A stretch of 64,000 bases of DNA from Alcaligenaceae bacterium SAGV5 (GTDB taxonomy: Bacteria; Pseudomonadota; Gammaproteobacteria; Burkholderiales; Burkholderiaceae_B): positions 558,001 through 622,000 of the forward strand of contig SPDP01000001.1 of the NCBI GenBank assembly GCA_009360345.1, given 5' to 3'. The translations under genes and the position numbers were made by a program. Of this stretch, positions 1-64,000 are shown piece after piece; the stretch's first letter is position 1, and the number at the start of each line of letters is the position of its first letter. The notes beneath the pieces were generated by a model, which saw nothing but the letters and a program-made list of their open reading frames with translations, was not told the DNA's origin and did no database searches.

Positions 1-2
1 CC

Positions 3-530
3 TTCGCCAGCTTCGCGATGTTCTGGACTTCGCTGGCGTTTCTGCTGTCGGCGCCGCCGTTCGGCTATTCCACCTTCACCATCGGCCTGTTCGGCCTGGC
101 GGGCGCGGCCGGCGCGCTGGCCGCCGCGCGGGTGGGCCGGCTGGCCGACCGCGGCAAGGGCGAGACGGCCACGCGCTTCGGCTTGGCGGTGCTGCTGGTG
201 TCGTGGCTGCCGATCGCGTTCGGCCAGTATTCCGTGGCGCTGCTGCTGCTTGGCGTGATCCTGATGGACCTGGGCGCCCAGGCGGCGCACATCAGCAACC
301 AGAACGCCATTTACCGCATCCGCCCCGAGGCGCGGGGCCGCCTGACCGCGGCCTACATGACGAGCTATTTCATCGGCGGTTCGCTGGGTTCGCTGGCATC
401 GGCCTGGCTCTATGCGCATGCCGGCTGGCACGGCGTGTCGATCGGCGGAGCGGTGGCCGCGCTGGCGTCCGTGGCGGCGTGGACCATGCGGCCGCGCGGC
501 CCCGCCGCCGCCGCGCCGTCCACGCACTGA
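3..530 (+). CDS. MFS transporter, C-terminal part (5' end outside window)
   Basis: This is the last 175 or so codons of a membrane transporter; the reading frame is open to the window edge, so the true start lies upstream. The visible part alternates long hydrophobic segments with short polar loops. One loop, around the residues GRLADRGKG, resembles the conserved cytoplasmic loop A motif (G-x3-D-R-x-G) of the major facilitator superfamily. It ends in an alanine/proline-rich tail after the last hydrophobic segment. Substrate cannot be judged from this piece. The next gene begins 80 bases downstream on the same strand without an obvious terminator between them. Confidence 0.75.
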   Translation, partial: FASFAMFWTSLAFLLSAPPFGYSTFTIGLFGLAGAAGALAAARVGRLADRGKGETATRFGLAVLLVSWLPIAFGQYSVALLLLGVILMDLGAQAAHISNQNAIYRIRPEARGRLTAAYMTSYFIGGSLGSLASAWLYAHAGWHGVSIGGAVAALASVAAWTMRPRGPAAAAPSTH

Positions 531-609
531 CGGCGGGCGTTGCCGCCTCTTACAGGCGTGCGCCGCGCGCCATGCTAGCCTGTGGTCGGACTCTTCCCGG
601 ACGACGAAC

Positions 610-1269
610 ATGGCCGATTCCATCCCCCAGCATCGCTGGGCCGTGCTGCGGGCCGCGCGCCTGATCCCCGTATTGCGCTACCAGGATGCCGAAACCGCCC
701 TCTACGCCGCGCAGGTGGCACTGCGCGCCGGCTGCCGGGGCATCGAACTGACGTGGACCATTCCCGGCGTGCTGGATGTCCTGCGGTCGCTGCGCGCGCA
801 GGCCGAACGGGCCGGCCAGACGGATGTGCTGATCGGCGTGGGCACCGTGCTGGATGCCGGGCAGGCCCGGTCGGCCCTGGAGGCGGGCGCCGATTTCCTG
901 GTCGCGCCGGGAGTCGTGCCGGCGCTGGTGGAACTGGCGGGCGCGGCGGGCGCCCTGAGCATGCTGGGCGCGTTCACGCCCACCGAGATCATCGCGGCCA
1001 AGGCGGCCGGCGCCGACGTGGTGAAGATCTTTCCCGCCGATACCGGCGGTCCGGGCCACCTGGCCGCGGTGAAGGCGGTCTTTCCAGACACGTCCTTCTG
1101 CCCGACCGGGGGCGTGACGCGCGACAACATGGCGGCCTATTTCCGCGCGGGCGCCGACATCGTCGGCATGGGCAGCAACCTGTTCGACAAGGCGCGGCTC
1201 GCCGCGCGCGACACCGAGGCCCTGGTGGCGGCGCTGCGGGCCACGCTGCAGGACGCCGGCGCCGCCTGA
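610..1269 (+). CDS. eda: KDPG/KHG-type 2-keto-3-deoxy-6-phosphogluconate aldolase
   Basis: A 219-residue class I aldolase of the bifunctional KDPG/KHG aldolase family, which cleaves 2-keto-3-deoxy-6-phosphogluconate to pyruvate and glyceraldehyde-3-phosphate in the cytoplasm. Family landmarks are present: the general-base glutamate in GIELTW (E46), the GVGT loop (about 77-80), the Schiff-base lysine in VVKIFPA (K139) and the phosphate-binding PTGGV segment (165-169). Length fits the family. The start chosen is the ATG giving MADSIPQ; an upstream in-frame extension is compositionally unlike coding sequence. Relatives also act on 2-keto-3-deoxy-6-phosphogalactonate, so exact substrate is uncertain because no dehydratase neighbour is present. 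Confidence 0.85.
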   Translation: MADSIPQHRWAVLRAARLIPVLRYQDAETALYAAQVALRAGCRGIELTWTIPGVLDVLRSLRAQAERAGQTDVLIGVGTVLDAGQARSALEAGADFLVAPGVVPALVELAGAAGALSMLGAFTPTEIIAAKAAGADVVKIFPADTGGPGHLAAVKAVFPDTSFCPTGGVTRDNMAAYFRAGADIVGMGSNLFDKARLAARDTEALVAALRATLQDAGAA

Positions 1270-1282
1270 CCGGGCGCGCGCG

Positions 1283-3118
1283 TTACGAGATTTGCCCGGC
1301 GGCCTGATAGGGCTCGAGCTCGTCGCCCCCGGCCGTACTCTCCTGTTGCCGCCGCCACATGGCGGCATAGGCGCCGTCCAGGGTCAGCAACTGGTGGTGG
1401 CGGCCTCGTTCCACCACCCTGCCACCGTCCAGCACGATGATTTCGTCGGCGTCGATGACGGTGGACAGGCGGTGGGCGATGGTCAGCGTGGTGCGCCCGC
1501 GGCTGACCTCGCGCAGGTTGCCCTGGATCTCGCGTTCGGTGTGCGTGTCCAGCGCGCTGGTGGCCTCGTCGAATACCAGCACCGCCGGCCGCTTCAGAAT
1601 GGTCCGGGCAATGGCCACGCGCTGTTTCTCGCCGCCCGAAAGTTTCAGTCCGCGTTCGCCCACCACGGTCTGGTAGCCGTCGGGCATGGCGAGGATGAAG
1701 TCGTGGATGTGGGCCAGGCGCGCCGCTTCCTCGATCTCGGCCTGGGTCGCGCCCGGGCGTCCATAGGCGATGTTGTAGTAGATGGTGTCGTTGAACAGCA
1801 CGGTGTCCTGCGGCACGATGCCGATGGCCGCGCGCAGGCTGGACTGGCTGATCTTGCGGATGTCCTGGCCATCGATCAGGATCGCCCCGCCGCTGACGTC
1901 GTAGAAGCGGAACAGCAGGCGGCTGAGGGTGGATTTGCCCGCGCCCGAGGAGCCGACCACGGCCACGGTCCTGCCCGCGGGCACGGTGAAGCTGACGTCC
2001 TTCAGGATCAGGCGCCTCGGATCGTAGCCGAACACCACGTGGCGGAATTCGACGGTGGCGCCGTCCACGCGCAGGTCGGGCGCGCCGGGTTCGTCGGCGA
2101 TCTCGCGGTCTTCCGACAGCAGGTCGAACATGCGATCCATGTCGATCAGCGACTGCTTGATCTCGCGGTAGACGAAGCCGAAGAAATTCAGCGGCTGGTA
2201 GAGCTGTAGCAGGTAGGCGTTGACCAACACGAAATCGCCGATGCTCAGGTGTCCGGCGACGATGCCGCGCGCCGCCATCCACATCACCACGGTCAGGCCG
2301 ACCGAGATGATGGCGGCCTGGCCGATGTTCAGCAGCGACAGGCTGACCTGGCTCTTGACCGCCGCGCGCTCGTAGCGCTCCAGTGCGTGGTCGTAGCGCC
2401 GCGCCTCGTGCTCCTCGTTGCCGAAGTACTTCACGGTTTCGTAGTTGAGCAGGCTGTCGATGGCCTTGGTGTTGGCCTCGGAGTCGGTCTCGTTCATCTG
2501 GCGCCGGAACTTCGTGCGCCATTCCGTGACGAGCAGCGTGTAGGCGATGTACAGCACCACCGTGGCCAGGGTCGCCAGCGCGAACCAGGCGTCGAACATG
2601 TGCCACAGGATGGCGGTGACCAGCCCGATCTCGAACAGCGTGGGCAGCACGTTGAACAGCATGTAGGACAGCAGCGTGCTGATCGCCCGTGTGCCGCGTT
2701 CGATGGAACGCGTCAGCCCGCCGGTCTGGCGGGCCAGGTGGAAGCGCAGCGCCAGCCCGTGCAGGTGGCGGAACACCTGCAGGCCGACGACGCGGATGGC
2801 GTTCTGCGCCACGCGGGCGAACACCGCGTCGCGCAGCTCGGAGAACACCAGCGACAGGACGCGGGCGCCGCCGTAGGCCAGGATCATCCCCACCGGGATG
2901 GCCAGCACGGCGGCCGCCGTGCCGCCCAGGGCGTCCACCGCCGACTTGTAGAAGATGGGGACGTAGACGTTGGCGACCTTGGCGGCTATCAGCAGCGCCA
3001 TGGCGGCCACGATGCGCAGGCGCAGCCGGGGGGCATGGGCCGGCCACAGATAGGGAAGCAGGGTGCGGAGGGTGGCCAGGCCGCCGCCGGGGCGGCGGGC
3101 AGGAGCAGGTGTGTTCAA
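1283..3118 (-). CDS. Atm1/HMT1-type ABC transporter, fused permease and ATPase
   Basis: A half-size ABC exporter of the Atm1/heavy-metal-tolerance (ABCB) group: an N-terminal six-helix membrane domain (about residues 30-330) followed by a nucleotide-binding domain. Walker A GSSGAGKST lies near residue 390, the ABC signature LSGGEKQ near 490, Walker B VLVFDEAT near 510 and the switch histidine in IAHRLST just after. Family members export glutathione-linked or iron-sulfur precursors or metals; substrate here is not shown. The frame stays open upstream into the neighbouring LysR gene with no ATG close to the conserved region, so I propose the TTG start giving LNTPAPARR; the N-terminus is uncertain. 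Confidence 0.85.
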   Translation of the reverse strand: MNTPAPARRPGGGLATLRTLLPYLWPAHAPRLRLRIVAAMALLIAAKVANVYVPIFYKSAVDALGGTAAAVLAIPVGMILAYGGARVLSLVFSELRDAVFARVAQNAIRVVGLQVFRHLHGLALRFHLARQTGGLTRSIERGTRAISTLLSYMLFNVLPTLFEIGLVTAILWHMFDAWFALATLATVVLYIAYTLLVTEWRTKFRRQMNETDSEANTKAIDSLLNYETVKYFGNEEHEARRYDHALERYERAAVKSQVSLSLLNIGQAAIISVGLTVVMWMAARGIVAGHLSIGDFVLVNAYLLQLYQPLNFFGFVYREIKQSLIDMDRMFDLLSEDREIADEPGAPDLRVDGATVEFRHVVFGYDPRRLILKDVSFTVPAGRTVAVVGSSGAGKSTLSRLLFRFYDVSGGAILIDGQDIRKISQSSLRAAIGIVPQDTVLFNDTIYYNIAYGRPGATQAEIEEAARLAHIHDFILAMPDGYQTVVGERGLKLSGGEKQRVAIARTILKRPAVLVFDEATSALDTHTEREIQGNLREVSRGRTTLTIAHRLSTVIDADEIIVLDGGRVVERGRHHQLLTLDGAYAAMWRRQQESTAGGDELEPYQAAGQIS

Positions 3119-3183
3119 GGCAAGTTTCCGGGATGCAATGATGGCAACGATACGCCTATGGATGGCCGTGGTGCGTCCGGAGG

Positions 3184-4068
3184 CTAGCCGAAGGCCTCGC
3201 TGAAGAAGTCGATGAAGGTCCGCACCTTGGGCGCCATGAACTTGCGGCTGGTGTAGGCGGCGTACAGGGTCACGGCCGGCGGCCGGTACTGCGGCAGCAG
3301 GCGCACCAGCGCGCCGCTGGCCAGGTCGTCGGCGATCAGCCATTCCGGCAGGTAGCCGGGACCGATGCCCGCCAGCAGGCTGTGGCGCGCCAGGGAGGAA
3401 TCATCCGTCTTCAGGGCCGTGGGCAGGCGCAGCGTCGCGGGCCCCGCGGGTCCCTGCAGCGGGATTTCCTCGGGCCGCTTGACGTAGGCGGGCAGGACGG
3501 CCGGATGGTCGGCCAGTTGGGCCGGCGACTCGAAGGGGCCGTGCCGGTCCACGTAATCGCGCGAGGCCGTCAGCACGAAGCGGACCTCGCACAGCGGCCG
3601 CACGATCAGCGACGGCGCGTTCTGGGCCGCGGTGGCGCGCAGGGCCAGATCGAAACCCTCCTCGGCCAGGTCCACCTTGTAGTTGCTCAGGCGCAGGTCG
3701 ATGGCCACGCGCGGGTAGCGCTCGCGGTAGCACGCCAGCATGCCGGCGAAGCGGCCGTTGGCGCACCAGACCGGCGCGGTGACCTTCAACTGGCCGCGCG
3801 GCTCGGCATGGCTGTCCTGCAGGGTGGCCTCGGCGTTGTCCAGCAGGTCCAGCGCCTCGCAGCACTGCTCGAAATAGACCTGCCCCGCCTCGGTCGGGCT
3901 GACGTGCCGGCTGGTGCGATTGAGCAGGCGGGCGCCCAGGCTGCGTTCCAGGTGGGCCAGGTGCTTGCTGGCCATGGCCGGCGAGATGCCCAACTGCCCG
4001 GCCGCCCGCGCGAAGCTGCCCGCCTCGACCACGAGGCGGAACACCTTCATGCTGACCAGCGTGTCCAA
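3184..4068 (-). CDS. LysR-family transcriptional regulator
   Basis: A 294-residue LysR regulator: winged helix-turn-helix in residues 1-60 (with A-x-QLGISPAMASKHL in the recognition region) followed by a periplasmic-binding-protein-like effector domain. The form 'DTLVSMKVFRLVVEAGSF' with PAMASKHL is typical of the CrgA/DsdC-like subgroup common in Burkholderiales. It begins 4 bases after the stop of the DoxX gene (4073-4480), so the two are probably co-transcribed. The ABC exporter follows after 65 bases on the same strand. Effector and targets are unknown. Confidence 0.9.
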   Translation of the reverse strand: MDTLVSMKVFRLVVEAGSFARAAGQLGISPAMASKHLAHLERSLGARLLNRTSRHVSPTEAGQVYFEQCCEALDLLDNAEATLQDSHAEPRGQLKVTAPVWCANGRFAGMLACYRERYPRVAIDLRLSNYKVDLAEEGFDLALRATAAQNAPSLIVRPLCEVRFVLTASRDYVDRHGPFESPAQLADHPAVLPAYVKRPEEIPLQGPAGPATLRLPTALKTDDSSLARHSLLAGIGPGYLPEWLIADDLASGALVRLLPQYRPPAVTLYAAYTSRKFMAPKVRTFIDFFSEAFG

Positions 4069-4072
4069 GTCC

Positions 4073-4480
4073 TCAGGCCTTGCCGCGCGACGCGTCGATG
4101 CTGAAGGCGCCCGCGCCCGCCACGGCGAAGAACAGGAACACGAAGCAGTACAGCACGGCCGGTTCGCCGCCGTTCTGCAGCGGGCTCAGGAAGGCCTTGG
4201 GCGCATGCGCCATGAAATAGGCCACGGCCGTGAAGCCGCACAGGATGAAGGCCACCGGCCGGGTGAACAACCCCAGGATCATCAGCAGTCCGCCACCGAT
4301 CTCCAGCACGCCCGCCAGGCCCATCAGCGAGAACAGCTGGATGCCTTGCATGCCCAGCGAGGGAATGTCGAAGAACTTGGCCGTGCCGTGCTGCAGGAAC
4401 ACATAGGCGATGACGATGCGCATGACGGCTTGCGCGCGCGGGGCCCAGATGGCCAGGGTGTCGTTGGTCGAGGTCTGCAT
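4073..4480 (-). CDS. DoxX-family membrane protein
   Basis: A 135-residue integral membrane protein with four predicted hydrophobic helices and the DoxX features: an early R-I-V-I-A-Y-VFLQHGTAKF helix, a central GVLEIGGGLLMILGLFTRP segment and a third helix with AYFMAH. DoxX-like proteins are associated with thiosulfate or thiol oxidation and redox stress, but most bacterial members are uncharacterised. It sits immediately upstream of a LysR gene (4-base gap) and downstream of a DODA-type dioxygenase on the same strand. LysR-DoxX-dioxygenase adjacency is common in beta-proteobacteria and suggests a shared electrophile or oxidant response, which is inference only. Confidence 0.85.
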   Translation of the reverse strand: MQTSTNDTLAIWAPRAQAVMRIVIAYVFLQHGTAKFFDIPSLGMQGIQLFSLMGLAGVLEIGGGLLMILGLFTRPVAFILCGFTAVAYFMAHAPKAFLSPLQNGGEPAVLYCFVFLFFAVAGAGAFSIDASRGKA

Positions 4481-4555
4481 TTGCTGTTTTCCTTCAAGAG
4501 TGGCACGCGGGTGAAAAAAGGCTGTGTCCGACCCAGGGCGCCGGGGGTGGCTTCC

Positions 4556-5365
4556 CTACCCAAAACGGGTGGCGGAGACGACTACGTTCATGACTTCATC
4601 CTGGAAAATGCGGCTGCCGGGATCGTCGCCGGCGGCACCCGCCGCCACCATCAACGGCAGCAGGTGGTCGGGCCGCGGCTGCGAGACGCGCGCGTCGGGC
4701 GCCGACGTCCAGTTCGCCAGCGCCTGTTCGCGCGCCTCGCGCGGCAGCGCCACGGTCTCGGCCAGCCAGTCGTCGAAGCGCAGCGAGGCCGGCTTGAACG
4801 CCGGCGCGAAGCCTCGCATGTTGTGGAAGCTCATGCCGCTGCCCACGATCAGCACGCCTTCGTCGCGCAGCGGCGCGAGCGCGCGGCCCGCGGCCAGGTG
4901 GGCCGCCGGATCCAGGCCCGTTTTCATGGATAGCTGGACGACGGGAATGTCGGCATCGGGAAAGATCAGCTTGAACGGCACGAACACGCCGTGATCCAGT
5001 CCCCGCGCGGTGTTCGAGCCCGAGGCGATGCCCGCATCGCCCAGCAGGTCCCGCACGCGGCCAGCCAGCGCGGGCGACCCGGGCGCCGGGTACTGCAACT
5101 GGTAGGTGTGCTCGGGGAACCCGTAGTAGTCGAACAGCAGCGGCGGGTTGGGACTGGCATTGACGGTGAAGTCGTCTTCTTCCCAGTGGCCGGAAATCAC
5201 CAGCACCGCTTCGGGACGGGGGCCTGCCGACGCGGCGAGTCCCTTGAGGAAACCGGCCATGCGGTCCCACATATGGGGATCGCCGGGCCATTCCATGAAG
5301 AAGCAGGGACCTCCTCCATGGGGAATGAAGAACGTGGGCAGACGGTGGGCGCTCGAGGCGGACAT
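4556..5365 (-). CDS. DODA-type extradiol ring-opening dioxygenase (LigB superfamily, YgiD-like)
   Basis: A 269-residue member of the LigB/4,5-DOPA-extradiol dioxygenase family. Candidate metal-binding and catalytic histidines sit in the expected places: H16 in FIPHGGGP, H60 in SGHWE, H125 in LDHGVF, H181 in SFHN and H234 in DHLLPL. Such enzymes cleave catecholic substrates using a single divalent metal; many bacterial YgiD-like members have no known physiological substrate. There is no signal peptide, so it is cytosolic. It is 75 bases upstream of the DoxX gene in the same orientation and may be co-regulated by the LysR protein at the end of that run. Confidence 0.85.
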   Translation of the reverse strand: MSASSAHRLPTFFIPHGGGPCFFMEWPGDPHMWDRMAGFLKGLAASAGPRPEAVLVISGHWEEDDFTVNASPNPPLLFDYYGFPEHTYQLQYPAPGSPALAGRVRDLLGDAGIASGSNTARGLDHGVFVPFKLIFPDADIPVVQLSMKTGLDPAAHLAAGRALAPLRDEGVLIVGSGMSFHNMRGFAPAFKPASLRFDDWLAETVALPREAREQALANWTSAPDARVSQPRPDHLLPLMVAAGAAGDDPGSRIFQDEVMNVVVSATRFG

Positions 5366-5502
5366 GGCAGCTCCTGTGGCGTGGCCTTTGTCGGCAATAT
5401 AGGCGCGTACTGTCAGGCAATCAACCGCATAAAAAGGAAGAGTTCGTTTCCTGTACGTTGATGATCCACAGTGCGGGACGATATGTTTTCAGGCCTCAGC
5501 CT

Positions 5503-6471
5503 TTACTCCTGTTCCGCTTGCTGGCGCAGTCCGGCGGCTTCTTCCCGGACCATCCGCAGGAAGAACGCCAGCGCGGGTGACGGCGCCACGTCCGAGCGTA
5601 GCACGACGCCTACGGAAGGCAAGGCCCAGGATGGCTGGAAGTTCAGGATGGTGAGTACTCCCAGCCGGGCGTAGTGCCGGGCGACGCCACGCGGCATGGT
5701 GGCCAGCACGTCGGTGTTGCGCAGCAGGACTTCGTTGGCCAGCAGCGATACCGATTCCGCCAGCGGGACGCCCAGCGCCAGGCCTTGTTCGGCGAAGTAG
5801 GCGTCGATGCGCTGGCGCAGCGGCGCGTCGGGCGGGGGCAGGATCCACGATTGCCGCGCCAGCGCGGCGGGCGTCAGGCGGTTCGAGCGCGCGAGCGGAT
5901 GGCCTGCCCGCGCCACGACGTCGATGGGTTCTTCGTACAGGACCTCGGTGCGGAACATGGGCTGCACGGCGCCCGGCATCAGGCGTCCGATGATGCAGTC
6001 GAGTTCTCCCCGCGCCAGGGCCGACAGCAGCAGGTCGTTGGTGCCCTCCTGGATCATGACGGTGATGCCCGCGTGGGCCTCGTGCATGCGCGCCAGCGCG
6101 CGCGGCACCAGCACCGGCAGCACGACCTGCAGTACACCGGCGCGCACGCGGCCGGTGGCGCCCCGGGTCAGCGCCTCGATCTCGTTGCGGGCGCCGTCCA
6201 GGTCCGCCAACAGTGCGCCGGTCCTCTGCACCAGGGCCTCGCCGTAGGGCGTGGGCGTGATGCCGCGGCGCGAGCGCACGAACAGCGGCACGCCAAAGGC
6301 CTCTTCCAGCTCCACCAGCAGCTTGCTGGCGGCGGGCTGGGTCATGCCCAGGCGCGCCGCCGCCTTGTGCACGCTGCCGGTGGCATGCAGCGTTTCGAGC
6401 AGATCGAGATGGCGCAGCCGCAATCTCGAACGTATCTGGCGGATGGAGGGGACGTGGTAGCTGTTATCCAA
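5503..6471 (-). CDS. LysR-family regulator (GbpR/PcaQ-like)
   Basis: A 322-residue LysR regulator with a longer N-terminal lead than usual: the helix-turn-helix lies near residues 18-75 with RHLDLLETLHATGSVHKAA, a form typical of the GbpR/PcaQ/CbbR-like branch, followed by the ligand-binding domain. It is transcribed divergently from the metallo-hydrolase gene at 6572, separated by 100 bases containing an 11-bp palindrome and two TATTGGT direct repeats, so this gene pair is the likely regulon. Effector unknown. Confidence 0.88.
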   Translation of the reverse strand: MDNSYHVPSIRQIRSRLRLRHLDLLETLHATGSVHKAAARLGMTQPAASKLLVELEEAFGVPLFVRSRRGITPTPYGEALVQRTGALLADLDGARNEIEALTRGATGRVRAGVLQVVLPVLVPRALARMHEAHAGITVMIQEGTNDLLLSALARGELDCIIGRLMPGAVQPMFRTEVLYEEPIDVVARAGHPLARSNRLTPAALARQSWILPPPDAPLRQRIDAYFAEQGLALGVPLAESVSLLANEVLLRNTDVLATMPRGVARHYARLGVLTILNFQPSWALPSVGVVLRSDVAPSPALAFFLRMVREEAAGLRQQAEQE

Positions 6472-6496
6472 GGTGATTCCTATTGGTTTTCACTTG

Positions 6497-6507
6497 ATTC
6501 TAAGAAT
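6497..6507. promoter_or_regulatory. Palindrome in the LysR/MBL divergent spacer
   Basis: The spacer between the divergent LysR and metallo-hydrolase genes is AT-rich and contains the perfect 11-bp palindrome ATTCTAAGAAT, flanked on both sides by direct repeats of TATTGGT. Position and symmetry suit a regulator site, but the palindrome lacks an obvious T-N11-A frame, so binding by the adjacent LysR protein is only a guess. Confidence 0.35.
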
Positions 6508-6571
6508 TTATGTATTGGTAGTCACTGCGTGCCTACACTGGGTTCGTTTTCCCCCACCCGAGAGATCCCCG

Positions 6572-7465
6572 ATGAAGATCACCATGCTGGGCACGGGCGC
6601 CGCGCTGCCCGACCCCGACCGTGGCCAGTCCGCCATCCTGCTCACGCTGGACGAGGACCGGCACTACCTGTTCGACTGCGGTGAAGGCGCCACGCGGCAG
6701 ATGGTGCGCGCCAACGTGGACCCGGCCAAGGTGGGTTTCGTCTTCCTGACCCACCTGCACCACGACCACATCTGCGACTACCCCTATTTCGTCATCTCCA
6801 GCTGGATGCTGAACAAGACCGGCGCGCCGCTGGTGCTGGGCCCCAAGGGCACCCGGCATTTCGTCGATCATCTGTTCGAGCATGGCGCGTTCCAGGCCGA
6901 TTTCCGCGCCCGCAGCGCCTATCCCGTGCGCCAGGAGAACATCGAGGCGGCGCGGCCCGAGGTGCGCGAGGTCCAGCCCGGCGTGGTGTTCGAGGACGAC
7001 AAGGTGAAGATCTCGGTGGACTGGGTCGAGCACATCCCGCGCGACATCTGCGAATGCTTCGGGGTGCGGGTCGAGGCCGAGGGCAAGGTCATCGCGTTCA
7101 GCGGCGACACCGCCCCCTGTGACGCCATGGTGCGGCTGGCCCAGGACGCCGACCTGCTGATCCACGAGTGCACCTTCCCCGAGTCCTTCATCGCCCACCG
7201 CGCCAAGACCGGCGTGGGGACCTATTCCCATACCAGCCCCACGGACCTGGGCAAGATCGCCCGCCGCGCCAATGTGAAGAGCCTGGTGGCCACGCACTTC
7301 GGCCACTTCGATTCGACCAGCCCGGTGCTCCGGCGCGCCGGCGCCAAGCACATGCCGGTGGAGTTGATGGGACCGCACCTGATGGACGAGATCGCGGCCG
7401 ACATACGCAAGAACTACGACGGCCCGTTGCGCCTGGCCCACGACTTGATGCGCATCGACCTGTAG
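6572..7465 (+). CDS. RNase Z-like metallo-beta-lactamase-fold hydrolase
   Basis: A 297-residue MBL-fold protein resembling RNase Z/arylsulfatase-type hydrolases. The zinc motif HxHxDH appears as HLHHDH (61-66), with further metal ligands in the GDTAPCDAM, HECTF and THFGHFD segments. The start is the ATG giving MKITMLGTGAALP, which begins at the first strand of the fold; the upstream in-frame extension runs through the regulatory spacer. Size fits the single-domain family. Whether it is a nuclease, lactonase or esterase cannot be told from sequence; control by the divergent LysR argues for a metabolic role rather than tRNA processing. Confidence 0.85.
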   Translation: MKITMLGTGAALPDPDRGQSAILLTLDEDRHYLFDCGEGATRQMVRANVDPAKVGFVFLTHLHHDHICDYPYFVISSWMLNKTGAPLVLGPKGTRHFVDHLFEHGAFQADFRARSAYPVRQENIEAARPEVREVQPGVVFEDDKVKISVDWVEHIPRDICECFGVRVEAEGKVIAFSGDTAPCDAMVRLAQDADLLIHECTFPESFIAHRAKTGVGTYSHTSPTDLGKIARRANVKSLVATHFGHFDSTSPVLRRAGAKHMPVELMGPHLMDEIAADIRKNYDGPLRLAHDLMRIDL

Positions 7466-7502
7466 CCCCGCGCCAGCCTGTGTGTCTTGCGGGATTGCGG
7501 CC

Positions 7503-7525
7503 AGGCCGCGCACCTGGCGCGGCCT
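7503..7525. terminator. GC-rich stem-loop between convergent genes
   Basis: A perfect 9-bp stem (AGGCCGCGC / GCGCGGCCT) with a 5-base loop lies between the convergent ends of the metallo-hydrolase and the CoA-transferase gene. There is no T-run on either side, so it may act as a bidirectional barrier or Rho-assisted terminator rather than a canonical intrinsic terminator. Confidence 0.5.
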
Positions 7526-7532
7526 GAGTGGT

Positions 7533-8663
7533 TCAAGCGGATGCCGGAGGGCTTTCCCGAGGTGCCGGCGCCCCGGGAGCCTGCGTGAGCGCGCCGCGGC
7601 TACCGTCCAGGCGAAATGGCAATCCGACGATGCGCATCGCGGGCGCGCCGGGGGGCGAACGGACGAAGCCGGGGTCGGCGGCGCACGCCGCCGCGACCGC
7701 GCGGTCCAGTCCCTGGACCGGCGCGCATGGCGCGCCGGCCGTGTTGAGCGAGGCGTCCAGGTCCGGCACGGAGCGTTGGCGAATCGCCGCCTGCACGTGG
7801 CCGGACAAGGCATGGTCGTCCAGCCCGGATAGCGCCGCCAGGCCGAGGGCAGCCAGCAGCGCCCGCCGCTGGTGCGGCTCGTTGACGGCGATGCATACCC
7901 GCCCGTCCGCCGCATCGTAGCAGCGGGACAGCGGGTTGCCGCTGGAAGCGGCGTTGCCGCGTCCCTCCAGGGATTCCGTCCCGTTCAGGTGGCCGGCCAC
8001 CGTGCTGTGCATCAGCGCCAGCGCTGAATCCAGCATCGATACTTCGACGCGCGTGCCCTCGAACCGGGAATGCCGCCGTTGTCCTATCCACGCGGCCATC
8101 ACGCCCAACGCCGCGTTCAGGCCGCTGGCGTAGTCGATCACGGGGGCGCCCGCCTTCATCGGGCCGGAGCGCGCGTCACCGGTCAGATTCATCATTCCGC
8201 TGGCCGCCTGAATGACACTGTCGTAGGCGGGATAGGCCGCGCGCGCGCCCGCCCCGCCGTAGCCGGTGATCGAACACCAGACGAGTCCTGGACGCGCCGC
8301 GCGTATCCGGGCCTCGTCCAGCCCCAGGCGCGCCAGCGCTCCCGTGCGGAAGTTCTCCACCAGCACGTCCGACCCGGCCAGCCGATCAAGGAACATGGCC
8401 TGGCCGGCGGCGTGTGCCAGGTCGAGGTAGACCACGTCCTTGTTGCAGGCCTGGGCGATGTAGTCGGTCGAGAGGCCCGCCGCGCCGAGCGCGGAATTGG
8501 CGCGCCGCCGCCACCGGATGGTGTCGCCGCCCGGCCGTTCCACGCGGACGACCTCGGCGCCGAGCAGCCCCAGCAGATAGGTGCAATACGGGCCTGCCAG
8601 GACCCGGGTGGCATCCAGCACTTTCATGCCGGCCAGGGGAAGCGGAATACCGGTCGATGCCAT
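7533..8663 (-). CDS. CaiB/BaiF-family (class III) CoA-transferase
   Basis: A 376-residue class III CoA-transferase, moving CoA between an acyl-CoA donor and a carboxylic acid. It opens with the conserved G-M-K-V-L-D-ATRVLAGP segment and the GAEVVRVERPGGD strand, and carries the ENFRTGALARLGLD motif that follows the CoA-binding region. The start is the ATG giving MASTGIPLPL, one base after the stop of the upstream Bug gene, so the two form an operon. Substrate is unknown; the pairing suggests that the acid captured by the Bug protein is activated as a CoA thioester. The C-terminal end is proline/alanine-rich. Confidence 0.88.
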   Translation of the reverse strand: MASTGIPLPLAGMKVLDATRVLAGPYCTYLLGLLGAEVVRVERPGGDTIRWRRRANSALGAAGLSTDYIAQACNKDVVYLDLAHAAGQAMFLDRLAGSDVLVENFRTGALARLGLDEARIRAARPGLVWCSITGYGGAGARAAYPAYDSVIQAASGMMNLTGDARSGPMKAGAPVIDYASGLNAALGVMAAWIGQRRHSRFEGTRVEVSMLDSALALMHSTVAGHLNGTESLEGRGNAASSGNPLSRCYDAADGRVCIAVNEPHQRRALLAALGLAALSGLDDHALSGHVQAAIRQRSVPDLDASLNTAGAPCAPVQGLDRAVAAACAADPGFVRSPPGAPAMRIVGLPFRLDGSRGALTQAPGAPAPRESPPASA

Positions 8664-8664
8664 G

Positions 8665-9633
8665 TCAGCCAACCTGGATCTGGAAGTCCTTGACGATCTT
8701 TGCGTATCGGGCGACCTCCTCGTCCACCAGCCGGGCGGTGGCCTGGGGCGCCAGGCCCAGTGGCGCGGCGCCGTCGCCGCGTATTTTCTCCGCGACATCG
8801 GGCAGCGCGAGGATGGCCGCCAGTCCGCGCTGCAGGCCGGCGACGTCTTGCGCGTCGAATCCCGGTGGAGCGAACAGCGCCTGCCAATTGTCGAATTCCA
8901 CCTGGGGGTAGCTCGTGGCGAGCAGCGGCACGGACTCCATGCCGGGAGGAGAGCGCCTGCCCGCGATGCCGATGGCGCGTATGGCCCCGGTGCGGACATG
9001 GCCCGCCGCGGCCACGGCGGCGAGCATGGTGAAGTCGATCTCTCCGGCGATCAGCGCGGTCGTGACCTGCCCCGCGCCCTTGTAGGGAATATGGGTGGAC
9101 GCCAGGCCAGCCTCACGCGATAGCGCCGCGCAGCCGAGGTGGCTGGTCGTCCCGGTACCCGGCGAGCCGTAGTTCAGCCCGCCGTCTCGTCGCGCGGCCT
9201 GTCGGCGCAGGTCATCGACGGAATGGATGTCGCTCTTGCCAGGCACGGCCAGCACCAGGGGCGAGGAGGTCAGCAGCGAGACCGGGACCAGGTCCTTGCG
9301 TACGTCGTAGCGCAGGTTCTTATACAGGGAAGGATTGACGGCGATCGAGGCCGTGGTGAAGAGCAGCCGGTGCGCCGTGGTATCCCGAGCCACCATCTCG
9401 GCACCGATGTTGCCTGCCGCTCCGGGTTTGTTTTCGACGATGACCGATACGCCCAGCCGGGCCGACAGTTTTTCGGCGATCGTCCGCGCCAGCATGTCGG
9501 TGCCCCCGCCCGGGGAGAAGGGTACCGTCAGCGTGACCGGCATGGACGGCCACCGCTTTCCACCGCTGGCCGCCCAGGCGCCGCCGGTAGCGGCCAGCAT
9601 GCCCAGCAGCATGCCGCGTCGTTTGATGCCCAT
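8665..9633 (-). CDS. Bug-type (TctC-like) periplasmic solute-binding protein 1
   Basis: A 322-residue tripartite-tricarboxylate-transporter receptor of the Bug family. An N-terminal signal sequence (MGIKRRG..., cleavable near residue 22) is followed by PSMPVTLTVPFSPGGGTDMLAR, the family's carboxylate-binding first loop, and the VIVENKPGAAGNIG strand. Bug proteins bind carboxylates in the periplasm for uptake or signalling. No TctA/TctB membrane subunits are encoded nearby. It is translationally close to the CoA-transferase gene and divergent from a TrmB-like regulator, the probable local control. Confidence 0.92.
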   Translation of the reverse strand: MGIKRRGMLLGMLAATGGAWAASGGKRWPSMPVTLTVPFSPGGGTDMLARTIAEKLSARLGVSVIVENKPGAAGNIGAEMVARDTTAHRLLFTTASIAVNPSLYKNLRYDVRKDLVPVSLLTSSPLVLAVPGKSDIHSVDDLRRQAARRDGGLNYGSPGTGTTSHLGCAALSREAGLASTHIPYKGAGQVTTALIAGEIDFTMLAAVAAAGHVRTGAIRAIGIAGRRSPPGMESVPLLATSYPQVEFDNWQALFAPPGFDAQDVAGLQRGLAAILALPDVAEKIRGDGAAPLGLAPQATARLVDEEVARYAKIVKDFQIQVG

Positions 9634-9691
9634 AATGCCTACCTCCCGGTATCGTTATTTGCCGCCCATCCTATCGATCTCCTGGTAGCGA

Positions 9692-10549
9692 ATGAAACTA
9701 CTATCCTCCACCGAGCGGGCCGACCCCCGCTCCCTGCAATTGCTCAAGCGCCTGGGGTTCTCCGGCTACGAGGCGGCCGTGTGGCTGGAGCTGGCCCAGG
9801 GTTATCCGGCCACGGCCTACCAGGTCGCCAAGCGAGCCGGCCTGCAGCGCGCCAACACCTATCGGGCGCTCGAACGCCTGTGCGAGCTGGAGGCGGTCAC
9901 GGTGGTGCATGACCGGCCCGTCACCTATGCGCCGGCCGATCCGAAGTCGATGGTGGGGAGACTGACGACCGGCCTGGCGGGCGAGTGCGACTGGTTTGCC
10001 GGGCAGATGACGCGCCGCATGCAGTCGCGCAATCACGGATCGATCCGGACGGCCTCGGGGGCGGAGGCGTGCCTGGAGTTCCTGCGCCAGGAGTTGGGAG
10101 CGGCGACCCGCTATGCATGGATCAAGGGAGAAGGCACGACCATCCGGTCCCTGGCCGAAGACATCGAGGCTGCCGTGCTGCGGGGCGTGGAGATAACCGT
10201 GATCGCCTTCGGCCCCTGGCGGGCGTTGCGGCGGCGGTTCGCATCATGCCGCGTGTATCCCCACGAAGGCAATGGTGCGCGCCTGACCAGCGCCACTGAC
10301 GCGTTGCTGACCCTGGCCCGGGACGGACGTTCCGTGACCACCGCGGTGTTCACCGACGCGCCCACGGTCACGTCCCTGCAGGACCATGCGCTGACGTATC
10401 AACTGCATTCCTACCTGCTGCATGAAATCTTTCTCGCGGAGCTGGCGGCGGGGCCGGATGGCGCCGCGATCGCGAGCGAACTCAAGCGGTTGCGGTCGCT
10501 CCATCGTCCGCCTGGAATGGAACGGCCGCTGCTGGGGGATGCCGGCTAG
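9692..10549 (+). CDS. TrmB-like transcriptional regulator
   Basis: A 285-residue protein whose N-terminal 80 residues form a TrmB/winged-helix DNA-binding domain: LLKRLGFSGYEAAVWLELA, then ATAYQVAKRAGLQRANTYRALERL as the recognition helix region. The remainder resembles the TrmB sensor region with a phospholipase-D-like fold, inferred from architecture rather than seen motifs. TrmB regulators are best known from Archaea and are a minority type in proteobacteria. It is divergent from the Bug/CoA-transferase operon across a 58-base spacer, so it most likely controls that operon. Ligand unknown. Confidence 0.75.
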   Translation: MKLLSSTERADPRSLQLLKRLGFSGYEAAVWLELAQGYPATAYQVAKRAGLQRANTYRALERLCELEAVTVVHDRPVTYAPADPKSMVGRLTTGLAGECDWFAGQMTRRMQSRNHGSIRTASGAEACLEFLRQELGAATRYAWIKGEGTTIRSLAEDIEAAVLRGVEITVIAFGPWRALRRRFASCRVYPHEGNGARLTSATDALLTLARDGRSVTTAVFTDAPTVTSLQDHALTYQLHSYLLHEIFLAELAAGPDGAAIASELKRLRSLHRPPGMERPLLGDAG

Positions 10550-10571
10550 CCGCGGGCCGGCGCCGACCGGC

Positions 10572-11351
10572 CTACTGGTCGAAGAACGCGCTCGGCGCCA
10601 CGCCGAACTGCCGCTTGAACATGGTCGAGAACGCGCTGGGGCTGGCGTAGCCCAACTCCAGCGCCACGTCCAGGATCTTCGCGCCTTCGGCCAGCCGCTC
10701 CAGCGCGGCCAGCAGCCGCGCCTGCTGGCGCCATTGGCCGAAGGTCATGCCGGTCTCGCGCACGAAAAGGCGGTGCACGGTCTTGGCGTCCACCCCCAGG
10801 CGCCCCGCCCAGCCCTGGGCGGTGGTCTTGTCGTCGGGGGTGGCGACGATGGCTTCGCATACCGCCTGCAGGCGGGGATCGGCAGGCCGGGGCAGGCGCA
10901 GCGGAAGCGTGGGCAGTTGCCGCAGCTCGTCCAGCAGCAGCCGCATTACCCGGCCATCGCGCGTGTCGTCGCCGTAGGGGCCGTGGATGTCGATCGCCGC
11001 CAGGATCAGCTCGCGCAGCAGCGGGGAGATCGCCATCACCGAACAATGGGGCGGCAACTGCCGGGAGGCCTCCGCATGGATGTAGGCGGTGCGCATCCGC
11101 ACCGCGCCCACCATGCGCAGTTCGTGGCGTATCGACGGCGGCATCCATAACGCCCGGGTGGGCGGCACGACCCACCGCCCCATCTCGGTATGCGCGACCA
11201 CGACGCCGTGCAGGGCGTAGACGAGCTGGCCCGAAGGGTGCTGGTGCGGACCCGTGCGGTAGCCCGACGGGAAGTCCTTGGCCATGGCCGTGACCGGCCG
11301 TTCGCGGCGGTCATAGTCGTGGTAGTCGGGAAAAAGAGAACTTTTGTCCAT
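10572..11351 (-). CDS. AraC-family regulator (NimR/YeaM-like)
   Basis: A 259-residue AraC-family regulator with an N-terminal cupin domain (H-Q-H-P-S-GQLVYALHG near residues 36-50) and a C-terminal pair of helix-turn-helices (about 155-259), the second containing LGYASPSAFSTMFKRQFG. This architecture matches the NimR/YeaM group, which controls a divergent MFS efflux gene. The same arrangement is seen here with the Fsr-like transporter at 11459. A 14-bp inverted repeat begins 7 bases upstream of its start codon, suggesting autoregulation. Confidence 0.88.
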   Translation of the reverse strand: MDKSSLFPDYHDYDRRERPVTAMAKDFPSGYRTGPHQHPSGQLVYALHGVVVAHTEMGRWVVPPTRALWMPPSIRHELRMVGAVRMRTAYIHAEASRQLPPHCSVMAISPLLRELILAAIDIHGPYGDDTRDGRVMRLLLDELRQLPTLPLRLPRPADPRLQAVCEAIVATPDDKTTAQGWAGRLGVDAKTVHRLFVRETGMTFGQWRQQARLLAALERLAEGAKILDVALELGYASPSAFSTMFKRQFGVAPSAFFDQ

Positions 11352-11357
11352 TTCTAA

Positions 11358-11371
11358 AAGGCATGTGCCTT
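11358..11371. promoter_or_regulatory. Inverted repeat in AraC/MFS divergent spacer
   Basis: AAGGCA-TG-TGCCTT is a perfect 6-2-6 inverted repeat 7 bases before the araC-type start codon in the 107-base divergent spacer. Position fits an operator used by the cupin-AraC regulator to control itself and the efflux gene. Binding is inferred. Confidence 0.45.
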
Positions 11372-11458
11372 ATTTTCGCAAGACAGGCGCAATCTTGGCA
11401 GGTACGCTTACCCAAATACGTAAAAACCCTGAGCCCGATGGGCGTTTCCAGAGACACC

Positions 11459-12691
11459 ATGCAAAGCGTCAACCCTGCCCAGATTCCGCCCGCCCAGGCT
11501 GAACGCACCGGCTTCAAGATACTGGGCGCGATCAGCTTCTCGCACTTCCTGAACGACATGCTGCAGTCGCTGATCCTGGCGGTGTATCCGCTGCTGAAAA
11601 GCGAGTTCTCGCTGTCGTTCACGCAGATCGGCCTGATCACGCTGCTTTATCAGTTGACCGCCTCGCTGCTGCAGCCGCTGGTCGGCCTGTACACCGACCG
11701 CCATCCCAAGCCCTATTCGCTGCCCATGGGCATGGCGTGCAGCATGGCCGGCATCGTGCTGCTGGCCTACGCGCCCAACTATGCCATGTTGCTGGTGGCC
11801 GCGGCGCTGCTGGGCACCGGGTCGTCCATCTTCCATCCCGAATCGTCGCGCGTTGCGCGCCTGGTGTCGGGCGGCCGCCACGGCCTGGCGCAGTCCATCT
11901 TCCAGGTGGGCGGCAATGCCGGCAGCGCCATGGGGCCGCTGCTGGCCGCCTGGTTCATCATCCCGCGCGGCCAGGACAGCCTGGCGTGGTTCGCGCTGGC
12001 CGCGCTGCTGGCCATGGTCGTGCTCTACCAGGTGGGGGCCTGGTACAAGCGGCAGCACCTGTCCGGCCCGCGCAAGGCCCGCCCGGCGGCACCCGCGCCG
12101 ACGCTCAGCCGCGGGACGGTCACGGGTTCGATGGCCATCCTGCTCACGCTCCTGTTCTCCAAGTATTTCTACATGGCGAGCTTCACGAGCTACTACACCT
12201 TCTACCTGATGCACCGCTTCGACGTTTCGGTGCAGGCCGCGCAGATGCATCTGTTCGCCTTCCTGATCGCGGTGGCCCTGGGCACGATACTGGGCGGTCC
12301 CATCGGCGACCGCATCGGCCGCAAGAAAGTGATCTGGGGTTCGATCCTGGGCGTGGCGCCGTTCGCGCTCGTGCTGCCCTACGTGGACCTGGCGTGGACC
12401 GGCGTCCTGAGCTTCGTCATCGGCCTGATCCTGGCGTCGGCCTTTTCGGCGATCCTGGTGTTTGCCCAGGAACTGATGCCGGGCAAGGTGGGCACCGTGT
12501 CGGGCCTGTTCTTCGGCTTCGCCTTCGGCATGGGCGGACTGGGGGCCGCGGTGCTGGGCAAGGTGGCCGACGTGACCAGCATCGAGTACGTCTACCATCT
12601 GTGCTCGTTCCTGCCGCTGCTGGGGCTCTTGACCGCGTTCCTGCCGGACCTGGGCCGGCCGCGCGCCAAGCCGGTCCTGGCCAAGGCCTGA
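11459..12691 (+). CDS. fsr: Fosmidomycin-resistance-type MFS exporter
   Basis: A 410-residue 12-helix MFS protein resembling Fsr, the inner-membrane exporter first linked to fosmidomycin resistance. Family features include an N-terminal SFSHFLNDMLQSLILAVYPLLK helix edge, the loop TDRHPKPYSLPMGM after helix 2, and GDRIGRKKVIWG after the central loop as the second MFS signature. The start is the ATG giving MQSVNPAQI, which matches the compact family N-terminus. It is divergent from an AraC/NimR-like gene, its likely regulator. Real substrates may be other small anionic toxicants. Confidence 0.85.
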   Translation: MQSVNPAQIPPAQAERTGFKILGAISFSHFLNDMLQSLILAVYPLLKSEFSLSFTQIGLITLLYQLTASLLQPLVGLYTDRHPKPYSLPMGMACSMAGIVLLAYAPNYAMLLVAAALLGTGSSIFHPESSRVARLVSGGRHGLAQSIFQVGGNAGSAMGPLLAAWFIIPRGQDSLAWFALAALLAMVVLYQVGAWYKRQHLSGPRKARPAAPAPTLSRGTVTGSMAILLTLLFSKYFYMASFTSYYTFYLMHRFDVSVQAAQMHLFAFLIAVALGTILGGPIGDRIGRKKVIWGSILGVAPFALVLPYVDLAWTGVLSFVIGLILASAFSAILVFAQELMPGKVGTVSGLFFGFAFGMGGLGAAVLGKVADVTSIEYVYHLCSFLPLLGLLTAFLPDLGRPRAKPVLAKA

Positions 12692-12791
12692 CGGGCCACG
12701 CACCGGCGGCCGAGGGCTCCCGGTGCGGGCCGCGCCATTCTATAGTGCTACCCTGGTGTCGACACGCACGACTCTCCTCTGCCAGGGTTTC

Positions 12792-12953
12792 ATGAAAAGC
12801 CTTCTGTTTGCCTTCGTCTGCGCGACCGCGCTGAACGGCTGCGGCGTGGTGGCCGCGCCTTGCCGCATCGCCTCCGCCGGTCTCAAGATCGTGCCCGTGG
12901 TGGGCGACATCGCCGCCGCGCCCACCGACGCCTGCGCGGCGGTCATCGACTGA
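12792..12953 (+). CDS. Small lipoprotein (DUF6726-like)
   Basis: A 53-residue protein with a short hydrophobic signal and a lipobox-like LNGC (Cys at position 17), then a compact segment containing [19 protein letters not shown] and a final DACAAVID. It would be a very small secreted lipoprotein. Its stop codon overlaps the queC start (TGATG), so the two are translationally coupled. I recall similar short proteins in Burkholderiales assigned to DUF6726, but no function is known. It has a plausible -10 hexamer TATAGT at 12741. Confidence 0.7.
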
Positions 12954-13663
12954 TGGACGCGCGCAAGGCTCTCGTCCTGTTCTCCGGCGGCCAGGACTCC
13001 ACGACCTGCCTGGCCTGGGCCCTGGGCCGCTATGCCACGGTCGAGACCGTGGGCTTCGACTACGGCCAGCGGCATCGCGTGGAGCTCGATGCCCGCCAGA
13101 ACGTGCTGCGCGAGATCCGCGCCCGCTTTCCGGACTGGGCGCCGCGGCTGGGCGAGGACCACGCCATCGACCTGTCGGTGCTGGGCGCCCTGAGCGATAC
13201 CGCGCTCACGCGCGATACCGAGATCCGGCTGAACAGCGCCGGATTGCCCAACACCTTCGTCCCGGGCCGCAACCTGGTCTTCCTGACCATGGCCGCGGCG
13301 CTGGCTTACCGCCGCGGGCTGGAAGTCGTGGTCGGCGGCATGTGCGAAACCGATTTTTCCGGCTATCCCGATTGCCGCGACGATACCGTCAAGGCCCTGC
13401 AAGTGGCGGTGTCGCTGGGCATGGGGCAGCGTTTCACTTTCGAGACGCCGCTGATGTGGCTGGACAAGGCCCAGACCTGGCAACTGGCCGAGGACCTGGG
13501 CGGCGACGCGCTGGTCGAGGTCGTGGCCGAGCACAGCCATACCTGCTACCTGGGCGATCGCAGCAAGCGATTCGACTGGGGTTACGGGTGCGGGACCTGC
13601 CCCGCCTGCGAACTGCGGGCGGCGGGTTATGGCCGCTGGCGGCAGGTGCCGGGCGGCGCGTAG
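12953..13663 (+). CDS. queC: 7-cyano-7-deazaguanine synthase QueC
   Basis: A 236-residue ATP-dependent enzyme converting 7-carboxy-7-deazaguanine to preQ0 on the route to queuosine. The N-terminal PP-loop SGGQDS (11-16) binds ATP; the C-terminal zinc site is seen as HTCYLGD followed by GCGTCPAC. The substrate-side motif [15 protein letters not shown] is also conserved. Length fits the family. Start overlaps the stop of the small lipoprotein gene by one base. No other queuosine gene is nearby. Confidence 0.95.
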
Positions 13664-13669
13664 CGCCGC

Positions 13670-14698
13670 CTATTCGCCGAATACCTCGGCCAGCGTCGCG
13701 GCATCGAGCACGTTGACGGACCAGGTTTCCAGGTCGGCGTCCGATGCGTCGCGCAAGCGCTGGATCGTGGCATCGGGCAGGGGGCCGAAGCGGCGGGCCA
13801 GGATGCGTTCGAGCAAGGCGGACTCGCCTTGCCGACGGCCCTGTTCACGCCCCTGTTCAAGGCCCTGTTCAAGGCCCTGTTCAAGGCCCTGTTCAAGGCC
13901 CTGTTCAAGGCCCTGTTCAAGGCCTCGCGCACGGCCTTGCTCAAGACCTTGTTCCATCCCTGTCCGGGTTGCGTAGGCCAGCGCCGCAGCATCGTCGGCG
14001 ATCGCCTTTTCGCGGGCATAGGCCCGCCAGCGCGCGTCTTCGTCCATGGTCAGGACTTTCAGTCTTCCGACCGCTTCGCGCACCGGTTCGTGGGTGATGT
14101 CCTTCATGCTGGCTTCCTCCCATCCGTGCTGGAAGCACGAGACCCAGGCCGACAGCGCCGCCGGCAGGCACCCCAGGCGCTCCGCCTTGGGTAGTTCGAT
14201 TATATGCAGCTGGAGTTCCTTGCCCAGCCGTATCGTGGGTTGGCGGCGATCGCGCAATTCGAAGCGCCAGTTCGCCTGCGCCGGGTCGTCGAACAGATCG
14301 TGCGCCAGGAAATGGATGGCGATCGCCGGCTTCAGGAGTTCGTAGTCCTGGCCGCGCTGGATCTGCTCGGACAGCGTGCGGGCCAGGTAGTAGGCGCTGC
14401 GGGCCGGCCAGCGCTCGTAGCGCCGAACCTGCATCTCGATGTTGTAGAGCTGGCCGGTCGCGTCGCGCGCGTGCAGGTCCAGCACGATGGTCTTGCCGTC
14501 CAGGTCGCCGGCATCGATCTGGGGATTGAGTATGCGTTCGACGACGATCGGGGCCTCGTCGTGGCGCACGGCGTTGATCAGGTCGGCCAGCAGGTGCGGC
14601 GCCCGCGTGAACAGCAGCTTGAAGACCAGGTCGTTGCGCAGGTCGAGCAGAGGGGGCGGTGCCCGTCGGGAAGGAGCGAGGTCGGTGGAGGGCAGCAT
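13670..14698 (-). CDS. Rpn-family/PD-(D/E)XK nuclease-like protein with EQGL repeats
   Basis: A 342-residue protein of the Rpn/PDDEXK_2 'recombination-promoting nuclease/putative transposase' group. The N-terminal domain starts with L-R-N-D-L-V-F-K-L-L-F and shows the nuclease core: an acidic strand VLDLHARD (about 73-80) and the catalytic-type I-E-M-Q (about 88-92). A long linker leads to a charged region containing tandem E-Q-G-L repeats (about residues 255-285) encoded by six perfect 12-bp units, then a short C-terminal domain. Relatives occur in variable copy numbers in bacteria and promote DNA breaks or RecA-independent recombination; role here unknown. It ends 6 bases past the queC stop in convergent orientation. 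Confidence 0.82.
   Translation of the reverse strand: MLPSTDLAPSRRAPPPLLDLRNDLVFKLLFTRAPHLLADLINAVRHDEAPIVVERILNPQIDAGDLDGKTIVLDLHARDATGQLYNIEMQVRRYERWPARSAYYLARTLSEQIQRGQDYELLKPAIAIHFLAHDLFDDPAQANWRFELRDRRQPTIRLGKELQLHIIELPKAERLGCLPAALSAWVSCFQHGWEEASMKDITHEPVREAVGRLKVLTMDEDARWRAYAREKAIADDAAALAYATRTGMEQGLEQGRARGLEQGLEQGLEQGLEQGLEQGLEQGREQGRRQGESALLERILARRFGPLPDATIQRLRDASDADLETWSVNVLDAATLAEVFGE
13853..13924. repeat. Six perfect 12-bp tandem repeats inside the Rpn-like gene
   Basis: CTGTTCAAGGCC is repeated six times without a mismatch, with degenerate copies on both flanks (13841 and 13925). Read on the minus strand it encodes GLEQ/EQGL units. Because the unit is a multiple of three, copy-number change would lengthen or shorten the linker without a frameshift. 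Confidence 0.95.
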
Positions 14699-14799
14699 GG
14701 AAGGTCCTTGAAAGTCCCCTCCACACTAGCCTCCGGACCGTACCCCGGACGATCGACGGCTACGGACCGCCCATGAGGAATTGCGCGTACGTGCGAGTG

Positions 14800-15762
14800 C
14801 TACTTGGGCGAGACCACGTTGCGCGGCTTGCCCGCGACGAAGGCTTCCAGGTTGTCCACCAGTTGGTCCGCCAGTGTCTGCATGGCTTCCTGGCTGGCCC
14901 AGGCCACGTGCGGGGTCAGGATGAAATTGGGTTGCCTGACATGCAGCAGCGGATTGGCGTCGGCAGGGGGCTCGCCGTCCGCCACGTCGAAGCCGGCACC
15001 GGCGATGGTGCCGGCGCGCAGGGCCTCGGCCAGCGCCGCCTCGTCCACCAGCCCGCCGCGCGCGGTGTTGATGAGCAGCGCGGTGGGCTTCATGGAGGCC
15101 AGTTCGGCGCGGCCGATCATGTTGCGCGTGGCGGCGCTGAGCGGCAGGTGCAGCGTGACGACGTCCGAGGTTCGCAGCAGTTCCGGCAGGGGCAGGTTGG
15201 CGATGCCCGGCTCGTCCACCGGCGAGCGGCTGGCGACGCAGATCTCCATGCCGAAGGCGCGGCCCAGCGCGGCCACCGACCGTCCCAGCGCGCCGTAGCC
15301 CACGATGCCCAGCCGGCTGCCGGCCAGGTCGCGTATCGGATAGTCGAGGAAACAGAACTGCTGCGACCGCTGCCACCTGCCCGCTTCGACGTCGGCGGCA
15401 TAGGCGCGCAGGTTGCGGCGCAGCGCCAGGATGAGCGCGAACGTATGCTCGGGCAGCGAGGCCGTGGCGTAATTGCGGATGTTGGAGACGACGATGCCGC
15501 GCTCCTGGCAGGCGGCCAGGTCGATGATGTCCGTGCCCGTCGCCGCAACGGCGATCATTTTCAGGTCTGGCAACTGGTCCAGTTCGGCGCGGCGCAGCGG
15601 TATCTTGTTGGTGACCGCGATGGAGGCATTCCGCAGGCGTGCCACCACGTCATCGCGGGACGTGATCTCGTGATCGACCCAGGCGTGGGAAAAGGCGGGC
15701 GGCCGGATGGTGGCCTGCAGGCTGGCCCGGTCCAGGAAGACGATCTTGTGCGCGTACGACAT
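14800..15762 (-). CDS. D-2-hydroxyacid dehydrogenase (glycerate/hydroxypyruvate type)
   Basis: A 320-residue NAD(P)-dependent D-2-hydroxyacid dehydrogenase. The Rossmann motif GIVGYGALG (about 150-158) and the catalytic Arg in INTARGGLVDE, Glu downstream, and His in TPHVAWAS are all present. The chosen ATG gives MSYAHKIVFLDRASL. Overall resemblance is to hydroxypyruvate reductase/glycerate dehydrogenase (HprA-like), interconverting hydroxypyruvate or glyoxylate with glycerate or glycolate. It stands alone, with the Rpn gene downstream and a repeat-bearing spacer upstream. Confidence 0.88.
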   Translation of the reverse strand: MSYAHKIVFLDRASLQATIRPPAFSHAWVDHEITSRDDVVARLRNASIAVTNKIPLRRAELDQLPDLKMIAVAATGTDIIDLAACQERGIVVSNIRNYATASLPEHTFALILALRRNLRAYAADVEAGRWQRSQQFCFLDYPIRDLAGSRLGIVGYGALGRSVAALGRAFGMEICVASRSPVDEPGIANLPLPELLRTSDVVTLHLPLSAATRNMIGRAELASMKPTALLINTARGGLVDEAALAEALRAGTIAGAGFDVADGEPPADANPLLHVRQPNFILTPHVAWASQEAMQTLADQLVDNLEAFVAGKPRNVVSPK

Positions 15763-15884
15763 GAGAAGGCCTCTACTGAAAATCTGCAAATCCAGGATAC
15801 GGCGGATCGCACATCACGCGACCCGATCCAGGATGCGGTGGATCCGGCCTTGCCGGTCCACGCGCATCGTCCCACGGGACCTGG

Positions 15885-15981
15885 CGCCGGGCCGCCCCAA
15901 GGCGGGTCCCGGCCCCCTTGGGGGGCAGCCGCGTAGCGGCTGGGGGCTCGCCATACTGGGCGCCCGAAGGGCGTAGGGGGA
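15885..15981. repeat. GC-rich palindromic intergenic repeat
   Basis: This segment between the dehydrogenase and malic enzyme genes is a chain of small inverted repeats: CGCCCCAAGGCGGG, CCCCCTTGGGGGG, AGCCGC-GTA-GCGGCT and CGCCC-GAA-GGGCG. From memory, closely similar blocks recur in intergenic regions of Bordetella and Achromobacter genomes, so I read it as a REP/MITE-like dispersed element. It could also serve as the 3' end of the malic enzyme transcript. No second copy occurs in this window. Confidence 0.55.
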
Positions 15982-15984
15982 AAA

Positions 15985-17250
15985 CTACTTCAGCAGCGAT
16001 TGGCGATAGGCGTCGATGTCGCCGATGGGACGGCGCGCGACGCCCGAATCCATCGCGGCCAGCGCGACGGCCGACGCGACCTCGCTGATCAGGCGGGGAT
16101 CGAACGGCGTGGGGATGAAGTAGTCGGGGCCGAATTCCAGCTTGTGGTTGGGATAGGCCTTGGCGACTTCGGGCGGAATGGGCTGCTGGGCGAGGCGGGC
16201 GATGGCGTTCACGCAGGCCAGCTTCATCTCGTCGGTGATGCGCATGGCGTCGACGTCCAGCGCGCCGCGGAACAGGAAGGGGAAGCAAAGGACGTTGTTG
16301 ACCTGGTTCGGGTAGTCCGAACGTCCCGTCGCGATCAGGCAGTCCGAGCGGACGGCGCGGGCCACTTCCGGGCGGATCTCGGGTTCGGGGTTGGCCAGCG
16401 CCAGGATCAGGGGGCGCAGCGCCATGGTCGAGACCATTTCGGGCGTGAGCAATCCGGCGGCGGAACATCCCAGGAAAATGTCGGCGTCCTTGACCGCGTC
16501 GGCCAGCGTGCGCGTCGTGCTGGTCGAGGCGTAGCGCGACTTGTTGAATTCCATCGACGCGTCGCGGCCTTCGTAGACCACGCCCTTGGAATCCACGAGC
16601 AGGATGTTTTCTTTCTTCAGCCCCTGGCGCACCAGCAGGTCCAGGCACGCGATCGCCGCGGCGCCGGCACCCGAGCAGACCAGCTTGACCCGGTCCAGCG
16701 ATTTCTCGGCCAGCTTCAGGCCGTTGACGATGCCGGCGGACGCGACGATGGCCGTGCCATGCTGGTCGTCATGGAAAACCGGGATCGACATGCGTTCGGT
16801 CAGCTTGCGCTCGATGTAGAAGCATTCGGGCGCCTTGATGTCCTCGAGATTGATGCCGCCGAAAGTGGGTTCCATCATCGCGATGGCGTCGACCAGCTTG
16901 TCGGGATCCGTCTCGGCCAGTTCGATGTCGAAGACGTTGATGCCCGCGAATTTCTGGAACAGGCAGGCCTTGCCTTCCATGACCGGCTTGGCGGCGTACG
17001 GGCCGATGTTGCCCAGGCCGAGCACCGCGGTGCCATTCGAGATGACCGCCACCAGGTTCGAGCGCGACGTGTAGTAGCGCGTGGTCTGCTGATCGTTGGC
17101 GATGGCTTCGCACGCGGCGGCGACACCGGGCGAATAGGCCAGCGACAGGTCATGCTGGTTGTCGAGCGGCTTGGTGGGAACGACGGAGATTTTTCCGGGA
17201 ATGGGGAACTGGTGATAGGCGAGCGCCTGATCGGTAAGCGAAGAATCCAT
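15985..17250 (-). CDS. maeB: NAD(P)-dependent malic enzyme (short form)
   Basis: A 421-residue oxaloacetate-decarboxylating malate dehydrogenase converting malate to pyruvate, CO2 and NAD(P)H. Conserved features include [29 protein letters not shown], the metal site [11 protein letters not shown], and the dinucleotide site [11 protein letters not shown]. It contains only the catalytic part: the C-terminal phosphotransacetylase-like domain of many MaeB proteins (about 760 residues) is absent, so it is the short form. The start used is the ATG giving MDSSLTDQA, preceded by an AT-rich stretch (TATATATA) that could be part of a promoter. Symbol is by family and tentative. Confidence 0.9.
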
Positions 17251-17686
17251 TGTTTTATATATAGAACAGTCAGCGGCACGTGAACGAACATTGTATGCCC
17301 GGTTGAGCACGGCACGACGCTTCCCGCGGCCGGCCGGGCCGCGCGGGGCGGTGCTCCCGGGGCCGTGCGCATGGGGGATGCCGGGGCCGCGTAGCCCGGC
17401 AGATGCCAAGGAGGATGTGCTTCGCAACTATCATGCGACGCAGCATCGCGGCGTGTGGCCAAGTTCAGAGGTGGGGGGTACGCAGATCATGAACGCGGCC
17501 GTTGGCGCAGGCGAAAAGAGATGCTGCGTTACAACAAACCGGTACGGCCAGGCCCGCGGAACGCGGCGAGGCATCCGGCCTCCGCGGCGGATTCCGCCGC
17601 GTCGGTTCGCGTATTGCGGCGGGGGCGATAGTTGCGGCAAGACAACTAGTGCCGACAGGCCCCCCAAGCCCGGGCCGGCGCGTGCG
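17251..17686. other. 436-base gene-free stretch
   Basis: Between the malic enzyme start and the GntR stop there is no reading frame with coding character. The part next to the malic enzyme is AT-rich and probably holds its promoter (TTCACG, 17 bases, then TATATA close to the ATG on the minus strand). The rest is GC-rich with short inverted repeats and no recognisable RNA gene or mobile element. Confidence 0.5.
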
Positions 17687-18379
17687 TCACAGCGCGCGGA
17701 GCATGCGGGTGAGCCGCACCTTGTAGGCGGCGCGGATGTGTTCCCGCGTGATGCGTTCGGCAAGGTCGGGGTCGCGCCGTTCCAGCGCCGCCACCATTTC
17801 CTGGTGCTCGCGCGAACTGCTGTCGGCGCGTCCGGCCATGGCCAGGGTGGTGGGACCCAGCAGCGCCATCGACTCCTGCAGCGAGTTGAGCGTTTTCAGC
17901 AGATAGCGGTTGTGGGCGCAGCGGTACAGCGTTTCATGGAAGAAGCGGTTGTTGATCGCGAGCTGCTCGGGCTGGCCGGCCAGGTGGGCATCGCGGTCGG
18001 CGATCTCCCGCAGGGCCGAGACTTCCACGTCGGAGGCGTGGCGCGCGGCCAGCCGCGCCGCCGTGCCTTCCAGCACCTCGCGCATGACGTACAGCTCGTT
18101 GACCATGCTCTGATCGAGTTCGGTCACGATGAGTCCGCGGCCGGATTCGTTCACGACGAGCCCTTCGCTCTCCAGGCGGCTCAGGGCTTCGCGTACCGGC
18201 GTGCGGCTCAGGCCCAGCAGCTCGGCCAGTTCGATCTCGCGCAGCCGCGTGCCGGGAGCCAGTTCGCCGGTGCGGATGGCGGTGCGCACATACTGGTAGG
18301 CCTGCTCGCTGCGCGAGCACGAGGCCTGTCCCAGGCTTTTCGCGCTAGGCGCGGCAGGCGCCGCTTTCTTTCTGGGCAT
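17687..18379 (-). CDS. GntR-family regulator, FadR/FCD subfamily
   Basis: A 230-residue GntR regulator: winged helix-turn-helix in residues 25-90 (LREIELAELLGLSRTPVREALSRLESEGL) and an all-helical FCD ligand domain with the metal-type histidines in NNRFFHETLYRCAHN and SSREHQEMVAALE. FCD proteins usually respond to carboxylates. The gene follows the Bug protein gene on the same strand after about 75 bases, so it probably controls that operon and the divergent acyl-CoA ligase operon. An alternative in-frame ATG 12 codons upstream (18415) is possible; neither start has a strong ribosome-binding site. Confidence 0.88.
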   Translation of the reverse strand: MPRKKAAPAAPSAKSLGQASCSRSEQAYQYVRTAIRTGELAPGTRLREIELAELLGLSRTPVREALSRLESEGLVVNESGRGLIVTELDQSMVNELYVMREVLEGTAARLAARHASDVEVSALREIADRDAHLAGQPEQLAINNRFFHETLYRCAHNRYLLKTLNSLQESMALLGPTTLAMAGRADSSSREHQEMVAALERRDPDLAERITREHIRAAYKVRLTRMLRAL

Positions 18380-18453
18380 GGACGGCGAAATGGCGGGTGG
18401 CAAAGCAGGGATCATAACCAAGTCCGTCCCTCGCCCCCGCCCCCTGCCCGCGC

Positions 18454-19428
18454 TCAAGGCGAGGCCGTCGCGGCCTTGGAAGGTTTGAGCAGCTTGCTCC
18501 AGCGGGCGATCTCCTCCCGCACGAAGCGGCCGAATTCCTCCGGCGAGGACACGCGGACTTCGCCGTCGATGACCTCGAAACGCTTGGCGACCTCCGGGTC
18601 CGCGAGGCTGGTGCGCAGCGCGCCGTTGATCTTGTCGATGATGGGCTTGGGCGTGCCGGCCGGCGCGAACACGCCCCACCACACCACCGCCTCGAAATCC
18701 TTGACGCCCTGTTCGGCGATGGTTCGGATGTCGGGCGCCGATTGCAGGCGCCGCAGTCCGCTCGTGGCCAGCAGCTTGGCCCGTTTGCTGTCCAGGTGGG
18801 GCTTGATCTGCGACAGGCCGGTGAAGGCCAGGTCCACATGGCCGCTGGCGACGTCGAGCATGGCGGGCCCGGCGCCGCGATACGGCACGTCCAGGATGTT
18901 GGCGTGGGTGGCGGCCTTGAACAGCTCGGTCGCCATGTGGGAGGCGGATCCCTCGCCCGAGGTGGCGATGGTCAGCTTGCCCGGCTGCCTGGCAGCCAGT
19001 TCCAGCAATTGGGGGATGTCGTTGGCGGGCAGGTTGCCGCGCGCGGCCAGTCCCATCGCGTAGGTGATGACCAGGCCGACGGGCGCGAAATCGTCCGGCG
19101 TCCTGTAGGGCAGCTTGGGCAGCAGCGTGGGATTGGTGGCGAAGCTGGGGCTGACGATCAGCAGCGTATAGCCGTCGGGTTCGGCCTTGGCCACGGCCTC
19201 GGTGCCCGTCACGGTATTGCCGCCGCCGCGGTTGTCGATGATGACCGGCTGCTTGATGGTGGCCGACAGTTTGTCGGCGAAGGCGCGGGCGATGAAATCG
19301 CCGCCACCGCCGGCGGCGAACGGCACCACGATGCGGACGGGTCTTTCGGGATAGTTGTCGACCGGCGCGGCGTGGCCGGGCAAGGCGAAAGCGGCCAGAC
19401 AGACCGCTGCGCCGAATGCGTGCTTCAT
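18454..19428 (-). CDS. Bug-type periplasmic solute-binding protein 2
   Basis: A 324-residue Bug/TctC-like protein. A signal peptide ending near AFALPGHA precedes YPERPVRIVVPFAAGGGGDFIAR, the first substrate-loop region, and PVIIDNRGGGNTVTG. A strong ribosome-binding site (AGGAGG) lies just before the ATG. It is followed by the GntR gene and is divergent from an acyl-CoA ligase gene; the trio suggests uptake, regulation and CoA activation of one carboxylate. Confidence 0.92.
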   Translation of the reverse strand: MKHAFGAAVCLAAFALPGHAAPVDNYPERPVRIVVPFAAGGGGDFIARAFADKLSATIKQPVIIDNRGGGNTVTGTEAVAKAEPDGYTLLIVSPSFATNPTLLPKLPYRTPDDFAPVGLVITYAMGLAARGNLPANDIPQLLELAARQPGKLTIATSGEGSASHMATELFKAATHANILDVPYRGAGPAMLDVASGHVDLAFTGLSQIKPHLDSKRAKLLATSGLRRLQSAPDIRTIAEQGVKDFEAVVWWGVFAPAGTPKPIIDKINGALRTSLADPEVAKRFEVIDGEVRVSSPEEFGRFVREEIARWSKLLKPSKAATASP

Positions 19429-19516
19429 GTCTCCTCCTGAGGGGGCCGGGTTCGTGCCCGTGGCGCCGCCGCAGGCGGTGATCGGGCTTTCTGGTATTCG
19501 TTTGAATGCAATTGTG

Positions 19517-19526
19517 TACTTAAGTA
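19517..19526. promoter_or_regulatory. Palindrome in Bug2/acyl-CoA ligase spacer
   Basis: TACTTAAGTA is a perfect 10-bp palindrome in an AT-rich patch of the 147-base divergent spacer between the Bug-GntR operon and the acyl-CoA ligase operon. Short palindromes of this kind are typical operator cores for FadR/FCD-type GntR proteins, one of which is encoded at 17687-18379. Binding is inferred. Confidence 0.45.
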
Positions 19527-19575
19527 TCCAGGAAGTAAACTGGCGACGTCGAATCCTGTTCCACGCCGCTCGGCC

Positions 19576-21168
19576 ATGAAAAGTCCGCTCGAAGTCCTGA
19601 ACAGTTATCGTCCCCACGACGGGACGTTGCACGATGCCTTCCGGAGCCGGTGCGCTGTCCGCGCGGCCGAGCCCTTCCTGATACAGGACGGCGAACGCTG
19701 GACCTGGGCCGAATTCGGGCAGCGGTACGAGCGCCTGGCACAGGCGCTGGCGGCGCGGGGGATCGGTTCCGGTTCGCGCGTGGCGGTGGCCGGGCGCAAC
19801 GACAAGGCGCATGTGCTGGCGCTGTTCGCGCTGGCCCGGCTGGGGGCCACCATGGTGCCGGTCAATCCCGAGTTCGGTCCGCGCGAGATGGGCTACGCGC
19901 TGCGGCACGCCGAGGTGCAGGGCATCCTGGCCGAGGCGCGCCTGCTCGACCTGTTGCGGCCGATCGCCGCCGAATGTCCGGCGCCCCCGTGGCTGATGAC
20001 GATGGATGGCCCGGCGGCCGATCCCGGGTCGCTGGCCGCCGCGCTCGCGCAGCCGGTTGCCGATGTCCCGCTGCCCACCCCGACAGCGTCCGACACCTGC
20101 GTCATCATCTACACCTCCGGCACCACCGGTTTCCCCAAAGGCGTCATGCACAGCCAGTACAACCTGGTGACGGCCGGCGAGGCCAACGTCGCGCGCGTGC
20201 ATGTGCAGCCGGACGACAGGCTGATGATCATCCTGCCGTTCTTCCACATGAATGCCTTGTTCTACTCGGTGGGCGGCGCGCTGGCGTCGGGCGCCGCCAT
20301 GATCCTCGTGCCGCGCTTTTCCGCCTCAGCCTTCTGGCAGGTGGCGGCCGACAACGGCGCCACGGTGGTCAACATCATCGAGGCTATCGGCACCATCCTG
20401 GCGTCCCGCGACCGGCGCGAGTACCGGCCCGATCACCGCCTGCGCGCGGTGTACGGCGTGCGGAGAAAATCGGCGCCCGCTTTCCGCGACGAATTCGGGG
20501 TGCCGCACCTGTTCTCGGGATTCGGCATGACCGAGATCCCGGGCGTCACCTGCAATCCCTATGGCGGGCCGGACAAGCCGGGCAGCATGGGCGTGGTGGC
20601 CGGGCACCCCGATCCGGCCCGGCCCTGGGCGCGGTGCCGGGTGGTCGACGATGCCGGCCACGATGTCGGCGTGGACGAGATCGGCGAACTCTGGGTGGCC
20701 ACGCCCATCGTCATGCAGGGGTATTTCCGCGACCCCGAACAGACCCGCCAGGCCTTCGCCGGCGAATGGCTCAAGACCGGCGATCTGGTCCGGCGCGACG
20801 CCGACGGCTTTTTCTTCCACGTCTCGCGCAAGAAGGACATCATCCGGCGCCGCGGTGAAAATATCGCCGCGGCCGAACTGGAGATGGTCATCAATGAACA
20901 CCCCGCCGTGTTCGAGGCGGCGGCCCTGGCCGTGCCGTCCGAACTGGGCGAGGACGAGATCCTGGTAGTGGTGGCGCCGCGCCCTGGCGCGGTGGTGTCC
21001 GAGGCCGACGTGGCCGAGTGGTGCCGGGCCCGGCTGGCCGCCATCAAGGTGCCGCGCTACGTGGCGCTGCTGCCCGAACTGCCGCACACGCCCACGCACA
21101 AGATCGCCAAGAACCTGCTGCGCGACGATCCCGCCGTCAAGGAACGGACCGTGGATCTGCAAGCCTGA
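19576..21168 (+). CDS. Acyl-CoA synthetase (AMP-forming, CaiC-like)
   Basis: A 530-residue ANL-superfamily ligase that adenylates a carboxylic acid and transfers it to CoA. Motifs in order: YTSGTTGFPKGV (P-loop, about 178-189), the FSGFGMTE motif near 315, GYFRDPEQTRQAF, WLKTGDLVRRD, and the catalytic lysine in PTHKIAKN near the C-terminus. Best resemblance is to crotonobetaine/carnitine-CoA ligase and related short-chain ligases. It is followed 59 bases later by a citryl-CoA-lyase-like gene, suggesting that the acyl-CoA formed is the next enzyme's substrate or a related metabolite. Confidence 0.9.
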   Translation: MKSPLEVLNSYRPHDGTLHDAFRSRCAVRAAEPFLIQDGERWTWAEFGQRYERLAQALAARGIGSGSRVAVAGRNDKAHVLALFALARLGATMVPVNPEFGPREMGYALRHAEVQGILAEARLLDLLRPIAAECPAPPWLMTMDGPAADPGSLAAALAQPVADVPLPTPTASDTCVIIYTSGTTGFPKGVMHSQYNLVTAGEANVARVHVQPDDRLMIILPFFHMNALFYSVGGALASGAAMILVPRFSASAFWQVAADNGATVVNIIEAIGTILASRDRREYRPDHRLRAVYGVRRKSAPAFRDEFGVPHLFSGFGMTEIPGVTCNPYGGPDKPGSMGVVAGHPDPARPWARCRVVDDAGHDVGVDEIGELWVATPIVMQGYFRDPEQTRQAFAGEWLKTGDLVRRDADGFFFHVSRKKDIIRRRGENIAAAELEMVINEHPAVFEAAALAVPSELGEDEILVVVAPRPGAVVSEADVAEWCRARLAAIKVPRYVALLPELPHTPTHKIAKNLLRDDPAVKERTVDLQA

Positions 21169-21227
21169 TCCCACCGCCCGTCCGCTGCGGGCACAATGCG
21201 AACCGGACATCGAAGGAGACATGACCC

Positions 21228-22001
21228 ATGGCCAAGCGCAAGCAACTCAAGACCGACATCTGCTGGAGTACCGAAGACAAGATCACCATCAAGGGGCTGG
21301 ACCTGTGCCAGGACATCATGGGCAAGGTCTCGCTGGGCGACATGGCCTTCCTGGAAATGATGGACCGCCTGCCCGACGAGCGTGAGTCGCGCGTATTCAA
21401 CGCGCTGGCGGTGATCCTGGTCGAGCATGGCATGACGCCCAGCGCCATCGTGACCCGCATGACGCTGGCGGGCGCCCCCGAGGCCATGCAGGCCGCGGTG
21501 GCGGCCGGGCTGAGCGGCCTGGGCAGCGTGTTCGTCGGCAGCATGGAGAACGCCGCCCGCATGTTGCAGGATGCCTTGCCGGATCCGGCAACGCCCGGCG
21601 ACATCGCCGCCCTGGCCGCCCGCATCGTCGACGACCACGCGGCGCGCGGCCGCACGGTGCCGGGCATCGGCCACCATATGCACAAGCCGGTCGATCCGCG
21701 CGCTCCGCGCCTGTTCGAGATCGCCCGCGAAAACGGTTTCGACGGCCCCTATGTGGCGCTGATGCAGGCGGTGGCCGAGGCCGCGCAGGCCCGGCTGGGC
21801 AAGAGCCTGCCGGTCAACGCCACCGGTGCCATCGCCGCCGTCGCCAGCGAACTGGGCATTCCCTGGCGCGTGGTCCGGGGCATAGGCGTCATGTCGCGAG
21901 CCATCGGGCTGGTGGCGCATGTGCTGGAAGAACTGCGCGAACCGATGGCCCGCGAGATCAAGGCCATGGTCGAGGAAGAAGCCACCGCGCATCTGCGGTG
22001 A
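21228..22001 (+). CDS. Citryl-CoA lyase-like short citrate-synthase-fold protein
   Basis: A 257-residue protein comprising a reduced citrate synthase fold. The motif VPGIGHHMHKPVDPRAPRLF corresponds to the active-site region of citrate synthase (PGFGH...DPRA), followed by the ATGAIAAVASELGIPW helix and GLVAHVLEE near the end. Stand-alone short members are annotated as citryl-CoA lyase, cleaving citryl-CoA to acetyl-CoA and oxaloacetate. It contains no ATP-grasp or CoA-ligase part, which could be supplied by the preceding ANL ligase. A good ribosome-binding site (GAAGGAGA) precedes the start. The reaction is inferred from family. Confidence 0.75.
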   Translation: MAKRKQLKTDICWSTEDKITIKGLDLCQDIMGKVSLGDMAFLEMMDRLPDERESRVFNALAVILVEHGMTPSAIVTRMTLAGAPEAMQAAVAAGLSGLGSVFVGSMENAARMLQDALPDPATPGDIAALAARIVDDHAARGRTVPGIGHHMHKPVDPRAPRLFEIARENGFDGPYVALMQAVAEAAQARLGKSLPVNATGAIAAVASELGIPWRVVRGIGVMSRAIGLVAHVLEELREPMAREIKAMVEEEATAHLR

Positions 22002-22146
22002 CGCCTGTTCGCCGGTACCGGGTCCGCCCCGCGCGCGGGACGGACTTCACCCTGTCGTAACTTGTATGTCACGTGGGCCTTTTAACCTCGCGGTCGGTTT
22101 AGCTGACAAAAAGCTTAAAGCCGTTTTTCCACACCACGAGATTTGA

Positions 22147-23994
22147 ATGTCCTATCTGACAGATAAGTTGCGCGCCCCGTATCGCGAGGCGCAGGGAGAA
22201 GTCACCGTCCCCGGCCAGATGTTCGACGAGATCGTCGCCGCCAATCCCGCTCGCCGCACGCTGCTGAAAAACAGTTTCGGCCTGTCTATCCTGTCGGTGT
22301 TCGGTGCCACGTCGCTGGCGGCCTGTGGCAGCGATGGCGATTCCACGCCCGCGCCGGGCGGTGGCGGTGGCGGCACCGATCCGGTCGGGCCCGATTATTC
22401 GGTCAAGTTCGAACGGCTGGCCGACAAGATCACGGCCGACACCGTGACCGTGCCCAAGGACTACGAGGTGCAGGTGCTGTACTCGGCCGGCGACAAGTGC
22501 GAAGCGGGTTCCGCCGGCTACGCCGGCACGCCCCAGTCGTGGCCGGACACCGAGACGCAGGCCGGTGGCCAGCACGACGGCATGCACTACTACGCGCTGG
22601 ACGGCGTCGACCCCAACCAGGGCGGCTTGCTGGTCCTGAACCACGAAAGCACCGATAACGCCACGCTGAACCTGACCGTGGACGGCACCAAGACGCGGCT
22701 GTCGAACGTCGGTGTCTCGGTCGTCGAAATCGCGCGCGGCGACGACGGCTCGTGGTCGGTCAAGGCCAACTCCCGCTACAACAAGCGCTATACCGGCAAC
22801 ACGGTCTACAACGTCGGCGGCCCGGCCGCCCCGGCGGTCAACAGCACCCGCAAGGTGGTGGGCACGCTGAACAACTGCGCCAGCGGCCCGACGCCCTGGG
22901 GTACGTACCTGACCTGCGAAGAGACGACCGACAACTACCTGGATCCCACGCAGGACGAGAAGGGCTACGGCTGGGTGGTCGAGATCGATCCCTACGCGCC
23001 GGCGTCGACCGCGGTCAAGCGCACCGCCATGGGCCGCTTCGACCACGAGAACACCGCCTACATGACGAACGAGGCCAACCGCGTCGCGTTCTACATGGGC
23101 GACGACGGCACGCCCGGCTGCATCTACAAGTTCATCCCCAGCCAGGCCTACGATCCCAAGAACCGCGCCGCCAACCTGAACCTGCTGGACGAAGGCACGT
23201 TGTACGCGGCTCGCTTCAACGACGACGGCACCGGCAACTGGGTCGAGCTGACGCACGGCAAGAACAACCTTACGCTGAACGCCATCGATCCGGGCAACTA
23301 CACGCAGACCGCGCCGGACAAGGCCCCCGCGCCTGTCATCGTCAACTTCGCCAGCCAGGCCGACGTCCTGATCAACACCAAGAGCGCCGCGCGCGTGGCA
23401 GGCGCGACGTTGATGGACCGTCCGGAATGGATCACGGTGGGCGTGGACAAGACCGTCTATTGCACGCTGACCAACAACGGCAGCCGCAAGCGCACCAGCG
23501 CCGCCAACCCGCGCATCAGCAACTCGCACGGCCACATCGTGCGCTGGAAGGAGCGCGGCGATTCCCCGCTGGCCACGACCTTCGAGTGGGAACTGCTGCT
23601 GCTGGCCGGCCAGGATCCGGCGGACGGCGCCGCGGCCAACGTGACCGGCAACATCCAGGGCGATGAGTTCTCCAGCCCGGATGGCATCCGCGTCGATCCG
23701 CAGGGCCGCCTGTGGGTGCAGACCGATTCGGGCACGGGCTCGAACATCACCAACATCTTCGGCAACAACTCGATGTACTACATCGACCAGGAGACGGGGG
23801 AGTCCAGGCGCTTCCTGGTGGGGCCCAAGGGTTGCGAGATCACGGGCATTGCCTATACCCCCGACCTGGCGACTTTCTTCATCAACATCCAGCACCCGAA
23901 CGGCGTATGGAACACCAAGCGCGCCGGCGGCGGCGACGCGCGGTCGGCCACGATCGTGGTGAGCAGGAAGGACGGCAAGCCCGTGGGCGCCTGA
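22147..23994 (+). CDS. PhoX-family phosphatase (exported)
   Basis: A 615-residue PhoX/DUF839-type protein. PhoX enzymes are calcium- and iron-dependent extracytoplasmic alkaline phosphatases. The N-terminus has a twin-arginine-like sequence (N-P-A-R-R-T-L-L-K, residues 33-41), a hydrophobic stretch and then a lipobox-like L-A-A-C (Cys 60) followed by a Gly/Pro-rich linker, suggesting a Tat-exported lipoprotein. Conserved catalytic-domain pieces include NHES, LNNCASGPTPWGTYLTCEE, GRFDHENTAY and SSPDGIRVDPQGRLWVQTDS. It is a single-gene unit with a strong terminator downstream. No clean Pho box was found upstream. Confidence 0.9.
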   Translation: MSYLTDKLRAPYREAQGEVTVPGQMFDEIVAANPARRTLLKNSFGLSILSVFGATSLAACGSDGDSTPAPGGGGGGTDPVGPDYSVKFERLADKITADTVTVPKDYEVQVLYSAGDKCEAGSAGYAGTPQSWPDTETQAGGQHDGMHYYALDGVDPNQGGLLVLNHESTDNATLNLTVDGTKTRLSNVGVSVVEIARGDDGSWSVKANSRYNKRYTGNTVYNVGGPAAPAVNSTRKVVGTLNNCASGPTPWGTYLTCEETTDNYLDPTQDEKGYGWVVEIDPYAPASTAVKRTAMGRFDHENTAYMTNEANRVAFYMGDDGTPGCIYKFIPSQAYDPKNRAANLNLLDEGTLYAARFNDDGTGNWVELTHGKNNLTLNAIDPGNYTQTAPDKAPAPVIVNFASQADVLINTKSAARVAGATLMDRPEWITVGVDKTVYCTLTNNGSRKRTSAANPRISNSHGHIVRWKERGDSPLATTFEWELLLLAGQDPADGAAANVTGNIQGDEFSSPDGIRVDPQGRLWVQTDSGTGSNITNIFGNNSMYYIDQETGESRRFLVGPKGCEITGIAYTPDLATFFINIQHPNGVWNTKRAGGGDARSATIVVSRKDGKPVGA

Positions 23995-24004
23995 GCGATC
24001 AAGG

Positions 24005-24037
24005 AGGGGGCGTTGCCCGAGGTTCGGGCGCACCCCC
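24005..24037 (+). terminator. Hairpin after phoX-like gene
   Basis: A nested inverted repeat starts 11 bases past the phosphatase stop codon: an outer GGGGG/CCCCC pair encloses GCCCGA-GGT-TCGGGC. It has no T-run and probably assists the terminator that follows directly. Confidence 0.45.
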
Positions 24038-24045
24038 ATTTACAG

Positions 24046-24076
24046 CCCGGATGGCCTGGCCATCCGGGTTTTTTTT
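24046..24076 (+). terminator. Intrinsic terminator of the phoX-like gene
   Basis: CCCGGATGGCC and GGCCATCCGGG form a near-continuous hairpin that ends in an eight-T run, a textbook Rho-independent terminator. It separates the phosphatase from the aromatic-catabolic operon starting at 24289. Confidence 0.9.
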
Positions 24077-24288
24077 CGACCCAGGTTTCCGGTTTTCTTC
24101 CATTGGCCGTGGCTTGGTTCGCGATGACCCGGGCGGGGAGGCCGCGGCCGGCCACAGGCCCCGGGGGGCCGGGGCGGATCGTTGAGTTTTGCTCCCGCTG
24201 GGTCACGAAATTTGCTTTGAACTCTCCGCGCTTGGCGACCATCATTGCCTCCCTGATCAGAAGCCCAAGGCTCAACACAGGAGATAGC

Positions 24289-25296
24289 ATGATCGAGACA
24301 ACCCCCAGTCGTTGGAGAACGGGTATCAGCCGGATGCGGCAATGGGCGGCTTGTCTTGCGACCACGTCCTGTATCGCGGGTCCCGCCCTTGCGGAGTTCC
24401 CGGACAGACCTATCCGGATCATCGTGAGTTCGTCCCCTGGGGGCTATCTGGACATCATCTCCCGTGCCATCGGGAAGGAGTTGCAGGAGCGGTGGCGGCA
24501 GCCCGTCATCGTCGAGAACAAGCCGGGAGCCAGTGGCGTGGTGGGCGCCGTCGCGGTAAAGAATAGCCAGCCTGACGGATATACCTGGCTTGCGGCCACC
24601 GAAGCGCATCTGGTGACGAACAAGTTCACGATGAAGAACTTGCCCTACGACTATAAGCGCGACTTCGTGGGCATCTCCGTGTTGACCCGGGCCGATCAGG
24701 TGGTCGTCGCCACGAAGAGCTTTCCGGCCAATACGCTGGCCGAGCTGATCGAGATGGCGAAGCAGGATCCGAAGGGCCTGTCGTACGGTTCCTGGGGAAT
24801 AGGCAGCCATCCGCATCTGTTCTATTCCAGGCTGGGCGGCATGACGAACGCGAACTTCGTGATGATTCCCTACAAGGGCGTCGCGCCGACGATGCAGGCC
24901 ATGTCCGCCGGGGAAGTGCCGTTGTCGGTGATGAGCCCGGGAACCGCCAAGCCCCTGCTGGAGGCGGGTCGCCTGAAGATCCTGGCCGCGGCGGCCAGAA
25001 AGCGGCTGCCCGATCTTCCGGATGTTCCGACGACGGAAGAGCTGGGTTTTCCCGGCCTGACGTCCGCCATCTACATGGTGTTGCTGCTGCCTCGGGAAAC
25101 ACCGCCCGACGTCGTGGCCAAGGCCAGCAAGGCTGTACAGAGCGTCCTGAAACAACCCGACTTCGCGGCCCGGACGGTGACCGACCATGGCTTCCAGGTG
25201 GTGGCGAGCGACTCCGCGGGCGTGATCACCGAGATGGACGAGCTTGGCAAGTTGATGGCGGAGTCCGTCAAGGCCGCACAGATCATGGCGCAGTGA
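24289..25296 (+). CDS. Bug-type periplasmic solute-binding protein 3
   Basis: A 335-residue Bug/TctC-like protein with a long signal sequence ending around GPALAE, then FPDRPIRIIVSSSPGGYLDIISR and PVIVENKPGASGVVG. The first loop reads SSSPGGYLD instead of the usual PFAPGGGTD, so the ligand pocket may differ from typical Bug proteins. The ATG follows GGAGATAGC. It heads the aromatic meta-cleavage operon and its stop overlaps the possible GTG start of the SDR gene, suggesting that it captures the aromatic acid degraded by the operon. Confidence 0.92.
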   Translation: MIETTPSRWRTGISRMRQWAACLATTSCIAGPALAEFPDRPIRIIVSSSPGGYLDIISRAIGKELQERWRQPVIVENKPGASGVVGAVAVKNSQPDGYTWLAATEAHLVTNKFTMKNLPYDYKRDFVGISVLTRADQVVVATKSFPANTLAELIEMAKQDPKGLSYGSWGIGSHPHLFYSRLGGMTNANFVMIPYKGVAPTMQAMSAGEVPLSVMSPGTAKPLLEAGRLKILAAAARKRLPDLPDVPTTEELGFPGLTSAIYMVLLLPRETPPDVVAKASKAVQSVLKQPDFAARTVTDHGFQVVASDSAGVITEMDELGKLMAESVKAAQIMAQ

Positions 25297-25298
25297 CA

Positions 25299-26105
25299 AT
25301 GGATCTGGGGCTGGAAGGAAAGACCGTGATGGTAACCGGGGGAAGCTCCGGAATCGGGCTCGCGTGTGCTCGCGCATTCGTGGACGAAGGGGCGAAGGTG
25401 GCTATCCTGGGCCGCCGGCCCGAGGCGCTCGAGCAAGCTCGCTCGCGGATTGCCGGCGGCGGCGACGTAGTGGCGGTGTCGGCCGATCTGTGCCGCGAGT
25501 CCGAGGCCGAGCGTGCCGTCGCCGCCGTGGAAACATTGATCGGCCCTGTCGATGTGCTCGTCAATTGTGCCGGCGCGGCGGCACGCAGCGATTACACGAA
25601 ACTGGACGAAACCGCCTGGCGGGACGGCTTCGAGTCGAAGTTCATGCCCTATATCAACATGTGCACGGTGCTCCTGCGGCGGTTCCATGCGCGTCGAGAC
25701 GGAAATCCTGGCGAGAACGCCGGGCTGGCCATCGTGAACGTGATCGGCAAGGGAGGCCGGGCGCCGACTTCGACGCATCTGCCGGGCGGCGCGGCCAACG
25801 CCGCCTTGATGCTGGCCACGGCGGGCCTCGCCCAGGCCTGGGGGAAGCATGGGGTGCGCATCAATGCCGTCAACCCGGCTTCCATTGCCACGGAACGTTT
25901 GACACGGCGGTTTGCCGCCGCGGTCGATGGCGCTTGGCGAACCGATGAGGAACGGATGCGGGCCTCGGCCGGCGAAATACCGTTGGGACGCTTCGGCGAG
26001 CCGAGCGAAGTAGCGGACGTCGTGCTGTTTCTTGCCAGTAAACGTGCGAGCTACGTGCTGGGCAGCGGTGTCGCCATGGATGGGGGGCTCAGGCCCCTGC
26101 TCTGA
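25299..26105 (+). CDS. SDR-fold protein lacking the usual catalytic triad
   Basis: A 268-residue short-chain dehydrogenase/reductase-fold protein. The NAD(P)-binding TGGSSGIG (13-20) and the NCAGAAA strand are intact. The catalytic positions are not: where SDRs have Ser, Tyr-x3-Lys, this protein reads NVIGKGG (Gly near 150) and T-H-L-P-G-G (His 160 and Gly 164). In an aromatic operon the expected job is dehydrogenation of a cis-dihydrodiol, but this sequence implies another mechanism or a non-enzymatic role. An overlapping GTG two codons upstream (25293) is an alternative start coupled to the Bug stop. Confidence 0.85.
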   Translation: MDLGLEGKTVMVTGGSSGIGLACARAFVDEGAKVAILGRRPEALEQARSRIAGGGDVVAVSADLCRESEAERAVAAVETLIGPVDVLVNCAGAAARSDYTKLDETAWRDGFESKFMPYINMCTVLLRRFHARRDGNPGENAGLAIVNVIGKGGRAPTSTHLPGGAANAALMLATAGLAQAWGKHGVRINAVNPASIATERLTRRFAAAVDGAWRTDEERMRASAGEIPLGRFGEPSEVADVVLFLASKRASYVLGSGVAMDGGLRPLL

Positions 26106-26156
26106 AAGGGGTTCGCCCCCTGCCACGAAAAAATTGCTAACTGGATGGGAAACATC

Positions 26157-27482
26157 ATGCCTGAGTTTGTTCCGGTCCCGGATGCCGTGCAGCATCGGAT
26201 CGTCCATTCCATCATCGATGACCGCGAGCGAGCGGTATTCAAGGTCAACCGGGGAGCGTTCACCGATCCGGAAATCCTCGATGTCGAGCACCAGAGGATC
26301 TTCGATCGCTGCTGGCTCTATCTCGCGCATGCGTCGGAGGTACGCCAGCCCGGCGACTTCATCACACGCGATGTCGTGGGCCGCCCGATTCTGCTCGTGC
26401 GCGACCCCGATGGCGCGCTCAGGGCATTCAACAACGCCTGCACGCACCGCGGGGCCGCGGTTTGCAGCGAGAAATCGGGTTCGACGCGCAGATTTACCTG
26501 TCCCTACCACTCATGGGTGTTCGATTGTCGAGGCGAACTTGCGAACATGCCCGGACGGGAGCAACTGCCGGAGAATGCGAACGACGACGGTTCGCTGAAT
26601 CTCAAGCCTGTTCCCAGGATGGAGGAATTCAAGGGATTCATCTTCATCTGCTTCGACCCTGATGTGGAGTCGCTGGTCGACTACCTGGCGGAAGCGGCGG
26701 ACTATCTCGCCTATGTCGCCGACCACGGCCCGCAGGGCATGGAAGTCGTCGGCGGCACGCAGGAGTACAGCGCGAAAGCCAACTGGAAAATGTTGGCCGA
26801 GAACAGTTACGACGGCTACCACGGTCAGTTCACCCATTCCACGTACTTCGACTACATCCGCATCCGCGACGGCGAGCGGCCGAAGCGTGTGATGGGCGCC
26901 CAGGGATGGGTGAAGAATCTGGGCAATGGCCACGCCGTCGGAGAATCCATCGGCGTGGCCGGCTGGGGCCGCCCCTATGCGCGCTGGGTGCCCGGCTTTG
27001 GCGAAGAGGCCAAGCCCGAGATCGAGGCGCTGGCCGCCGAAATCCATGCCCGCCTCGGCCGGGAACGCGGCGACGTGGTCGTCAACGGCGACCGCAACGT
27101 CGTGATCTTCCCCAATCTTGTGGTGAACGACATCATGGCCGTCACGATCCGGACCTTCTACCCGACGGCGGCCGGGCAGATGAAGATCAATTCCTGGGCG
27201 CTGGCCCCGATCGGCGAATCCGAGTCGTCCCGCGACAGACGGATGAAGGGATTCGTGGAATTTCTTGGACCGGCAGGCTTCGCGACGCCCGACGACGTGG
27301 AGATGCTGGAGTCCGCGCAGAAGGGCTACGCCGCATTTCCCGACCAGTACAACGACTGCTCGCGTGGCATGCAGTCGGAACGGCCGTCGAAGACGGAAGA
27401 GCTCCAACTGCGAACGTTCTGGAGGCGGTGGCGGCAGTTGATGACGGGCAGCGGCGACAAGGCGCAACTGAAGGGAGTCTGA
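26157..27482 (+). CDS. Aromatic-ring-hydroxylating dioxygenase, alpha subunit
   Basis: A 441-residue Rieske non-heme iron oxygenase large subunit. The [2Fe-2S] Rieske motif is C95-x-H97 and C115-x2-H118. The mononuclear iron site has D219, H222 and H227 in NSYDGYHGQFTH, with the acidic third ligand expected further on. With the following beta subunit it forms an alpha/beta oxygenase that adds O2 across an aromatic ring. Substrate is not evident; class resembles benzoate/anthranilate-type systems. No ferredoxin or reductase gene is in the window. The ATG at 26157 has GGGA upstream; an ATG four codons earlier (26145) is possible. Confidence 0.92.
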   Translation: MPEFVPVPDAVQHRIVHSIIDDRERAVFKVNRGAFTDPEILDVEHQRIFDRCWLYLAHASEVRQPGDFITRDVVGRPILLVRDPDGALRAFNNACTHRGAAVCSEKSGSTRRFTCPYHSWVFDCRGELANMPGREQLPENANDDGSLNLKPVPRMEEFKGFIFICFDPDVESLVDYLAEAADYLAYVADHGPQGMEVVGGTQEYSAKANWKMLAENSYDGYHGQFTHSTYFDYIRIRDGERPKRVMGAQGWVKNLGNGHAVGESIGVAGWGRPYARWVPGFGEEAKPEIEALAAEIHARLGRERGDVVVNGDRNVVIFPNLVVNDIMAVTIRTFYPTAAGQMKINSWALAPIGESESSRDRRMKGFVEFLGPAGFATPDDVEMLESAQKGYAAFPDQYNDCSRGMQSERPSKTEELQLRTFWRRWRQLMTGSGDKAQLKGV

Positions 27483-27487
27483 GCATC

Positions 27488-27979
27488 ATGAATAGCACCG
27501 CATTGACCCGTACCGAAGCTGAAGATTTTCTCTTTCGCGAAGCCCGCCTGCTGGACGAATGGCAACTGGTGGAATGGTCCGAGCTGTTCGAGCCCGATGG
27601 CGAGTACCTCGTCCCCCCCATAGACAATCCTCGCGCCGAGGCGGGCAAGGACCTGTTCCTGGTCTATGACGACCGGCTTCGCCTGGCCGAGCGCGCCAAG
27701 CGGCTGCTCAAGAGGCAGGCCCATGCCGAGTTCCCGCATTCCGTGCTGCGGCGCATCGTCAGCAACGTGATCGTGGACGGCGCACGGGACGGCGTGACGA
27801 CGGTCACCTGCAACTACGTGCTCTACCGCAGCCGCAAGGAAGGAAGCGAGGTCTTCCCGGGCTATTCGATATACGAGCTCGTCCGCGTGGCGGGCGATCG
27901 GATCTCGATCAAGCGCAAGCGCGCGGTCATCGCGTCGGATTCGCTGCGGGCGCAAGGCAGGGTTTCCATCATTCTGTGA
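27488..27979 (+). CDS. Aromatic-ring-hydroxylating dioxygenase, beta subunit
   Basis: A 163-residue small subunit of the SnoaL/NTF2-like fold, starting TEAEDFLFREARLLDE and containing the typical DDRLRLAERAKRL segment and the conserved SNVIV strand. Beta subunits hold the alpha3beta3 oxygenase together and can affect substrate range. It begins 5 bases after the alpha subunit, confirming a paired complex. The next gene follows with a 14-base gap. Confidence 0.92.
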   Translation: MNSTALTRTEAEDFLFREARLLDEWQLVEWSELFEPDGEYLVPPIDNPRAEAGKDLFLVYDDRLRLAERAKRLLKRQAHAEFPHSVLRRIVSNVIVDGARDGVTTVTCNYVLYRSRKEGSEVFPGYSIYELVRVAGDRISIKRKRAVIASDSLRAQGRVSIIL

Positions 27980-27993
27980 ACGGGAGGGGTGTC

Positions 27994-28554
27994 ATGACCA
28001 AGGTTTTTCCGCGCGGGCGCGAGGCGTTCGAACTCGACCGCAGCCAGCTCGACCCTGCCCAGGGCGCATTCTTCGATCGTGTCAGCGCCGGCCCGCGCGG
28101 CCGCGTGCCCATCAACCTGCGCGCCTGGCTGCACAACGTACCCTTTGCCGAGGCCGTGGAGCCGTTTGGGCTCTATGTCTCTGAAACCGCACCGTCCATC
28201 AGCAAGCGGGAAAAGGAAATCACGGTGCTCGTCAATGCCCGCTTTTGGCAAGCCAGGTTCGAATGGGCGATGCACGTTCGCCATGCGACGAAGGCCGGTC
28301 TGACGGCTTCGGAGATCGAGGCGATCCGCGTGCGGAAGGATCCGTGCTTCGACGACAGGGGCGAAAGCCTGACCTACAGGCTGGCCGATGGCTTGCACGA
28401 GGACAGGGCGGTGGATGACGCGTTGTATCAGGAGGCATTGGCCCACTTCGGCCATGAGGGCGTCGCCGACAGGATCGGCCTGGCCGGCCTCTACACCATG
28501 ATCGCGATGACGCTCAATTTCTACGACGTCGCGATACCGGAAGGCGGCGCCTGA
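27994..28554 (+). CDS. Carboxymuconolactone decarboxylase (CMD)-family protein
   Basis: A 186-residue protein of the CMD/AhpD-like fold. The family core is visible in REKEITVLVNARFWQARFEW followed by AMHVRHATKAGLTASEIEAI. There is no C-x-x-C, so it is not a peroxidase of the AhpD type; it more resembles decarboxylases or isomerase-like members found in aromatic operons. The ATG giving MTKVFPRG has a strong GGGAGGGG ribosome-binding site; a GTG overlapping the upstream stop (27976) is an alternative. Its exact step in ring catabolism is unknown. Confidence 0.82.
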   Translation: MTKVFPRGREAFELDRSQLDPAQGAFFDRVSAGPRGRVPINLRAWLHNVPFAEAVEPFGLYVSETAPSISKREKEITVLVNARFWQARFEWAMHVRHATKAGLTASEIEAIRVRKDPCFDDRGESLTYRLADGLHEDRAVDDALYQEALAHFGHEGVADRIGLAGLYTMIAMTLNFYDVAIPEGGA

Positions 28555-28606
28555 ATCCCCGTCTTTCGCATACGTCCACTCATCGAACTCCCGAGGAAGA
28601 ACACAT

Positions 28607-29650
28607 ATGGCAGAAATCCTGGCCCTGGGCATCAGTCACTACCCGCCGCTTTCGGGGCACGACGAGCAGATGTCGAGCATTCTGAAGGGCATGCTGAAGA
28701 ACCCGGAACTACCCGAACCGCTGCGCTCGCCCCAGGGCTGGCCGGCCGGGATGAGGGAAGAATGGGGCGATGATGAAGGGACGGCCAGTGCCAGGAAGCA
28801 TCGCGAGCAGCTTGTCGGGGAGATGCGCCGTGTCCGCGCCGAGCTTGATGCCTTCAATCCCGACTTCGTGCTCATCTGGGGAGACGATCAGCACGAGAAC
28901 TTCAGGGAGGACGTCGTCCCGCCCTTTTGCGTTTGCGCGCACCCCTCCTTCGCGTTCCACCCGCGTGCGGTGAACAACGTCTGGGATGAACCCCTGGAGC
29001 AGACGTTTCATGTTCCGGGGCACCAGGTTGCCGGCAAGGCGCTGGTCAAGGCACTGATCGAGGCGGAATTCGACGTCGCGTACTCGTACAAGCCGCTGCA
29101 TCATCCGCTGGGTCATGCTTTCTCCAACGCGATCTTCTACCTGGATTACGACCGCAAGGGGTTTCCCTATCCGATTCTTCCGGTCACGGTGAACTCGTAC
29201 GGCCGCAAGGTCATATGCCAACGGGGCAGCCGTCCCCGCTTCGACAGAAAGCTGACGGAGGACGACCTGGACCCGCCGGCGCCCACGCCCCGCCGTCTTT
29301 TCGATCTCGGTGGAGAAATCGCCCGCATTCTTGCCGCGTCGCCGTGGCGAGTGGCGATCCTGGCATCCTCGGGCTGGTCGCATGCCTTTCTCTCGGCCAA
29401 GACTCATCTTCTCTATCCCGATACCCAGGCTGACCTGCGCCTGTACGAGGCGCTCAGGACCGGGGATTACCAGACCTGGCGCGACTACCCCGCTTCGGCC
29501 ATCGAGGACAGCGGCCAGCAGGAGGTCCTGAACTGGTCGTGTCTGGCCGGAGCCCTGCATGCCCTTGACCGCAAGCCCAAGGAGACGGCCTTCATCGAGA
29601 CCTGGATCTTCAATTCCTCGAAGGTGTTCCTGATCGCGCCACCCGCGTGA
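28607..29650 (+). CDS. Class III extradiol ring-cleavage dioxygenase (LigB family)
   Basis: A 347-residue LigB-superfamily dioxygenase. Features are H11 in GISHYPP near the N-terminus, the metal-side segment VLIWGDDQHENF, the internal SYKPLHHPLGHAF, and ASSGWSHAFLSAKTH near residues 250-265. Such enzymes use Fe(II) to open a catechol-like ring beside the hydroxyls. In this operon it would cleave the product of the Rieske dioxygenase after re-aromatisation, and the following alpha/beta hydrolase would act on the ring-fission product. Confidence 0.88.
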   Translation: MAEILALGISHYPPLSGHDEQMSSILKGMLKNPELPEPLRSPQGWPAGMREEWGDDEGTASARKHREQLVGEMRRVRAELDAFNPDFVLIWGDDQHENFREDVVPPFCVCAHPSFAFHPRAVNNVWDEPLEQTFHVPGHQVAGKALVKALIEAEFDVAYSYKPLHHPLGHAFSNAIFYLDYDRKGFPYPILPVTVNSYGRKVICQRGSRPRFDRKLTEDDLDPPAPTPRRLFDLGGEIARILAASPWRVAILASSGWSHAFLSAKTHLLYPDTQADLRLYEALRTGDYQTWRDYPASAIEDSGQQEVLNWSCLAGALHALDRKPKETAFIETWIFNSSKVFLIAPPA

Positions 29651-29680
29651 CACCTGCATCCATTGTCCAAGGAGATCGAC

Positions 29681-30544
29681 ATGACTGATTCAATCGCGGC
29701 GCTGACCGACGCGGCGACCAGCAGATTCGTCCGCATCAGGGAGGGCGACCTGGACCTGCAGGTCCACTACAACGACGCGGGCCAGGGCGCCGAAACAGTG
29801 GTCATGCTGCACGGGTCCGGGCCCGGGGCGAGCGGCTGGGCGAACTTCCATCGCAACGTCCTGCCGCTGGTGGACGCCGGCTACCGCATCGTTCTGCTCG
29901 ACATGCCGGGTTGGAGCAAGAGCGACCCGATTGTCTGCACGGGTTCACGCTCGGACCTGAATGCCCGTGCTCTCAAAGGCACGATGGATGCGCTTGGAAT
30001 CGACAAAGCGCACCTCATCGGCAACTCGATGGGCGCGCACAGCGCGGTCGCGTTCGCGCTTGCCCATCCCGGGCGCGTCGGCAAGCTGGTCCTGATGGGC
30101 GGCGGCACGAGCGGCAGCCAATTCGTTCCCGCCCCGACCGAGGGCATCAAGCTCATCAATGCGCTCTACCGCGATCCGACGATCGAGAACCTGAAGCGCA
30201 TGATGAACGTCTTCATCTACGACGCCAGCAGCATGACCGAGGAGTTGTTCAAGGCACGACTTGACAACATGCTGGCGCGTCGCGATCACCTCGACAACTT
30301 CGTCAGGAGCCTGGAGGCCAGCCCCAACCTGTATCCCGACGTCGGCCATCGTTTGCGCGAGATCGCCACGCCGGCGCTGGTGATCTGGGGACGTGACGAT
30401 CGGTTCGTTCCCATGGACATCGGCCTGCGTCTGCTGTGGGGCTTGCAGCGCGCACGGCTGCATGTCTTCAGCCGCTGCGGACATTGGGCCCAGTGGGAAC
30501 ATGCCGACGAGTTCAACCGGATGGTGAAAGACTTTCTGGCCTGA
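29681..30544 (+). CDS. Meta-cleavage product hydrolase (MhpC/BphD-like)
   Basis: A 287-residue alpha/beta hydrolase with the carbon-carbon hydrolase hallmark [13 protein letters not shown] (44-56), nucleophile S116 in GNSMGAH, acid in GRDDRF and catalytic His in CGHWAQWE. These enzymes cleave the vinylogous 1,5-diketone produced by extradiol cleavage. A good ribosome-binding site (AAGGAGAT) precedes the ATG. The presence of a hydrolase implies that the ring-fission product carries a ketone side chain, giving a clue about substrate: an alkyl-, aryl- or acyl-substituted catechol rather than a simple carboxycatechol. Confidence 0.92.
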
Positions 30545-30559
30545 TGAGGCGCCGGCGTG

Positions 30560-31492
30560 TCATGTCGGGCCGAAGCCCGATTCCCTGGACCAGTCCTGGA
30601 TGAGCTGATCGGTCGTCGAGCCTTCCTGGATCAGGTACTCGGAAAATGTGCCGATCGTCTCGGACAGATGCGACGTGGGCTGGCTGCTCACGTAGTAGTG
30701 ACGCCGCCGCACCCCCTGCATGCCGAACGGCGCGCACAGCTTGCCGCCGATGAGATCGTCCACGACGATGAAGGTAGGCAGCAGCACGAGGCCGAGTCCT
30801 TCCTGGGCCGCCTGCAATCCGAAATACATCGGATCGAAGCGCAGTATGCGCGCCGGCGCGAGCGTCGGCCGTCCCATCGCGGCCAGCCACTGTGGCCAGG
30901 TGTAGGACTCGGTGGAGTAGGTGATCAGGGTGTGGTTGGCGATGTCGTCCACCCGTAGCGGCTTGCGGCCGTCGAGCAAGTCGGGGTGGCAGACGGGAAT
31001 GATGTTTTCCTGGATGAAAGGAATCGACGTCACGCCCTCCAGCGGCGCCCATCGGCCCCTTATGCCGACGTCGAACTCTTCTTCGCGGATCGTATCCGTC
31101 GGGCGATAGGTCGCGACACGCAGATCGATATGCGGATGCCGGCGCAGGAACGTCGGCATTCGGGCCATCAGCCATCGCATGGTGAAGGTCGGCGGGGCAT
31201 TGAGCCGGATCACGACGTCGGTTTCCTGATTCCGGAGGTACTCCGCGGCAAACGACAACCGGTTCAGTGCCGCAGAGGCCTCCGTCAGGAAATTGCTGCC
31301 GACGTTGGTGAGCGTGAGCTGGGCCGCGCCTCGCACGAACAACGGGCGATTGAGCCACGATTCCAACAGGGCGACCTGGCGGCTGATGGCGCCACGGGTC
31401 ACGTGAAGTTCTTCGGCAGCCTTGGAAAAGCTGATGTGCCGAGCCGCGGCTTCAAAGGCGCGGACAGCGTTTAGCGGCGGTAGTTTCGACAT
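30560..31492 (-). CDS. LysR-family regulator (GcvA-like)
   Basis: A 310-residue LysR regulator of the GcvA/AmpR-like branch: PPLNAVRAFEAAARHISFSKAAEELHVTRGAISRQV forms the DNA-binding domain, followed by an effector domain with FDVGIRGRW. It is convergent with the meta-cleavage operon's hydrolase (gap 15 bases) and divergent from the SDR gene at 31685. The start used is the ATG giving MSKLPPLN. It is the closest regulator to both flanking operons and probably governs one or both. Confidence 0.9.
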   Translation of the reverse strand: MSKLPPLNAVRAFEAAARHISFSKAAEELHVTRGAISRQVALLESWLNRPLFVRGAAQLTLTNVGSNFLTEASAALNRLSFAAEYLRNQETDVVIRLNAPPTFTMRWLMARMPTFLRRHPHIDLRVATYRPTDTIREEEFDVGIRGRWAPLEGVTSIPFIQENIIPVCHPDLLDGRKPLRVDDIANHTLITYSTESYTWPQWLAAMGRPTLAPARILRFDPMYFGLQAAQEGLGLVLLPTFIVVDDLIGGKLCAPFGMQGVRRRHYYVSSQPTSHLSETIGTFSEYLIQEGSTTDQLIQDWSRESGFGPT

Positions 31493-31532
31493 GGACTTGA
31501 CAGTGTTGAGGCTAACGATGAGCGGTCGCCAT

Positions 31533-31546
31533 GTGCAATCTTGCAC
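31533..31546. promoter_or_regulatory. Inverted repeat in LysR/SDR divergent spacer
   Basis: GTGCA-ATCT-TGCAC is a perfect 5-4-5 inverted repeat 40 bases upstream of the LysR start, in the 192-base spacer before the divergent SDR gene. Location fits an autoregulatory LysR site, although its spacing differs by one from the standard T-N11-A form. Confidence 0.4.
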
Positions 31547-31684
31547 CGGCAAGGGAGCGTCCGACAACGGGGGCGATAGTTTTCCTGCCCCTGCGCGTCA
31601 ATAAGTGCGTTGCTCCGCCTGTTTCGTGCGTGTCAACATGGCCGCCGCATGGATGCATATCTTTCAAGCGGAGTCGGCTGCACG

Positions 31685-32479
31685 ATGAGCGAAGCAAAGG
31701 CAATGAAACGCCGCCACCCCTCACGGGTGGCGATCGTGACCGGTGTGGGAGCGGGCATAGGAGGGGTGGGGCGCGGCATTGCCGCGCGCCTGCTGCGCGA
31801 GGGCATGTGCGTCATGGCCGCCGATGTCGATCCGGCGGTCGAGCAAGTGATCCAGGACATTGCCCAGGCGCAGGGCATCGGTCCGGCCGGCGTGGCGTGG
31901 TTTGCGGGGGACCTCGGCTCCGAGTCGCAGGTACAGGCGATGACCGACCGCGTTATGGCGCGGTGGGGCCGGATCGACGTACTGGTCAACAACGCCGGTA
32001 GCGGCGTGATCCGGCCGTTCCTGGAGCACGATGCGGCATCGCTGGCGGCTACATTCAATCGCAACCTCTGGACGACGGTATGGTGCTGCCACAAGGTGTT
32101 GCCCCATATGGTCGAGGCCGACCATGGCCGCATCATCAATATCGGCGCCGACTCACTCAGGACCGGCATCCCCAATCATGCGGGCTACAACGCCGCGAAG
32201 GGCGGCGTGGTCGGTCTGATGGTGGGCCTGGCCCGGGAGTTCGCGCAGCACGACATCACCGTCAATACGGTATCTCCGTGCGTGATCAATACGAAGCGCC
32301 ACCGTGACGCATTGGCCGCCAACAAGGAAGTGACCAAGGAGTTCGTGCGTGTGGTGCCCAAGGGACGGGGGGTGGAGATCTACGAGGTGTGCGACATGGT
32401 GGCATTCCTGGCTCGCCAGGAGAGCGCGTTCATGACGGGGCAGGACATCAGCCTCAATGGCGGAAGCGCGATGCCATGA
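31685..32479 (+). CDS. SDR-family oxidoreductase
   Basis: A 264-residue short-chain dehydrogenase with an intact site: nucleotide motif TGVGAGIGGVG (about 19-29), NNAG, catalytic Ser in NIGADS and Y-N-A-A-K. It also has the SPCVINT segment after the active site. In contrast to the other SDR in this region (25299-26105), it can be expected to be catalytic. Its stop overlaps the start of the amidohydrolase gene (ATGA), so the two are coupled. It might supply the dihydrodiol or alcohol dehydrogenase step missing upstream. An ATG 12 codons earlier (31649) is possible. Confidence 0.88.
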   Translation: MSEAKAMKRRHPSRVAIVTGVGAGIGGVGRGIAARLLREGMCVMAADVDPAVEQVIQDIAQAQGIGPAGVAWFAGDLGSESQVQAMTDRVMARWGRIDVLVNNAGSGVIRPFLEHDAASLAATFNRNLWTTVWCCHKVLPHMVEADHGRIINIGADSLRTGIPNHAGYNAAKGGVVGLMVGLAREFAQHDITVNTVSPCVINTKRHRDALAANKEVTKEFVRVVPKGRGVEIYEVCDMVAFLARQESAFMTGQDISLNGGSAMP

Positions 32480-33504
32480 TCCATGCCGGCTTCAGTTGTG
32501 GATGCATCGACATCCATACTCATGTCGTTCCCGAGCACTTCCCCGCGTATGCGGGAAAACATTCAAACGTCCGCTGGCCGTCGACGGTGCCGGCGCATGC
32601 GTGTCACCGGCACGTCATGATGTCGGGGTCCGTCTATCGCACGGTTGCCGATGCCTGCTGGGATGAAACGAAGCGCATGCAAGCCATGGACGAGCAGCGG
32701 GTCGACAGGCAGGTGCTGTCGCCGATGCCCGAGCTGCTGTCGTACTGGCTGGCCACCGAAGATGGCGCCAACCTGGCGCGTTTCCTGAACGAAAGCATAG
32801 CGGAGATGGTGGCATCGGCGCCGGATCGATTCGTCGGGTTGGGTACCGTGCCGCTGCAGCATGTGGATACGGCGATCGGCGAACTTGAATTCCTGGTGGA
32901 GGAGCTGGGGCTCGCGGGGGTCGAGATAGGAACCAATGTCAATGGCGTGGTCTTGGGGGATCCTTGTCTTTCGCCCTTTTTCGACGCGGCGGAAAGGCTG
33001 GGCGCCGCGATTTTCGTGCACCCCTTGAGGCCTGTCGGCACTGAGCGTCTCGTGGGAGACGGGTTGGTGCAGATTCTTGCTTTCCCGGGGGAAACCGGCC
33101 TGGCGGCTGCCTCGTTGGTCACCTCGGGGTTGATGCTGCGCCACCCCCGGCTCCGCATCGCCTTCAGCCATGGGGGAGGAACGCTGGCGTCGTTGTTGCC
33201 GCGTTTGCAGCATGGATGGGAGGTGAACCCTGCCCTGCGCGACTCGATGCCCGTGGCGCCTGCCGAAGTCGTACGCCTGATGTACTACGACAACCTGGTC
33301 TACGAGACCGATGCGCTGCGGCGGCTCATTCATTGCTTCGGCGAGAGCCAGATCTGCGCCGGCACCGATTACCCGTTCCGGATCCGCGAGCGTGATCCGG
33401 TCGGGCGGATCGAGGGCAGCGGCTTGAGCGATCGTGTCCAGGCGCAATTGTGCCGCCTGAATGCGGAGCGCTGGCTCGGCATGGCGGCTGGCGAACCGGG
33501 GTGA
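32476..33504 (+). CDS. ACMSD-like amidohydrolase (decarboxylase family)
   Basis: A 342-residue TIM-barrel amidohydrolase of the PF04909/ACMSD group. Metal ligands are in D-I-H-T-H (H14, H16), the IFVHPL strand, the AFSHGGG strand and the GTDYPF aspartate. Members include 2-amino-3-carboxymuconate-6-semialdehyde decarboxylase, resorcylate decarboxylases and related hydratases, which are metal-dependent, non-oxidative C-C lyases. It is translationally coupled to the SDR gene. A decarboxylation or hydration step in the neighbouring aromatic pathway is plausible but unproven. Confidence 0.85.
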   Translation: MIHAGFSCGCIDIHTHVVPEHFPAYAGKHSNVRWPSTVPAHACHRHVMMSGSVYRTVADACWDETKRMQAMDEQRVDRQVLSPMPELLSYWLATEDGANLARFLNESIAEMVASAPDRFVGLGTVPLQHVDTAIGELEFLVEELGLAGVEIGTNVNGVVLGDPCLSPFFDAAERLGAAIFVHPLRPVGTERLVGDGLVQILAFPGETGLAAASLVTSGLMLRHPRLRIAFSHGGGTLASLLPRLQHGWEVNPALRDSMPVAPAEVVRLMYYDNLVYETDALRRLIHCFGESQICAGTDYPFRIRERDPVGRIEGSGLSDRVQAQLCRLNAERWLGMAAGEPG

Positions 33505-33542
33505 AAACCTTCGCCGCGTATTGACGCGCGCCGCCATGTCGG

Positions 33543-33590
33543 GGTCCCGGCCGCCTCGCGGCAGCCCCCCGGCGAGAGGCCGGGACCTTT
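33543..33590. terminator. Bidirectional stem-loop between convergent operons
   Basis: GGTCCCGGCC (33543-33552) and GGCCGGGACC (33578-33587) form a perfect 10-bp stem with a 25-base loop, followed by TTTACT. It sits between the amidohydrolase stop and the pcaDC stop, serving two convergent transcripts. Confidence 0.7.
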
Positions 33591-34761
33591 ACTGCTGGGC
33601 GGCCTTGTGCTTCTCGATGACCTTGCCGGCCAGGTGGAAACCGGTATTGGCCGCGGGCACGCCGCAGTAGATGGCGGCCTGCACCAGCGTTTCCTCGATC
33701 ACGGCGGGCTCGATACCGGCGCGCAGCGCGGCGGCCACGTGCATCTCGAACTCTTCCCAGCGGCCCAGCGCCAGCATCATAGACAGCACGGCAATGCGCC
33801 GGGTGGTGTCCTCGAAGCGGCTGGAAGTCCACACCTCGCCCCAGGCATAGCGCGTGATGAAGGCCTGGAAGCGGCGGTTGAAGGGCGTGATCGCGGCGTT
33901 GCGGGCGTCGACGTAGGCCGGGCTCAGGACCTGGCGGCGGCGTGCCATGCCGTAGTCGTAGCGGTCCTGTTCGGTCTCGACCGGCGGATCGGTCAGGAAT
34001 TCGACCAGGGTGTCGCAGAACTGCAGCGGCACTTCGCTGGCCGCGATGTGGGCGGCGGGCAGCATGCGGATCGTGGCGCCAGGGATCCTGCCGGCGATGA
34101 ACTCGCCGGCGGCCGGCGTGGTGGAGATGTCGCGCTCGCCGGTGACGACCAGCGTGGGCACGGCGATGCGGTGCAGGTCGTCGGCCACCTGCATGTCGCG
34201 GATGGCCGCGCAGCAGCCGGTGTACCCGGTCGCGGAGGTCTGCAGGAAGGTGTTGCGCACGCGCTGGAACGCGACGTTGTTGCGCGCGACGTACTCTGGC
34301 GTGAAGAAGCGGCCCATGGCCATGTCGACGATGCTGGCCATGCCGTTGGCGCGCACGGCGTCGATGCGGGCGCGCCAGGCCTGCGGGTCCATCTGGCAGG
34401 AGGTGTTGCACAGCACGAGCCGGCGCAGGCGGCCGGGCTTGTTGATGCCGTACCACATGCCGATCATGCCGCCCAGCGATACGCCGGCGTAATCGAAAGT
34501 CTCGGCGCCGGCGGCGGTGGCGACGGCGTCCAGGTCGTTGCCCAGTTGCTCCAGCGTGTAGTCGCCGGCGGGGGCGTCCGAGGCGCCATGGCCGCGCGCG
34601 TCGAAGCGGATCACGCGGAAGTGGCGCATCAGGCGCGGCAGCACGTCGTCCCAGACCGAGAAATCGGTGCCGATGGAATTGCCCAGTACCAGCGGCGGCA
34701 GATTCTCGTCGCCGTCGCTGCGCCAGTAGATGCGGGCGTCGCCGCTGACAACGTGGGGCAT
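33589..34761 (-). CDS. pcaL: Fused 3-oxoadipate enol-lactonase/4-carboxymuconolactone decarboxylase
   Basis: A 390-residue fusion. The N-terminal 255 residues are a PcaD-type alpha/beta hydrolase with nucleophile S95 in GVSLGGM, and the last 120 are a PcaC-type decarboxylase (YDYGMARRRQVL through AIYCGVPAANTGFHLA). Together they convert 4-carboxymuconolactone to 3-oxoadipate in the protocatechuate branch of the beta-ketoadipate pathway. Fused PcaDC (PcaL) proteins are known from several bacteria. It starts three bases after the pcaB stop, so the operon is pcaB-pcaDC. The ring-cleaving pcaGH and the pcaIJ/F steps are not in this window. Confidence 0.93.
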   Translation of the reverse strand: MPHVVSGDARIYWRSDGDENLPPLVLGNSIGTDFSVWDDVLPRLMRHFRVIRFDARGHGASDAPAGDYTLEQLGNDLDAVATAAGAETFDYAGVSLGGMIGMWYGINKPGRLRRLVLCNTSCQMDPQAWRARIDAVRANGMASIVDMAMGRFFTPEYVARNNVAFQRVRNTFLQTSATGYTGCCAAIRDMQVADDLHRIAVPTLVVTGERDISTTPAAGEFIAGRIPGATIRMLPAAHIAASEVPLQFCDTLVEFLTDPPVETEQDRYDYGMARRRQVLSPAYVDARNAAITPFNRRFQAFITRYAWGEVWTSSRFEDTTRRIAVLSMMLALGRWEEFEMHVAAALRAGIEPAVIEETLVQAAIYCGVPAANTGFHLAGKVIEKHKAAQQ

Positions 34762-34764
34762 GTT

Positions 34765-36126
34765 CTAGTCCTCCTGGATAAGGTTTTTCTGTTCCTGCCA
34801 TTGGTACAGCACGGCGCTGCACATGGGCTGGCAGGCGGCTATCTGCGGCTGAGGGCCGGCCAGGGTGTCGATGTCCGCCGCGCCGAGCACGGCGGTGACT
34901 TCGGGAATCTGCTTGAGCAGTTCGGCCACGGGCGTGCGCCGGGAAATGGCCTGCTCGCACACCTGGCCGACGATGCGCTGCGCCCGGGCCGGTCCGAGCA
35001 GGGCCGACAGCCGCAGCGAGATGCCTTCCGAATAGACGACCCCGTACAGGCGGTCGATGTTCGCCTGCATGGCCTGCGCATCGACGCGCATGCCTTCGGC
35101 GATGTCGACCGCGGCGGCGATGCCGCTGGCCGCGAGGCTGAACAGGTCGGCCAGCACCGGCAGCGAGTTGGGCCAGGTGCCCAGGCCGCGTTCATGTTCG
35201 GAGGCAAGCTCGCCGGCCAGGATGGAGGCGAGCGCGGGGGCGCGATACGCGGCATCCATCAGGTACATGCTGGAAACGGGATTGCGCTTGTGCGGCATGG
35301 CCGACGATCCGCCTCGGCCTTCGCCGGCGGGTTCGAAAGCCTCGGCCACCTCGGCCTGCATGAGCAGGGAAATGTCGCGGCCGATCTTGCCCAGCGCGCC
35401 GCACAGGATGGCCAGTTCGCTGCCCAGCCGCGCCAGGCGGTCGCGTCCGCCCTGCCACGAGATCGCGGGCACGCGCAGGCCCAGCCTGTCGGCCAGCACC
35501 CGCGCGACGCGCTGGCCTTCGCCGTAGTGGGTGGCCAGCGTGCCGTTGGCGCCTCCGAATTGCAGCGTGCAGGCTTCGCCGCCCGCGCGCGCGAGCGCCA
35601 CGCTGCTGCGGCCCGCGGCGTCGAGCCAGCCGGCGACCTTCCAGCCGAAGGTGACCGGGGCGGCGGGCTGGATCAGCGTGCGGCCGAGCAGCGGCGTGCG
35701 CCGATGCGCTTCGACCTGCGTGGCCAGCGCATCGCCCAGCCGGACCAGCTCGGCCCGCAGCAGGTCCAGCGACTGCCGCGCCAGCGTGACCATCGCGGTA
35801 TCGGCGAGGTCCTGGCTGGTCGAGCCGTAGTGCACGTAGGTGGCGGCGCCTTCGTCGCGCCTGGCCACCGCGGCCTTGAGCATCTTGACCAGTGGAATGG
35901 CCATGGTGCCGGCCACGCGGGCATCGGCCGCCAGCTTGTCGGCGTCGAGCGAGAAAGACGAGCAGGTATCGATGATGGCCGCGGCCGCCTCGGCCGGGAT
36001 GACGCCGCAATCGCGCTGCGCGGCGGCCAGTTCGGCCTCGAAGCGGACCATGGCGGCGATCACCGCCTGGTCGGTCCAGATGGCCCGGATGGCGGGCGTC
36101 GAGAAGAAGGCGTTCAGAGCGTCCAT
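34765..36126 (-). CDS. pcaB: 3-carboxy-cis,cis-muconate cycloisomerase
   Basis: A 453-residue fumarase/aspartase-superfamily enzyme lactonising 3-carboxy-cis,cis-muconate. The superfamily signature GSSAMPHKRNP is present, as are VHYGSTSQDLADT near residue 100 and GRTLIQPA near 150. The start used is the ATG giving MDALNAFFST. Together with the downstream pcaDC fusion it carries three consecutive steps of protocatechuate ortho-cleavage. A CysB-like LysR gene is divergent across a 172-base spacer. Confidence 0.95.
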   Translation of the reverse strand: MDALNAFFSTPAIRAIWTDQAVIAAMVRFEAELAAAQRDCGVIPAEAAAAIIDTCSSFSLDADKLAADARVAGTMAIPLVKMLKAAVARRDEGAATYVHYGSTSQDLADTAMVTLARQSLDLLRAELVRLGDALATQVEAHRRTPLLGRTLIQPAAPVTFGWKVAGWLDAAGRSSVALARAGGEACTLQFGGANGTLATHYGEGQRVARVLADRLGLRVPAISWQGGRDRLARLGSELAILCGALGKIGRDISLLMQAEVAEAFEPAGEGRGGSSAMPHKRNPVSSMYLMDAAYRAPALASILAGELASEHERGLGTWPNSLPVLADLFSLAASGIAAAVDIAEGMRVDAQAMQANIDRLYGVVYSEGISLRLSALLGPARAQRIVGQVCEQAISRRTPVAELLKQIPEVTAVLGAADIDTLAGPQPQIAACQPMCSAVLYQWQEQKNLIQED

Positions 36127-36204
36127 GGGAGTGCCGTGGCGGATGAGTCGAGCAGAAGAGGACGGGCATGACGATAGCACGACAGCCATATCGGGTTCCG
36201 GGGA

Positions 36205-36218
36205 TTTCCGTAGGGAAA
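36205..36218. promoter_or_regulatory. Small inverted repeat in pcaB/LysR divergent spacer
   Basis: TTTCC-GTAG-GGAAA lies in the middle of the 172-base spacer, flanked by two CCATAT tracts (about 36187 and 36223). It could be a regulator site for pcaB or for the CysB-like gene, but the arms are short and occurrence by chance is possible. Confidence 0.25.
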
Positions 36219-36298
36219 CGGGCCATATGTCCGGGCGGAAATCGCGTCCGCCGATATCAGCCATACTTGTCCGGCCGTCATGCCGGATGAGGTCGTCC

Positions 36299-37255
36299 AT
36301 GAACCTGCTTCATTTGAAAGCGTTGTGCGAAATCGTCGAAAAAGGCTTGCACCTGTCGCAAGCTGCCGAAGCCCTCCACCGTTCACAGCCCGCCCTGAGT
36401 CGGCAGATTCAACAACTGGAAGCGGAGCTGGGGGTCGTCCTGTTCGAGCGCAATCGCAGCCGGTTGATCCGGTTGACGGATCAAGGCCGCGAGATCGTGG
36501 AGATCGCTCGCCGCATCATGAACGACGCACGGGATATCACCCGCGTGGCCCAGGAGCGGACCGATCCCGGTCGAGGCAGCCTGACCGTGGCGACGACCCA
36601 TACGCAGGCCCGGTACACGCTGCCGGCCATCATTCAGAAGTTCAAGCAGAAATACCGCGGAGTCACGCTTGGCCTGATGCAAGCCACGCCGGTCCAGTGT
36701 TGCGACCTGGTGGCCAGAGGCCAGGCCGACATCGCGATCTGCACGGAAACCGGTCCCCGCGCGGATGTCGTCCAGATTCCCTGTTATCTCCTGCCCCGGA
36801 TTGTCGTCACCCCGCCCCGGCATCCCTTGCTGCGGCTTCGTCCTCCGACGCTGGAAGCGATCGCCCGTTATCCCATCATTACCTATGCCGAAGGGTTCAG
36901 TGGCAGGTCCATCGTCGATCGGGCCTTTCATGACGCGCAACTGACGCCTACGGTGATGCTGAGTGCGATTGATGCCGACGTCAGCAAGGCCTATGTCGAG
37001 ATGGGATTGGGTATCGCGATACTCGCCGACGTTGCTTTTGATCCCAAACGCGACAAGCAATTGCGCCGCATTCCTGCAAACATGTTGTTCGAACCCAGCC
37101 GGCTCAACGTGGTCATTCGGCCCAAGACCTATCTCCGGGGCTATTCCCTGGATTTCATACAGATGTTCGCGCCCACGTTGACGGTCGCCCAAATTCATCA
37201 AGCGGCTTCCGCACGGGGGCTGCGGGCAGTCAGGCGGGAGCTGCCGTCGCTCTGA
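36299..37255 (+). CDS. LysR-family regulator, CysB-like
   Basis: A 318-residue LysR regulator of the CysB/Cbl branch: HTH in residues 1-60 (LHLSQAAEALHRSQPALSRQIQQLE) and the diagnostic T-T-H-T-Q-A-R-Y-T-L-P at the start of the effector domain (about 98-108). It is divergent from pcaB and runs in the same direction as the large aldolase/SDH-like operon, whose first gene begins 82 bases after its stop; a LysR-type palindrome lies in that gap. The latter operon is therefore a likely target. CysB-like members outside sulfur metabolism are known; the effector here is unknown. Confidence 0.9.
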   Translation: MNLLHLKALCEIVEKGLHLSQAAEALHRSQPALSRQIQQLEAELGVVLFERNRSRLIRLTDQGREIVEIARRIMNDARDITRVAQERTDPGRGSLTVATTHTQARYTLPAIIQKFKQKYRGVTLGLMQATPVQCCDLVARGQADIAICTETGPRADVVQIPCYLLPRIVVTPPRHPLLRLRPPTLEAIARYPIITYAEGFSGRSIVDRAFHDAQLTPTVMLSAIDADVSKAYVEMGLGIAILADVAFDPKRDKQLRRIPANMLFEPSRLNVVIRPKTYLRGYSLDFIQMFAPTLTVAQIHQAASARGLRAVRRELPSL

Positions 37256-37279
37256 CACGGCAGTCCGGCGACAGGCAAG

Positions 37280-37298
37280 GTATGCAGTAGTTGCATAC
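37280..37298. promoter_or_regulatory. LysR-type palindrome upstream of the aldolase/SDH-like operon
   Basis: GTATGCA-GTAGT-TGCATAC is a perfect 7-5-7 inverted repeat containing a T-N11-A box, 40 bases upstream of the aldolase start codon. A further TTTGCATTGG half-site follows at 37310. It shares the core ATGCA-N5-TGCAT with the site at 59690. Likely bound by the CysB-like regulator encoded immediately upstream. Confidence 0.6.
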
Positions 37299-37337
37299 TC
37301 CGCGGAAAGTTTGCATTGGCAAGAATATCCCTCGTCC

Positions 37338-38096
37338 ATGACCATGCCCCTGAGCCACCCCGACTCTCTGCGGATGGCACAGGATGGATGGGCCATGTAC
37401 AAGAAGATCATCGAACGTCGTGATCGGCGTCACCTCTCGCTGCTACCCGGGTTCAACGGCATATGGACATCCACATTGGCCGACACCATGGGACGTCATG
37501 GCGTCATGGCGGGGGACATCCGCCCCCTTGTGGCCGATGTTCCGCTGGTTGGCATCGCGCTCACCGTCCTGAATTACCCGGACGACAACATCACCACCCA
37601 TCGGGCGCTGCAACTGGTACAGCCGGGTGATGTCCTGGTGATCGACGCCGGACCCGGAAGCATGACCGGGTCGTTCGGCCACAACATGTCGCTGGAGGCC
37701 CGCAAGCGAGGGGCGGTGGGCGTGGTGTCCAGCGGCTTCGTTCGAGACTTGCGCTTGCTGCGCGCGGACGGGTTTCCGGTATTCGCGCGGGGCGGCTGCC
37801 CGAGATCGGCCCAGAAGAACACGCCGGGATCGATCAACGTTCCGATTTCCGTTGGAGGCGTGGTCGTGCAGCCTGGCGATGTCATCGTCGGAGACGACGA
37901 CGGCATTGCGGTAGTTCCCTTCGGCGACGCCGCGGAGATCCTTGCGCAGGCCAAGCAACGCATGCAGATGGAGCACCAGCAAGCCCTCGATATTCGTGCC
38001 GGCAAGCGCCCGCTGGAGATCGTGCACGGCGAGGACTGGCTGGCCGAGTCGTTGCGCGGAAAGATAGAGGTGGTCGGGCGTGGGGACGGGCAATGA
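37338..38096 (+). CDS. RraA-like (HMG/CHA) aldolase-family protein
   Basis: A 252-residue protein of the RraA/4-hydroxy-4-methyl-2-oxoglutarate aldolase fold. The metal and pyruvate-binding signature appears as VGVVSSGFVRDLRLL (G-x-x-R-D), with VIDAGPGSM and VGDDDGIAVVP as other conserved loops. Class II members cleave gamma-carboxy-gamma-hydroxy-2-oxo acids to pyruvate plus a keto acid. Its stop overlaps the start of the flavoprotein gene (ATGA). As first gene of the operon it may perform the final retro-aldol cleavage of the pathway. A nearby ATG two codons on is also possible. Confidence 0.85.
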   Translation: MTMPLSHPDSLRMAQDGWAMYKKIIERRDRRHLSLLPGFNGIWTSTLADTMGRHGVMAGDIRPLVADVPLVGIALTVLNYPDDNITTHRALQLVQPGDVLVIDAGPGSMTGSFGHNMSLEARKRGAVGVVSSGFVRDLRLLRADGFPVFARGGCPRSAQKNTPGSINVPISVGGVVVQPGDVIVGDDDGIAVVPFGDAAEILAQAKQRMQMEHQQALDIRAGKRPLEIVHGEDWLAESLRGKIEVVGRGDGQ

Positions 38097-39853
38097 GCGC
38101 GGAACAAGCCTTCAAGGTAGAGGCCGCCTATGACATCATCATCGCGGGCAGCGGCGCCGCCGGGATGCGAGCCGCCATCGAGGCGCATGATCGCGGCGCA
38201 CGTGTTGCCCTGTTGGCGAAGGGACCACCACGTGCCAATCACACCCGCATGTCGGGGGGGCGCTATAACGCGGTCTCCGGTCAGAATCCGGCCGACAGCA
38301 CGGGGGCGTTTCTTGGAGACACGCTCGATTCCGGCTGCCACATCAACAACCACCACATGGCGCGCGCGCTTGCCGAAGAGGCCATGGATCGCGCCTACGA
38401 TCTCGAGTCATACGGGCTGGCTTGGGATCGCAAGGAGGATCGCCGCTATGTGCTGACCATGACGGGGGGCGGCAGTTTTGTCCGTACCATCGGGTCGGTC
38501 GACGAGGGCATCGGCATTACCGAGGTCATGCTGCATCAGTTGTACAAGCGCCGCATTCCCGTCCTGGGATTCCACATGCTGGTGGAGGTGGCACAGGCGG
38601 ACGACGGTCATGCATGCGGTGCGCTGGCGCTCGACATGGCCGCCGGCATGTGGCGCTATTTTCCCTGCAAGGCCGTCATCATCGCGACGGGCGGGACGTC
38701 GCAACTCTACGAAACCAGCTCGGGGCCGGTCATCAATACCGGCGATGGCATCGCCATTGCATTGCGGGCGGGGGCAAGACTGGTGGACATCGAGTTCATG
38801 CAGTTCATTCCCATCTCGTTCGTCTATCCGCCAAGTGCGCGCGGCTACACCTTGACCGAGCCCGCCCATTATGGGATGCGGCACTACGACCCCAATGCCG
38901 ATGCGGCCCACCTCCTCAACAATCAAGGAGAACGCTTTGTCCTGAAGCATGATCCGGTCCGCCGCGAGGGTAGTACGCGGGACGTACTCGCTCGCGCCAT
39001 CATGCTGGAAATCCTCGAGGGCCGGGGAACCCCGGAAGGAGGGGTACTCATGGTGCCGGACCCCAGGGTCTTCGAATCGTTCTTGAAAGAGCGGCCCATA
39101 TACGTCAAGAGGCTGCTGGAGAACTACGGAGAAGACCAGGCACGGTTCCAGAAGCCGATCCAGGTCATGCCCAGCGCGCTTTACACGCTTGGCGGCGTTC
39201 AGGTCGATGCCTGGTGCCGTTCGTCCGTTCCCGGGTTGTTCGTGAGCGGGGAAGCGGCCGGCGGCGTGCATGGCGCCAATCGCCTGGGTGGAAGCTCCAT
39301 GCCGGACATACAGGTTTTCGGACGGCGTGCCGGCATGGCGGCGGCCGAGCATGCCGCGCAGCGGAGCGAGCCGGATGCCTCCGGCGTCAAGCATGCCTTG
39401 GCGCGGGTGCAGGCGCTCGAGGCGCCGTTGAGAAGAGACGGCGGGCTACGCCCCTGCGAGCTCAAGCAACGCATCCAGAAATTGATGTGGGACAACGTCG
39501 GTCTGGTCCGTAGCGAAAAATCGCTGACATCCACCTTGACCGCGTTCTCCGCGCTGCGCGAACAGTCGCTTGCGCAGTTGTTCGTGACAGGCAAGACCCG
39601 CATTCTCAACCGGGAATGGATGGAGGTCATGGAGCTCGAGAACATGCTGGACATCGGCGAGGCGATGGCGACGGCGTCGCTGCTGCGCACGGAGACGCGC
39701 GGAGCGCACTATCGCACCGACTATCCGGAGTCGGATCCGCACTGGCGCGCCAATATCTGCGTGGACAAGGTTCGTGGCCGGATGCTCGCGGCCCGCCAGG
39801 AGGTCGTCGGTATCGAGGCGGCGAGAGAGCCGGCCGTAGCCGTCGGCAGGTAG
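38093..39853 (+). CDS. Succinate-dehydrogenase/fumarate-reductase-like flavoprotein with altered active site
   Basis: A 586-residue FAD subunit. The nucleotide motif GSGAAGMRAA (19-28) and the covalent-FAD-type histidine in ANHTRMSGG (H50) are present. Catalytic arginines are kept: R296 in STRDVLARA and R397 in GANRLGG. However the two substrate-binding histidines of SdhA/FrdA (H242 and H354 in E. coli SdhA) correspond to I239 in QFIP and L363 in ALYTLGG, and TEGxRG is replaced by TEPAHYG. The substrate is therefore probably not succinate or fumarate. It is the first of four overlapping or adjacent genes for a membrane-bound complex. Confidence 0.85.
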   Translation: MSAEQAFKVEAAYDIIIAGSGAAGMRAAIEAHDRGARVALLAKGPPRANHTRMSGGRYNAVSGQNPADSTGAFLGDTLDSGCHINNHHMARALAEEAMDRAYDLESYGLAWDRKEDRRYVLTMTGGGSFVRTIGSVDEGIGITEVMLHQLYKRRIPVLGFHMLVEVAQADDGHACGALALDMAAGMWRYFPCKAVIIATGGTSQLYETSSGPVINTGDGIAIALRAGARLVDIEFMQFIPISFVYPPSARGYTLTEPAHYGMRHYDPNADAAHLLNNQGERFVLKHDPVRREGSTRDVLARAIMLEILEGRGTPEGGVLMVPDPRVFESFLKERPIYVKRLLENYGEDQARFQKPIQVMPSALYTLGGVQVDAWCRSSVPGLFVSGEAAGGVHGANRLGGSSMPDIQVFGRRAGMAAAEHAAQRSEPDASGVKHALARVQALEAPLRRDGGLRPCELKQRIQKLMWDNVGLVRSEKSLTSTLTAFSALREQSLAQLFVTGKTRILNREWMEVMELENMLDIGEAMATASLLRTETRGAHYRTDYPESDPHWRANICVDKVRGRMLAARQEVVGIEAAREPAVAVGR

Positions 39854-39882
39854 AACCGCATTTCCTTATCCAGAGGTAACGC

Positions 39883-40581
39883 ATGAACGATGAGATGACC
39901 GTCGAAGCCGAGATAAGGCGCTATTCGCCGGGAGAGGACGCGGGGCCTCGATACGAGCGGTATGTCGTGACGGGGGCAGGCAATATGCGTGTGCTCGATG
40001 TGATTCGCCGCATCTATGCGACCAGCGCGGGCGATCTGGCCTTCCAGTTCGCGTGTCGTATCGGGCGCTGCGGTACGTGCGCGGTCAAGGTGAACGGCGT
40101 TCCGGTCCTGGCTTGCCAGGAACGTTGTGTTCCGCGGATGCGGATTGAACCGTTGACGCCCTTCCCCGTCATCCGGGATCTCGTGATCGATCGCACCGAG
40201 ATCGAAGAGCGATATGCCAGGTTGGCGCTGACGCCGGCGCCTCCCGCGGCCGGCGCCGCGCAACCGCTGCCGATGGATCCCGGGCTTGCGGAGAGGATCG
40301 GGCATCTTGATTCCTGCCTCGCCTGCATGATTTGCGTGTCCGCCTGCCCAGCCGTGGCGGAGCGTCCATTCGACGGACCCGCGTTCATGCTCAAACTGGG
40401 CTACATGCACAAGCATCCGGCCAACGATCAGGACCGGGTCGACAGCGCGATGGAAAGCGGGCTGCTGGAGTGTTTTGGATGCGATGTGTGCACCCAGCTT
40501 TGCCCGGCGGATCTGAGCCCCGCCCAGGAAATACGGGAATTGCGGCGGGATGCTGTGCTGGGCGCGAGGAGCAGGTCATGA
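39883..40581 (+). CDS. SdhB/FrdB-like iron-sulfur subunit with an extra cluster cysteine
   Basis: A 232-residue electron-transfer subunit. The plant-type [2Fe-2S] ligands are C58, C63, C66 and C78. The bacterial-ferredoxin part has C145-x2-C148-x2-C151-x3-C155-P and C197-x2-C200-x2-C203-x3-C207-P. In ordinary SdhB/FrdB the position of C200 is a non-ligand (Val207 in E. coli FrdB) and the third centre is [3Fe-4S]; here a fourth Cys is available, so a second [4Fe-4S] is predicted. It relays electrons from the flavoprotein to the membrane anchors encoded next, whose first start overlaps its stop. Confidence 0.88.
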   Translation: MNDEMTVEAEIRRYSPGEDAGPRYERYVVTGAGNMRVLDVIRRIYATSAGDLAFQFACRIGRCGTCAVKVNGVPVLACQERCVPRMRIEPLTPFPVIRDLVIDRTEIEERYARLALTPAPPAAGAAQPLPMDPGLAERIGHLDSCLACMICVSACPAVAERPFDGPAFMLKLGYMHKHPANDQDRVDSAMESGLLECFGCDVCTQLCPADLSPAQEIRELRRDAVLGARSRS

Positions 40582-40958
40582 GGACGCATGCCATCGCCCT
40601 GCCCCGGGACACGACGCGGCAGTCGCGGGGATTGCTCATTGGCAACGTCTCGCGCCTGCTGCACCGGGTGAGCGGTGTCGTGATCATCCTATTCGTGCTG
40701 GCTCACACCTTGGTGCAGGCCGTTCGCCATTTTCCGCCTCTCATGTTCTTGAACGCCGCATGGCTGGGGCCGCTGCAGCAGCAGCCCTGGTTGCATGGCG
40801 TGCTTTATTTCAGCCTGGTCTTCCACACCCTCTATGGGTTGAGGCTGCTGGTCGGCGATCTCGGTGTGCGCATCGACTATCGCCTGTCGCTATGGGGCAT
40901 CGTGGGGTTGAGTCTGCTTCCGCTATTGCGGGAATGGGGGCGCTATGCCGGCTTCTAG
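40578..40958 (+). CDS. SdhC-like cytochrome b anchor subunit
   Basis: A 126-residue membrane protein with three hydrophobic helices. Residues 24-33 read VSRLLHRVSG, the quinone-site H-R-x-S-G pattern of SdhC, and H83 in VFHTLYGLRLLVGD is the usual heme-ligand motif (H-x3-GLR). It overlaps the iron-sulfur gene by ATGA and the next anchor by 14 bases. With the second anchor it would pass electrons to the quinone pool. The family is divergent, so identification relies on motif and context. Confidence 0.82.
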   Translation: MRTHAIALPRDTTRQSRGLLIGNVSRLLHRVSGVVIILFVLAHTLVQAVRHFPPLMFLNAAWLGPLQQQPWLHGVLYFSLVFHTLYGLRLLVGDLGVRIDYRLSLWGIVGLSLLPLLREWGRYAGF

Positions 40959-41253
40959 TCGGGAGGTATTCGGCAGGGAGTTCCGCCGCACGCCGGTATG
41001 GGTCTGGTGGGTGCAGCGTTTGTCGGGCCTTGCCTTGGGGCCGCTGGTGGCGATTCACGCCCTGGCTCCGGAAATGGGGCGCCAGAGCTGGGTGCTGGCG
41101 CTGTTGCTGGTGTCTATCGTGGTGCACGGCTACTCGGGGCTGCGACGTATCGCACCCGCGGCGAACCATGCTTCAAAGGCGACCTTCCTTGCCTGGAGCT
41201 GGAGCGCGGTGGTGGTGGTCGCGGGCATCCTGGTCATGGCAGGCCTGTCATGA
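40945..41253 (+). CDS. SdhD-like second membrane anchor
   Basis: A 102-residue membrane protein with three predicted helices. It has a QRLSGLALGPLVAIHAL first helix and HGYSGLRRI, which repeats the H-x3-GLR heme motif of the first anchor. Its start lies inside the end of the preceding gene, and its stop overlaps the start of the enolase-superfamily gene (ATGA). Size and position identify it as the second anchor of the SDH-like complex. Confidence 0.78.
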   Translation: MPASSREVFGREFRRTPVWVWWVQRLSGLALGPLVAIHALAPEMGRQSWVLALLLVSIVVHGYSGLRRIAPAANHASKATFLAWSWSAVVVVAGILVMAGLS

Positions 41254-42434
41254 TCGACGCGATCGACGTTCACGTCACGGATCTGCCCGTTCGACTGCAG
41301 CGGACGTTCTCAAGCGGCAGCTATGACACGGGTCCGTCCGGACAGGAACTGGGCAAACCCGTGCTCGTGAAGATCCATGCCGACGGAGTGACGGGATACG
41401 GCCAGGTGCGGCCGATCGCTCCGGGACATTTCGTGGCGGACACGACGCACAGTGTCGTGGCGGCGATCCGCGATATCTACGGCCCGGCTCTGATAGGACA
41501 GCAGTTGTGCGGCCTGGAAAGCATGAATGCGATGTTCGATCGACGCCTGGCCGGCAATCCGGCCGCGCGCGCGGTGCTGGAGATGGCGGTCATCGATGCG
41601 ATGGGGAAGGCCTGCGGCGTCCCGGCGCATACCTTCCTGGGCGGACCGTGTCGAACCCGTATTCCCCTGGAATGGTCGGTCAGCCTGGCCGGGGATGTGG
41701 GTGCCATTGTCGCGGAGGCGACGATGGCCGCCGAGCAGTATGGCATTGGAATCCTGTGCATCAAGGGCGGGGACCACCGAGGCTGGCGGCAGGACGTACG
41801 CCATATCGAAGCCGTGCGTCGGGCGTTGGGCGATTCGATTGTGGTGGGAATCGACCCCAATACCGGTTGGACGGTCCCCGATGCGTTGCAGGCCGTCGAT
41901 GCCTTGAGGACGATCGGCATCGCCTATATCGAGCAGCCGGTCGACCGGCGCGACCTGGCCGGCCTGGCCGAGATCAGGCAGGTGGCGCGTGGAATCCCCG
42001 TCATGGCCGATGAAAGTCTGTTCACGCTCCAGGATGCGCTGGCGCTGGCGAGCGCGCGCGCCGTGGATGCCTATTGCATCAAGCTTTACAAGGTGGGCGG
42101 ATTCACCACCGCGAGGAAGATGGCCGCGATTGCCGAGGCTGCGAATCTTCTCGTCAATTGTGGCGGCCTCGCGGTTCAGTCGCAACTGGAAGCCGCGGCC
42201 GCGGCGCACTTTTGCGCGGGAGTGCGTCCCGACCGGTTCTTTGGCGGCGCCGAGTTCACCTTCGGCTTGAACACGGTGGCGCCCGACCCGCTTGTTGTGG
42301 AAACCGATTTCGTCATTCGTGACGGCAATGTGGAAGTTCCGACCTCTGCCGGGCTCGGGGTGACCATCGATGAGGCGGCACTGCGTCGCTACACGCTACG
42401 CCTCGAACATATCGGCAGAGAGACACGGAGATAA
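41250..42434 (+). CDS. Enolase-superfamily enzyme (muconate lactonizing/mandelate racemase group)
   Basis: A 394-residue enolase-superfamily protein with an N-terminal capping domain and C-terminal barrel. Metal ligands D202 (GIDPNTGW), E228 (YIEQPV) and D254/E255 (MADES) are present, with a C-terminal-side catalytic lysine K278 in YCIKLYKVGG. The K-x-K at the end of the second strand reads C170-I-K172, so only the inner lysine is retained, as in muconate-lactonizing-type members with a changed first position. Possible activities are syn-elimination, cycloisomerisation or epimerisation. It is translationally coupled to the SDH-like anchors. Confidence 0.85.
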   Translation: MIDAIDVHVTDLPVRLQRTFSSGSYDTGPSGQELGKPVLVKIHADGVTGYGQVRPIAPGHFVADTTHSVVAAIRDIYGPALIGQQLCGLESMNAMFDRRLAGNPAARAVLEMAVIDAMGKACGVPAHTFLGGPCRTRIPLEWSVSLAGDVGAIVAEATMAAEQYGIGILCIKGGDHRGWRQDVRHIEAVRRALGDSIVVGIDPNTGWTVPDALQAVDALRTIGIAYIEQPVDRRDLAGLAEIRQVARGIPVMADESLFTLQDALALASARAVDAYCIKLYKVGGFTTARKMAAIAEAANLLVNCGGLAVQSQLEAAAAAHFCAGVRPDRFFGGAEFTFGLNTVAPDPLVVETDFVIRDGNVEVPTSAGLGVTIDEAALRRYTLRLEHIGRETRR

Positions 42435-42439
42435 ATGCC

Positions 42440-43411
42440 ATGAAGCCATCGATGATGTCGACGCTCTGTATGAGCCTGGTTGCCACCTGGGGCCTGGCCC
42501 CGTGGAGCGTGTGGGCGGGCTACCCCGAACGACCGATTCGCCTGGTCCTGCCCGTCGCGCCGGGCGGCGGGACGGATATCGTCTCCAGGATCGTGGCGGA
42601 AAAGCTCGCGGCCGGGCTGGGCCAGTCCGTCATCGTCGAGAATCGCGGCGGCGCGGGGGGAAATATCGCGGCGGAGATGGTCGCGCGCGCCAAGCCAGAC
42701 GGCTATACGCTGCTGGTCGTCACCGCCAGCCATGCGACCAATCCCAATCTCTACAGGAATCTGCCGTTCGATACATTGAAGGATTTCATTCCCATCACGC
42801 AGTTGACCAGCCAGCCCTACCTGTTCGTGGTCAACCCCCAACTGCCGGTAAAGAGCGTGCCGCAGTTTGTCGCCTATGCGAAGAAAACACCGGGGGTCAC
42901 CTATGCGTCGTCCGGATCCGGTCTGCTGGGACACCTGGGCATGGAGCAGTTGAAGATGCTGGCCGGATTCGATGCCATCCACGTTCCGTACAAGGGCGCC
43001 AGTCCCGCGCTGGTCGACACGATCGCCGGACATACGCAGGCCTTTTTTCCAACCGTCGTGTCCGGCCTGCCGTTCGTTCGTGACGGCAAGGTGCGCGTCA
43101 TCGGGGTCACCAGTTCGAAGCGCCTGAGCCTGCTGCCCGATGTGCCCACCGTAGCGGAAGCGGGGTATCCGGATTATTCCGTATATGGCTGGTACGGCTT
43201 GCTGGCGCCGGCCGGCACTCCGAAGGAGATCATCGATCGTCTTCACGACGAAACCGTCAAGGTGCTGGGGATGGCGGACGTAAGGGCGAAGATAGCCGCG
43301 GACGGCGCAGAACCGATCGGCAGCACGCCGGAGCAATTCGACGCATACATCCGAAGCGAAATGGAACGATGGGGAGTGGTCATCAAGCAGTCGGGAGCGA
43401 GGGTCGATTGA
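42440..43411 (+). CDS. Bug-type periplasmic solute-binding protein 4
   Basis: A 323-residue Bug/TctC-like protein. A signal sequence ends near PWSVWAG; YPERPIRLVLPVAPGGGTDIVSR and VIVENRGGAGGNI follow. It sits 5 bases after the enolase-superfamily stop and one base before the aconitase start, so it is certainly part of the operon. It presumably binds the carboxylate substrate of the SDH-like pathway. Confidence 0.92.
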   Translation: MKPSMMSTLCMSLVATWGLAPWSVWAGYPERPIRLVLPVAPGGGTDIVSRIVAEKLAAGLGQSVIVENRGGAGGNIAAEMVARAKPDGYTLLVVTASHATNPNLYRNLPFDTLKDFIPITQLTSQPYLFVVNPQLPVKSVPQFVAYAKKTPGVTYASSGSGLLGHLGMEQLKMLAGFDAIHVPYKGASPALVDTIAGHTQAFFPTVVSGLPFVRDGKVRVIGVTSSKRLSLLPDVPTVAEAGYPDYSVYGWYGLLAPAGTPKEIIDRLHDETVKVLGMADVRAKIAADGAEPIGSTPEQFDAYIRSEMERWGVVIKQSGARVD

Positions 43412-43412
43412 A

Positions 43413-46088
43413 ATGTCGTTGCGCGATCGATGCCTGAGGCCATTGCGAGTGAACGGGCAGGCAGGATGCTTCTATTCTCTGGATGCGCTGGCGGAAACCG
43501 GGCTGCCCGGGATCCGCAGGCTGCCGTTCACCTTGCGTATCGTTCTTGAGTCGTTGCTGCGCAATTGCGATGGCACGCGTGTCCTGGAGCAGGATGTCCG
43601 CGACCTGGCGAACTGGCAGCCGAATGCGGCAAGAACGCAGGAAATCCCCTTCGTGGTGGGACGCATCGTGCTGCAGGACGTGGCGGGCATCCCCCTTCTG
43701 GGAGACCTGGCCGCGCTGCGCGGCGCGGCCGCTCGAACGGGGCGGCCGCTCGAAAGCGTGCGCCCGCGTGTCCCGGTAGACATGGTGATCGACCACGCAA
43801 TCGAAGTCGATGTCAGCGGAGTGCCTGGTGCGCGCAAGCACAATGAGCAACGAGAATTCGAGCAAAACGGCGAGCGATTCGGCTTCGTCAAGTGGGCGAT
43901 GCGGGAGATCGACGGCATCCGGCTGATTCCTCCGGGGTTCGGCATCCTGCATCAGGTCAATCTGGAGTACCTGTCCACCGGGTTGCTGCGGGATGGCGAC
44001 GTATATTTCCCTGACTCGTTGGTGGGTACCGATTCGCATACCTGCATGATCTCCGGTCTGGGGGTGATGGGCTGGGGCGTGGGCGGTATCGAGGCTCAGG
44101 CAGCCATGCTGGGGGAGCCGGTCGGCTTCCTGGCCCCCGATGTCGTCGGGGTACGCCTGGTGGGTTCGTTGCGGCCCGGGGTGACGGCGACCGACCTGGT
44201 GCTGCACCTTACGCAGATCTTGCGCGCAGCCGGCGTCGTGGGGCAGTTCGTGGAGTTCATCGGCGAGGGGGTCGCGGGTTTGACCGTACCCGATCGCGCG
44301 ACGATCGCCAACATGGCGCCGGAGTACGGCGCGACGGTGGGGTTCTTTCCCTTCGATCGGCAAAGCGTGCGCTATTTGACAGAGACCGGACGAGGCCCTC
44401 AAGCGATCGCCGATCTGGAGCGCTACCTGACGTTGCAGGGGTGCTTTGGCGACCCCGCCGAACGCGACGTTCGCTATACGCGGTATGTCGACGTCGATCT
44501 GGGGGATATGGGGCCATCGGTCGCGGGGCCCAGGCGCCCTCAGGACCGCGTCGATCTCCGGGATGTGAAGCAGGTCTTTCGCCGGGTCGTTCAGACCCCG
44601 GCCGGGAAGGGAGGGTACGGACGGGGCGAGCCGTGCTGGCGGCAGGACAAGGATGCGGACGGAACGTATCAACCCAGGGATGGCGACATCCTGATTGCGG
44701 CCATTACGTCCTGCACCAACACGTCCAATCCCTCGGTCATGCTTGCTGCCGGCCTGATCGCCGATGCGGCCGTCAAGCGCGGCATGGTCGTCCGGCCTTG
44801 GGTCAAGACATCCATGTCGCCAGGGTCCCGCGCGGTGACCGCCTATCTGGAGAGAACGAATCTCCAGCGCTCGCTCGACGCGCTGGGCTTCCAGGCCGTG
44901 GGATACGGCTGTATGACATGCGTAGGCAATTCCGGTCCGCTGGACGCCGAGGCCATGGATATGTTGCGCGCGAGCGGCGTCGTCGGGTGCGCGGTGCTGT
45001 CGGGCAATCGGAACTTCGAGGCTCGCATTCACCCCGCGCTGCGCGCGAGCTGGCTGGCCAGCCCACCCCTGGTTGTCGCCTATGCCCTGGCCGGAACGGT
45101 GGACATCGACCTGGCAAGCGATCCGCTGGGCATCGATCAGGCGGGACAGCCGGTATTCCTGGCGGAGCTCTGGCCCGACGATGCCACATTGGCATCGATG
45201 CTTGCCTCGGTTACCGATCCGCAGGCCTATCGCGAGATCTACGTCAACCAGCTCGGTCAGGGCAGTTCCCGGTGGGACCGGCTGCCGGACATACCCGGCC
45301 GCCTCTATCCATGGGACGCGGGATCCACCTTCATCCAGGAGCCGCCCTATTTCACCGACCCGGCCCTGGGGCGATCCCCCCTGGAGGACTTCGGCGGAGG
45401 GCGGGCGTTGCTGATCCTGGGGGACTCCGTCACGACGGATCACATCAGCCCCATCGGGCCGATCGACGCCGACTCTCCGGCCGGCCGCTACCTGCGGGAC
45501 AGCGGTGTCCCAGCCGATGCCCTGGGCTCCTACGGCGCGCGGCGCATGAATCATGAAGTCATGATACGCGGAGGCTTTGGCAACATTCGTCTACGCAATC
45601 TGATGATTCCAGGGGGGGAGGGGCCATGGACCTTGTTCCATCCCGGGGGGAAGCGCATGCCGCTGTTCGACGCGGCCATGCGCTATCGCCAGGCTGGCGT
45701 TCCCCTGGTCGTCTTCGCCGGCCATGACTATGGCACGGGCAGCGCCCGCGATTGGGCGGCCAAGGCGACACGCATGCTGGGGGTGAAAGCAGTCATTGCC
45801 AGCAGCTTCGAACGCATTCACCGGAGCAATCTTGCCGGAATGGGCGTTCTGCCCTGCCAGTTGCCTGCCGATGTGTCGATCGCGTCGCTCGACCTGGACG
45901 GCAGCGAGACGTTCGCGCTCTCGGGCCTGTCGATGAAGTTGGAACCGCGGTCGGAATTGAGGCTTTCCATACTGCGAGCAGGAGGTGGGCGGCTCGAAGT
46001 ACCGGTGGTTTTGCGGCTGGATACCCGGACGGAGATCGAATACGCCAGGCATGGCGGGATTCTGCGGTATTTGCTGGAACGGATTTGA
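43413..46088 (+). CDS. Aconitase homologue (AcnA-type, 891 residues)
   Basis: A full-length four-domain aconitase-family hydro-lyase. Cluster cysteines are C434 (SCTNTSNP), C500 and C503 (CMTCVGNSG), essentially the numbering of E. coli AcnA. DSLVGTDSHTCM, the NNxxL-type fourth-domain swivel region and GHDYGTGSARDWAAKA near residue 770 are also recognisable. It would hydrate or isomerise a di- or tricarboxylate. Position at the end of the aldolase/SDH-like/Bug operon argues for a dedicated catabolic role rather than the housekeeping citrate cycle. A terminator-like hairpin follows its stop. Confidence 0.88.
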   Translation: MSLRDRCLRPLRVNGQAGCFYSLDALAETGLPGIRRLPFTLRIVLESLLRNCDGTRVLEQDVRDLANWQPNAARTQEIPFVVGRIVLQDVAGIPLLGDLAALRGAAARTGRPLESVRPRVPVDMVIDHAIEVDVSGVPGARKHNEQREFEQNGERFGFVKWAMREIDGIRLIPPGFGILHQVNLEYLSTGLLRDGDVYFPDSLVGTDSHTCMISGLGVMGWGVGGIEAQAAMLGEPVGFLAPDVVGVRLVGSLRPGVTATDLVLHLTQILRAAGVVGQFVEFIGEGVAGLTVPDRATIANMAPEYGATVGFFPFDRQSVRYLTETGRGPQAIADLERYLTLQGCFGDPAERDVRYTRYVDVDLGDMGPSVAGPRRPQDRVDLRDVKQVFRRVVQTPAGKGGYGRGEPCWRQDKDADGTYQPRDGDILIAAITSCTNTSNPSVMLAAGLIADAAVKRGMVVRPWVKTSMSPGSRAVTAYLERTNLQRSLDALGFQAVGYGCMTCVGNSGPLDAEAMDMLRASGVVGCAVLSGNRNFEARIHPALRASWLASPPLVVAYALAGTVDIDLASDPLGIDQAGQPVFLAELWPDDATLASMLASVTDPQAYREIYVNQLGQGSSRWDRLPDIPGRLYPWDAGSTFIQEPPYFTDPALGRSPLEDFGGGRALLILGDSVTTDHISPIGPIDADSPAGRYLRDSGVPADALGSYGARRMNHEVMIRGGFGNIRLRNLMIPGGEGPWTLFHPGGKRMPLFDAAMRYRQAGVPLVVFAGHDYGTGSARDWAAKATRMLGVKAVIASSFERIHRSNLAGMGVLPCQLPADVSIASLDLDGSETFALSGLSMKLEPRSELRLSILRAGGGRLEVPVVLRLDTRTEIEYARHGGILRYLLERI

Positions 46089-46120
46089 AACCCGTCGCGT
46101 CGAGGCCGGACGTGCAATGT

Positions 46121-46166
46121 GGCGCGCCTTTCGGTCAATCACCGGATAAGCGCGCCAAATTTTTTT
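46121..46166 (+). terminator. Intrinsic terminator after the aconitase gene
   Basis: GGCGCGC (46121) pairs with GCGCGCC (46150); an inner CGGT/ACCG extends the structure, and AAATTTTTTT follows. It closes the 37-46 kb operon and lies immediately before the next operon's promoter. Confidence 0.75.
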
Positions 46167-46167
46167 C

Positions 46168-46196
46168 TTGATAAATGCACACGTGTGCATTATTCT
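46168..46196 (+). promoter_or_regulatory. Sigma70-type promoter of the tartrate-dehydratase-like operon
   Basis: A -35 hexamer TTGATA is followed by exactly 17 bases and the -10 hexamer TATTCT. It stands 76 bases before the first gene's start codon and just downstream of a terminator, as expected for a new transcription unit. The spacer coincides with the palindrome described separately. Confidence 0.75.
46174..46191. promoter_or_regulatory. 18-bp palindromic operator inside the promoter spacer
   Basis: AATGCACACGTGTGCATT is a perfect 18-bp palindrome with a central CpG, a form typical of LacI-family operators. It fills the -35/-10 spacer, so a bound repressor would block RNA polymerase. The LacI-type gene at 51283, last in the same operon, is the obvious partner. 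Confidence 0.7.
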
Positions 46197-46271
46197 CGCC
46201 TTCAACGAATCGACAACGGCCGCCGGGCCTCGATGCCTACGCCACGCCAGGACGACAGGAATGCGACACCT

Positions 46272-47438
46272 ATGATCATCAAAGAGCTGCGGGAGATCTC
46301 CGTTCCCCTGCGCGGCAACATCTCCAATGCCCTGGTCAACTTCTCGGAGCACACCGTCTCGCTGGTCGCGGTCATCACCGACGTCGTGCGCGACGGCAAA
46401 CCGGTGGCCGGCATCGCCTTCGATTCCATCGGCCGCTATGCCCAGGGGGGATTGCTGCGCGAGCGTTTCTTTCCGCGCCTGCTGGCAGCGGGTCCGGAAT
46501 CCCTGCTGGACGCGTCGGGCCGCCGCTTCGATCCCGCGAAGGTCTATGCCTGCGCGATGCGCAACGAGAAGCCGGGCGGCCACGGCGACCGGGCCGCGGC
46601 GGTGGCCGCGCTCGAGCTGGCGTTCTGGGACCTGAACGCCAAGCTGGACGACGAGCCGGCATTCCAGACCATCGGCCGCGCGCACGGGGTCTCCCGCCTG
46701 CGCGACGACGTGGACGTCTATGCCGCGGGCGGCTATTACTATCCCGGCGATCCTTGCGCCATCCTGCGCGACGAACTGCTGCGCTATCGCGACATGGGGT
46801 TCTCGGCCTTCAAGATGAAGATAGGTGGCGCCGACCTGGCCACCGACGTCGCGCGGGTCGAGGCGGCGCTGGAGGTCGCGGGCGACGGGTCCCGGCTGGC
46901 GGTCGATGCCAACGGCCGTTTCTCGGCAGGCGAGGCGGCCGCCTATGGGAAAGCCATGGCGTCGTACGGGCTGCGCTGGTTCGAGGAGGCTTGCGATCCG
47001 CTGGACTTCGATGCCAACCGCCGGTTCATCGAAGGCTATCCGGGCGCGGTGGCCACGGGCGAGAACCTGTTCTCGGCCGCGGACGTGCGCAACCTGCTGC
47101 GGTTCGGCGGCATGCGGGCGGACCGGGACATCTTCCAGATGGACGCGGGGCTGAGCTACGGACTGACGGAGTATGGCCGCATCCTGGCCGAGATGGACGC
47201 GCACGGCTACCGGCGGGCGCAGCTCTATCCCCATGGCGGCCACCTGATCAACCTGCACATCGCCGTGGGGCTGCAACTGGGCGGCTGCGAGGCCTATCCC
47301 GGCGTGTTCCAGCCCTTCGGCGGCTATTGCGACGAATGCGTGGCGGGCGACGGCCGCATCGCGCCGTCGGCCGCGCCGGGCTTTGGGTTGGAGCGCAAGC
47401 CGGAGCTGCGCGAAGCGATCGAACAACTGCTGGCGTGA
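46272..47438 (+). CDS. D-tartrate dehydratase-like enolase-superfamily enzyme
   Basis: A 388-residue acid-sugar dehydratase-type protein, closely similar in my recollection to D(-)-tartrate dehydratase of Bradyrhizobium (TarD). Matching stretches include NEKPGGHGDR, AAGGYYYPG, FKMKIGG with K181/K183, VDANGRF (D212, N214), FEEACDP, ATGENLFS (E264) and the general-acid His in PHGGH (H321). TarD removes water from D-tartrate to give oxaloacetate. An upstream ATG (46233) would add 13 residues; I prefer MIIKELREI, which starts at the fold. It is first in an operon with a reductase and LeuCD-like genes. Confidence 0.82.
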   Translation: MIIKELREISVPLRGNISNALVNFSEHTVSLVAVITDVVRDGKPVAGIAFDSIGRYAQGGLLRERFFPRLLAAGPESLLDASGRRFDPAKVYACAMRNEKPGGHGDRAAAVAALELAFWDLNAKLDDEPAFQTIGRAHGVSRLRDDVDVYAAGGYYYPGDPCAILRDELLRYRDMGFSAFKMKIGGADLATDVARVEAALEVAGDGSRLAVDANGRFSAGEAAAYGKAMASYGLRWFEEACDPLDFDANRRFIEGYPGAVATGENLFSAADVRNLLRFGGMRADRDIFQMDAGLSYGLTEYGRILAEMDAHGYRRAQLYPHGGHLINLHIAVGLQLGGCEAYPGVFQPFGGYCDECVAGDGRIAPSAAPGFGLERKPELREAIEQLLA

Positions 47439-47449
47439 AGGAGACGCGC

Positions 47450-48370
47450 ATGAAGATCCTGGTGATGGGGTGCGGGGCCATGGGCTCCATCTATGCCGGC
47501 CTGCTGGCGGGCAGCGGCAACGACGTGGTGGCGGTGGACACCTGGCGCGAGCACGTCGCCGCGATGCGCGACCACGGCCTGCGGGTGGAGGGGGCGAGCG
47601 GCGACCGGGTGGTACGGGTGCGGGCCGTGGAGCAGGTGCCCGACGAGCCCGTGGACCTGATCGTCGTGGCGGTCAAGGCCGCGCACGTGGGCGAGGCGGC
47701 GGGCCGGCTGGTCCCGGCCGTGGGGCCCGCTACCCGGGTGTTGACCATCCAGAACGGCATGGGCAGCGCCGATCTCGTGGCGCGGGCGGTGGGCGCGGAG
47801 CGGGTGGCGGTGGGCATCGCCGGCGGCTTCGGCGCGCAGATGCGCGGCCCCGGGCACACCTTCCACAATGGAATGGAAATTATCCGCATGGGCGCCTATT
47901 CGACGCTGGCGCGCGAGCGGGTGGACGAGATCGCCGGCCTGTGGCGCGCGGCCGGATTCAAGGCCGAGGCGGTGGACAACATCGCCGCCATGCAGTGGGA
48001 GAAGTTGATCTGCAACGTGGCCTACAGCGCGCCCTGCGCGCTGACCGGCATGACGGTGGGCGAGGTCATGGACGACGCCGACATGGGGCCGGTCAGCCGG
48101 GCCGCGGCGGTCGAGGCCTGGGAAGTCGCCCGGGCGCGCGGCGTCGCCCTGTCCGTGCAGGATCCGGTGGCCCACGTGCGGGCTTTCGGCGCGAAGATTC
48201 CCGACGCCAGGCCTTCGTTGCTGCAGGACCTCGAAAATGGGCGGCCCAGCGAGATCGACGTCATCAACGGCGCCGTGCCCCGGGAGGCGGCCCTGGCGGG
48301 CATGCAGGCGCCGGTCAACGCGACGCTGACGGCGCTGGTCCGCCAGCGCGAGCGCCGCGCGGCACGTTGA
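47450..48370 (+). CDS. Ketopantoate reductase-like (PanE/ApbA) 2-oxoacid reductase
   Basis: A 306-residue NADP-dependent reductase of the PanE/ApbA family. The dinucleotide motif GCGAMG lies at 7-12, and the catalytic lysine is in MQWEKLICNVAYSA, as in 2-dehydropantoate reductase. Many such genes in catabolic operons reduce other branched 2-oxo acids, so pantothenate synthesis is unlikely to be its role. An AAGGAGAC ribosome-binding site precedes the ATG, 11 bases past the dehydratase gene. Confidence 0.85.
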   Translation: MKILVMGCGAMGSIYAGLLAGSGNDVVAVDTWREHVAAMRDHGLRVEGASGDRVVRVRAVEQVPDEPVDLIVVAVKAAHVGEAAGRLVPAVGPATRVLTIQNGMGSADLVARAVGAERVAVGIAGGFGAQMRGPGHTFHNGMEIIRMGAYSTLARERVDEIAGLWRAAGFKAEAVDNIAAMQWEKLICNVAYSAPCALTGMTVGEVMDDADMGPVSRAAAVEAWEVARARGVALSVQDPVAHVRAFGAKIPDARPSLLQDLENGRPSEIDVINGAVPREAALAGMQAPVNATLTALVRQRERRAAR

Positions 48371-48389
48371 TGGCATCCGGGAGCCGGCC

Positions 48390-49649
48390 ATGGGCATGAC
48401 CGCCACCGAGAAGATCTTCGCCCGCCACGCCGGACGCGACCGGGTGCGCGCGGGCGAGATCGTGACGGCCCGGATCGACCGCGCGCTGCTGAACGACGTC
48501 AGCGGGCCGATCGCCTTCGAGCGGCTGGCGCAGATGGGCGTGACGCGGCTGCGTGACCCGGATCTGGCGGTACTGGTGGGCGACCATTTCGCGCCACCCA
48601 AGGACGTGGCCTCGGCCCGGGCATTGCGTTCCCTCCAGCGCTTCGCCGACGAGCACGGTGTGCGCCACCATTACGACATCGGCACGGGCGGGATCGAGCA
48701 CACCCTGCTGCCCGAACTGGGCCTGGTGCGTCCCGGCGACCTGATCGTCGGCGGCGATTCCCATACCTGCACCTATGGCGCGTTCGGCGCGATCGGCATA
48801 GGCATGGGTTCCACCGATATCGCGGCGGCGCTGGCGATGGGCGAACTGTGGTTCACCGTTCCGGCCACGCTGCGCATCGAGTTCCGCGGCGAGCGGCGGC
48901 CTTACGTGACAGGCAAGGACCTCATCCTGCACCTGCTCCAGCGCCTGGGCGTGGACGGGGCAGCCTGCCAGAGCATGGAGTTCGGCGGCCCGGGCATGGC
49001 GGGACTGGGCATGGACGAGCGCATGGCCTTGTGCAACATGGCGGTGGAGGCCGGCGCCAAGACCTGCGTCGTGCCGCCCGACGACACGACGCGCGAGTGG
49101 GCGCGGCGGACAACGGGCGGCGAGGGCGTCATTGAATACGGCGATGCGGAGGCGGACTACGCCGGCCAGCTGGACGTGGCGCTGGAGACGCTGCCGGTCC
49201 TGTGCGCGAAACCCTATTCGCCCGGCAATGTGGCGCCCGTGGCCGAGGTGCGCGGCGTGCGCGTGGACCAGGCCTACATCGGCAACTGCGCCAATGGCAC
49301 GCTGACCGACCTGCGCCAGGCCGCGGCCATCCTGCGGGGCCGCAAGGTGGCGCGCGGCGTGCGCTGCGTGGTCGTGCCGGCCACGCGGGACATCTACCGG
49401 CAGGCATTGGCCGAAGGGCTGATCGACGTTTTCGCCGAGGCCGGCGCGCTGGTGTCGCCTTCGACCTGCGGTGCCTGCGCCGGACTGAGCACGGGCGTGC
49501 TGGCCGAGGGCCAGGTCTGCGTGGCGACCACCAATCGCAATTACCGGGGCCGCATGGGGGACCCGGATTCCCAGGTCTATCTGGCCAATGCCCACGTCGC
49601 CGCGGCCAGCGCCGTGGCGGGCGAACTCATCCATCCGGAGGCGCTGTGA
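48390..49649 (+). CDS. LeuC-like hydro-lyase large subunit (IPMD/homoaconitase family)
   Basis: A 419-residue aconitase-superfamily large subunit of the compact LeuC2/homoaconitase/DmdA type. [4Fe-4S] ligands are C300 in YIGNCANGT and C360/C363 in TCGACAG; the substrate loop GGDSHTCTYGAFG is conserved. It pairs with the next gene, whose GTG start overlaps its stop (GTGA). Such two-subunit enzymes isomerise or dehydrate malate-like acids (isopropylmalate, methylmalate, dimethylmalate). Context with a tartrate-dehydratase-like enzyme suggests a catabolic rather than leucine-biosynthetic role. Confidence 0.9.
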   Translation: MGMTATEKIFARHAGRDRVRAGEIVTARIDRALLNDVSGPIAFERLAQMGVTRLRDPDLAVLVGDHFAPPKDVASARALRSLQRFADEHGVRHHYDIGTGGIEHTLLPELGLVRPGDLIVGGDSHTCTYGAFGAIGIGMGSTDIAAALAMGELWFTVPATLRIEFRGERRPYVTGKDLILHLLQRLGVDGAACQSMEFGGPGMAGLGMDERMALCNMAVEAGAKTCVVPPDDTTREWARRTTGGEGVIEYGDAEADYAGQLDVALETLPVLCAKPYSPGNVAPVAEVRGVRVDQAYIGNCANGTLTDLRQAAAILRGRKVARGVRCVVVPATRDIYRQALAEGLIDVFAEAGALVSPSTCGACAGLSTGVLAEGQVCVATTNRNYRGRMGDPDSQVYLANAHVAAASAVAGELIHPEAL

Positions 49650-50149
49650 ACCCGGCATGCGCGACGGTGCGCCGGTTCGGCGACGACATCGATACCGACG
49701 TCATCATTCCCGCCATCTACCTGACCTCGCATCGTCCCGAGGTGCTGGCCCGGCATTGCATGGAGCCGCTGGATCCCGGGTTCGCCGCGCGGGTGCGGCC
49801 CGGCGACGTGCTGGTCGCGGGCCGCAACTTCGGCTGCGGCTCGTCGCGCGAGCACGCGGTGCTGGCGCTGCAGGCGGCGGGCATCTCATGCATCGTGGCC
49901 GAGAGTTTCGCCCGCATTTTCTTTCGCAACGCGCTCAACAACGGGCTGCCGCTGGTGACCTGCGCGGACGCGGTCCGGGACGCCCGCGAAGGCGATGCGA
50001 TCCGGGTGGACCTGGACGGCGGACAGGTCCGGCTGGGCGCGCGCGCGTATCCGTTTCCCGTCCATCCGCCCTTCCTGGCCGGCATGATCCGGCAGGGCGG
50101 GCTGGTGGAATACGTCAGGCGGCGACTGGCCGAGACCGGTCCGGACTGA
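49646..50149 (+). CDS. LeuD-like hydro-lyase small subunit
   Basis: A 167-residue swivelling subunit with GDDIDTDVIIPAIYLTS, the substrate-recognition Y-L loop (here YLTS), and the active-site GRNFGCGSSREHA. It starts at a GTG that overlaps the large-subunit stop. The YLTS loop differs from YLRT of homoaconitase, indicating another side chain on the substrate. Together with the large subunit it completes an iron-sulfur hydro-lyase. Confidence 0.9.
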   Translation: MNPACATVRRFGDDIDTDVIIPAIYLTSHRPEVLARHCMEPLDPGFAARVRPGDVLVAGRNFGCGSSREHAVLALQAAGISCIVAESFARIFFRNALNNGLPLVTCADAVRDAREGDAIRVDLDGGQVRLGARAYPFPVHPPFLAGMIRQGGLVEYVRRRLAETGPD

Positions 50150-50187
50150 CCCATCATCGAGGCGCACAGACGCCAGAGGAGACATGC

Positions 50188-51201
50188 ATGGACCCCCTTA
50201 CGAAACGACCCGGCCACCGACGGCGCCTTGCGCTTGCCGCCAGCCTGCTTCCCGCCCTGCTGCTGGCGGGCCCCGGGCCCGCGGCCGCCCAGGCCGCCGG
50301 CCGCTATCCCGACAAGCCCATTCGCCTGATCGTGCCGTTCGCGGTGGGCGGGACCAGCGATGTGTTCGCACGGCTGGTCGGGCAGAAGCTCTCCACCGCT
50401 TTCGGCCAGCAGGTCGTGGTCGAGAACCGGCCCGGCGCCAACGGCAACATCGGCACGGACATCGTCGCCAAGGCGGAGCCGGACGGCTATACGCTGCTGT
50501 TCGCGGCCGACGGCACCATGGTGATCAACCCCAGCCTGTACGCGAAGCTGCCCTTCAACGTCGAGCGAGACCTCGCGCCGGTGTCGCGGGTCGTGCTGGT
50601 GCCCCTGATCATCGTCGCCAATCCGCAGTTGAAGGCGTCCACGCTGCCGGAGCTCGTGGCCCTGGGCAAGCGCGCCGACGCCGACCTGGATTTCTCGTCC
50701 GCGGGGCTGGGCAGTACCGGCCATCTGGCGGGCGAGCTGCTGAAGGCGCGCACGGGCATGCGCATGTCCCATGTCAACTACAAGGGCGGCGGCCAGGCGG
50801 TCACGGACGTGGTGGGCGGGCAGGTGCCGCTGCTGGTGACGGCGCTGGCCACCGCGGATCCCTTCATCAAGAGCGGCAAGCTCAAGGCCATCGCGATGAC
50901 GTCCGGGCAGCGCGCGGCCGGCGCGCCGGGCATTCCCACCGTGGCCGAGGGCGGCGTGCCGGGCTTCGACGTCTCGTCGTGGTACGGCATCCTCGCGCCG
51001 GCCCGCACGCCCGCCCCCGTCATCGAGAAGCTGCACGCCGAACTGGCGCGCATCCTGCAGGCCGACGACGTGCGGCGCCGCTTCCAGGAGCTGGGCGGCG
51101 AACCCATCGGCGATACGCCGCAGGCCTTCGCAGGCGTGATCAAGGACGATCTGGCCAAGTGGGCGCGCATCGTCAAGGATGCCGGCATCAGCGTGCAATA
51201 G
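50188..51201 (+). CDS. Bug-type periplasmic solute-binding protein 5
   Basis: A 337-residue Bug/TctC-like protein with a long signal peptide ending near PAAAQA, then YPDKPIRLIVPFAVGGTSDVFAR and VVVENRPGANGNIG. It belongs to the dehydratase/LeuCD operon by orientation and spacing (39 bases). AGAGGAGA precedes its ATG. It is likely the receptor for the hydroxydicarboxylate degraded by this operon. Confidence 0.92.
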   Translation: MDPLTKRPGHRRRLALAASLLPALLLAGPGPAAAQAAGRYPDKPIRLIVPFAVGGTSDVFARLVGQKLSTAFGQQVVVENRPGANGNIGTDIVAKAEPDGYTLLFAADGTMVINPSLYAKLPFNVERDLAPVSRVVLVPLIIVANPQLKASTLPELVALGKRADADLDFSSAGLGSTGHLAGELLKARTGMRMSHVNYKGGGQAVTDVVGGQVPLLVTALATADPFIKSGKLKAIAMTSGQRAAGAPGIPTVAEGGVPGFDVSSWYGILAPARTPAPVIEKLHAELARILQADDVRRRFQELGGEPIGDTPQAFAGVIKDDLAKWARIVKDAGISVQ

Positions 51202-51216
51202 CCGTGTTTCCCGAGC

Positions 51217-51246
51217 GCCCGCCTGCCCGCGAGCCGGCAGGCGGGC
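51217..51246 (+). terminator. Strong GC stem-loop between Bug5 and lacI-type gene
   Basis: GCCCGCCTGCC and GGCAGGCGGGC form an 11-bp stem with an 8-base loop, with no following T-run. It may lower read-through into the regulator gene or protect the upstream mRNA 3' end. Confidence 0.45.
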
Positions 51247-51282
51247 GGGTAAACTCTGGGCACCGGAGCCCACAGGAAACCC

Positions 51283-52326
51283 ATGGCCAGTTCCAAGCCC
51301 GCCCACGGTCCCGTCACCATCAAGGACATCGCCGCCGCACTGGGCATTTCGCACACCACCGTCTCGCGCGCGCTGAACGATCATCCCAAGCTCAGCGACG
51401 ACACCAAGGCGCGGGTACGGCAGGCGGCGCAGGAACTGGGCTACGTGCTGAACGCCTCGGGGCGCGTGCTGCGCGGCGGCGCCAGCCCTCTGGTGGGGCT
51501 GGTCATTCCGGACATCCAGAACGATTTCTACAGCGCCATCGCCAAGCGCCTGGCCGAACGCTGCCGGGACGCGGGCTTGCAGATGGTGCTGGCGATTACC
51601 GAAGACGATCCGCAAGCCGAATGCGGCGAGGTCCAGGCGTTGATCCAGGCCCGCGCCGCCGGCATCGTCATCACGCCCTCGCCGGCGCCGCTGCCGCGCA
51701 CGGTCGAATTGCTGGCCGGCACGCCCGTCGTGCAGCTCATACGCAGCGTCGCGACGCTGGCCACCGACGTGGTGGCGATGGACGATGCGGCGGCGGCGCA
51801 CGCCGCGGCGGCCCACCTGCTGTCGCTGGGACACCGGCGCATCGGCTACGTGGGCGGGTACGGCCGCATCAAACCGGGGCGGGACCGCCTGCGGGGCTTC
51901 GTGCGGGCGCATGTCGAGGCCGGGCTGGAGCCGGACCGCGACCTTATCGTGCAGGTGCCGCCACGCCAGGAGTTCGGCGCCGAGGCGATGCGTCGGCTAC
52001 TGGCCGCGCGGCAGCGCCCGACGGCGGTGGTCATCGGCAGTTCGGAGCTGACCATCGTCGCGCTGTCGGTCATCCGCGAGCACGGCCTGTCCATTCCATC
52101 CGACATCTCGGTGGTGGGCTACGGCGATCCCAAGTGGTACGAACTGACGACACCGCCGCTCACGGCGATCCGCCTGCCCATCGATGCGCTGGCGGCGTCC
52201 ACGGCCGAGCTGGTTCTCGCCCGCATCGGCACCCAGGGACAGCCCGGCGATCCCGCTCCTGCCGCGCGCCGGATCCGCATCCGGCCCGAACTTATCGCGC
52301 GGGGTTCCGCCGTTCCGCGTCGCTGA
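51283..52326 (+). CDS. LacI-family transcriptional regulator
   Basis: A 347-residue LacI/GalR repressor. The N-terminal HTH and hinge helix (VTIKDIAAALGISHTTVSRALN, residues 8-30, then LNASGRVLRGG) are followed by a sugar-binding-protein-like effector domain. It is the last gene of the operon beginning at 46272. The 18-bp operator-like palindrome in that operon's promoter is of LacI type, so this is probably the cognate repressor; its inducer would be the operon's substrate or an intermediate. Confidence 0.9.
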   Translation: MASSKPAHGPVTIKDIAAALGISHTTVSRALNDHPKLSDDTKARVRQAAQELGYVLNASGRVLRGGASPLVGLVIPDIQNDFYSAIAKRLAERCRDAGLQMVLAITEDDPQAECGEVQALIQARAAGIVITPSPAPLPRTVELLAGTPVVQLIRSVATLATDVVAMDDAAAAHAAAAHLLSLGHRRIGYVGGYGRIKPGRDRLRGFVRAHVEAGLEPDRDLIVQVPPRQEFGAEAMRRLLAARQRPTAVVIGSSELTIVALSVIREHGLSIPSDISVVGYGDPKWYELTTPPLTAIRLPIDALAASTAELVLARIGTQGQPGDPAPAARRIRIRPELIARGSAVPRR

Positions 52327-52339
52327 GCGTGAACGGGCC

Positions 52340-53251
52340 CTAGCGCCGCCGTGCCGCGTCCGGCCGGACGTTGCCGTGCAGGGCCGCATAGGCCATCAGC
52401 TCCTGTTCCATCGCCTGCGCCAAGGGCGGCAGGGCTTGCGATTTCACCTTGACGATACCGATCCGCCTGTGGCGGCCGGGGCGGACCAGCGGCACGAAGC
52501 GCAGGTCGTTCGCGAATGCCGGTACCGCCAGCCGGGGCAGGATGGTGACGCCGACCTGGCTCGACAGCATCGCCGAGAGCGTCATCATGTTGGAGACATG
52601 GAACCAGCAGCGGTCCAGCCATTTCGCCTCGGGCGTGCCGTTCAGTTCGCGGTGGGCGGTGGTGCCGATCAGCGGCAGGTCGGCCAGCACGGACCAGTCC
52701 AGCCTGCTGCGCCGGGCCAGGGGGTGGCTGGCATGGCAGACCAGGCCGAACGCATCGGTCATGAGCGGGATGAAGTCGAGACCGGGCGTGATCGAGATCT
52801 CGCTGGACAGGCCGAAGTCGACTTCGCCCGACAGCACCATGCGATGGATGTTCTCGGAGTTGTCGTCGATCAATCGCACCGCCGCGCCGGGATGGCGGCC
52901 GATGAAGTCCTTGATCAGCGCCGGCACCCAGTTGGTGGCGAAACTGCCGATGGACGCCAGCGTGAGCGTTCCCGCGTGCTGGCGCGATTGCGACAGCAGC
53001 GTTTCGACGATGCGGTCGTGGTGTTTCACCAGCTCCCTGGCCAGGGGTTCGCACACCTTGCCGAAGGCCGTGGGAGTCGTGCGGCGATCGGCCTCGAACA
53101 GCGGCGCGCCCAGCTTTTCCTCCAGCAACTGGATGATCTTGGAGACGGCGGGCTGGCTGCGCAGTACCTTGTCGGCGGCAATGCGGTAGCTCTTGGCATC
53201 CAGGACGTGGAGGAAAACGCGCAACTGGGCGATCGGGATCTCTGCCAGCAT
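52340..53251 (-). CDS. LysR-family transcriptional regulator
   Basis: A 303-residue LysR protein: HTH in residues 5-65 (PIAQLRVFLHVLDAKSYRIAADKVLRSQPAVSKI) and a substrate domain with FGLSSEISITPGLDFIPL. It is convergent with the LacI gene and divergent from the alpha/beta hydrolase-Bug pair at 53327, its probable targets. An ATTG-N6-CAAT inverted repeat is in the divergent spacer. Confidence 0.9.
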   Translation of the reverse strand: MLAEIPIAQLRVFLHVLDAKSYRIAADKVLRSQPAVSKIIQLLEEKLGAPLFEADRRTTPTAFGKVCEPLARELVKHHDRIVETLLSQSRQHAGTLTLASIGSFATNWVPALIKDFIGRHPGAAVRLIDDNSENIHRMVLSGEVDFGLSSEISITPGLDFIPLMTDAFGLVCHASHPLARRSRLDWSVLADLPLIGTTAHRELNGTPEAKWLDRCWFHVSNMMTLSAMLSSQVGVTILPRLAVPAFANDLRFVPLVRPGRHRRIGIVKVKSQALPPLAQAMEQELMAYAALHGNVRPDAARRR

Positions 53252-53268
53252 GTCGATTCCAAATGGTT

Positions 53269-53282
53269 ATTGTCTGATCAAT
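53269..53282. promoter_or_regulatory. Inverted repeat in LysR/hydrolase divergent spacer
   Basis: ATTG-TCTGAT-CAAT lies in an AT-rich stretch of the 75-base spacer, 18 bases upstream of the LysR start. It suits a LysR autoregulatory site, though it is short and one base off the standard T-N11-A spacing. Confidence 0.4.
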
Positions 53283-53326
53283 ATTATTCAATTTTTGGAT
53301 GATGCGGACGGGCCTATCATCGCCGG

Positions 53327-54085
53327 ATGAATCACGCAGATCGATCCGGCGAGACGCCTGTTCCGCCGCAAGCCATCCAGGAATCCGGCCCGCTCATCCT
53401 CGCCCTGGCGGGGGGCGGCTGCAGTCCCCGGATCTATGGCCCGGTGGCCGCCCCGGGCTTCGTGTTGCATGAAGTGGATTGGATGCAAGGGGCGGGTCCG
53501 TTCACGCCCCAGGCCGTCGCCGGACGCCTGGCCGCCGCGCTGGCGCCGCGAACCGCGCCGACGGTGCTGCTGGGTCATTCGCTGGGCGGCGTGATTGCCT
53601 TGCTGACGGCATTGGCCCGGCCGTCCGCCGTGCAGGCGCTCGTCATCTCCAATACAGGTCCCCACACGCGGGATCATGGCGACAATTCGCTGCCCGCGCG
53701 GATCCGGGACCAATGGACCCCGGAAGCAAGGCGGGCCTTTCTGCAAGCCTGTTTCGCGCACGATCCGCCGGCGGCCCTGATGAGGGAGCTCGAGCGCTAT
53801 CTTGGCGCGCTGCCGACCGCGCCGCTGCTCGAAGCCGTCGAGGGCCTGCGCCGGATCGATCTGAGCCACAGGTTGGGCGCGATCCGCTGTCCGGCGCTGA
53901 TCGCGCATGGAGAACTGGACCGGCGCCGCGGCGTGGCCGACGCGCGGCGGCTGGCGGCGCTCATCCCGGGTGCCGAGCTGGTCCTGCTGCCGGGCGGCCA
54001 TACCCCCATGGTGGACTGCGCCGGCGCCTACAACGATGCACTGGACACGTTTCTCGCGCGGCATCTTCGCGCAACCCAACCCTGA
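53327..54085 (+). CDS. Alpha/beta-fold hydrolase
   Basis: A 252-residue alpha/beta hydrolase with the nucleophile elbow GHSLGG (S85), an acidic residue in AHGELDRRRG and the catalytic His in GGHTPMV. It resembles small esterases or enol-lactonases without a recognisable specific function. It precedes a Bug gene by 29 bases and is divergent from a LysR gene, so it may process the ester or lactone form of the transported acid. Confidence 0.82.
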   Translation: MNHADRSGETPVPPQAIQESGPLILALAGGGCSPRIYGPVAAPGFVLHEVDWMQGAGPFTPQAVAGRLAAALAPRTAPTVLLGHSLGGVIALLTALARPSAVQALVISNTGPHTRDHGDNSLPARIRDQWTPEARRAFLQACFAHDPPAALMRELERYLGALPTAPLLEAVEGLRRIDLSHRLGAIRCPALIAHGELDRRRGVADARRLAALIPGAELVLLPGGHTPMVDCAGAYNDALDTFLARHLRATQP

Positions 54086-54114
54086 CGGGATATAGCAAGA
54101 ACGAGGAGACAATC

Positions 54115-55098
54115 ATGAACATCGGGAGCATCCGGCGCCTGGCGCCGGCAGGTCTGTTGGCATGTTCGGCGGCCTGGGCGGGCCCTGTCCACGCCCAGGC
54201 ATCCGACTGGCCGAACCGTCCGGTCACCATCATCGTGCCGTCGGCCGCGGGCGGCGCGGCCGATTTTTCCGCGCGGGTGTTCGCGGGCTACATCGCCAAG
54301 GTCCATCCCAAGGCCACCGTGGTGGTGGACGACCGTCCGGGCGCCGGCGGCGTGATCGGCACCATGGCCGCCAAGGAGGCCAAGCCCGACGGCTACACCT
54401 TCCTGTTGTCCACCAATTCGACTCATGCCGCCAACCTGAGCCTGTACAAGGACCTGCGCTATGACCCGGTCAAGGATTTCGTGCCGGTGGGCCGGTTCGG
54501 CACCTTCGGCTCGGTGCTGATGGTGCCCAAGGAAAGTCCGTTCCGGTCGGTGCAGGACCTGATCGCCCAGGCGAAATCCCAGCCTGGGCGCATGAGCTTC
54601 GGCTACTACAGCTCGTCGTCGCAGGTGCCGGCGGAAATGCTGAAGGCCGCCGCGGGCGTGGTCTATGAAGGCGCCGCCTACAAGAACGTGACGCAGATCA
54701 TCACCGACCTGATCGGCAAGCAGTTCGATTTCGCGTTCCTGGATGCGCTGTCGGCCGCCCCCGCGCTGCAGAACGACCGGCTCAAGCCCATAGGCGTCAC
54801 GACGCCGCGCCGGCTGCCGCAACTGCCCGATGTGCCGACCATCGGCGAGGCCATCCCCGGCTACGAGATGCAGGGCTGGCTGGGCCTGACGGCCCCGGCC
54901 GGGACGCCGCCCGCCATCGTCGAGACGGTGAGCGCGCTGATGGGCAAGGCCATGGCGGATCCCGAGGTCCGGCAATCGCTGGAAGCCAAGGGCATGCAGG
55001 CCGGCTTCCTGCCCGCCCGCGACATGGGCGCCTTCATCGCGGCGGACATCGTGCGCTGGCGCGACTGGGTGCGCATGGCCAACATCCCGCCCAACTGA
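54115..55098 (+). CDS. Bug-type periplasmic solute-binding protein 6
   Basis: A 327-residue Bug/TctC-like protein with a signal peptide ending near GPVHAQ and then WPNRPVTIIVPSAAGGAADFSAR. Its first loop has AAGGAADFS in place of PGGGTD, a substrate-loop variant. It follows the hydrolase gene in an apparent two-gene operon; the ATG is preceded by GAGGAGAC. A LysR remnant begins directly after its stop. Confidence 0.92.
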   Translation: MNIGSIRRLAPAGLLACSAAWAGPVHAQASDWPNRPVTIIVPSAAGGAADFSARVFAGYIAKVHPKATVVVDDRPGAGGVIGTMAAKEAKPDGYTFLLSTNSTHAANLSLYKDLRYDPVKDFVPVGRFGTFGSVLMVPKESPFRSVQDLIAQAKSQPGRMSFGYYSSSSQVPAEMLKAAAGVVYEGAAYKNVTQIITDLIGKQFDFAFLDALSAAPALQNDRLKPIGVTTPRRLPQLPDVPTIGEAIPGYEMQGWLGLTAPAGTPPAIVETVSALMGKAMADPEVRQSLEAKGMQAGFLPARDMGAFIAADIVRWRDWVRMANIPPN

Positions 55099-55282
55099 AG
55101 CGGGCCGCGCGCCTGACCATCGTGGACCTGTTTCCGGACGAGGTGGTCGAATCCCTGGACAGCGGCAATATCGATCTGGCCATCGGCTATTTCCCGGGCA
55201 TGCCGAGCCGGCGTACCGCTGGCTGCGGCAGGTGGTCCATGACCAGACCTCGGGGCTGCCGGTGGGGCGCCGCGCCGATTGA
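55098..55282 (+). pseudogene. Degraded LysR-family gene remnant
   Basis: Two pieces of a LysR effector domain lie in different frames. From 55098 the frame reads RAARLTIVDLFPDEVVESL then DSGNIDLAIGYFPGM, typical of the middle of the domain. From about 55206 another frame reads PAYRWLRQVVHDQ and ends at a TGA (55280-55282), typical of a LysR C-terminus. The N-terminal HTH and the region between are missing. It is therefore the remains of a regulator, truncated and internally deleted, between two Bug genes. Confidence 0.75.
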
Positions 55283-55411
55283 GTGCCGTTGCGACTCAAT
55301 CGAGGCGTGTTTTCGAATTGGACGGTGCCGCCCGGCCAGGGCTAGAGTGCCGGCGTCGCTCCGGGAACGGCTGTTGTCCCGGCCTCCTCATTCCGTCCAG
55401 GAAAGCACGCC

Positions 55412-56395
55412 ATGCGCAAGATCCTTTCTTCCCTCCCCTTCCACCACGTCGCGTGGGCCATCGCCGCCGCGTCCGTGGCCGGCCCCGCGAGCGCGCAGGC
55501 CTATCCCGACAAACCGGTCCGCATGGTCGTCGCGTTCGCGCCGGCGGGCGGGACGGACATCGTCGCCCGGCTGGTGGCGCCGCGGATGGCCGAACTGCTC
55601 GGCCAATCCGTCGTCGTCGAGAACCGGGCGGGCGCGGGCGGCGTCATCGGCACCGAGAACGTGGCGAAGGCCGCGCCCGATGGCTACACCACGCTCATGG
55701 CCACCATGGGCAACCTGGCGGTCAATCCCTATCTGTATTCGATGCGCGTCGACGTCCAGCGGGACCTGAAGCCGGTCAGCAAGGTGGTGGAGGTGCAGTT
55801 CGCCTTGCTGGTGCATCCGTCCGTGCCGGCCAAGACCCTGCGCGAGTTCATCGACCTGGCGAAAGCGCGTCCCGGCCATCTGACCTACTCGTCGTCGGGC
55901 ATAGGCGGCGGGCCGCACCTGGCCGGCGAGCTGTTCGACAGCCTGGCCGGCACCAAGCTGACGCACGTGCCCTACAAAGGCAGCGGCCAGAGCCTGTCGG
56001 ACCTGATCGGCGGACAGGTGTCGGCGTCGTTCGACAGTTTGCTCCAGGCGCTGCCCTACGTGCGCGACGGGCGGCTGCGCGCGCTGGCGATTCTGGGCAG
56101 CGAGCGCTCTCCGCTGTTGCCGGACGTGCCTACCGTGGCCGAGGCCGGCGTGCCGGGCTATGAGTTCACCAACTGGTACGGGCTGGTCGCGCCCGCCGGC
56201 ACGCCGCAGCCGGTGGTCGAGAAGCTGAACGGCGCCGTGCGCCAGGTGCTGGGGCAGGCCGATATCCGGCGCAAGCTCGAAGACATGGGCGCCCGCGTGG
56301 TGGGCGACACGCCGGATGCGTTCGGCCGGTTCATCGCCACCGAGAACACCAAGTGGGAGAAGGTGATTCGCGCCGCCAAGATCACGGCCCAATAG
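55412..56395 (+). CDS. Bug-type periplasmic solute-binding protein 7
   Basis: A 327-residue Bug/TctC-like protein; the signal peptide ends near SAQA, followed by YPDKPVRMVVAFAPAGGTDIVAR and VVVENRAGAGGVIG. It is a single gene, downstream of a LysR remnant and convergent with an intact LysR gene (12-base gap). It may have lost its original regulator. Confidence 0.92.
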   Translation: MRKILSSLPFHHVAWAIAAASVAGPASAQAYPDKPVRMVVAFAPAGGTDIVARLVAPRMAELLGQSVVVENRAGAGGVIGTENVAKAAPDGYTTLMATMGNLAVNPYLYSMRVDVQRDLKPVSKVVEVQFALLVHPSVPAKTLREFIDLAKARPGHLTYSSSGIGGGPHLAGELFDSLAGTKLTHVPYKGSGQSLSDLIGGQVSASFDSLLQALPYVRDGRLRALAILGSERSPLLPDVPTVAEAGVPGYEFTNWYGLVAPAGTPQPVVEKLNGAVRQVLGQADIRRKLEDMGARVVGDTPDAFGRFIATENTKWEKVIRAAKITAQ

Positions 56396-56407
56396 GCCGG
56401 ACGCGTG

Positions 56408-57307
56408 TCACGGTTCGCGGGGCGCGCCGCCCGGCATCCCGGCCAGGTCGATGAATTTCTCGGCCGCCGGGTTGCGCAGGTCCTGCCTGCGGACCGCGTA
56501 CAGCTCGGTGGTGTTCTCCTCGGTGTCCACCAGCGGTCGGTAATGCAGCGCGCCGGCCCACGTAGCCTGGGCCGAGGCCGGCACCAGCGCCGCGCCCACG
56601 CCCGCCTCGACCAGGGCCAGCATGGTGGGCAGGATGCTGGCCTGGACCACGTGCGGAACGATTTGCGCCGCCTGGAAGATCCGTTGGCACAACTCGTACG
56701 AGTACGGCGCCTGGTCGGGAGAAAATCCGATCAGGTGCAGCCCGTCCAGTCTGGCGACCGGAACTTGTTCGAGATGGGCGAGGACATGGTCGATGGGCAG
56801 CGCCAGCACCAGCCGTTCCCGCGCGATGACGCTGTGCGCCAGGCGCGGATCCGCCAGGGATTTTTCCGGCGGCCGCAGCAGCGCGACGTCCAGCTTGTCG
56901 GCATGCAGCGCTTCGAGCATGGGTTCGGGGCGCATTTCCTCCAGCCGCAGTTCGACCTCGGGGTACTGGCGGCGGAACGCCGAGACCAGGCGGGGCAGGG
57001 TCCCGTAGATGGAGCTGGCGGTGAAGCCTATGGCCACGCTGCCGGCCGATCCGCTGGCGGCGCGCCGGGCCGCGTCCGCCGCGGCTTCGGCGTCCTGCAG
57101 GATCTTTCTGGCGCGGTCGTGCAGGATCCGCCCCGCGGGCGTCAGGCTGACCGAACGCGTCGTGCGGTGGAACAGCTCGGCCCCGATCAATTGCTCCAGC
57201 TGGCGGATCTGCTGGCTGAGCGGAGGCTGGGTCATGTGGAGCCGCTCGGCGGCCCGGCCGAAATGCAGCTCTTCCGCGACGACCGAGAATGTGTGGAGCA
57301 GGCGCAT
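56408..57307 (-). CDS. LysR-family regulator (BenM/CatM-like)
   Basis: A 299-residue LysR protein starting MRLLHTFSVVAEELHFGRAAE, with the P-P-L-S-Q-Q-I-R-Q-L-E recognition helix typical of the BenM/CatM/TfdR branch that often responds to muconates or other aromatic metabolites. It is divergent from the amidase gene (78-base spacer) and convergent with Bug7, either of which could be its target. Confidence 0.9.
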   Translation of the reverse strand: MRLLHTFSVVAEELHFGRAAERLHMTQPPLSQQIRQLEQLIGAELFHRTTRSVSLTPAGRILHDRARKILQDAEAAADAARRAASGSAGSVAIGFTASSIYGTLPRLVSAFRRQYPEVELRLEEMRPEPMLEALHADKLDVALLRPPEKSLADPRLAHSVIARERLVLALPIDHVLAHLEQVPVARLDGLHLIGFSPDQAPYSYELCQRIFQAAQIVPHVVQASILPTMLALVEAGVGAALVPASAQATWAGALHYRPLVDTEENTTELYAVRRQDLRNPAAEKFIDLAGMPGGAPREP

Positions 57308-57385
57308 GGAAAGCAGTGGCACTTTTTTCCCGATGTGTGGAACGGCCCCGAGGGCTGTTCGTTCTATGGATATGGTTTCCCCGGC

Positions 57386-58654
57386 ATGAAGACCCCAGCC
57401 CCCAATTTTCTCAGCGCGCTGTCCGCCTTGCGGGCGATGGAGGACGGCAGTCTCAGCAGCGAGGCCCTGGTGCGGGCCTGCCTGGATCGCATCGACGAGC
57501 GGGAGGCGACGGTGCGCGCCTTCGCGCACGTCGACCGGGAACGGGCGATCGTCCAGGCCCGGCAGGCCGACCGGGCAGGCGCCGCGGGGCGCTTGCGCGG
57601 CCTGCCGTTCGCCGCCAAAGATATCCTGGATTCCGCCGATCTACCAACCGCCTACGGTTCGCCCATCTATGCGGGCCATCGTCCGGCGGCCGATGCCGCC
57701 TGCATCGCGGCGGCCCGGGAGGCGGGCGGCATCCTGCTCGGCAAGACCGAGACCTGTGAATTCGCCACGCTGACACCGTGCGCCACGCGCCATCCGCAGG
57801 ACCCGGCGCGTACCCCGGGCGGTTCGTCCAGCGGTTCGGCCGCCGCGGTGGCCGACGGCATGGTACCGCTGGCGTTCGGGACCCAGACCAGTGCCTCGAT
57901 CATCCGTCCCGCGGCCTATTGTGGTGTCGTCGGCTACAAGCCGTCATACGGCCTGATCAACACGTCCGGCCTCAAGCATGCGAGTCCCAGCCTGGACACG
58001 ATAGGTGTTTTCGCCAGGGAGGTGGCGGACGCGCGCCATGCCGTGTTCGGCACGACGGACGCGCGCGACCCGGGGGCGCCACGGGTCGTGGTCTGCGAAT
58101 CCAGCCTATGGGCCGCCGCGCGTCCGGAAACCGTCGAGGCGCTGCTGGCTTTCGCCCGCCGACTCGAACGCGGCGGCGCCCGGCTGCGGACCGCGCGCCT
58201 GCCGCCGGGCCTGGAGGCCGCCGTGGCGCTCCAGGCCCGGCTGTCGGCGTTCGAACTCCGGCAATCGCTGGCCCACGAGCGCCGGTGGCATCGCGATCGG
58301 CTCAGTCCGCGCCTGCGGCAGCGGGTCGAGGCCGAGGCGGACTTGTCGATGGCCGGGTACGCGGAGCTGCGGTCGTCCATGCGGACCGCGCAGCGCGAGG
58401 CCGCGAGCCTGTTCGTCGATGCCGATGTCCTGCTGTACCCCGCGGCCGACGGCGAGGCGGAGATCGGCATGGAAACCGGCTCACCGCGCTTCGGCGGGCT
58501 ATGGACATTCCTGCACCTGCCCGCCTTGTCCATGCCCATGGGCCGCGGGCCGGCCGGATTGCCGCTGGGCGCCCAACTGGTCGGCGCGCCCGGCCGCGAC
58601 CTCGACCTGTTGGCCGCGGCGGCGTTCGCCGAAGGGTGCGCCGCGGCGCCGTGA
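57386..58654 (+). CDS. Amidase signature-family hydrolase
   Basis: A 422-residue amidase. The Ser-cisSer-Lys triad is seen: K78 in FAAKDI, the cis-Ser in PGGSSSGSAAAVA (around S148) and the nucleophile S171 in TSASIIRPA. The family hydrolyses amides, nitrile-derived amides or carbamates. No glutamyl-tRNA amidotransferase partners are nearby, so it is a catabolic or detoxifying amidase. Divergent from a BenM-like LysR gene. Upstream in-frame sequence belongs to the regulator region; the ATG giving MKTPAPNF is used. Confidence 0.88.
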   Translation: MKTPAPNFLSALSALRAMEDGSLSSEALVRACLDRIDEREATVRAFAHVDRERAIVQARQADRAGAAGRLRGLPFAAKDILDSADLPTAYGSPIYAGHRPAADAACIAAAREAGGILLGKTETCEFATLTPCATRHPQDPARTPGGSSSGSAAAVADGMVPLAFGTQTSASIIRPAAYCGVVGYKPSYGLINTSGLKHASPSLDTIGVFAREVADARHAVFGTTDARDPGAPRVVVCESSLWAAARPETVEALLAFARRLERGGARLRTARLPPGLEAAVALQARLSAFELRQSLAHERRWHRDRLSPRLRQRVEAEADLSMAGYAELRSSMRTAQREAASLFVDADVLLYPAADGEAEIGMETGSPRFGGLWTFLHLPALSMPMGRGPAGLPLGAQLVGAPGRDLDLLAAAAFAEGCAAAP

Positions 58655-58732
58655 CCGGGCGGTGCGCCTTGCGGGCTGGTGCGGGCCTGGCCCGCGGGGT
58701 ATCGTAGGAGGTCCTTCGACCCGAAAGCCCTC

Positions 58733-59686
58733 ATGAGCGCCCTGCCCAAGCCTCCGCCCGCCGGTTTCGACCGGCCTGCCGCTGCGCTGCCCGTCGTCAT
58801 TCATGCCGCCGACGGCTATCCGCTGGGAGGCTTCGTCTGGCGTGGCATCGACGTGGGGGCGAGGACGAGGCCGGTGGTGATCATCAACGCGGCCACCTCG
58901 GTCAAGTGCCGCTATTACTTTCGTTTCGCCCAGTACCTGCACGACAACGGCATGGACGTCATCGCCTACGACTACCGGGGCATAGGCGAATCGCGCCCGG
59001 ATCGCCTGCGCGGCTTCCAGGCGAGCTGGACCGACTGGGGCGCGCGGGACTGCGAGGCCGTGCTGGGCTATGCCGCCGCCATGTGGCCCGGCCGCGCGAT
59101 CCACCTCGTGGGGCACAGCTTCGGCGGCTGGGCACCCGCGCTGGCCGCGTCCTGTTCCCGCATCGACCGCATGGTCACGGTGGGGGCGCAGTTCGCGTAC
59201 TGGCGCGACTACGACGCCGCCGTGCGCTGGCGCATGGCGGCAAAGTGGCACCTGGCCATGCCCCTGCTGGCACGGGCGTGCGGATATTTCCCTGGCCGCA
59301 GGCTGGGCTGGCTGGAGGACACGCCCACCGGCGTCGCGCTGGACTGGGGCGCGCCCACGCCGCGCTACGAAGACCGGCCCAGCGCCCGCAGGACCTTCGG
59401 CGGCGGTCCCCTGCCGGCCGCCACGGCGCGGGCCGCCATCCTGGCCATCAGCCTGACCGACGACCCGTTCGGCACGGTAGCGGCCATCGAGCGCACCCTG
59501 GGGTATTTCACGCACAGCACGCGGACGCATCTGCGTATCGCGCCCGAGGACATCGGCAGGACGGCGGTCGGACACTTCGCGTTCTTCCACGGCGACTTCC
59601 AGGACCTGCTGTGGCCGCTGGCCCTGGAATGGCTGGGCGGCGCAAGCGTGCCGCATCCGGCCGCGCGGCGGGCGGACCGCGCCTGA
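58733..59686 (+). CDS. Alpha/beta hydrolase of the COG4757 type
   Basis: A 317-residue alpha/beta hydrolase with an N-terminal ADGYPLGGFVWRG strand pair, YDYRGIGES, nucleophile elbow GHSFGGW, and a late GHFAFF histidine. This sequence style is that of the uncharacterised COG4757 predicted hydrolases, about 280-320 residues. The ATG giving MSALPKPPP is chosen. It stands between the amidase and a Bug gene with an intervening LysR-type site, so it is probably its own unit. Confidence 0.8.
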   Translation: MSALPKPPPAGFDRPAAALPVVIHAADGYPLGGFVWRGIDVGARTRPVVIINAATSVKCRYYFRFAQYLHDNGMDVIAYDYRGIGESRPDRLRGFQASWTDWGARDCEAVLGYAAAMWPGRAIHLVGHSFGGWAPALAASCSRIDRMVTVGAQFAYWRDYDAAVRWRMAAKWHLAMPLLARACGYFPGRRLGWLEDTPTGVALDWGAPTPRYEDRPSARRTFGGGPLPAATARAAILAISLTDDPFGTVAAIERTLGYFTHSTRTHLRIAPEDIGRTAVGHFAFFHGDFQDLLWPLALEWLGGASVPHPAARRADRA

Positions 59687-59689
59687 GAT

Positions 59690-59708
59690 CCATGCATTTA
59701 CTGCATGG
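59690..59708. promoter_or_regulatory. LysR-type palindrome upstream of the Bug8 operon
   Basis: CCATGCA-TTTAC-TGCATGG is a perfect 7-5-7 inverted repeat with an embedded T-N11-A box, 88 bases before the Bug8 start. Its core ATGCA-N5-TGCAT matches the site at 37280. The partial LysR gene at the window end is a candidate binder. Confidence 0.6.
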
Positions 59709-59796
59709 GCAATCCGAATCCTAACGTTGTCGCATACCCGCTTCACTCCTATCCTGGCTCCCGTCTCACAACACTATGAGCAGGAAGGAGGCAGAC

Positions 59797-60831
59797 ATGA
59801 AGCGAATGGACGTATCGGATCGGGCCGTCCCCGCAGCGATGCGCCGGCGTGGCGTGGCGCTGGCCGTGGCGGGCGCCCTGGCATGCGCGCATGTGATGCA
59901 GCCGGTGTCGGCCGCGGACCAGGCCTATCCGGAGAAACCGGTGCGTCTGGTCGTGGGATTCGCGACCGGCACGCCTCCGGAGATCATGGCACGCCTTATC
60001 GCCAACCACTTCACCAAGGCGATGGGGCAGGCTTTCTATGTGGATGCCCGTCCGGGGGCGGGAAGCACCATCGCGACCGCGGCGGTCGCCCGTTCCAGGC
60101 CGGACGGCTACACGCTCATGCTGGGGGTCGCGTCGGGCCTGGGGACCGGGCCTCACGTGATTCCGTCCGCGGGCTACGACCCGCGGCGCGATCTCGATCC
60201 CATCGGTTTCGTGCAGCGAGGCCCCTACTACATCAGCGTGCGCAGCGAGCTACCGATACATGACCTGAAGAGCATGCTGGCCTACCAGAAGAGCGCCGCG
60301 ACGCCGCTGGTGTTCGGTTCGCTGGGGATCGGCTCCGTGCATCATCTCATCTGGGAGCTCCTGATGGCCAAGAGCGGCGCCCAGTTCACCCATCTTCCGT
60401 TTGGCGGAACGCCGCAAATGGTCAACGAGGCCTTGGCCGGAAGAGTGGATCTCATGCTGGAGACGGCCTCCTCGCTGACGGTGCCTTATGTGAAGGCGGG
60501 CAAGTTTCGCTACATCGCCATGACCGGCGAGGCGCGCGGCGCCAAGTTTCCCGATGTGCCCACCGCCCGCGAGCAAGGGTTTCCCGAGCTGGAAAGCCAG
60601 TCATGGTGGGTGCTTGTCGCTCCCAAGGGGACGCCGGAAACCATCGTCGGGAAACTCAATGCCGAATTGGCGAAGGCCTTGCAGAGCCCCGACGCGCAGC
60701 AACTGCTCGACAGCGTCGGCGGAGCGAGCAGCGGAGCGGGAACGCCGCGGGAGGTGCGGGCGCTGATCCGCACCGAGTACGAGCGGTGGGGCGATGTCAT
60801 CACCAAGGCCAACATCAAGGTCGGCGGCTGA
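59797..60831 (+). CDS. Bug-type periplasmic solute-binding protein 8
   Basis: A 344-residue Bug/TctC-like protein. A longer-than-usual N-terminus carries a signal peptide ending near PVSAAD; YPEKPVRLVVGFATGTPPEIMAR follows, so the first loop reads ATGTPPE rather than APGGGTD. The ATG after GAAGGAGG is preferred to an ATG 21 bases upstream. It begins a three-gene operon with a Rieske oxygenase and a sulfatase, suggesting capture of a sulfated or aromatic acid. Confidence 0.9.
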   Translation: MKRMDVSDRAVPAAMRRRGVALAVAGALACAHVMQPVSAADQAYPEKPVRLVVGFATGTPPEIMARLIANHFTKAMGQAFYVDARPGAGSTIATAAVARSRPDGYTLMLGVASGLGTGPHVIPSAGYDPRRDLDPIGFVQRGPYYISVRSELPIHDLKSMLAYQKSAATPLVFGSLGIGSVHHLIWELLMAKSGAQFTHLPFGGTPQMVNEALAGRVDLMLETASSLTVPYVKAGKFRYIAMTGEARGAKFPDVPTAREQGFPELESQSWWVLVAPKGTPETIVGKLNAELAKALQSPDAQQLLDSVGGASSGAGTPREVRALIRTEYERWGDVITKANIKVGG

Positions 60832-60879
60832 CTCAGCCAGGGCACCGGTCAATCAGGTCGATACAGCGAGAGGCGCGCA

Positions 60880-61965
60880 ATGTTTCCTTATCCGGAAGGA
60901 TATCTCTATCCAAAAAACTGCTGGTACATCGCCGCATGGCGTCACGAACTGGGTCGAAGCCTGCTGGGCCGGACCCTGCTCGGGGAGCCTGTGGTGATGT
61001 ATCGTCGCGAGGACGGCGTACCGGTGGCACTGGCCGACCGGTGCATACACCGGCGCTATCCGCTTTCCCTCAGCAGGCTGGAGGGCGATGCGATCCAGTG
61101 CATGTACCATGGGTTCACGTTCGATTCGTCGGGAGCCTGTGTCCGCATTCCCTCCCAGGAACGCGTGCCGCCTGCGTACCGGCTGCGGGCCTATCCGCTC
61201 GCGGAACGGTGGGAAATGGTGTGGATCTGGATGGGCGATCCGGAACTGGCCGATCCGGCCCGGATTCCGGACATGTCGGTCATGCACCTGGATACGCCCG
61301 GATGGCGGCCCGCCGTGGGCGGCCGGGTGACGGCGAAGGCACGCTACACCTTCATCCAGGACAACATCCTGGACCTGTCGCACCTGTCCTATCTGCATCA
61401 TGACACCGTGGGCGGCATGCAGGTGGCGGCGACGCCGCCGCTGGTCGAAGACCGCGCGGACAGACTGTCGATCACGCGCGATGTGCGGGGGGACCATATC
61501 GACGATCTGCCGATCGCGGGTATCGTCGGAACGCGGGGCAGGGTCGATCGAAGAATGGAGGCGCATTTCTTCGCGCCCTCGCTGCACGTGACTTCTTCGT
61601 ACTTCCGCAGCGCGAGCGAAGGGGGGGCCGAGCCGGGACGGGAGTTCGGCGGATTCCAGGTCATCCACGGCATTACGCCGGAAACGCCGCGCAGCACCCA
61701 TTACTTCTACGCCACCACGCGCAACTTCCGCGCCCACGAGCCGGAATACGATGGCGAGCTGGCGCGAATGGTGCAGATGGCCATCGCCCAGGACGAAGAA
61801 GCCGCCAAATTGTGCGACGACATGGTCGAGATCGATGGGCTGCCGCCGGAAATGCACCAACGCGTGGACGCGGCGGCGCTCAAGGGGCGCAAGCGGGTCC
61901 AGGAATTGATGGCCCGGGAGCGTCGCGAGGTGGTCGCCATGGAGCCGGCGGGCCTTCCATCATGA
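60880..61965 (+). CDS. Rieske non-heme iron oxygenase alpha subunit (VanA-like)
   Basis: A 361-residue oxygenase of the class IA/VanA type. The Rieske centre is C55-x-H57 and C74-x2-H77; the mononuclear iron site is in DNILDLSHLSYLHH (bridging D165, H168 and H173). Relatives demethylate or hydroxylate aromatic acids with electrons from a VanB-like reductase, which is not encoded in the window. Its stop overlaps the start of the sulfatase gene (ATGA). Confidence 0.92.
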   Translation: MFPYPEGYLYPKNCWYIAAWRHELGRSLLGRTLLGEPVVMYRREDGVPVALADRCIHRRYPLSLSRLEGDAIQCMYHGFTFDSSGACVRIPSQERVPPAYRLRAYPLAERWEMVWIWMGDPELADPARIPDMSVMHLDTPGWRPAVGGRVTAKARYTFIQDNILDLSHLSYLHHDTVGGMQVAATPPLVEDRADRLSITRDVRGDHIDDLPIAGIVGTRGRVDRRMEAHFFAPSLHVTSSYFRSASEGGAEPGREFGGFQVIHGITPETPRSTHYFYATTRNFRAHEPEYDGELARMVQMAIAQDEEAAKLCDDMVEIDGLPPEMHQRVDAAALKGRKRVQELMARERREVVAMEPAGLPS

Positions 61966-63266
61966 GCCTCCCCAATTTCATTTTCATTCTTGCCGACGAC
62001 CTCGGCTATGCGGACCTGGGCTGCTACGGCGGGCGCGCGCCCGTCTCGCCCAACATCGACCGAATGGCCCGGCAAGGCATGAAGCTCACCCGGGGCTACG
62101 CGAACTCGCCGGTATGCTCTCCAACCCGGTTCGCGTTGATGACCGGCCGCTACCAGTACCGCTTGCGCGGAGCCGCCGATGAGCCTCTGCATGGCCGCAG
62201 CGCCAGCCGAAGTGCATCGGGACTGCCTCCCGGGCATCCCACCATGCCGTCGCTGCTGCGCGCGCAAGGCTATCGGACCGCCCTGGTCGGCAAGTGGCAT
62301 CTCGGATTCGAGCCCGATTTCGGACCGCTGCTCAGCGGTTACGACGAACACTGCGGCCTGATGTCTGGCGGCATCGACTACTTCACCCATACGGCGCCCA
62401 ACGGCAAACACGACCTTTGGGAAAATGGCGAGCCGTTCCATTCCGACGCCTATCTGACCGACCTGTTTTCCGGAAAGGCGATCGACTTCGTGCGCCGCTG
62501 CGCGGCCAGTCGCGATCCTTTTCTCCTGAGCCTGCACTACACGGCTCCTCATTGGCCGTGGGAGACGCGCGAAGACCGCGAGCTGGCGCAATCGCTGGTC
62601 GGCAAGACCTTCCACCTGGATGGCGGCTCGGTGGAGGTGTACCAGCGCATGATCCATCATATGGACGAGGGTATAGGCGCGTTGCTGGCCGAGCTGGAGC
62701 GTCTTGGCCTGGATCGCAACACGCTCGTGGTGTTCACCAGCGACAACGGCGGCGAGAGATTCTCGGACAACTGGCCGCTGGTCGGGGGAAAGATGGATCT
62801 CACCGAAGGCGGGATCCGGGTGCCCTACGTCGTCCGCTGGCCCGACATGATCGCCCCGGACACCGTCAGCCGCCAGTTCGCGATGACGATGGACTGGATG
62901 CCCACGTTCCTGGAGGCGGCCGGCGCGCAAGGACATCCCGACTATCCGCCGGACGGGATGTCCTTGATGCCGCTGTTCCGCGATCCCGGCCTCGACCGCG
63001 GCAGGGAGTTGTTCTGGCGCATGAAGCATCGCAGGCAGCGCGCGATGCGCCGGGACAACTGGAAGTACCTGGCCATCGAAGGCAATGAATATCTGTTCGA
63101 TATCGAGAAGGACAGCCGGGAGCGGGCCAATCTGGCGGGGCGGCATCCCGGGCTGCTGGCCGAGTTTCGCGGCCGCTACGAGCAATGGGAGTCGATGATG
63201 CCGCCCATCCCCGAGGATGCCCGCGTCACGCTGGTCTACACGGACAAGGACATGCCGCGGGTGTGA
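61962..63266 (+). CDS. Cysteine-type sulfatase
   Basis: A 434-residue sulfatase. C52-S-P-T-R56 is the C-x-P-x-R signature in which the Cys is converted to formylglycine. Metal-binding aspartates are in ILADDLGYADLG (D12, D13) and SDNGG, and GKWHLG carries the active-site lysine/histidine. No signal peptide is evident, so it acts in the cytoplasm. It would hydrolyse an aryl or alkyl sulfate ester. It is translationally coupled to the Rieske oxygenase and follows a Bug receptor, implying sulfate-ester catabolism. Confidence 0.92.
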   Translation: MSLPNFIFILADDLGYADLGCYGGRAPVSPNIDRMARQGMKLTRGYANSPVCSPTRFALMTGRYQYRLRGAADEPLHGRSASRSASGLPPGHPTMPSLLRAQGYRTALVGKWHLGFEPDFGPLLSGYDEHCGLMSGGIDYFTHTAPNGKHDLWENGEPFHSDAYLTDLFSGKAIDFVRRCAASRDPFLLSLHYTAPHWPWETREDRELAQSLVGKTFHLDGGSVEVYQRMIHHMDEGIGALLAELERLGLDRNTLVVFTSDNGGERFSDNWPLVGGKMDLTEGGIRVPYVVRWPDMIAPDTVSRQFAMTMDWMPTFLEAAGAQGHPDYPPDGMSLMPLFRDPGLDRGRELFWRMKHRRQRAMRRDNWKYLAIEGNEYLFDIEKDSRERANLAGRHPGLLAEFRGRYEQWESMMPPIPEDARVTLVYTDKDMPRV

Positions 63267-63281
63267 CCCGGGACGCCGTGT

Positions 63282-64000
63282 TCATCCCGCTTCGCGAGCG
63301 AGCTGCTGCGCGTAGCGCCGGGCGGCGAGCCTGAGCGCGGAGAAGAGCGCCATGCTGACGGTCGTTTGCGAGAGATGGGAGGGGTGGAAGATTCCGACCG
63401 CGTGGCCGGGCAACGGATCCGTGATCGGCGGCAGGCTGATCCGCCCGGCCCGCTCGGCCTCCCAGGCAAGAGGATGGGCGATGAACCCGGCCAGCTCGCG
63501 CGACTGCTCGATGAACTGCAGGCTGGAGGCCGTGGATTCGCAATGCAGGACCGACCGGGGAGGTTCCAGTCCGCATTGGACGAACGCATGCTGGAACAGC
63601 TCGGTAGACGCTTCCAGTGAGCCCGAAACCACCCAGGGGAGCTTGCGCAGATCGGCCAGCCGGCGCCGATTGCGAAGACGGTGGCCGCGGGGAAGCGCGA
63701 CGCGCATGGAAACGGAGAACAGCGATTCCACGCGATAGCCCTCGCGCCGCAACTCGGTTGGGAACGAGCCGACGGCCAGGTCGATGGCGTGCTCGCGGAA
63801 CAGCCGGATGACGTCGGGGTAGGCGGATTCGACGATGCGGATGCGGGCCTGGGCATGGGTGCTTCGCACCAGTTCGATGGCGCCGGGAAGGATGGTGGCG
63901 ATGGGCACGGCGGATGCGGCCAGACGGATTTCGGCGTGGCGGGATTTCAGCCACGCCGCCAGTTCCTCGCCTGCCCGCGCATCCTGGTTCACGAGCGACT
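63282..64000 (-). CDS. LysR-family regulator, C-terminal part (5' end outside window)
   Basis: The last 239 codons or so of a LysR protein are present; the frame is open to the window edge and the HTH domain lies outside. The visible part is the effector domain, with AHAQARIRIVESAYPDVIR, AIDLAVGSFPTEL and LPWVVSGSLEAS. It is convergent with the sulfatase gene (15-base gap) and probably regulates the Bug-Rieske-sulfatase operon, whose promoter region has a LysR-type palindrome. Confidence 0.85.
   Translation of the reverse strand, partial: SLVNQDARAGEELAAWLKSRHAEIRLAASAVPIATILPGAIELVRSTHAQARIRIVESAYPDVIRLFREHAIDLAVGSFPTELRREGYRVESLFSVSMRVALPRGHRLRNRRRLADLRKLPWVVSGSLEASTELFQHAFVQCGLEPPRSVLHCESTASSLQFIEQSRELAGFIAHPLAWEAERAGRISLPPITDPLPGHAVGIFHPSHLSQTTVSMALFSALRLAARRYAQQLAREAG

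Follow-up and report, generated by a model that had tools for sequence, protein, structure and literature searches.

Complex II specificity is usually regarded as fixed on C4 dicarboxylates. The described systems closest to the locus reported here are SdhA/FrdA of complex II, urocanate reductase (UrdA) of Shewanella, which is not known to be part of a complex II-type subunit set, the CoM/CoB fumarate reductase TfrA/TfrB, the FAD flavoprotein TcuA, which acts on a tricarboxylate, and, for a neighbouring gene, the HMG/CHA aldolase (3noj). UrdA resembles the present flavoprotein in that the residue equivalent to H242 of E. coli SdhA is replaced (Tyr373) and the catalytic Arg is kept, but differs in that the H354-equivalent is kept (His520) and the Glu is absent; the UrdA substrate carries a non-carboxylate group at the Tyr, and the Y373H variant gains low fumarate reduction (PMC7921117). 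A description of the operon reported here was not found in the open-licence PMC literature, as judged from titles and the beginnings of abstracts. The SdhA/FrdA-type complex II is known; what appears to be new, as read from the sequence, is a conserved family in which both substrate histidines are replaced.

The features of the locus in the window (the whole 64,000-nucleotide stretch of DNA that was analysed) are listed in Table 1. The genes from RraA to AcnA overlap or almost touch in the window, with gaps of -14 to 29 bases, and the RraA gene probably starts at ATG 37395. RraA-SdhABCD is retained in 8/8 relatives, as far as the contigs reach. RraA lies upstream of SdhA in seven of them, and the eighth locus (L032) is truncated within SdhA.

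Table 1. Position of the genes in the window and basis of their assignment
Feature	Position	Strand	Basis
LysR-family (CysB-like) regulator, possible operon regulator	36299..37255	+	NCBIfam PRK12684 362 bits, under cut-off 402
RraA-type protein, predicted class II pyruvate aldolase	37311..38096	+	Pfam RraA-like 139 bits
SdhA-like flavoprotein without two substrate histidines (I239, L363)	38093..39853	+	profile, alignment, conservation
SdhB-like iron-sulfur subunit	39883..40581	+	TIGR00384 137 bits, over cut-off 88
SdhC-like membrane anchor, 126 aa	40578..40958	+	TIGR02970 30.7 bits, under cut-off 52.3; conserved in relatives
SdhD-like membrane anchor, 102 aa	40945..41253	+	Pfam Sdh_cyt 26.3 bits, above 25.8; conserved in relatives
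Mandelate racemase/muconate lactonizing family enzyme (MLE)	41250..42434	+	TIGR02534 196 bits, under cut-off 335
TctC-type periplasmic solute receptor	42440..43411	+	Pfam TctC 254 bits
AcnA paralog, altered motifs (YGARRMN, GSARD)	43413..46088	+	TIGR01341 1092 bits, over cut-off 945

The open reading frame of the flavoprotein runs from ATG 38093 to TAG 39853, the coordinates given in the first-pass annotation, and encodes 586 amino acids with no internal stop. The protein contains the Pfam domains FAD_binding_2 (208.8 bits) and Succ_DH_flav_C (94.8 bits), and matches E. coli SdhA (1nek_A) with a phmmer E value of 7.1e-63. Its filing as a curated SdhA or FrdA is ruled out by the NCBIfam cut-offs, because it scores 346.5 bits against 567.3 for TIGR01812, 278.2 against 727.35 for TIGR01816 and 258 against 932.7 for TIGR01176. 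Three other identities are rejected in the same manner: L-aspartate oxidase NadB (TIGR00551, 279.3 against 452.75 bits), TcuA (NF006130, 36.3 against 369 bits) and TfrA, which is the best NCBIfam match of the flavoprotein (397 bits) but has a cut-off of 718. The top NCBIfam match of the SdhB-like subunit is likewise TfrB, at 163 bits under a cut-off of 385; the TfrB model has 488 positions, of which the subunit matches 3-216 only, and the window set, unlike TfrA/TfrB, has membrane anchors. The comparison of a predicted structure with SdhA/FrdA, which the first-pass annotation had proposed, succeeds for the fold. The AlphaFold2 model, built from a 9-row family alignment, has a mean pLDDT of 58.6 and falls below 50 at 235-322, 356-374 and 390-404, which covers the pocket, and therefore it is used for the overall fold alone; this low-confidence model matches FrdA (6b58_A) with a Z score of 36.1 over 349 residues (rmsd 3.3). 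The gene product is an SdhA-type flavoprotein, which shares with complex II the fold, both Pfam domains, the FAD-linking His, the two catalytic Arg residues and SdhBCD-like partners, and differs from it in the replacement of both histidines, an insert in TEGxRG, an extra Cys in SdhB, the presence of an aldolase and an aconitase in the operon and the scores far under the cut-offs.

The residues were mapped one by one by phmmer alignment to 1nek_A and by MAFFT alignments with 30 and 38 rows. H242 and H354 of E. coli SdhA correspond to I239 and L363 in the phmmer mapping, in agreement with the alignment by eye of the first-pass annotation, and this replacement is family-wide: I239 is found in 9/9 family proteins (that of the window included) and L363 in all eight that reach the position. 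This conservation rules out a sequencing error as the cause of the His loss, and misalignment or chance is ruled out because the flanks of both sites are gap-free against several families. None of the 29 non-family relatives examined lacks both histidines: 21 have both, and eight have Phe at the H242 position but keep H354. The retention of the FAD-linking His and of two Arg residues, also claimed earlier, is borne out, because H50 pairs with H45 of 1nek in the ungapped start of the alignment, R286 and R399 of SdhA correspond to R296 and R397, and all three residues are present in the eight members that reach them. T254 and E255 correspond to T255 and E256. T254 is presumably a further contact of the substrate carboxylate held by the H242 site, and T255 is replaced by Leu in 3/8 family members. 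The TEGxRG motif had been read as TEPAHYG; it is not lost but interrupted, as TE-(PAHY)-G261-M262-R263-(insert), such that four residues follow T255-E256 before G261 and R263 resume. R263 pairs with R258 of SdhA in the phmmer and 38-row MAFFT alignments, in a column that is Arg in 29/29 non-family rows, but is left unpaired in the 30-row alignment, and therefore this pairing is likely, not certain. Thus, the earlier suggestion of conserved chemistry in a rebuilt pocket is partly supported, at the level of residues: those for hydride and proton transfer look intact (the FAD His, both catalytic Arg residues, the Glu of TEG and probably the relay Arg R263) and both carboxylate-binding histidines are replaced.

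The eight relatives of the flavoprotein are 69-74% identical to it, and the His-less family is present in Beta-, Gamma- and Alphaproteobacteria. A phylogeny, also proposed in the first-pass annotation, gathers the cassette flavoproteins into one clade (support 100/100) separate from the relatives with both histidines, although the branches are long and the placement of this clade is unsure. The gene is found in 2/399 genomes of the order (E <= 1e-150), in no genome other than its own among 369 of the class or among 398 of the phylum (E <= 1e-120), and in one of the four genomes of the taxonomic family of G090 (G090 itself); no relative was found in the viral contigs scanned. This rarity within the order, the class and the phylum is what would be expected if the protein were a degenerate or inactive paralog, but the operon is intact with overlapping genes and the motifs are invariant at this level of identity across three proteobacterial classes, such that degeneration is highly improbable.

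The SdhB-like subunit has the [2Fe-2S] and [4Fe-4S] ligand patterns and a [3Fe-4S] pattern with a fourth Cys in 8/8 members. This extra residue, Cys200, lies at the position of V207 of E. coli FrdB and is invariant in 8/8. The FrdB V207C variant reportedly has its [3Fe-4S] cluster converted to [4Fe-4S], and Sulfolobus SdhB has an extra Cys. A second [4Fe-4S] cluster in place of [3Fe-4S] is therefore predicted, and the subunit is apparently a natural version of this conversion. Both this Cys and the altered motifs of the cassette-linked aconitases are in keeping with a chemistry other than that of succinate. The SdhC-like anchor scores 24.4 bits for Pfam Sdh_cyt, under 25.8, when scored on a longer open reading frame, and the SdhD-like anchor matches no NCBIfam family. 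Because SdhB exceeds the cut-off of the general SDH/FRD iron-sulfur model, and because the Arg pair, the FAD His and the Glu are kept, succinate oxidation or fumarate reduction might persist with other residues standing in for the histidines; H259, Y260 and H264, in the insert region after TE, are candidates. This is very unlikely, however, because the same genome has a canonical SdhA with both histidines (L003), the double loss was seen in the operon-bound family alone (0/29 others), and UrdA, with only one of the two replaced, had no fumarate reductase activity (PMC7921117).

The aconitase of the window keeps SCTN, the Cys pair and the first Ser of GS-x-RD. RRMN and GSARD are both present in all five cassette-linked AcnA proteins (window, L030, L031, L032 and G090) and in 0/30 other AcnA proteins, in which position 778 is always Ser (GSSRD) and position 712 is Gly in 27 and Cys in three, never Met. 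The Ser-to-Ala change of YGARR is unspecific, since YGARRGN occurs in ordinary AcnA too, and therefore only GSARD and the Met of RRMN are relied upon. In pig aconitase, roles are assigned to S643 and R580. Ser642 of aconitase is catalytic (PMC8184944). Two other AcnA proteins of the same genome (L036, L037) have GSSRD. AcnA adjoins the set in five loci (window, L027 with the C-terminal end, L030 on the opposite strand, L031 and L032) and is not found in L026, L029 and L033, which span 7.0, 16.0 and 8.3 kb. The G090 protein was found blind, on the contig that also carries its SdhA but at a distance of 48 kb (L028/G090), and is grouped with MLE and with TcuA-like, HacA and PrpF/oxalomesaconate-tautomerase-like genes.

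These aconitase genes raise the possibility that the complex II chassis serves here for the quinone-linked dehydrogenation of tricarballylate, which would make the enzyme a functional counterpart of TcuAB that passes aconitate to the neighbouring aconitase. The TctC receptors, the TcuA-like gene in the G090 operon and the hydrophobic Phe in place of His at the H354 position of 4/4 aligned TcuA-type proteins are consistent with it. It is nevertheless unlikely, because the genome already has three TcuA-type genes above the NF006130 cut-off (best 763 bits), the aligned TcuA proteins belong to a different branch without the R399-type Arg that the cassette family retains, aconitate could be handled by an ordinary AcnA whereas that of the window has changed motifs, and the aldolase would be left without a role.

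R123, D124 and E199 of 3noj, which correspond to R145, D146 and E221 of the window RraA, are retained in 8/8 RraA proteins, as are R195, N71 and K147, and R40 is retained in 7/8. Roles of R123 and of the metal ligands D124 and E199 in the HMG/CHA aldolase have been described (PMC5065237). The residues of that aldolase that serve the metal and the enolate are kept in RraA. D102 is replaced by His in 8/8, however, and the protein scores under the cut-offs of PRK09262 (161.1 against 179 bits) and ligK (139 against 304.5 bits). RraA-like proteins are varied in function.

Other neighbours vary. MLE is seen only in the window, L031 (60%) and G090, where it adjoins the variant aconitase (64%). A homologous LysR gene is present in L026, L028 and L031, in the last at some 8 kb from SdhA, on the far side of TctA. 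RraA, SdhABCD, MLE, AcnA and TctABC occur together in Agaricicola taiwanensis. TctA, TctB and TctC are all present in L031, but TctC beside the operon is weak evidence, because TctC receptors are abundant in the window. MmgE/PrpD genes adjoin two relatives (L027, L033), and the substrates known for that family are substituted C4 dicarboxylates (PMC12290011). AcnA, MLE and PrpD thus adjoin SdhA in some relatives but not in every one, and therefore the later steps may vary between relatives or may not be part of the system. Aromatic-type genes (PcaB, PcaDC, BphD-like, dioxygenase-like) lie upstream in the window; a tie to them was set aside, because tblastn finds none in the loci of the relatives.

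The substrate might instead be a succinate analogue with a non-carboxylate group, such as a beta-keto or sulfo acid, and not a polycarboxylate. UrdA swaps the same His and accepts such a group there (PMC7921117), and plasmid-borne SDH-like sets adjoin genes for fumarate hydratase and for exporters of the TauE type or of sulfate (L050, L052). However, both histidines are kept in all eight plasmid relatives examined, out of 17 plasmid matches that reach E <= 1e-60 but stay under 60% identity, and the neighbours in the window are of the aconitase and tricarboxylate types, such that this substrate too has little probability.

We favour, with some reserve, the reading that SdhABCD is a membrane-bound dehydrogenase of complex II-like make-up, dedicated to a main substrate that would be a branched polycarboxylate. 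Succinate is an unlikely substrate, and a larger acid is probably oxidised, because the two substrate histidines are lost and the operon contains an altered aconitase and an aldolase; an unbranched dicarboxylate longer than succinate might serve equally. The branched polycarboxylate would be imported by a tripartite tricarboxylate transporter and dehydrogenated at a C-C bond. One carboxylate would be gripped by R397 and R296, while replacement of the residues that bind the second carboxylate in E. coli (H242 and T254) and of the helping H354 would give space for a bulkier group. The hydride would pass to FAD, presumably linked covalently at H50, and the electrons would probably reach quinone, bound in the SdhCD anchor, by way of [2Fe-2S] and the two predicted [4Fe-4S] clusters. 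The modified aconitase may then add water to the unsaturated product, and the RraA-type aldolase may cleave the resulting hydroxy acid, probably in this order. One specific route, from 4-carboxy-2-oxoadipate through 4-oxalomesaconate and 4-carboxy-4-hydroxy-2-oxoadipate to pyruvate and oxaloacetate, is unlikely to be correct as it stands, its exact substrate being a guess. This route accommodates the dehydrogenase, the aconitase and the aldolase, and its main alternative is that from tricarballylate to aconitate.

Similarity-based annotation is likely to label these genes as succinate dehydrogenase and aconitase, probably with the wrong substrate. A family that keeps the catalytic residues without the carboxylate histidines is a natural test of which residues determine specificity and which determine chemistry. 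It is possible, although doubtful, that the locus encodes a new respiratory pathway for the degradation of a branched oxo-polycarboxylate, in which an RraA aldolase and an aconitase that has co-evolved act together with a complex II homologue that has a rebuilt pocket, one [2Fe-2S] and two [4Fe-4S] clusters. If so, this pathway would do with larger acids what the citric acid cycle does between succinate and malate, with electrons delivered straight to quinone.

The first-pass annotation held that the window SdhA lacks both substrate histidines of succinate dehydrogenase and keeps its FAD-linking His and two catalytic Arg residues. Among solved structures it scores best against SdhA and FrdA chains, and its AlphaFold2 model, which is poor, superposes on FrdA with a Z of 36.1 and an rmsd of 3.3 over 349 residues. 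Mapping onto E. coli SdhA (1nek) bears out the replacement of H242 and H354 by I239 and L363. Alignment to 1nek also bears out the retained residues: H50 aligns with H45, and R286, R399 and E255 correspond to R296, R397 and E256. The TEGxRG motif, reported as altered, is indeed interrupted but is not lost: T255-E256 is followed by a PAHY insert, G261-M/K-R263 and a second short insert. From the sequence, R263 is likely the equivalent of SdhA R258, but this pairing is unproven, because one of three alignments left R263 unpaired with R258. The original observation is thus confirmed with this one correction, and its interpretation as a rebuilt substrate pocket is partly supported. The enzyme would work like complex II, but it is not filed as a succinate dehydrogenase, because the histidines are absent and the score is below the SdhA and FrdA flavoprotein cut-offs. 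TcuA is also rejected (36 against a cut-off of 369 bits), and 4 of 4 aligned TcuA-type proteins resemble the window SdhA in that their H354 position is also occupied by a hydrophobic residue.

Features located in the window and in other loci
Feature	Location	Remarks
SdhA-like flavoprotein	window 38093-39853 (+)	586 aa; FAD_binding_2 and Succ_DH_flav_C domains
HacA/LeuC-like large subunit	window 48390-50149	followed by LeuD-type small subunit, by eye (GCGSSREHA)
TctC-type receptors	window 24013-25296, 42440-43411, 49588-51201, 55412-56395, 59776-60831	four by Pfam, fifth by eye
Aromatic-type genes adjoining cassette	window 28607-36300	class III extradiol dioxygenase-like (weak match), BphD-like hydrolase; PcaDC fusion and PcaB on opposite strand
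Another SDH-like flavoprotein of own genome (L002)	C8:1639416-1641089
Variant AcnA run of genome G090	L086:7643-19699	TctC, TcuA-like, HacA, PrpF-like, TctC, MLE, PcaC-like, sulfopyruvate-decarboxylase-like subunit, variant AcnA

A pattern scan of genome contigs from 84,980 species brought up eight relatives, with identities of 69-74% over the best segment and 67-72% in the family alignment; the pattern came from the window SdhA alone, and members can escape a scan of this kind. Their hosts are Betaproteobacteria/Burkholderiales MAGs, one Gammaproteobacteria MAG and the alphaproteobacterium Agaricicola taiwanensis. I239 is present in 9 of 9 family proteins and L363 in 8 of 8 (that of locus L033 ends before the site); the T255 position is Leu in 3 of 8. 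Among 29 non-family relatives (21 from genome loci, 8 from plasmids), both histidines persist in 21; the other eight retain H354 but carry Phe in place of H242, and not one has lost both. In a 36-row tree the family is a single clade with a support of 100/100, on a long stem, and its placement is uncertain. The gene is rare: in the order, 399 genomes include two carriers, and the window's genome is the sole carrier among 369 genomes of the class, 398 of the phylum and 11 of its genus, where the next best match is 36% identical.

Two other SDH-like groups were seen. The L002-type group from the same bacterial family (also L013, L014, L017, L018 and L020-L022) has Phe at the H242 site, H354 kept, WD in place of TE, and no FAD-linking His where readable. 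Plasmid proteins at L050, L051, L052 and L055 keep both histidines, but their FAD-linking His is replaced by Cys. Their neighbours are TauE/SafE or sulfate exporters together with fumarate hydratase or UxaA-family genes; they are possibly dehydrogenases for sulfonated succinate analogues.

In the window, RraA, SdhA, SdhB, SdhC, SdhD, MLE (a mandelate racemase/muconate lactonizing family enzyme), TctC and AcnA share one strand, and neighbouring genes are separated by -14 to 29 bases. The G+C of these genes is 0.62-0.66, compared with 0.67 for the whole window, which is weakly compatible with acquisition. The RraA-SdhABCD set is present in all eight relatives up to the contig ends (the contigs of L026, L032 and L033 are incomplete). 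The neighbours of the set include AcnA in the window, L031 and L032, and also in L030, there on the other strand; in L027 the end of AcnA is found upstream of RraA. No AcnA was found within the locus sequence of L026, L029 or L033. MLE and TctB with TctA accompany the set in L031, and MmgE/PrpD genes occur in L027 and L033. Because five TctC-type genes lie in one 64 kb window, a neighbouring TctC says little alone. HacA and an apparent small subunit follow AcnA; this HacA is preceded by a ketopantoate-reductase-like gene and a second gene of mandelate-racemase type, and the HacA of the G090 operon that holds the variant AcnA is 54% identical to it.

The window SdhB scores above the cut-off of the general SDH/FRD iron-sulfur model, and 8 of 8 family SdhB proteins have the third-cluster motif C-x2-C-x2-C-x3-CP. 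Its additional Cys200 aligns to FrdB V207, where none of eight other SdhB-type proteins in the loci examined has Cys; a pattern match with Cys at L043 adjoins a TcuA gene and was not counted as an SdhB. Replacement of FrdB V207 by Cys turns [3Fe-4S] into [4Fe-4S], and by this analogy a second [4Fe-4S] cluster is predicted in SdhB. RraA keeps, as its own R145, D146 and E221, residues of HMG/CHA aldolase (3noj) to which sections of PMC5065237 assign metal binding and enolate stabilisation, but all 8 of 8 RraA proteins have His where the aldolase has D102.

The cassette AcnA, which is above the AcnA cut-off, contains GSARD and RRMN; other AcnA proteins contain GSSRD with RRGN, RRGH, RRGQ, RRCN or HRGD. 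Of 60 genomes searched within the order, 37 gave matches, and among the best AcnA of 30, fetched and read, only those of the window and G090 have GSARD and RRMN. G090 is the sole other genome among the 399 with a family SdhA. Both changes occur in 5 of 5 cassette-linked AcnA and in 0 of 30 others (28 from this search, and L036 and L037 of the window's genome).

Passages of PMC7921117 describe urocanate reductase as lacking the H242 equivalent, with a non-carboxylate at that site and the Arg residues still catalysing; the window SdhA differs in that the second histidine is also gone. The insert with H259, Y260, R263 and H264 is expected to lie at the edge of the pocket. R397 and R296 would bind one carboxylate, and the opposite end would hold an acidic group that is bigger and possibly farther away. 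Dehydrogenase, aconitase-type hydratase and pyruvate aldolase may act in succession, which would fit a 4-substituted 2-oxoglutarate such as 4-carboxy-2-oxoadipate, although confidence in the exact substrate is low. MLE or MmgE/PrpD may serve as optional isomerases; excerpts of PMC12290011 give MmgE/PrpD substrates a common C4 dicarboxylate core. In G090 the variant AcnA and SdhA share a contig but lie 48 kb apart; the run that holds this AcnA also has a 64% identical MLE, a TcuA-like dehydrogenase (585 against a cut-off of 369 bits in one TcuA model, 278 against 373 in the other) and a PrpF/oxalomesaconate-tautomerase-like protein under both model cut-offs. The gene content of this run suggests that the variant aconitase may receive product from several dehydrogenases.
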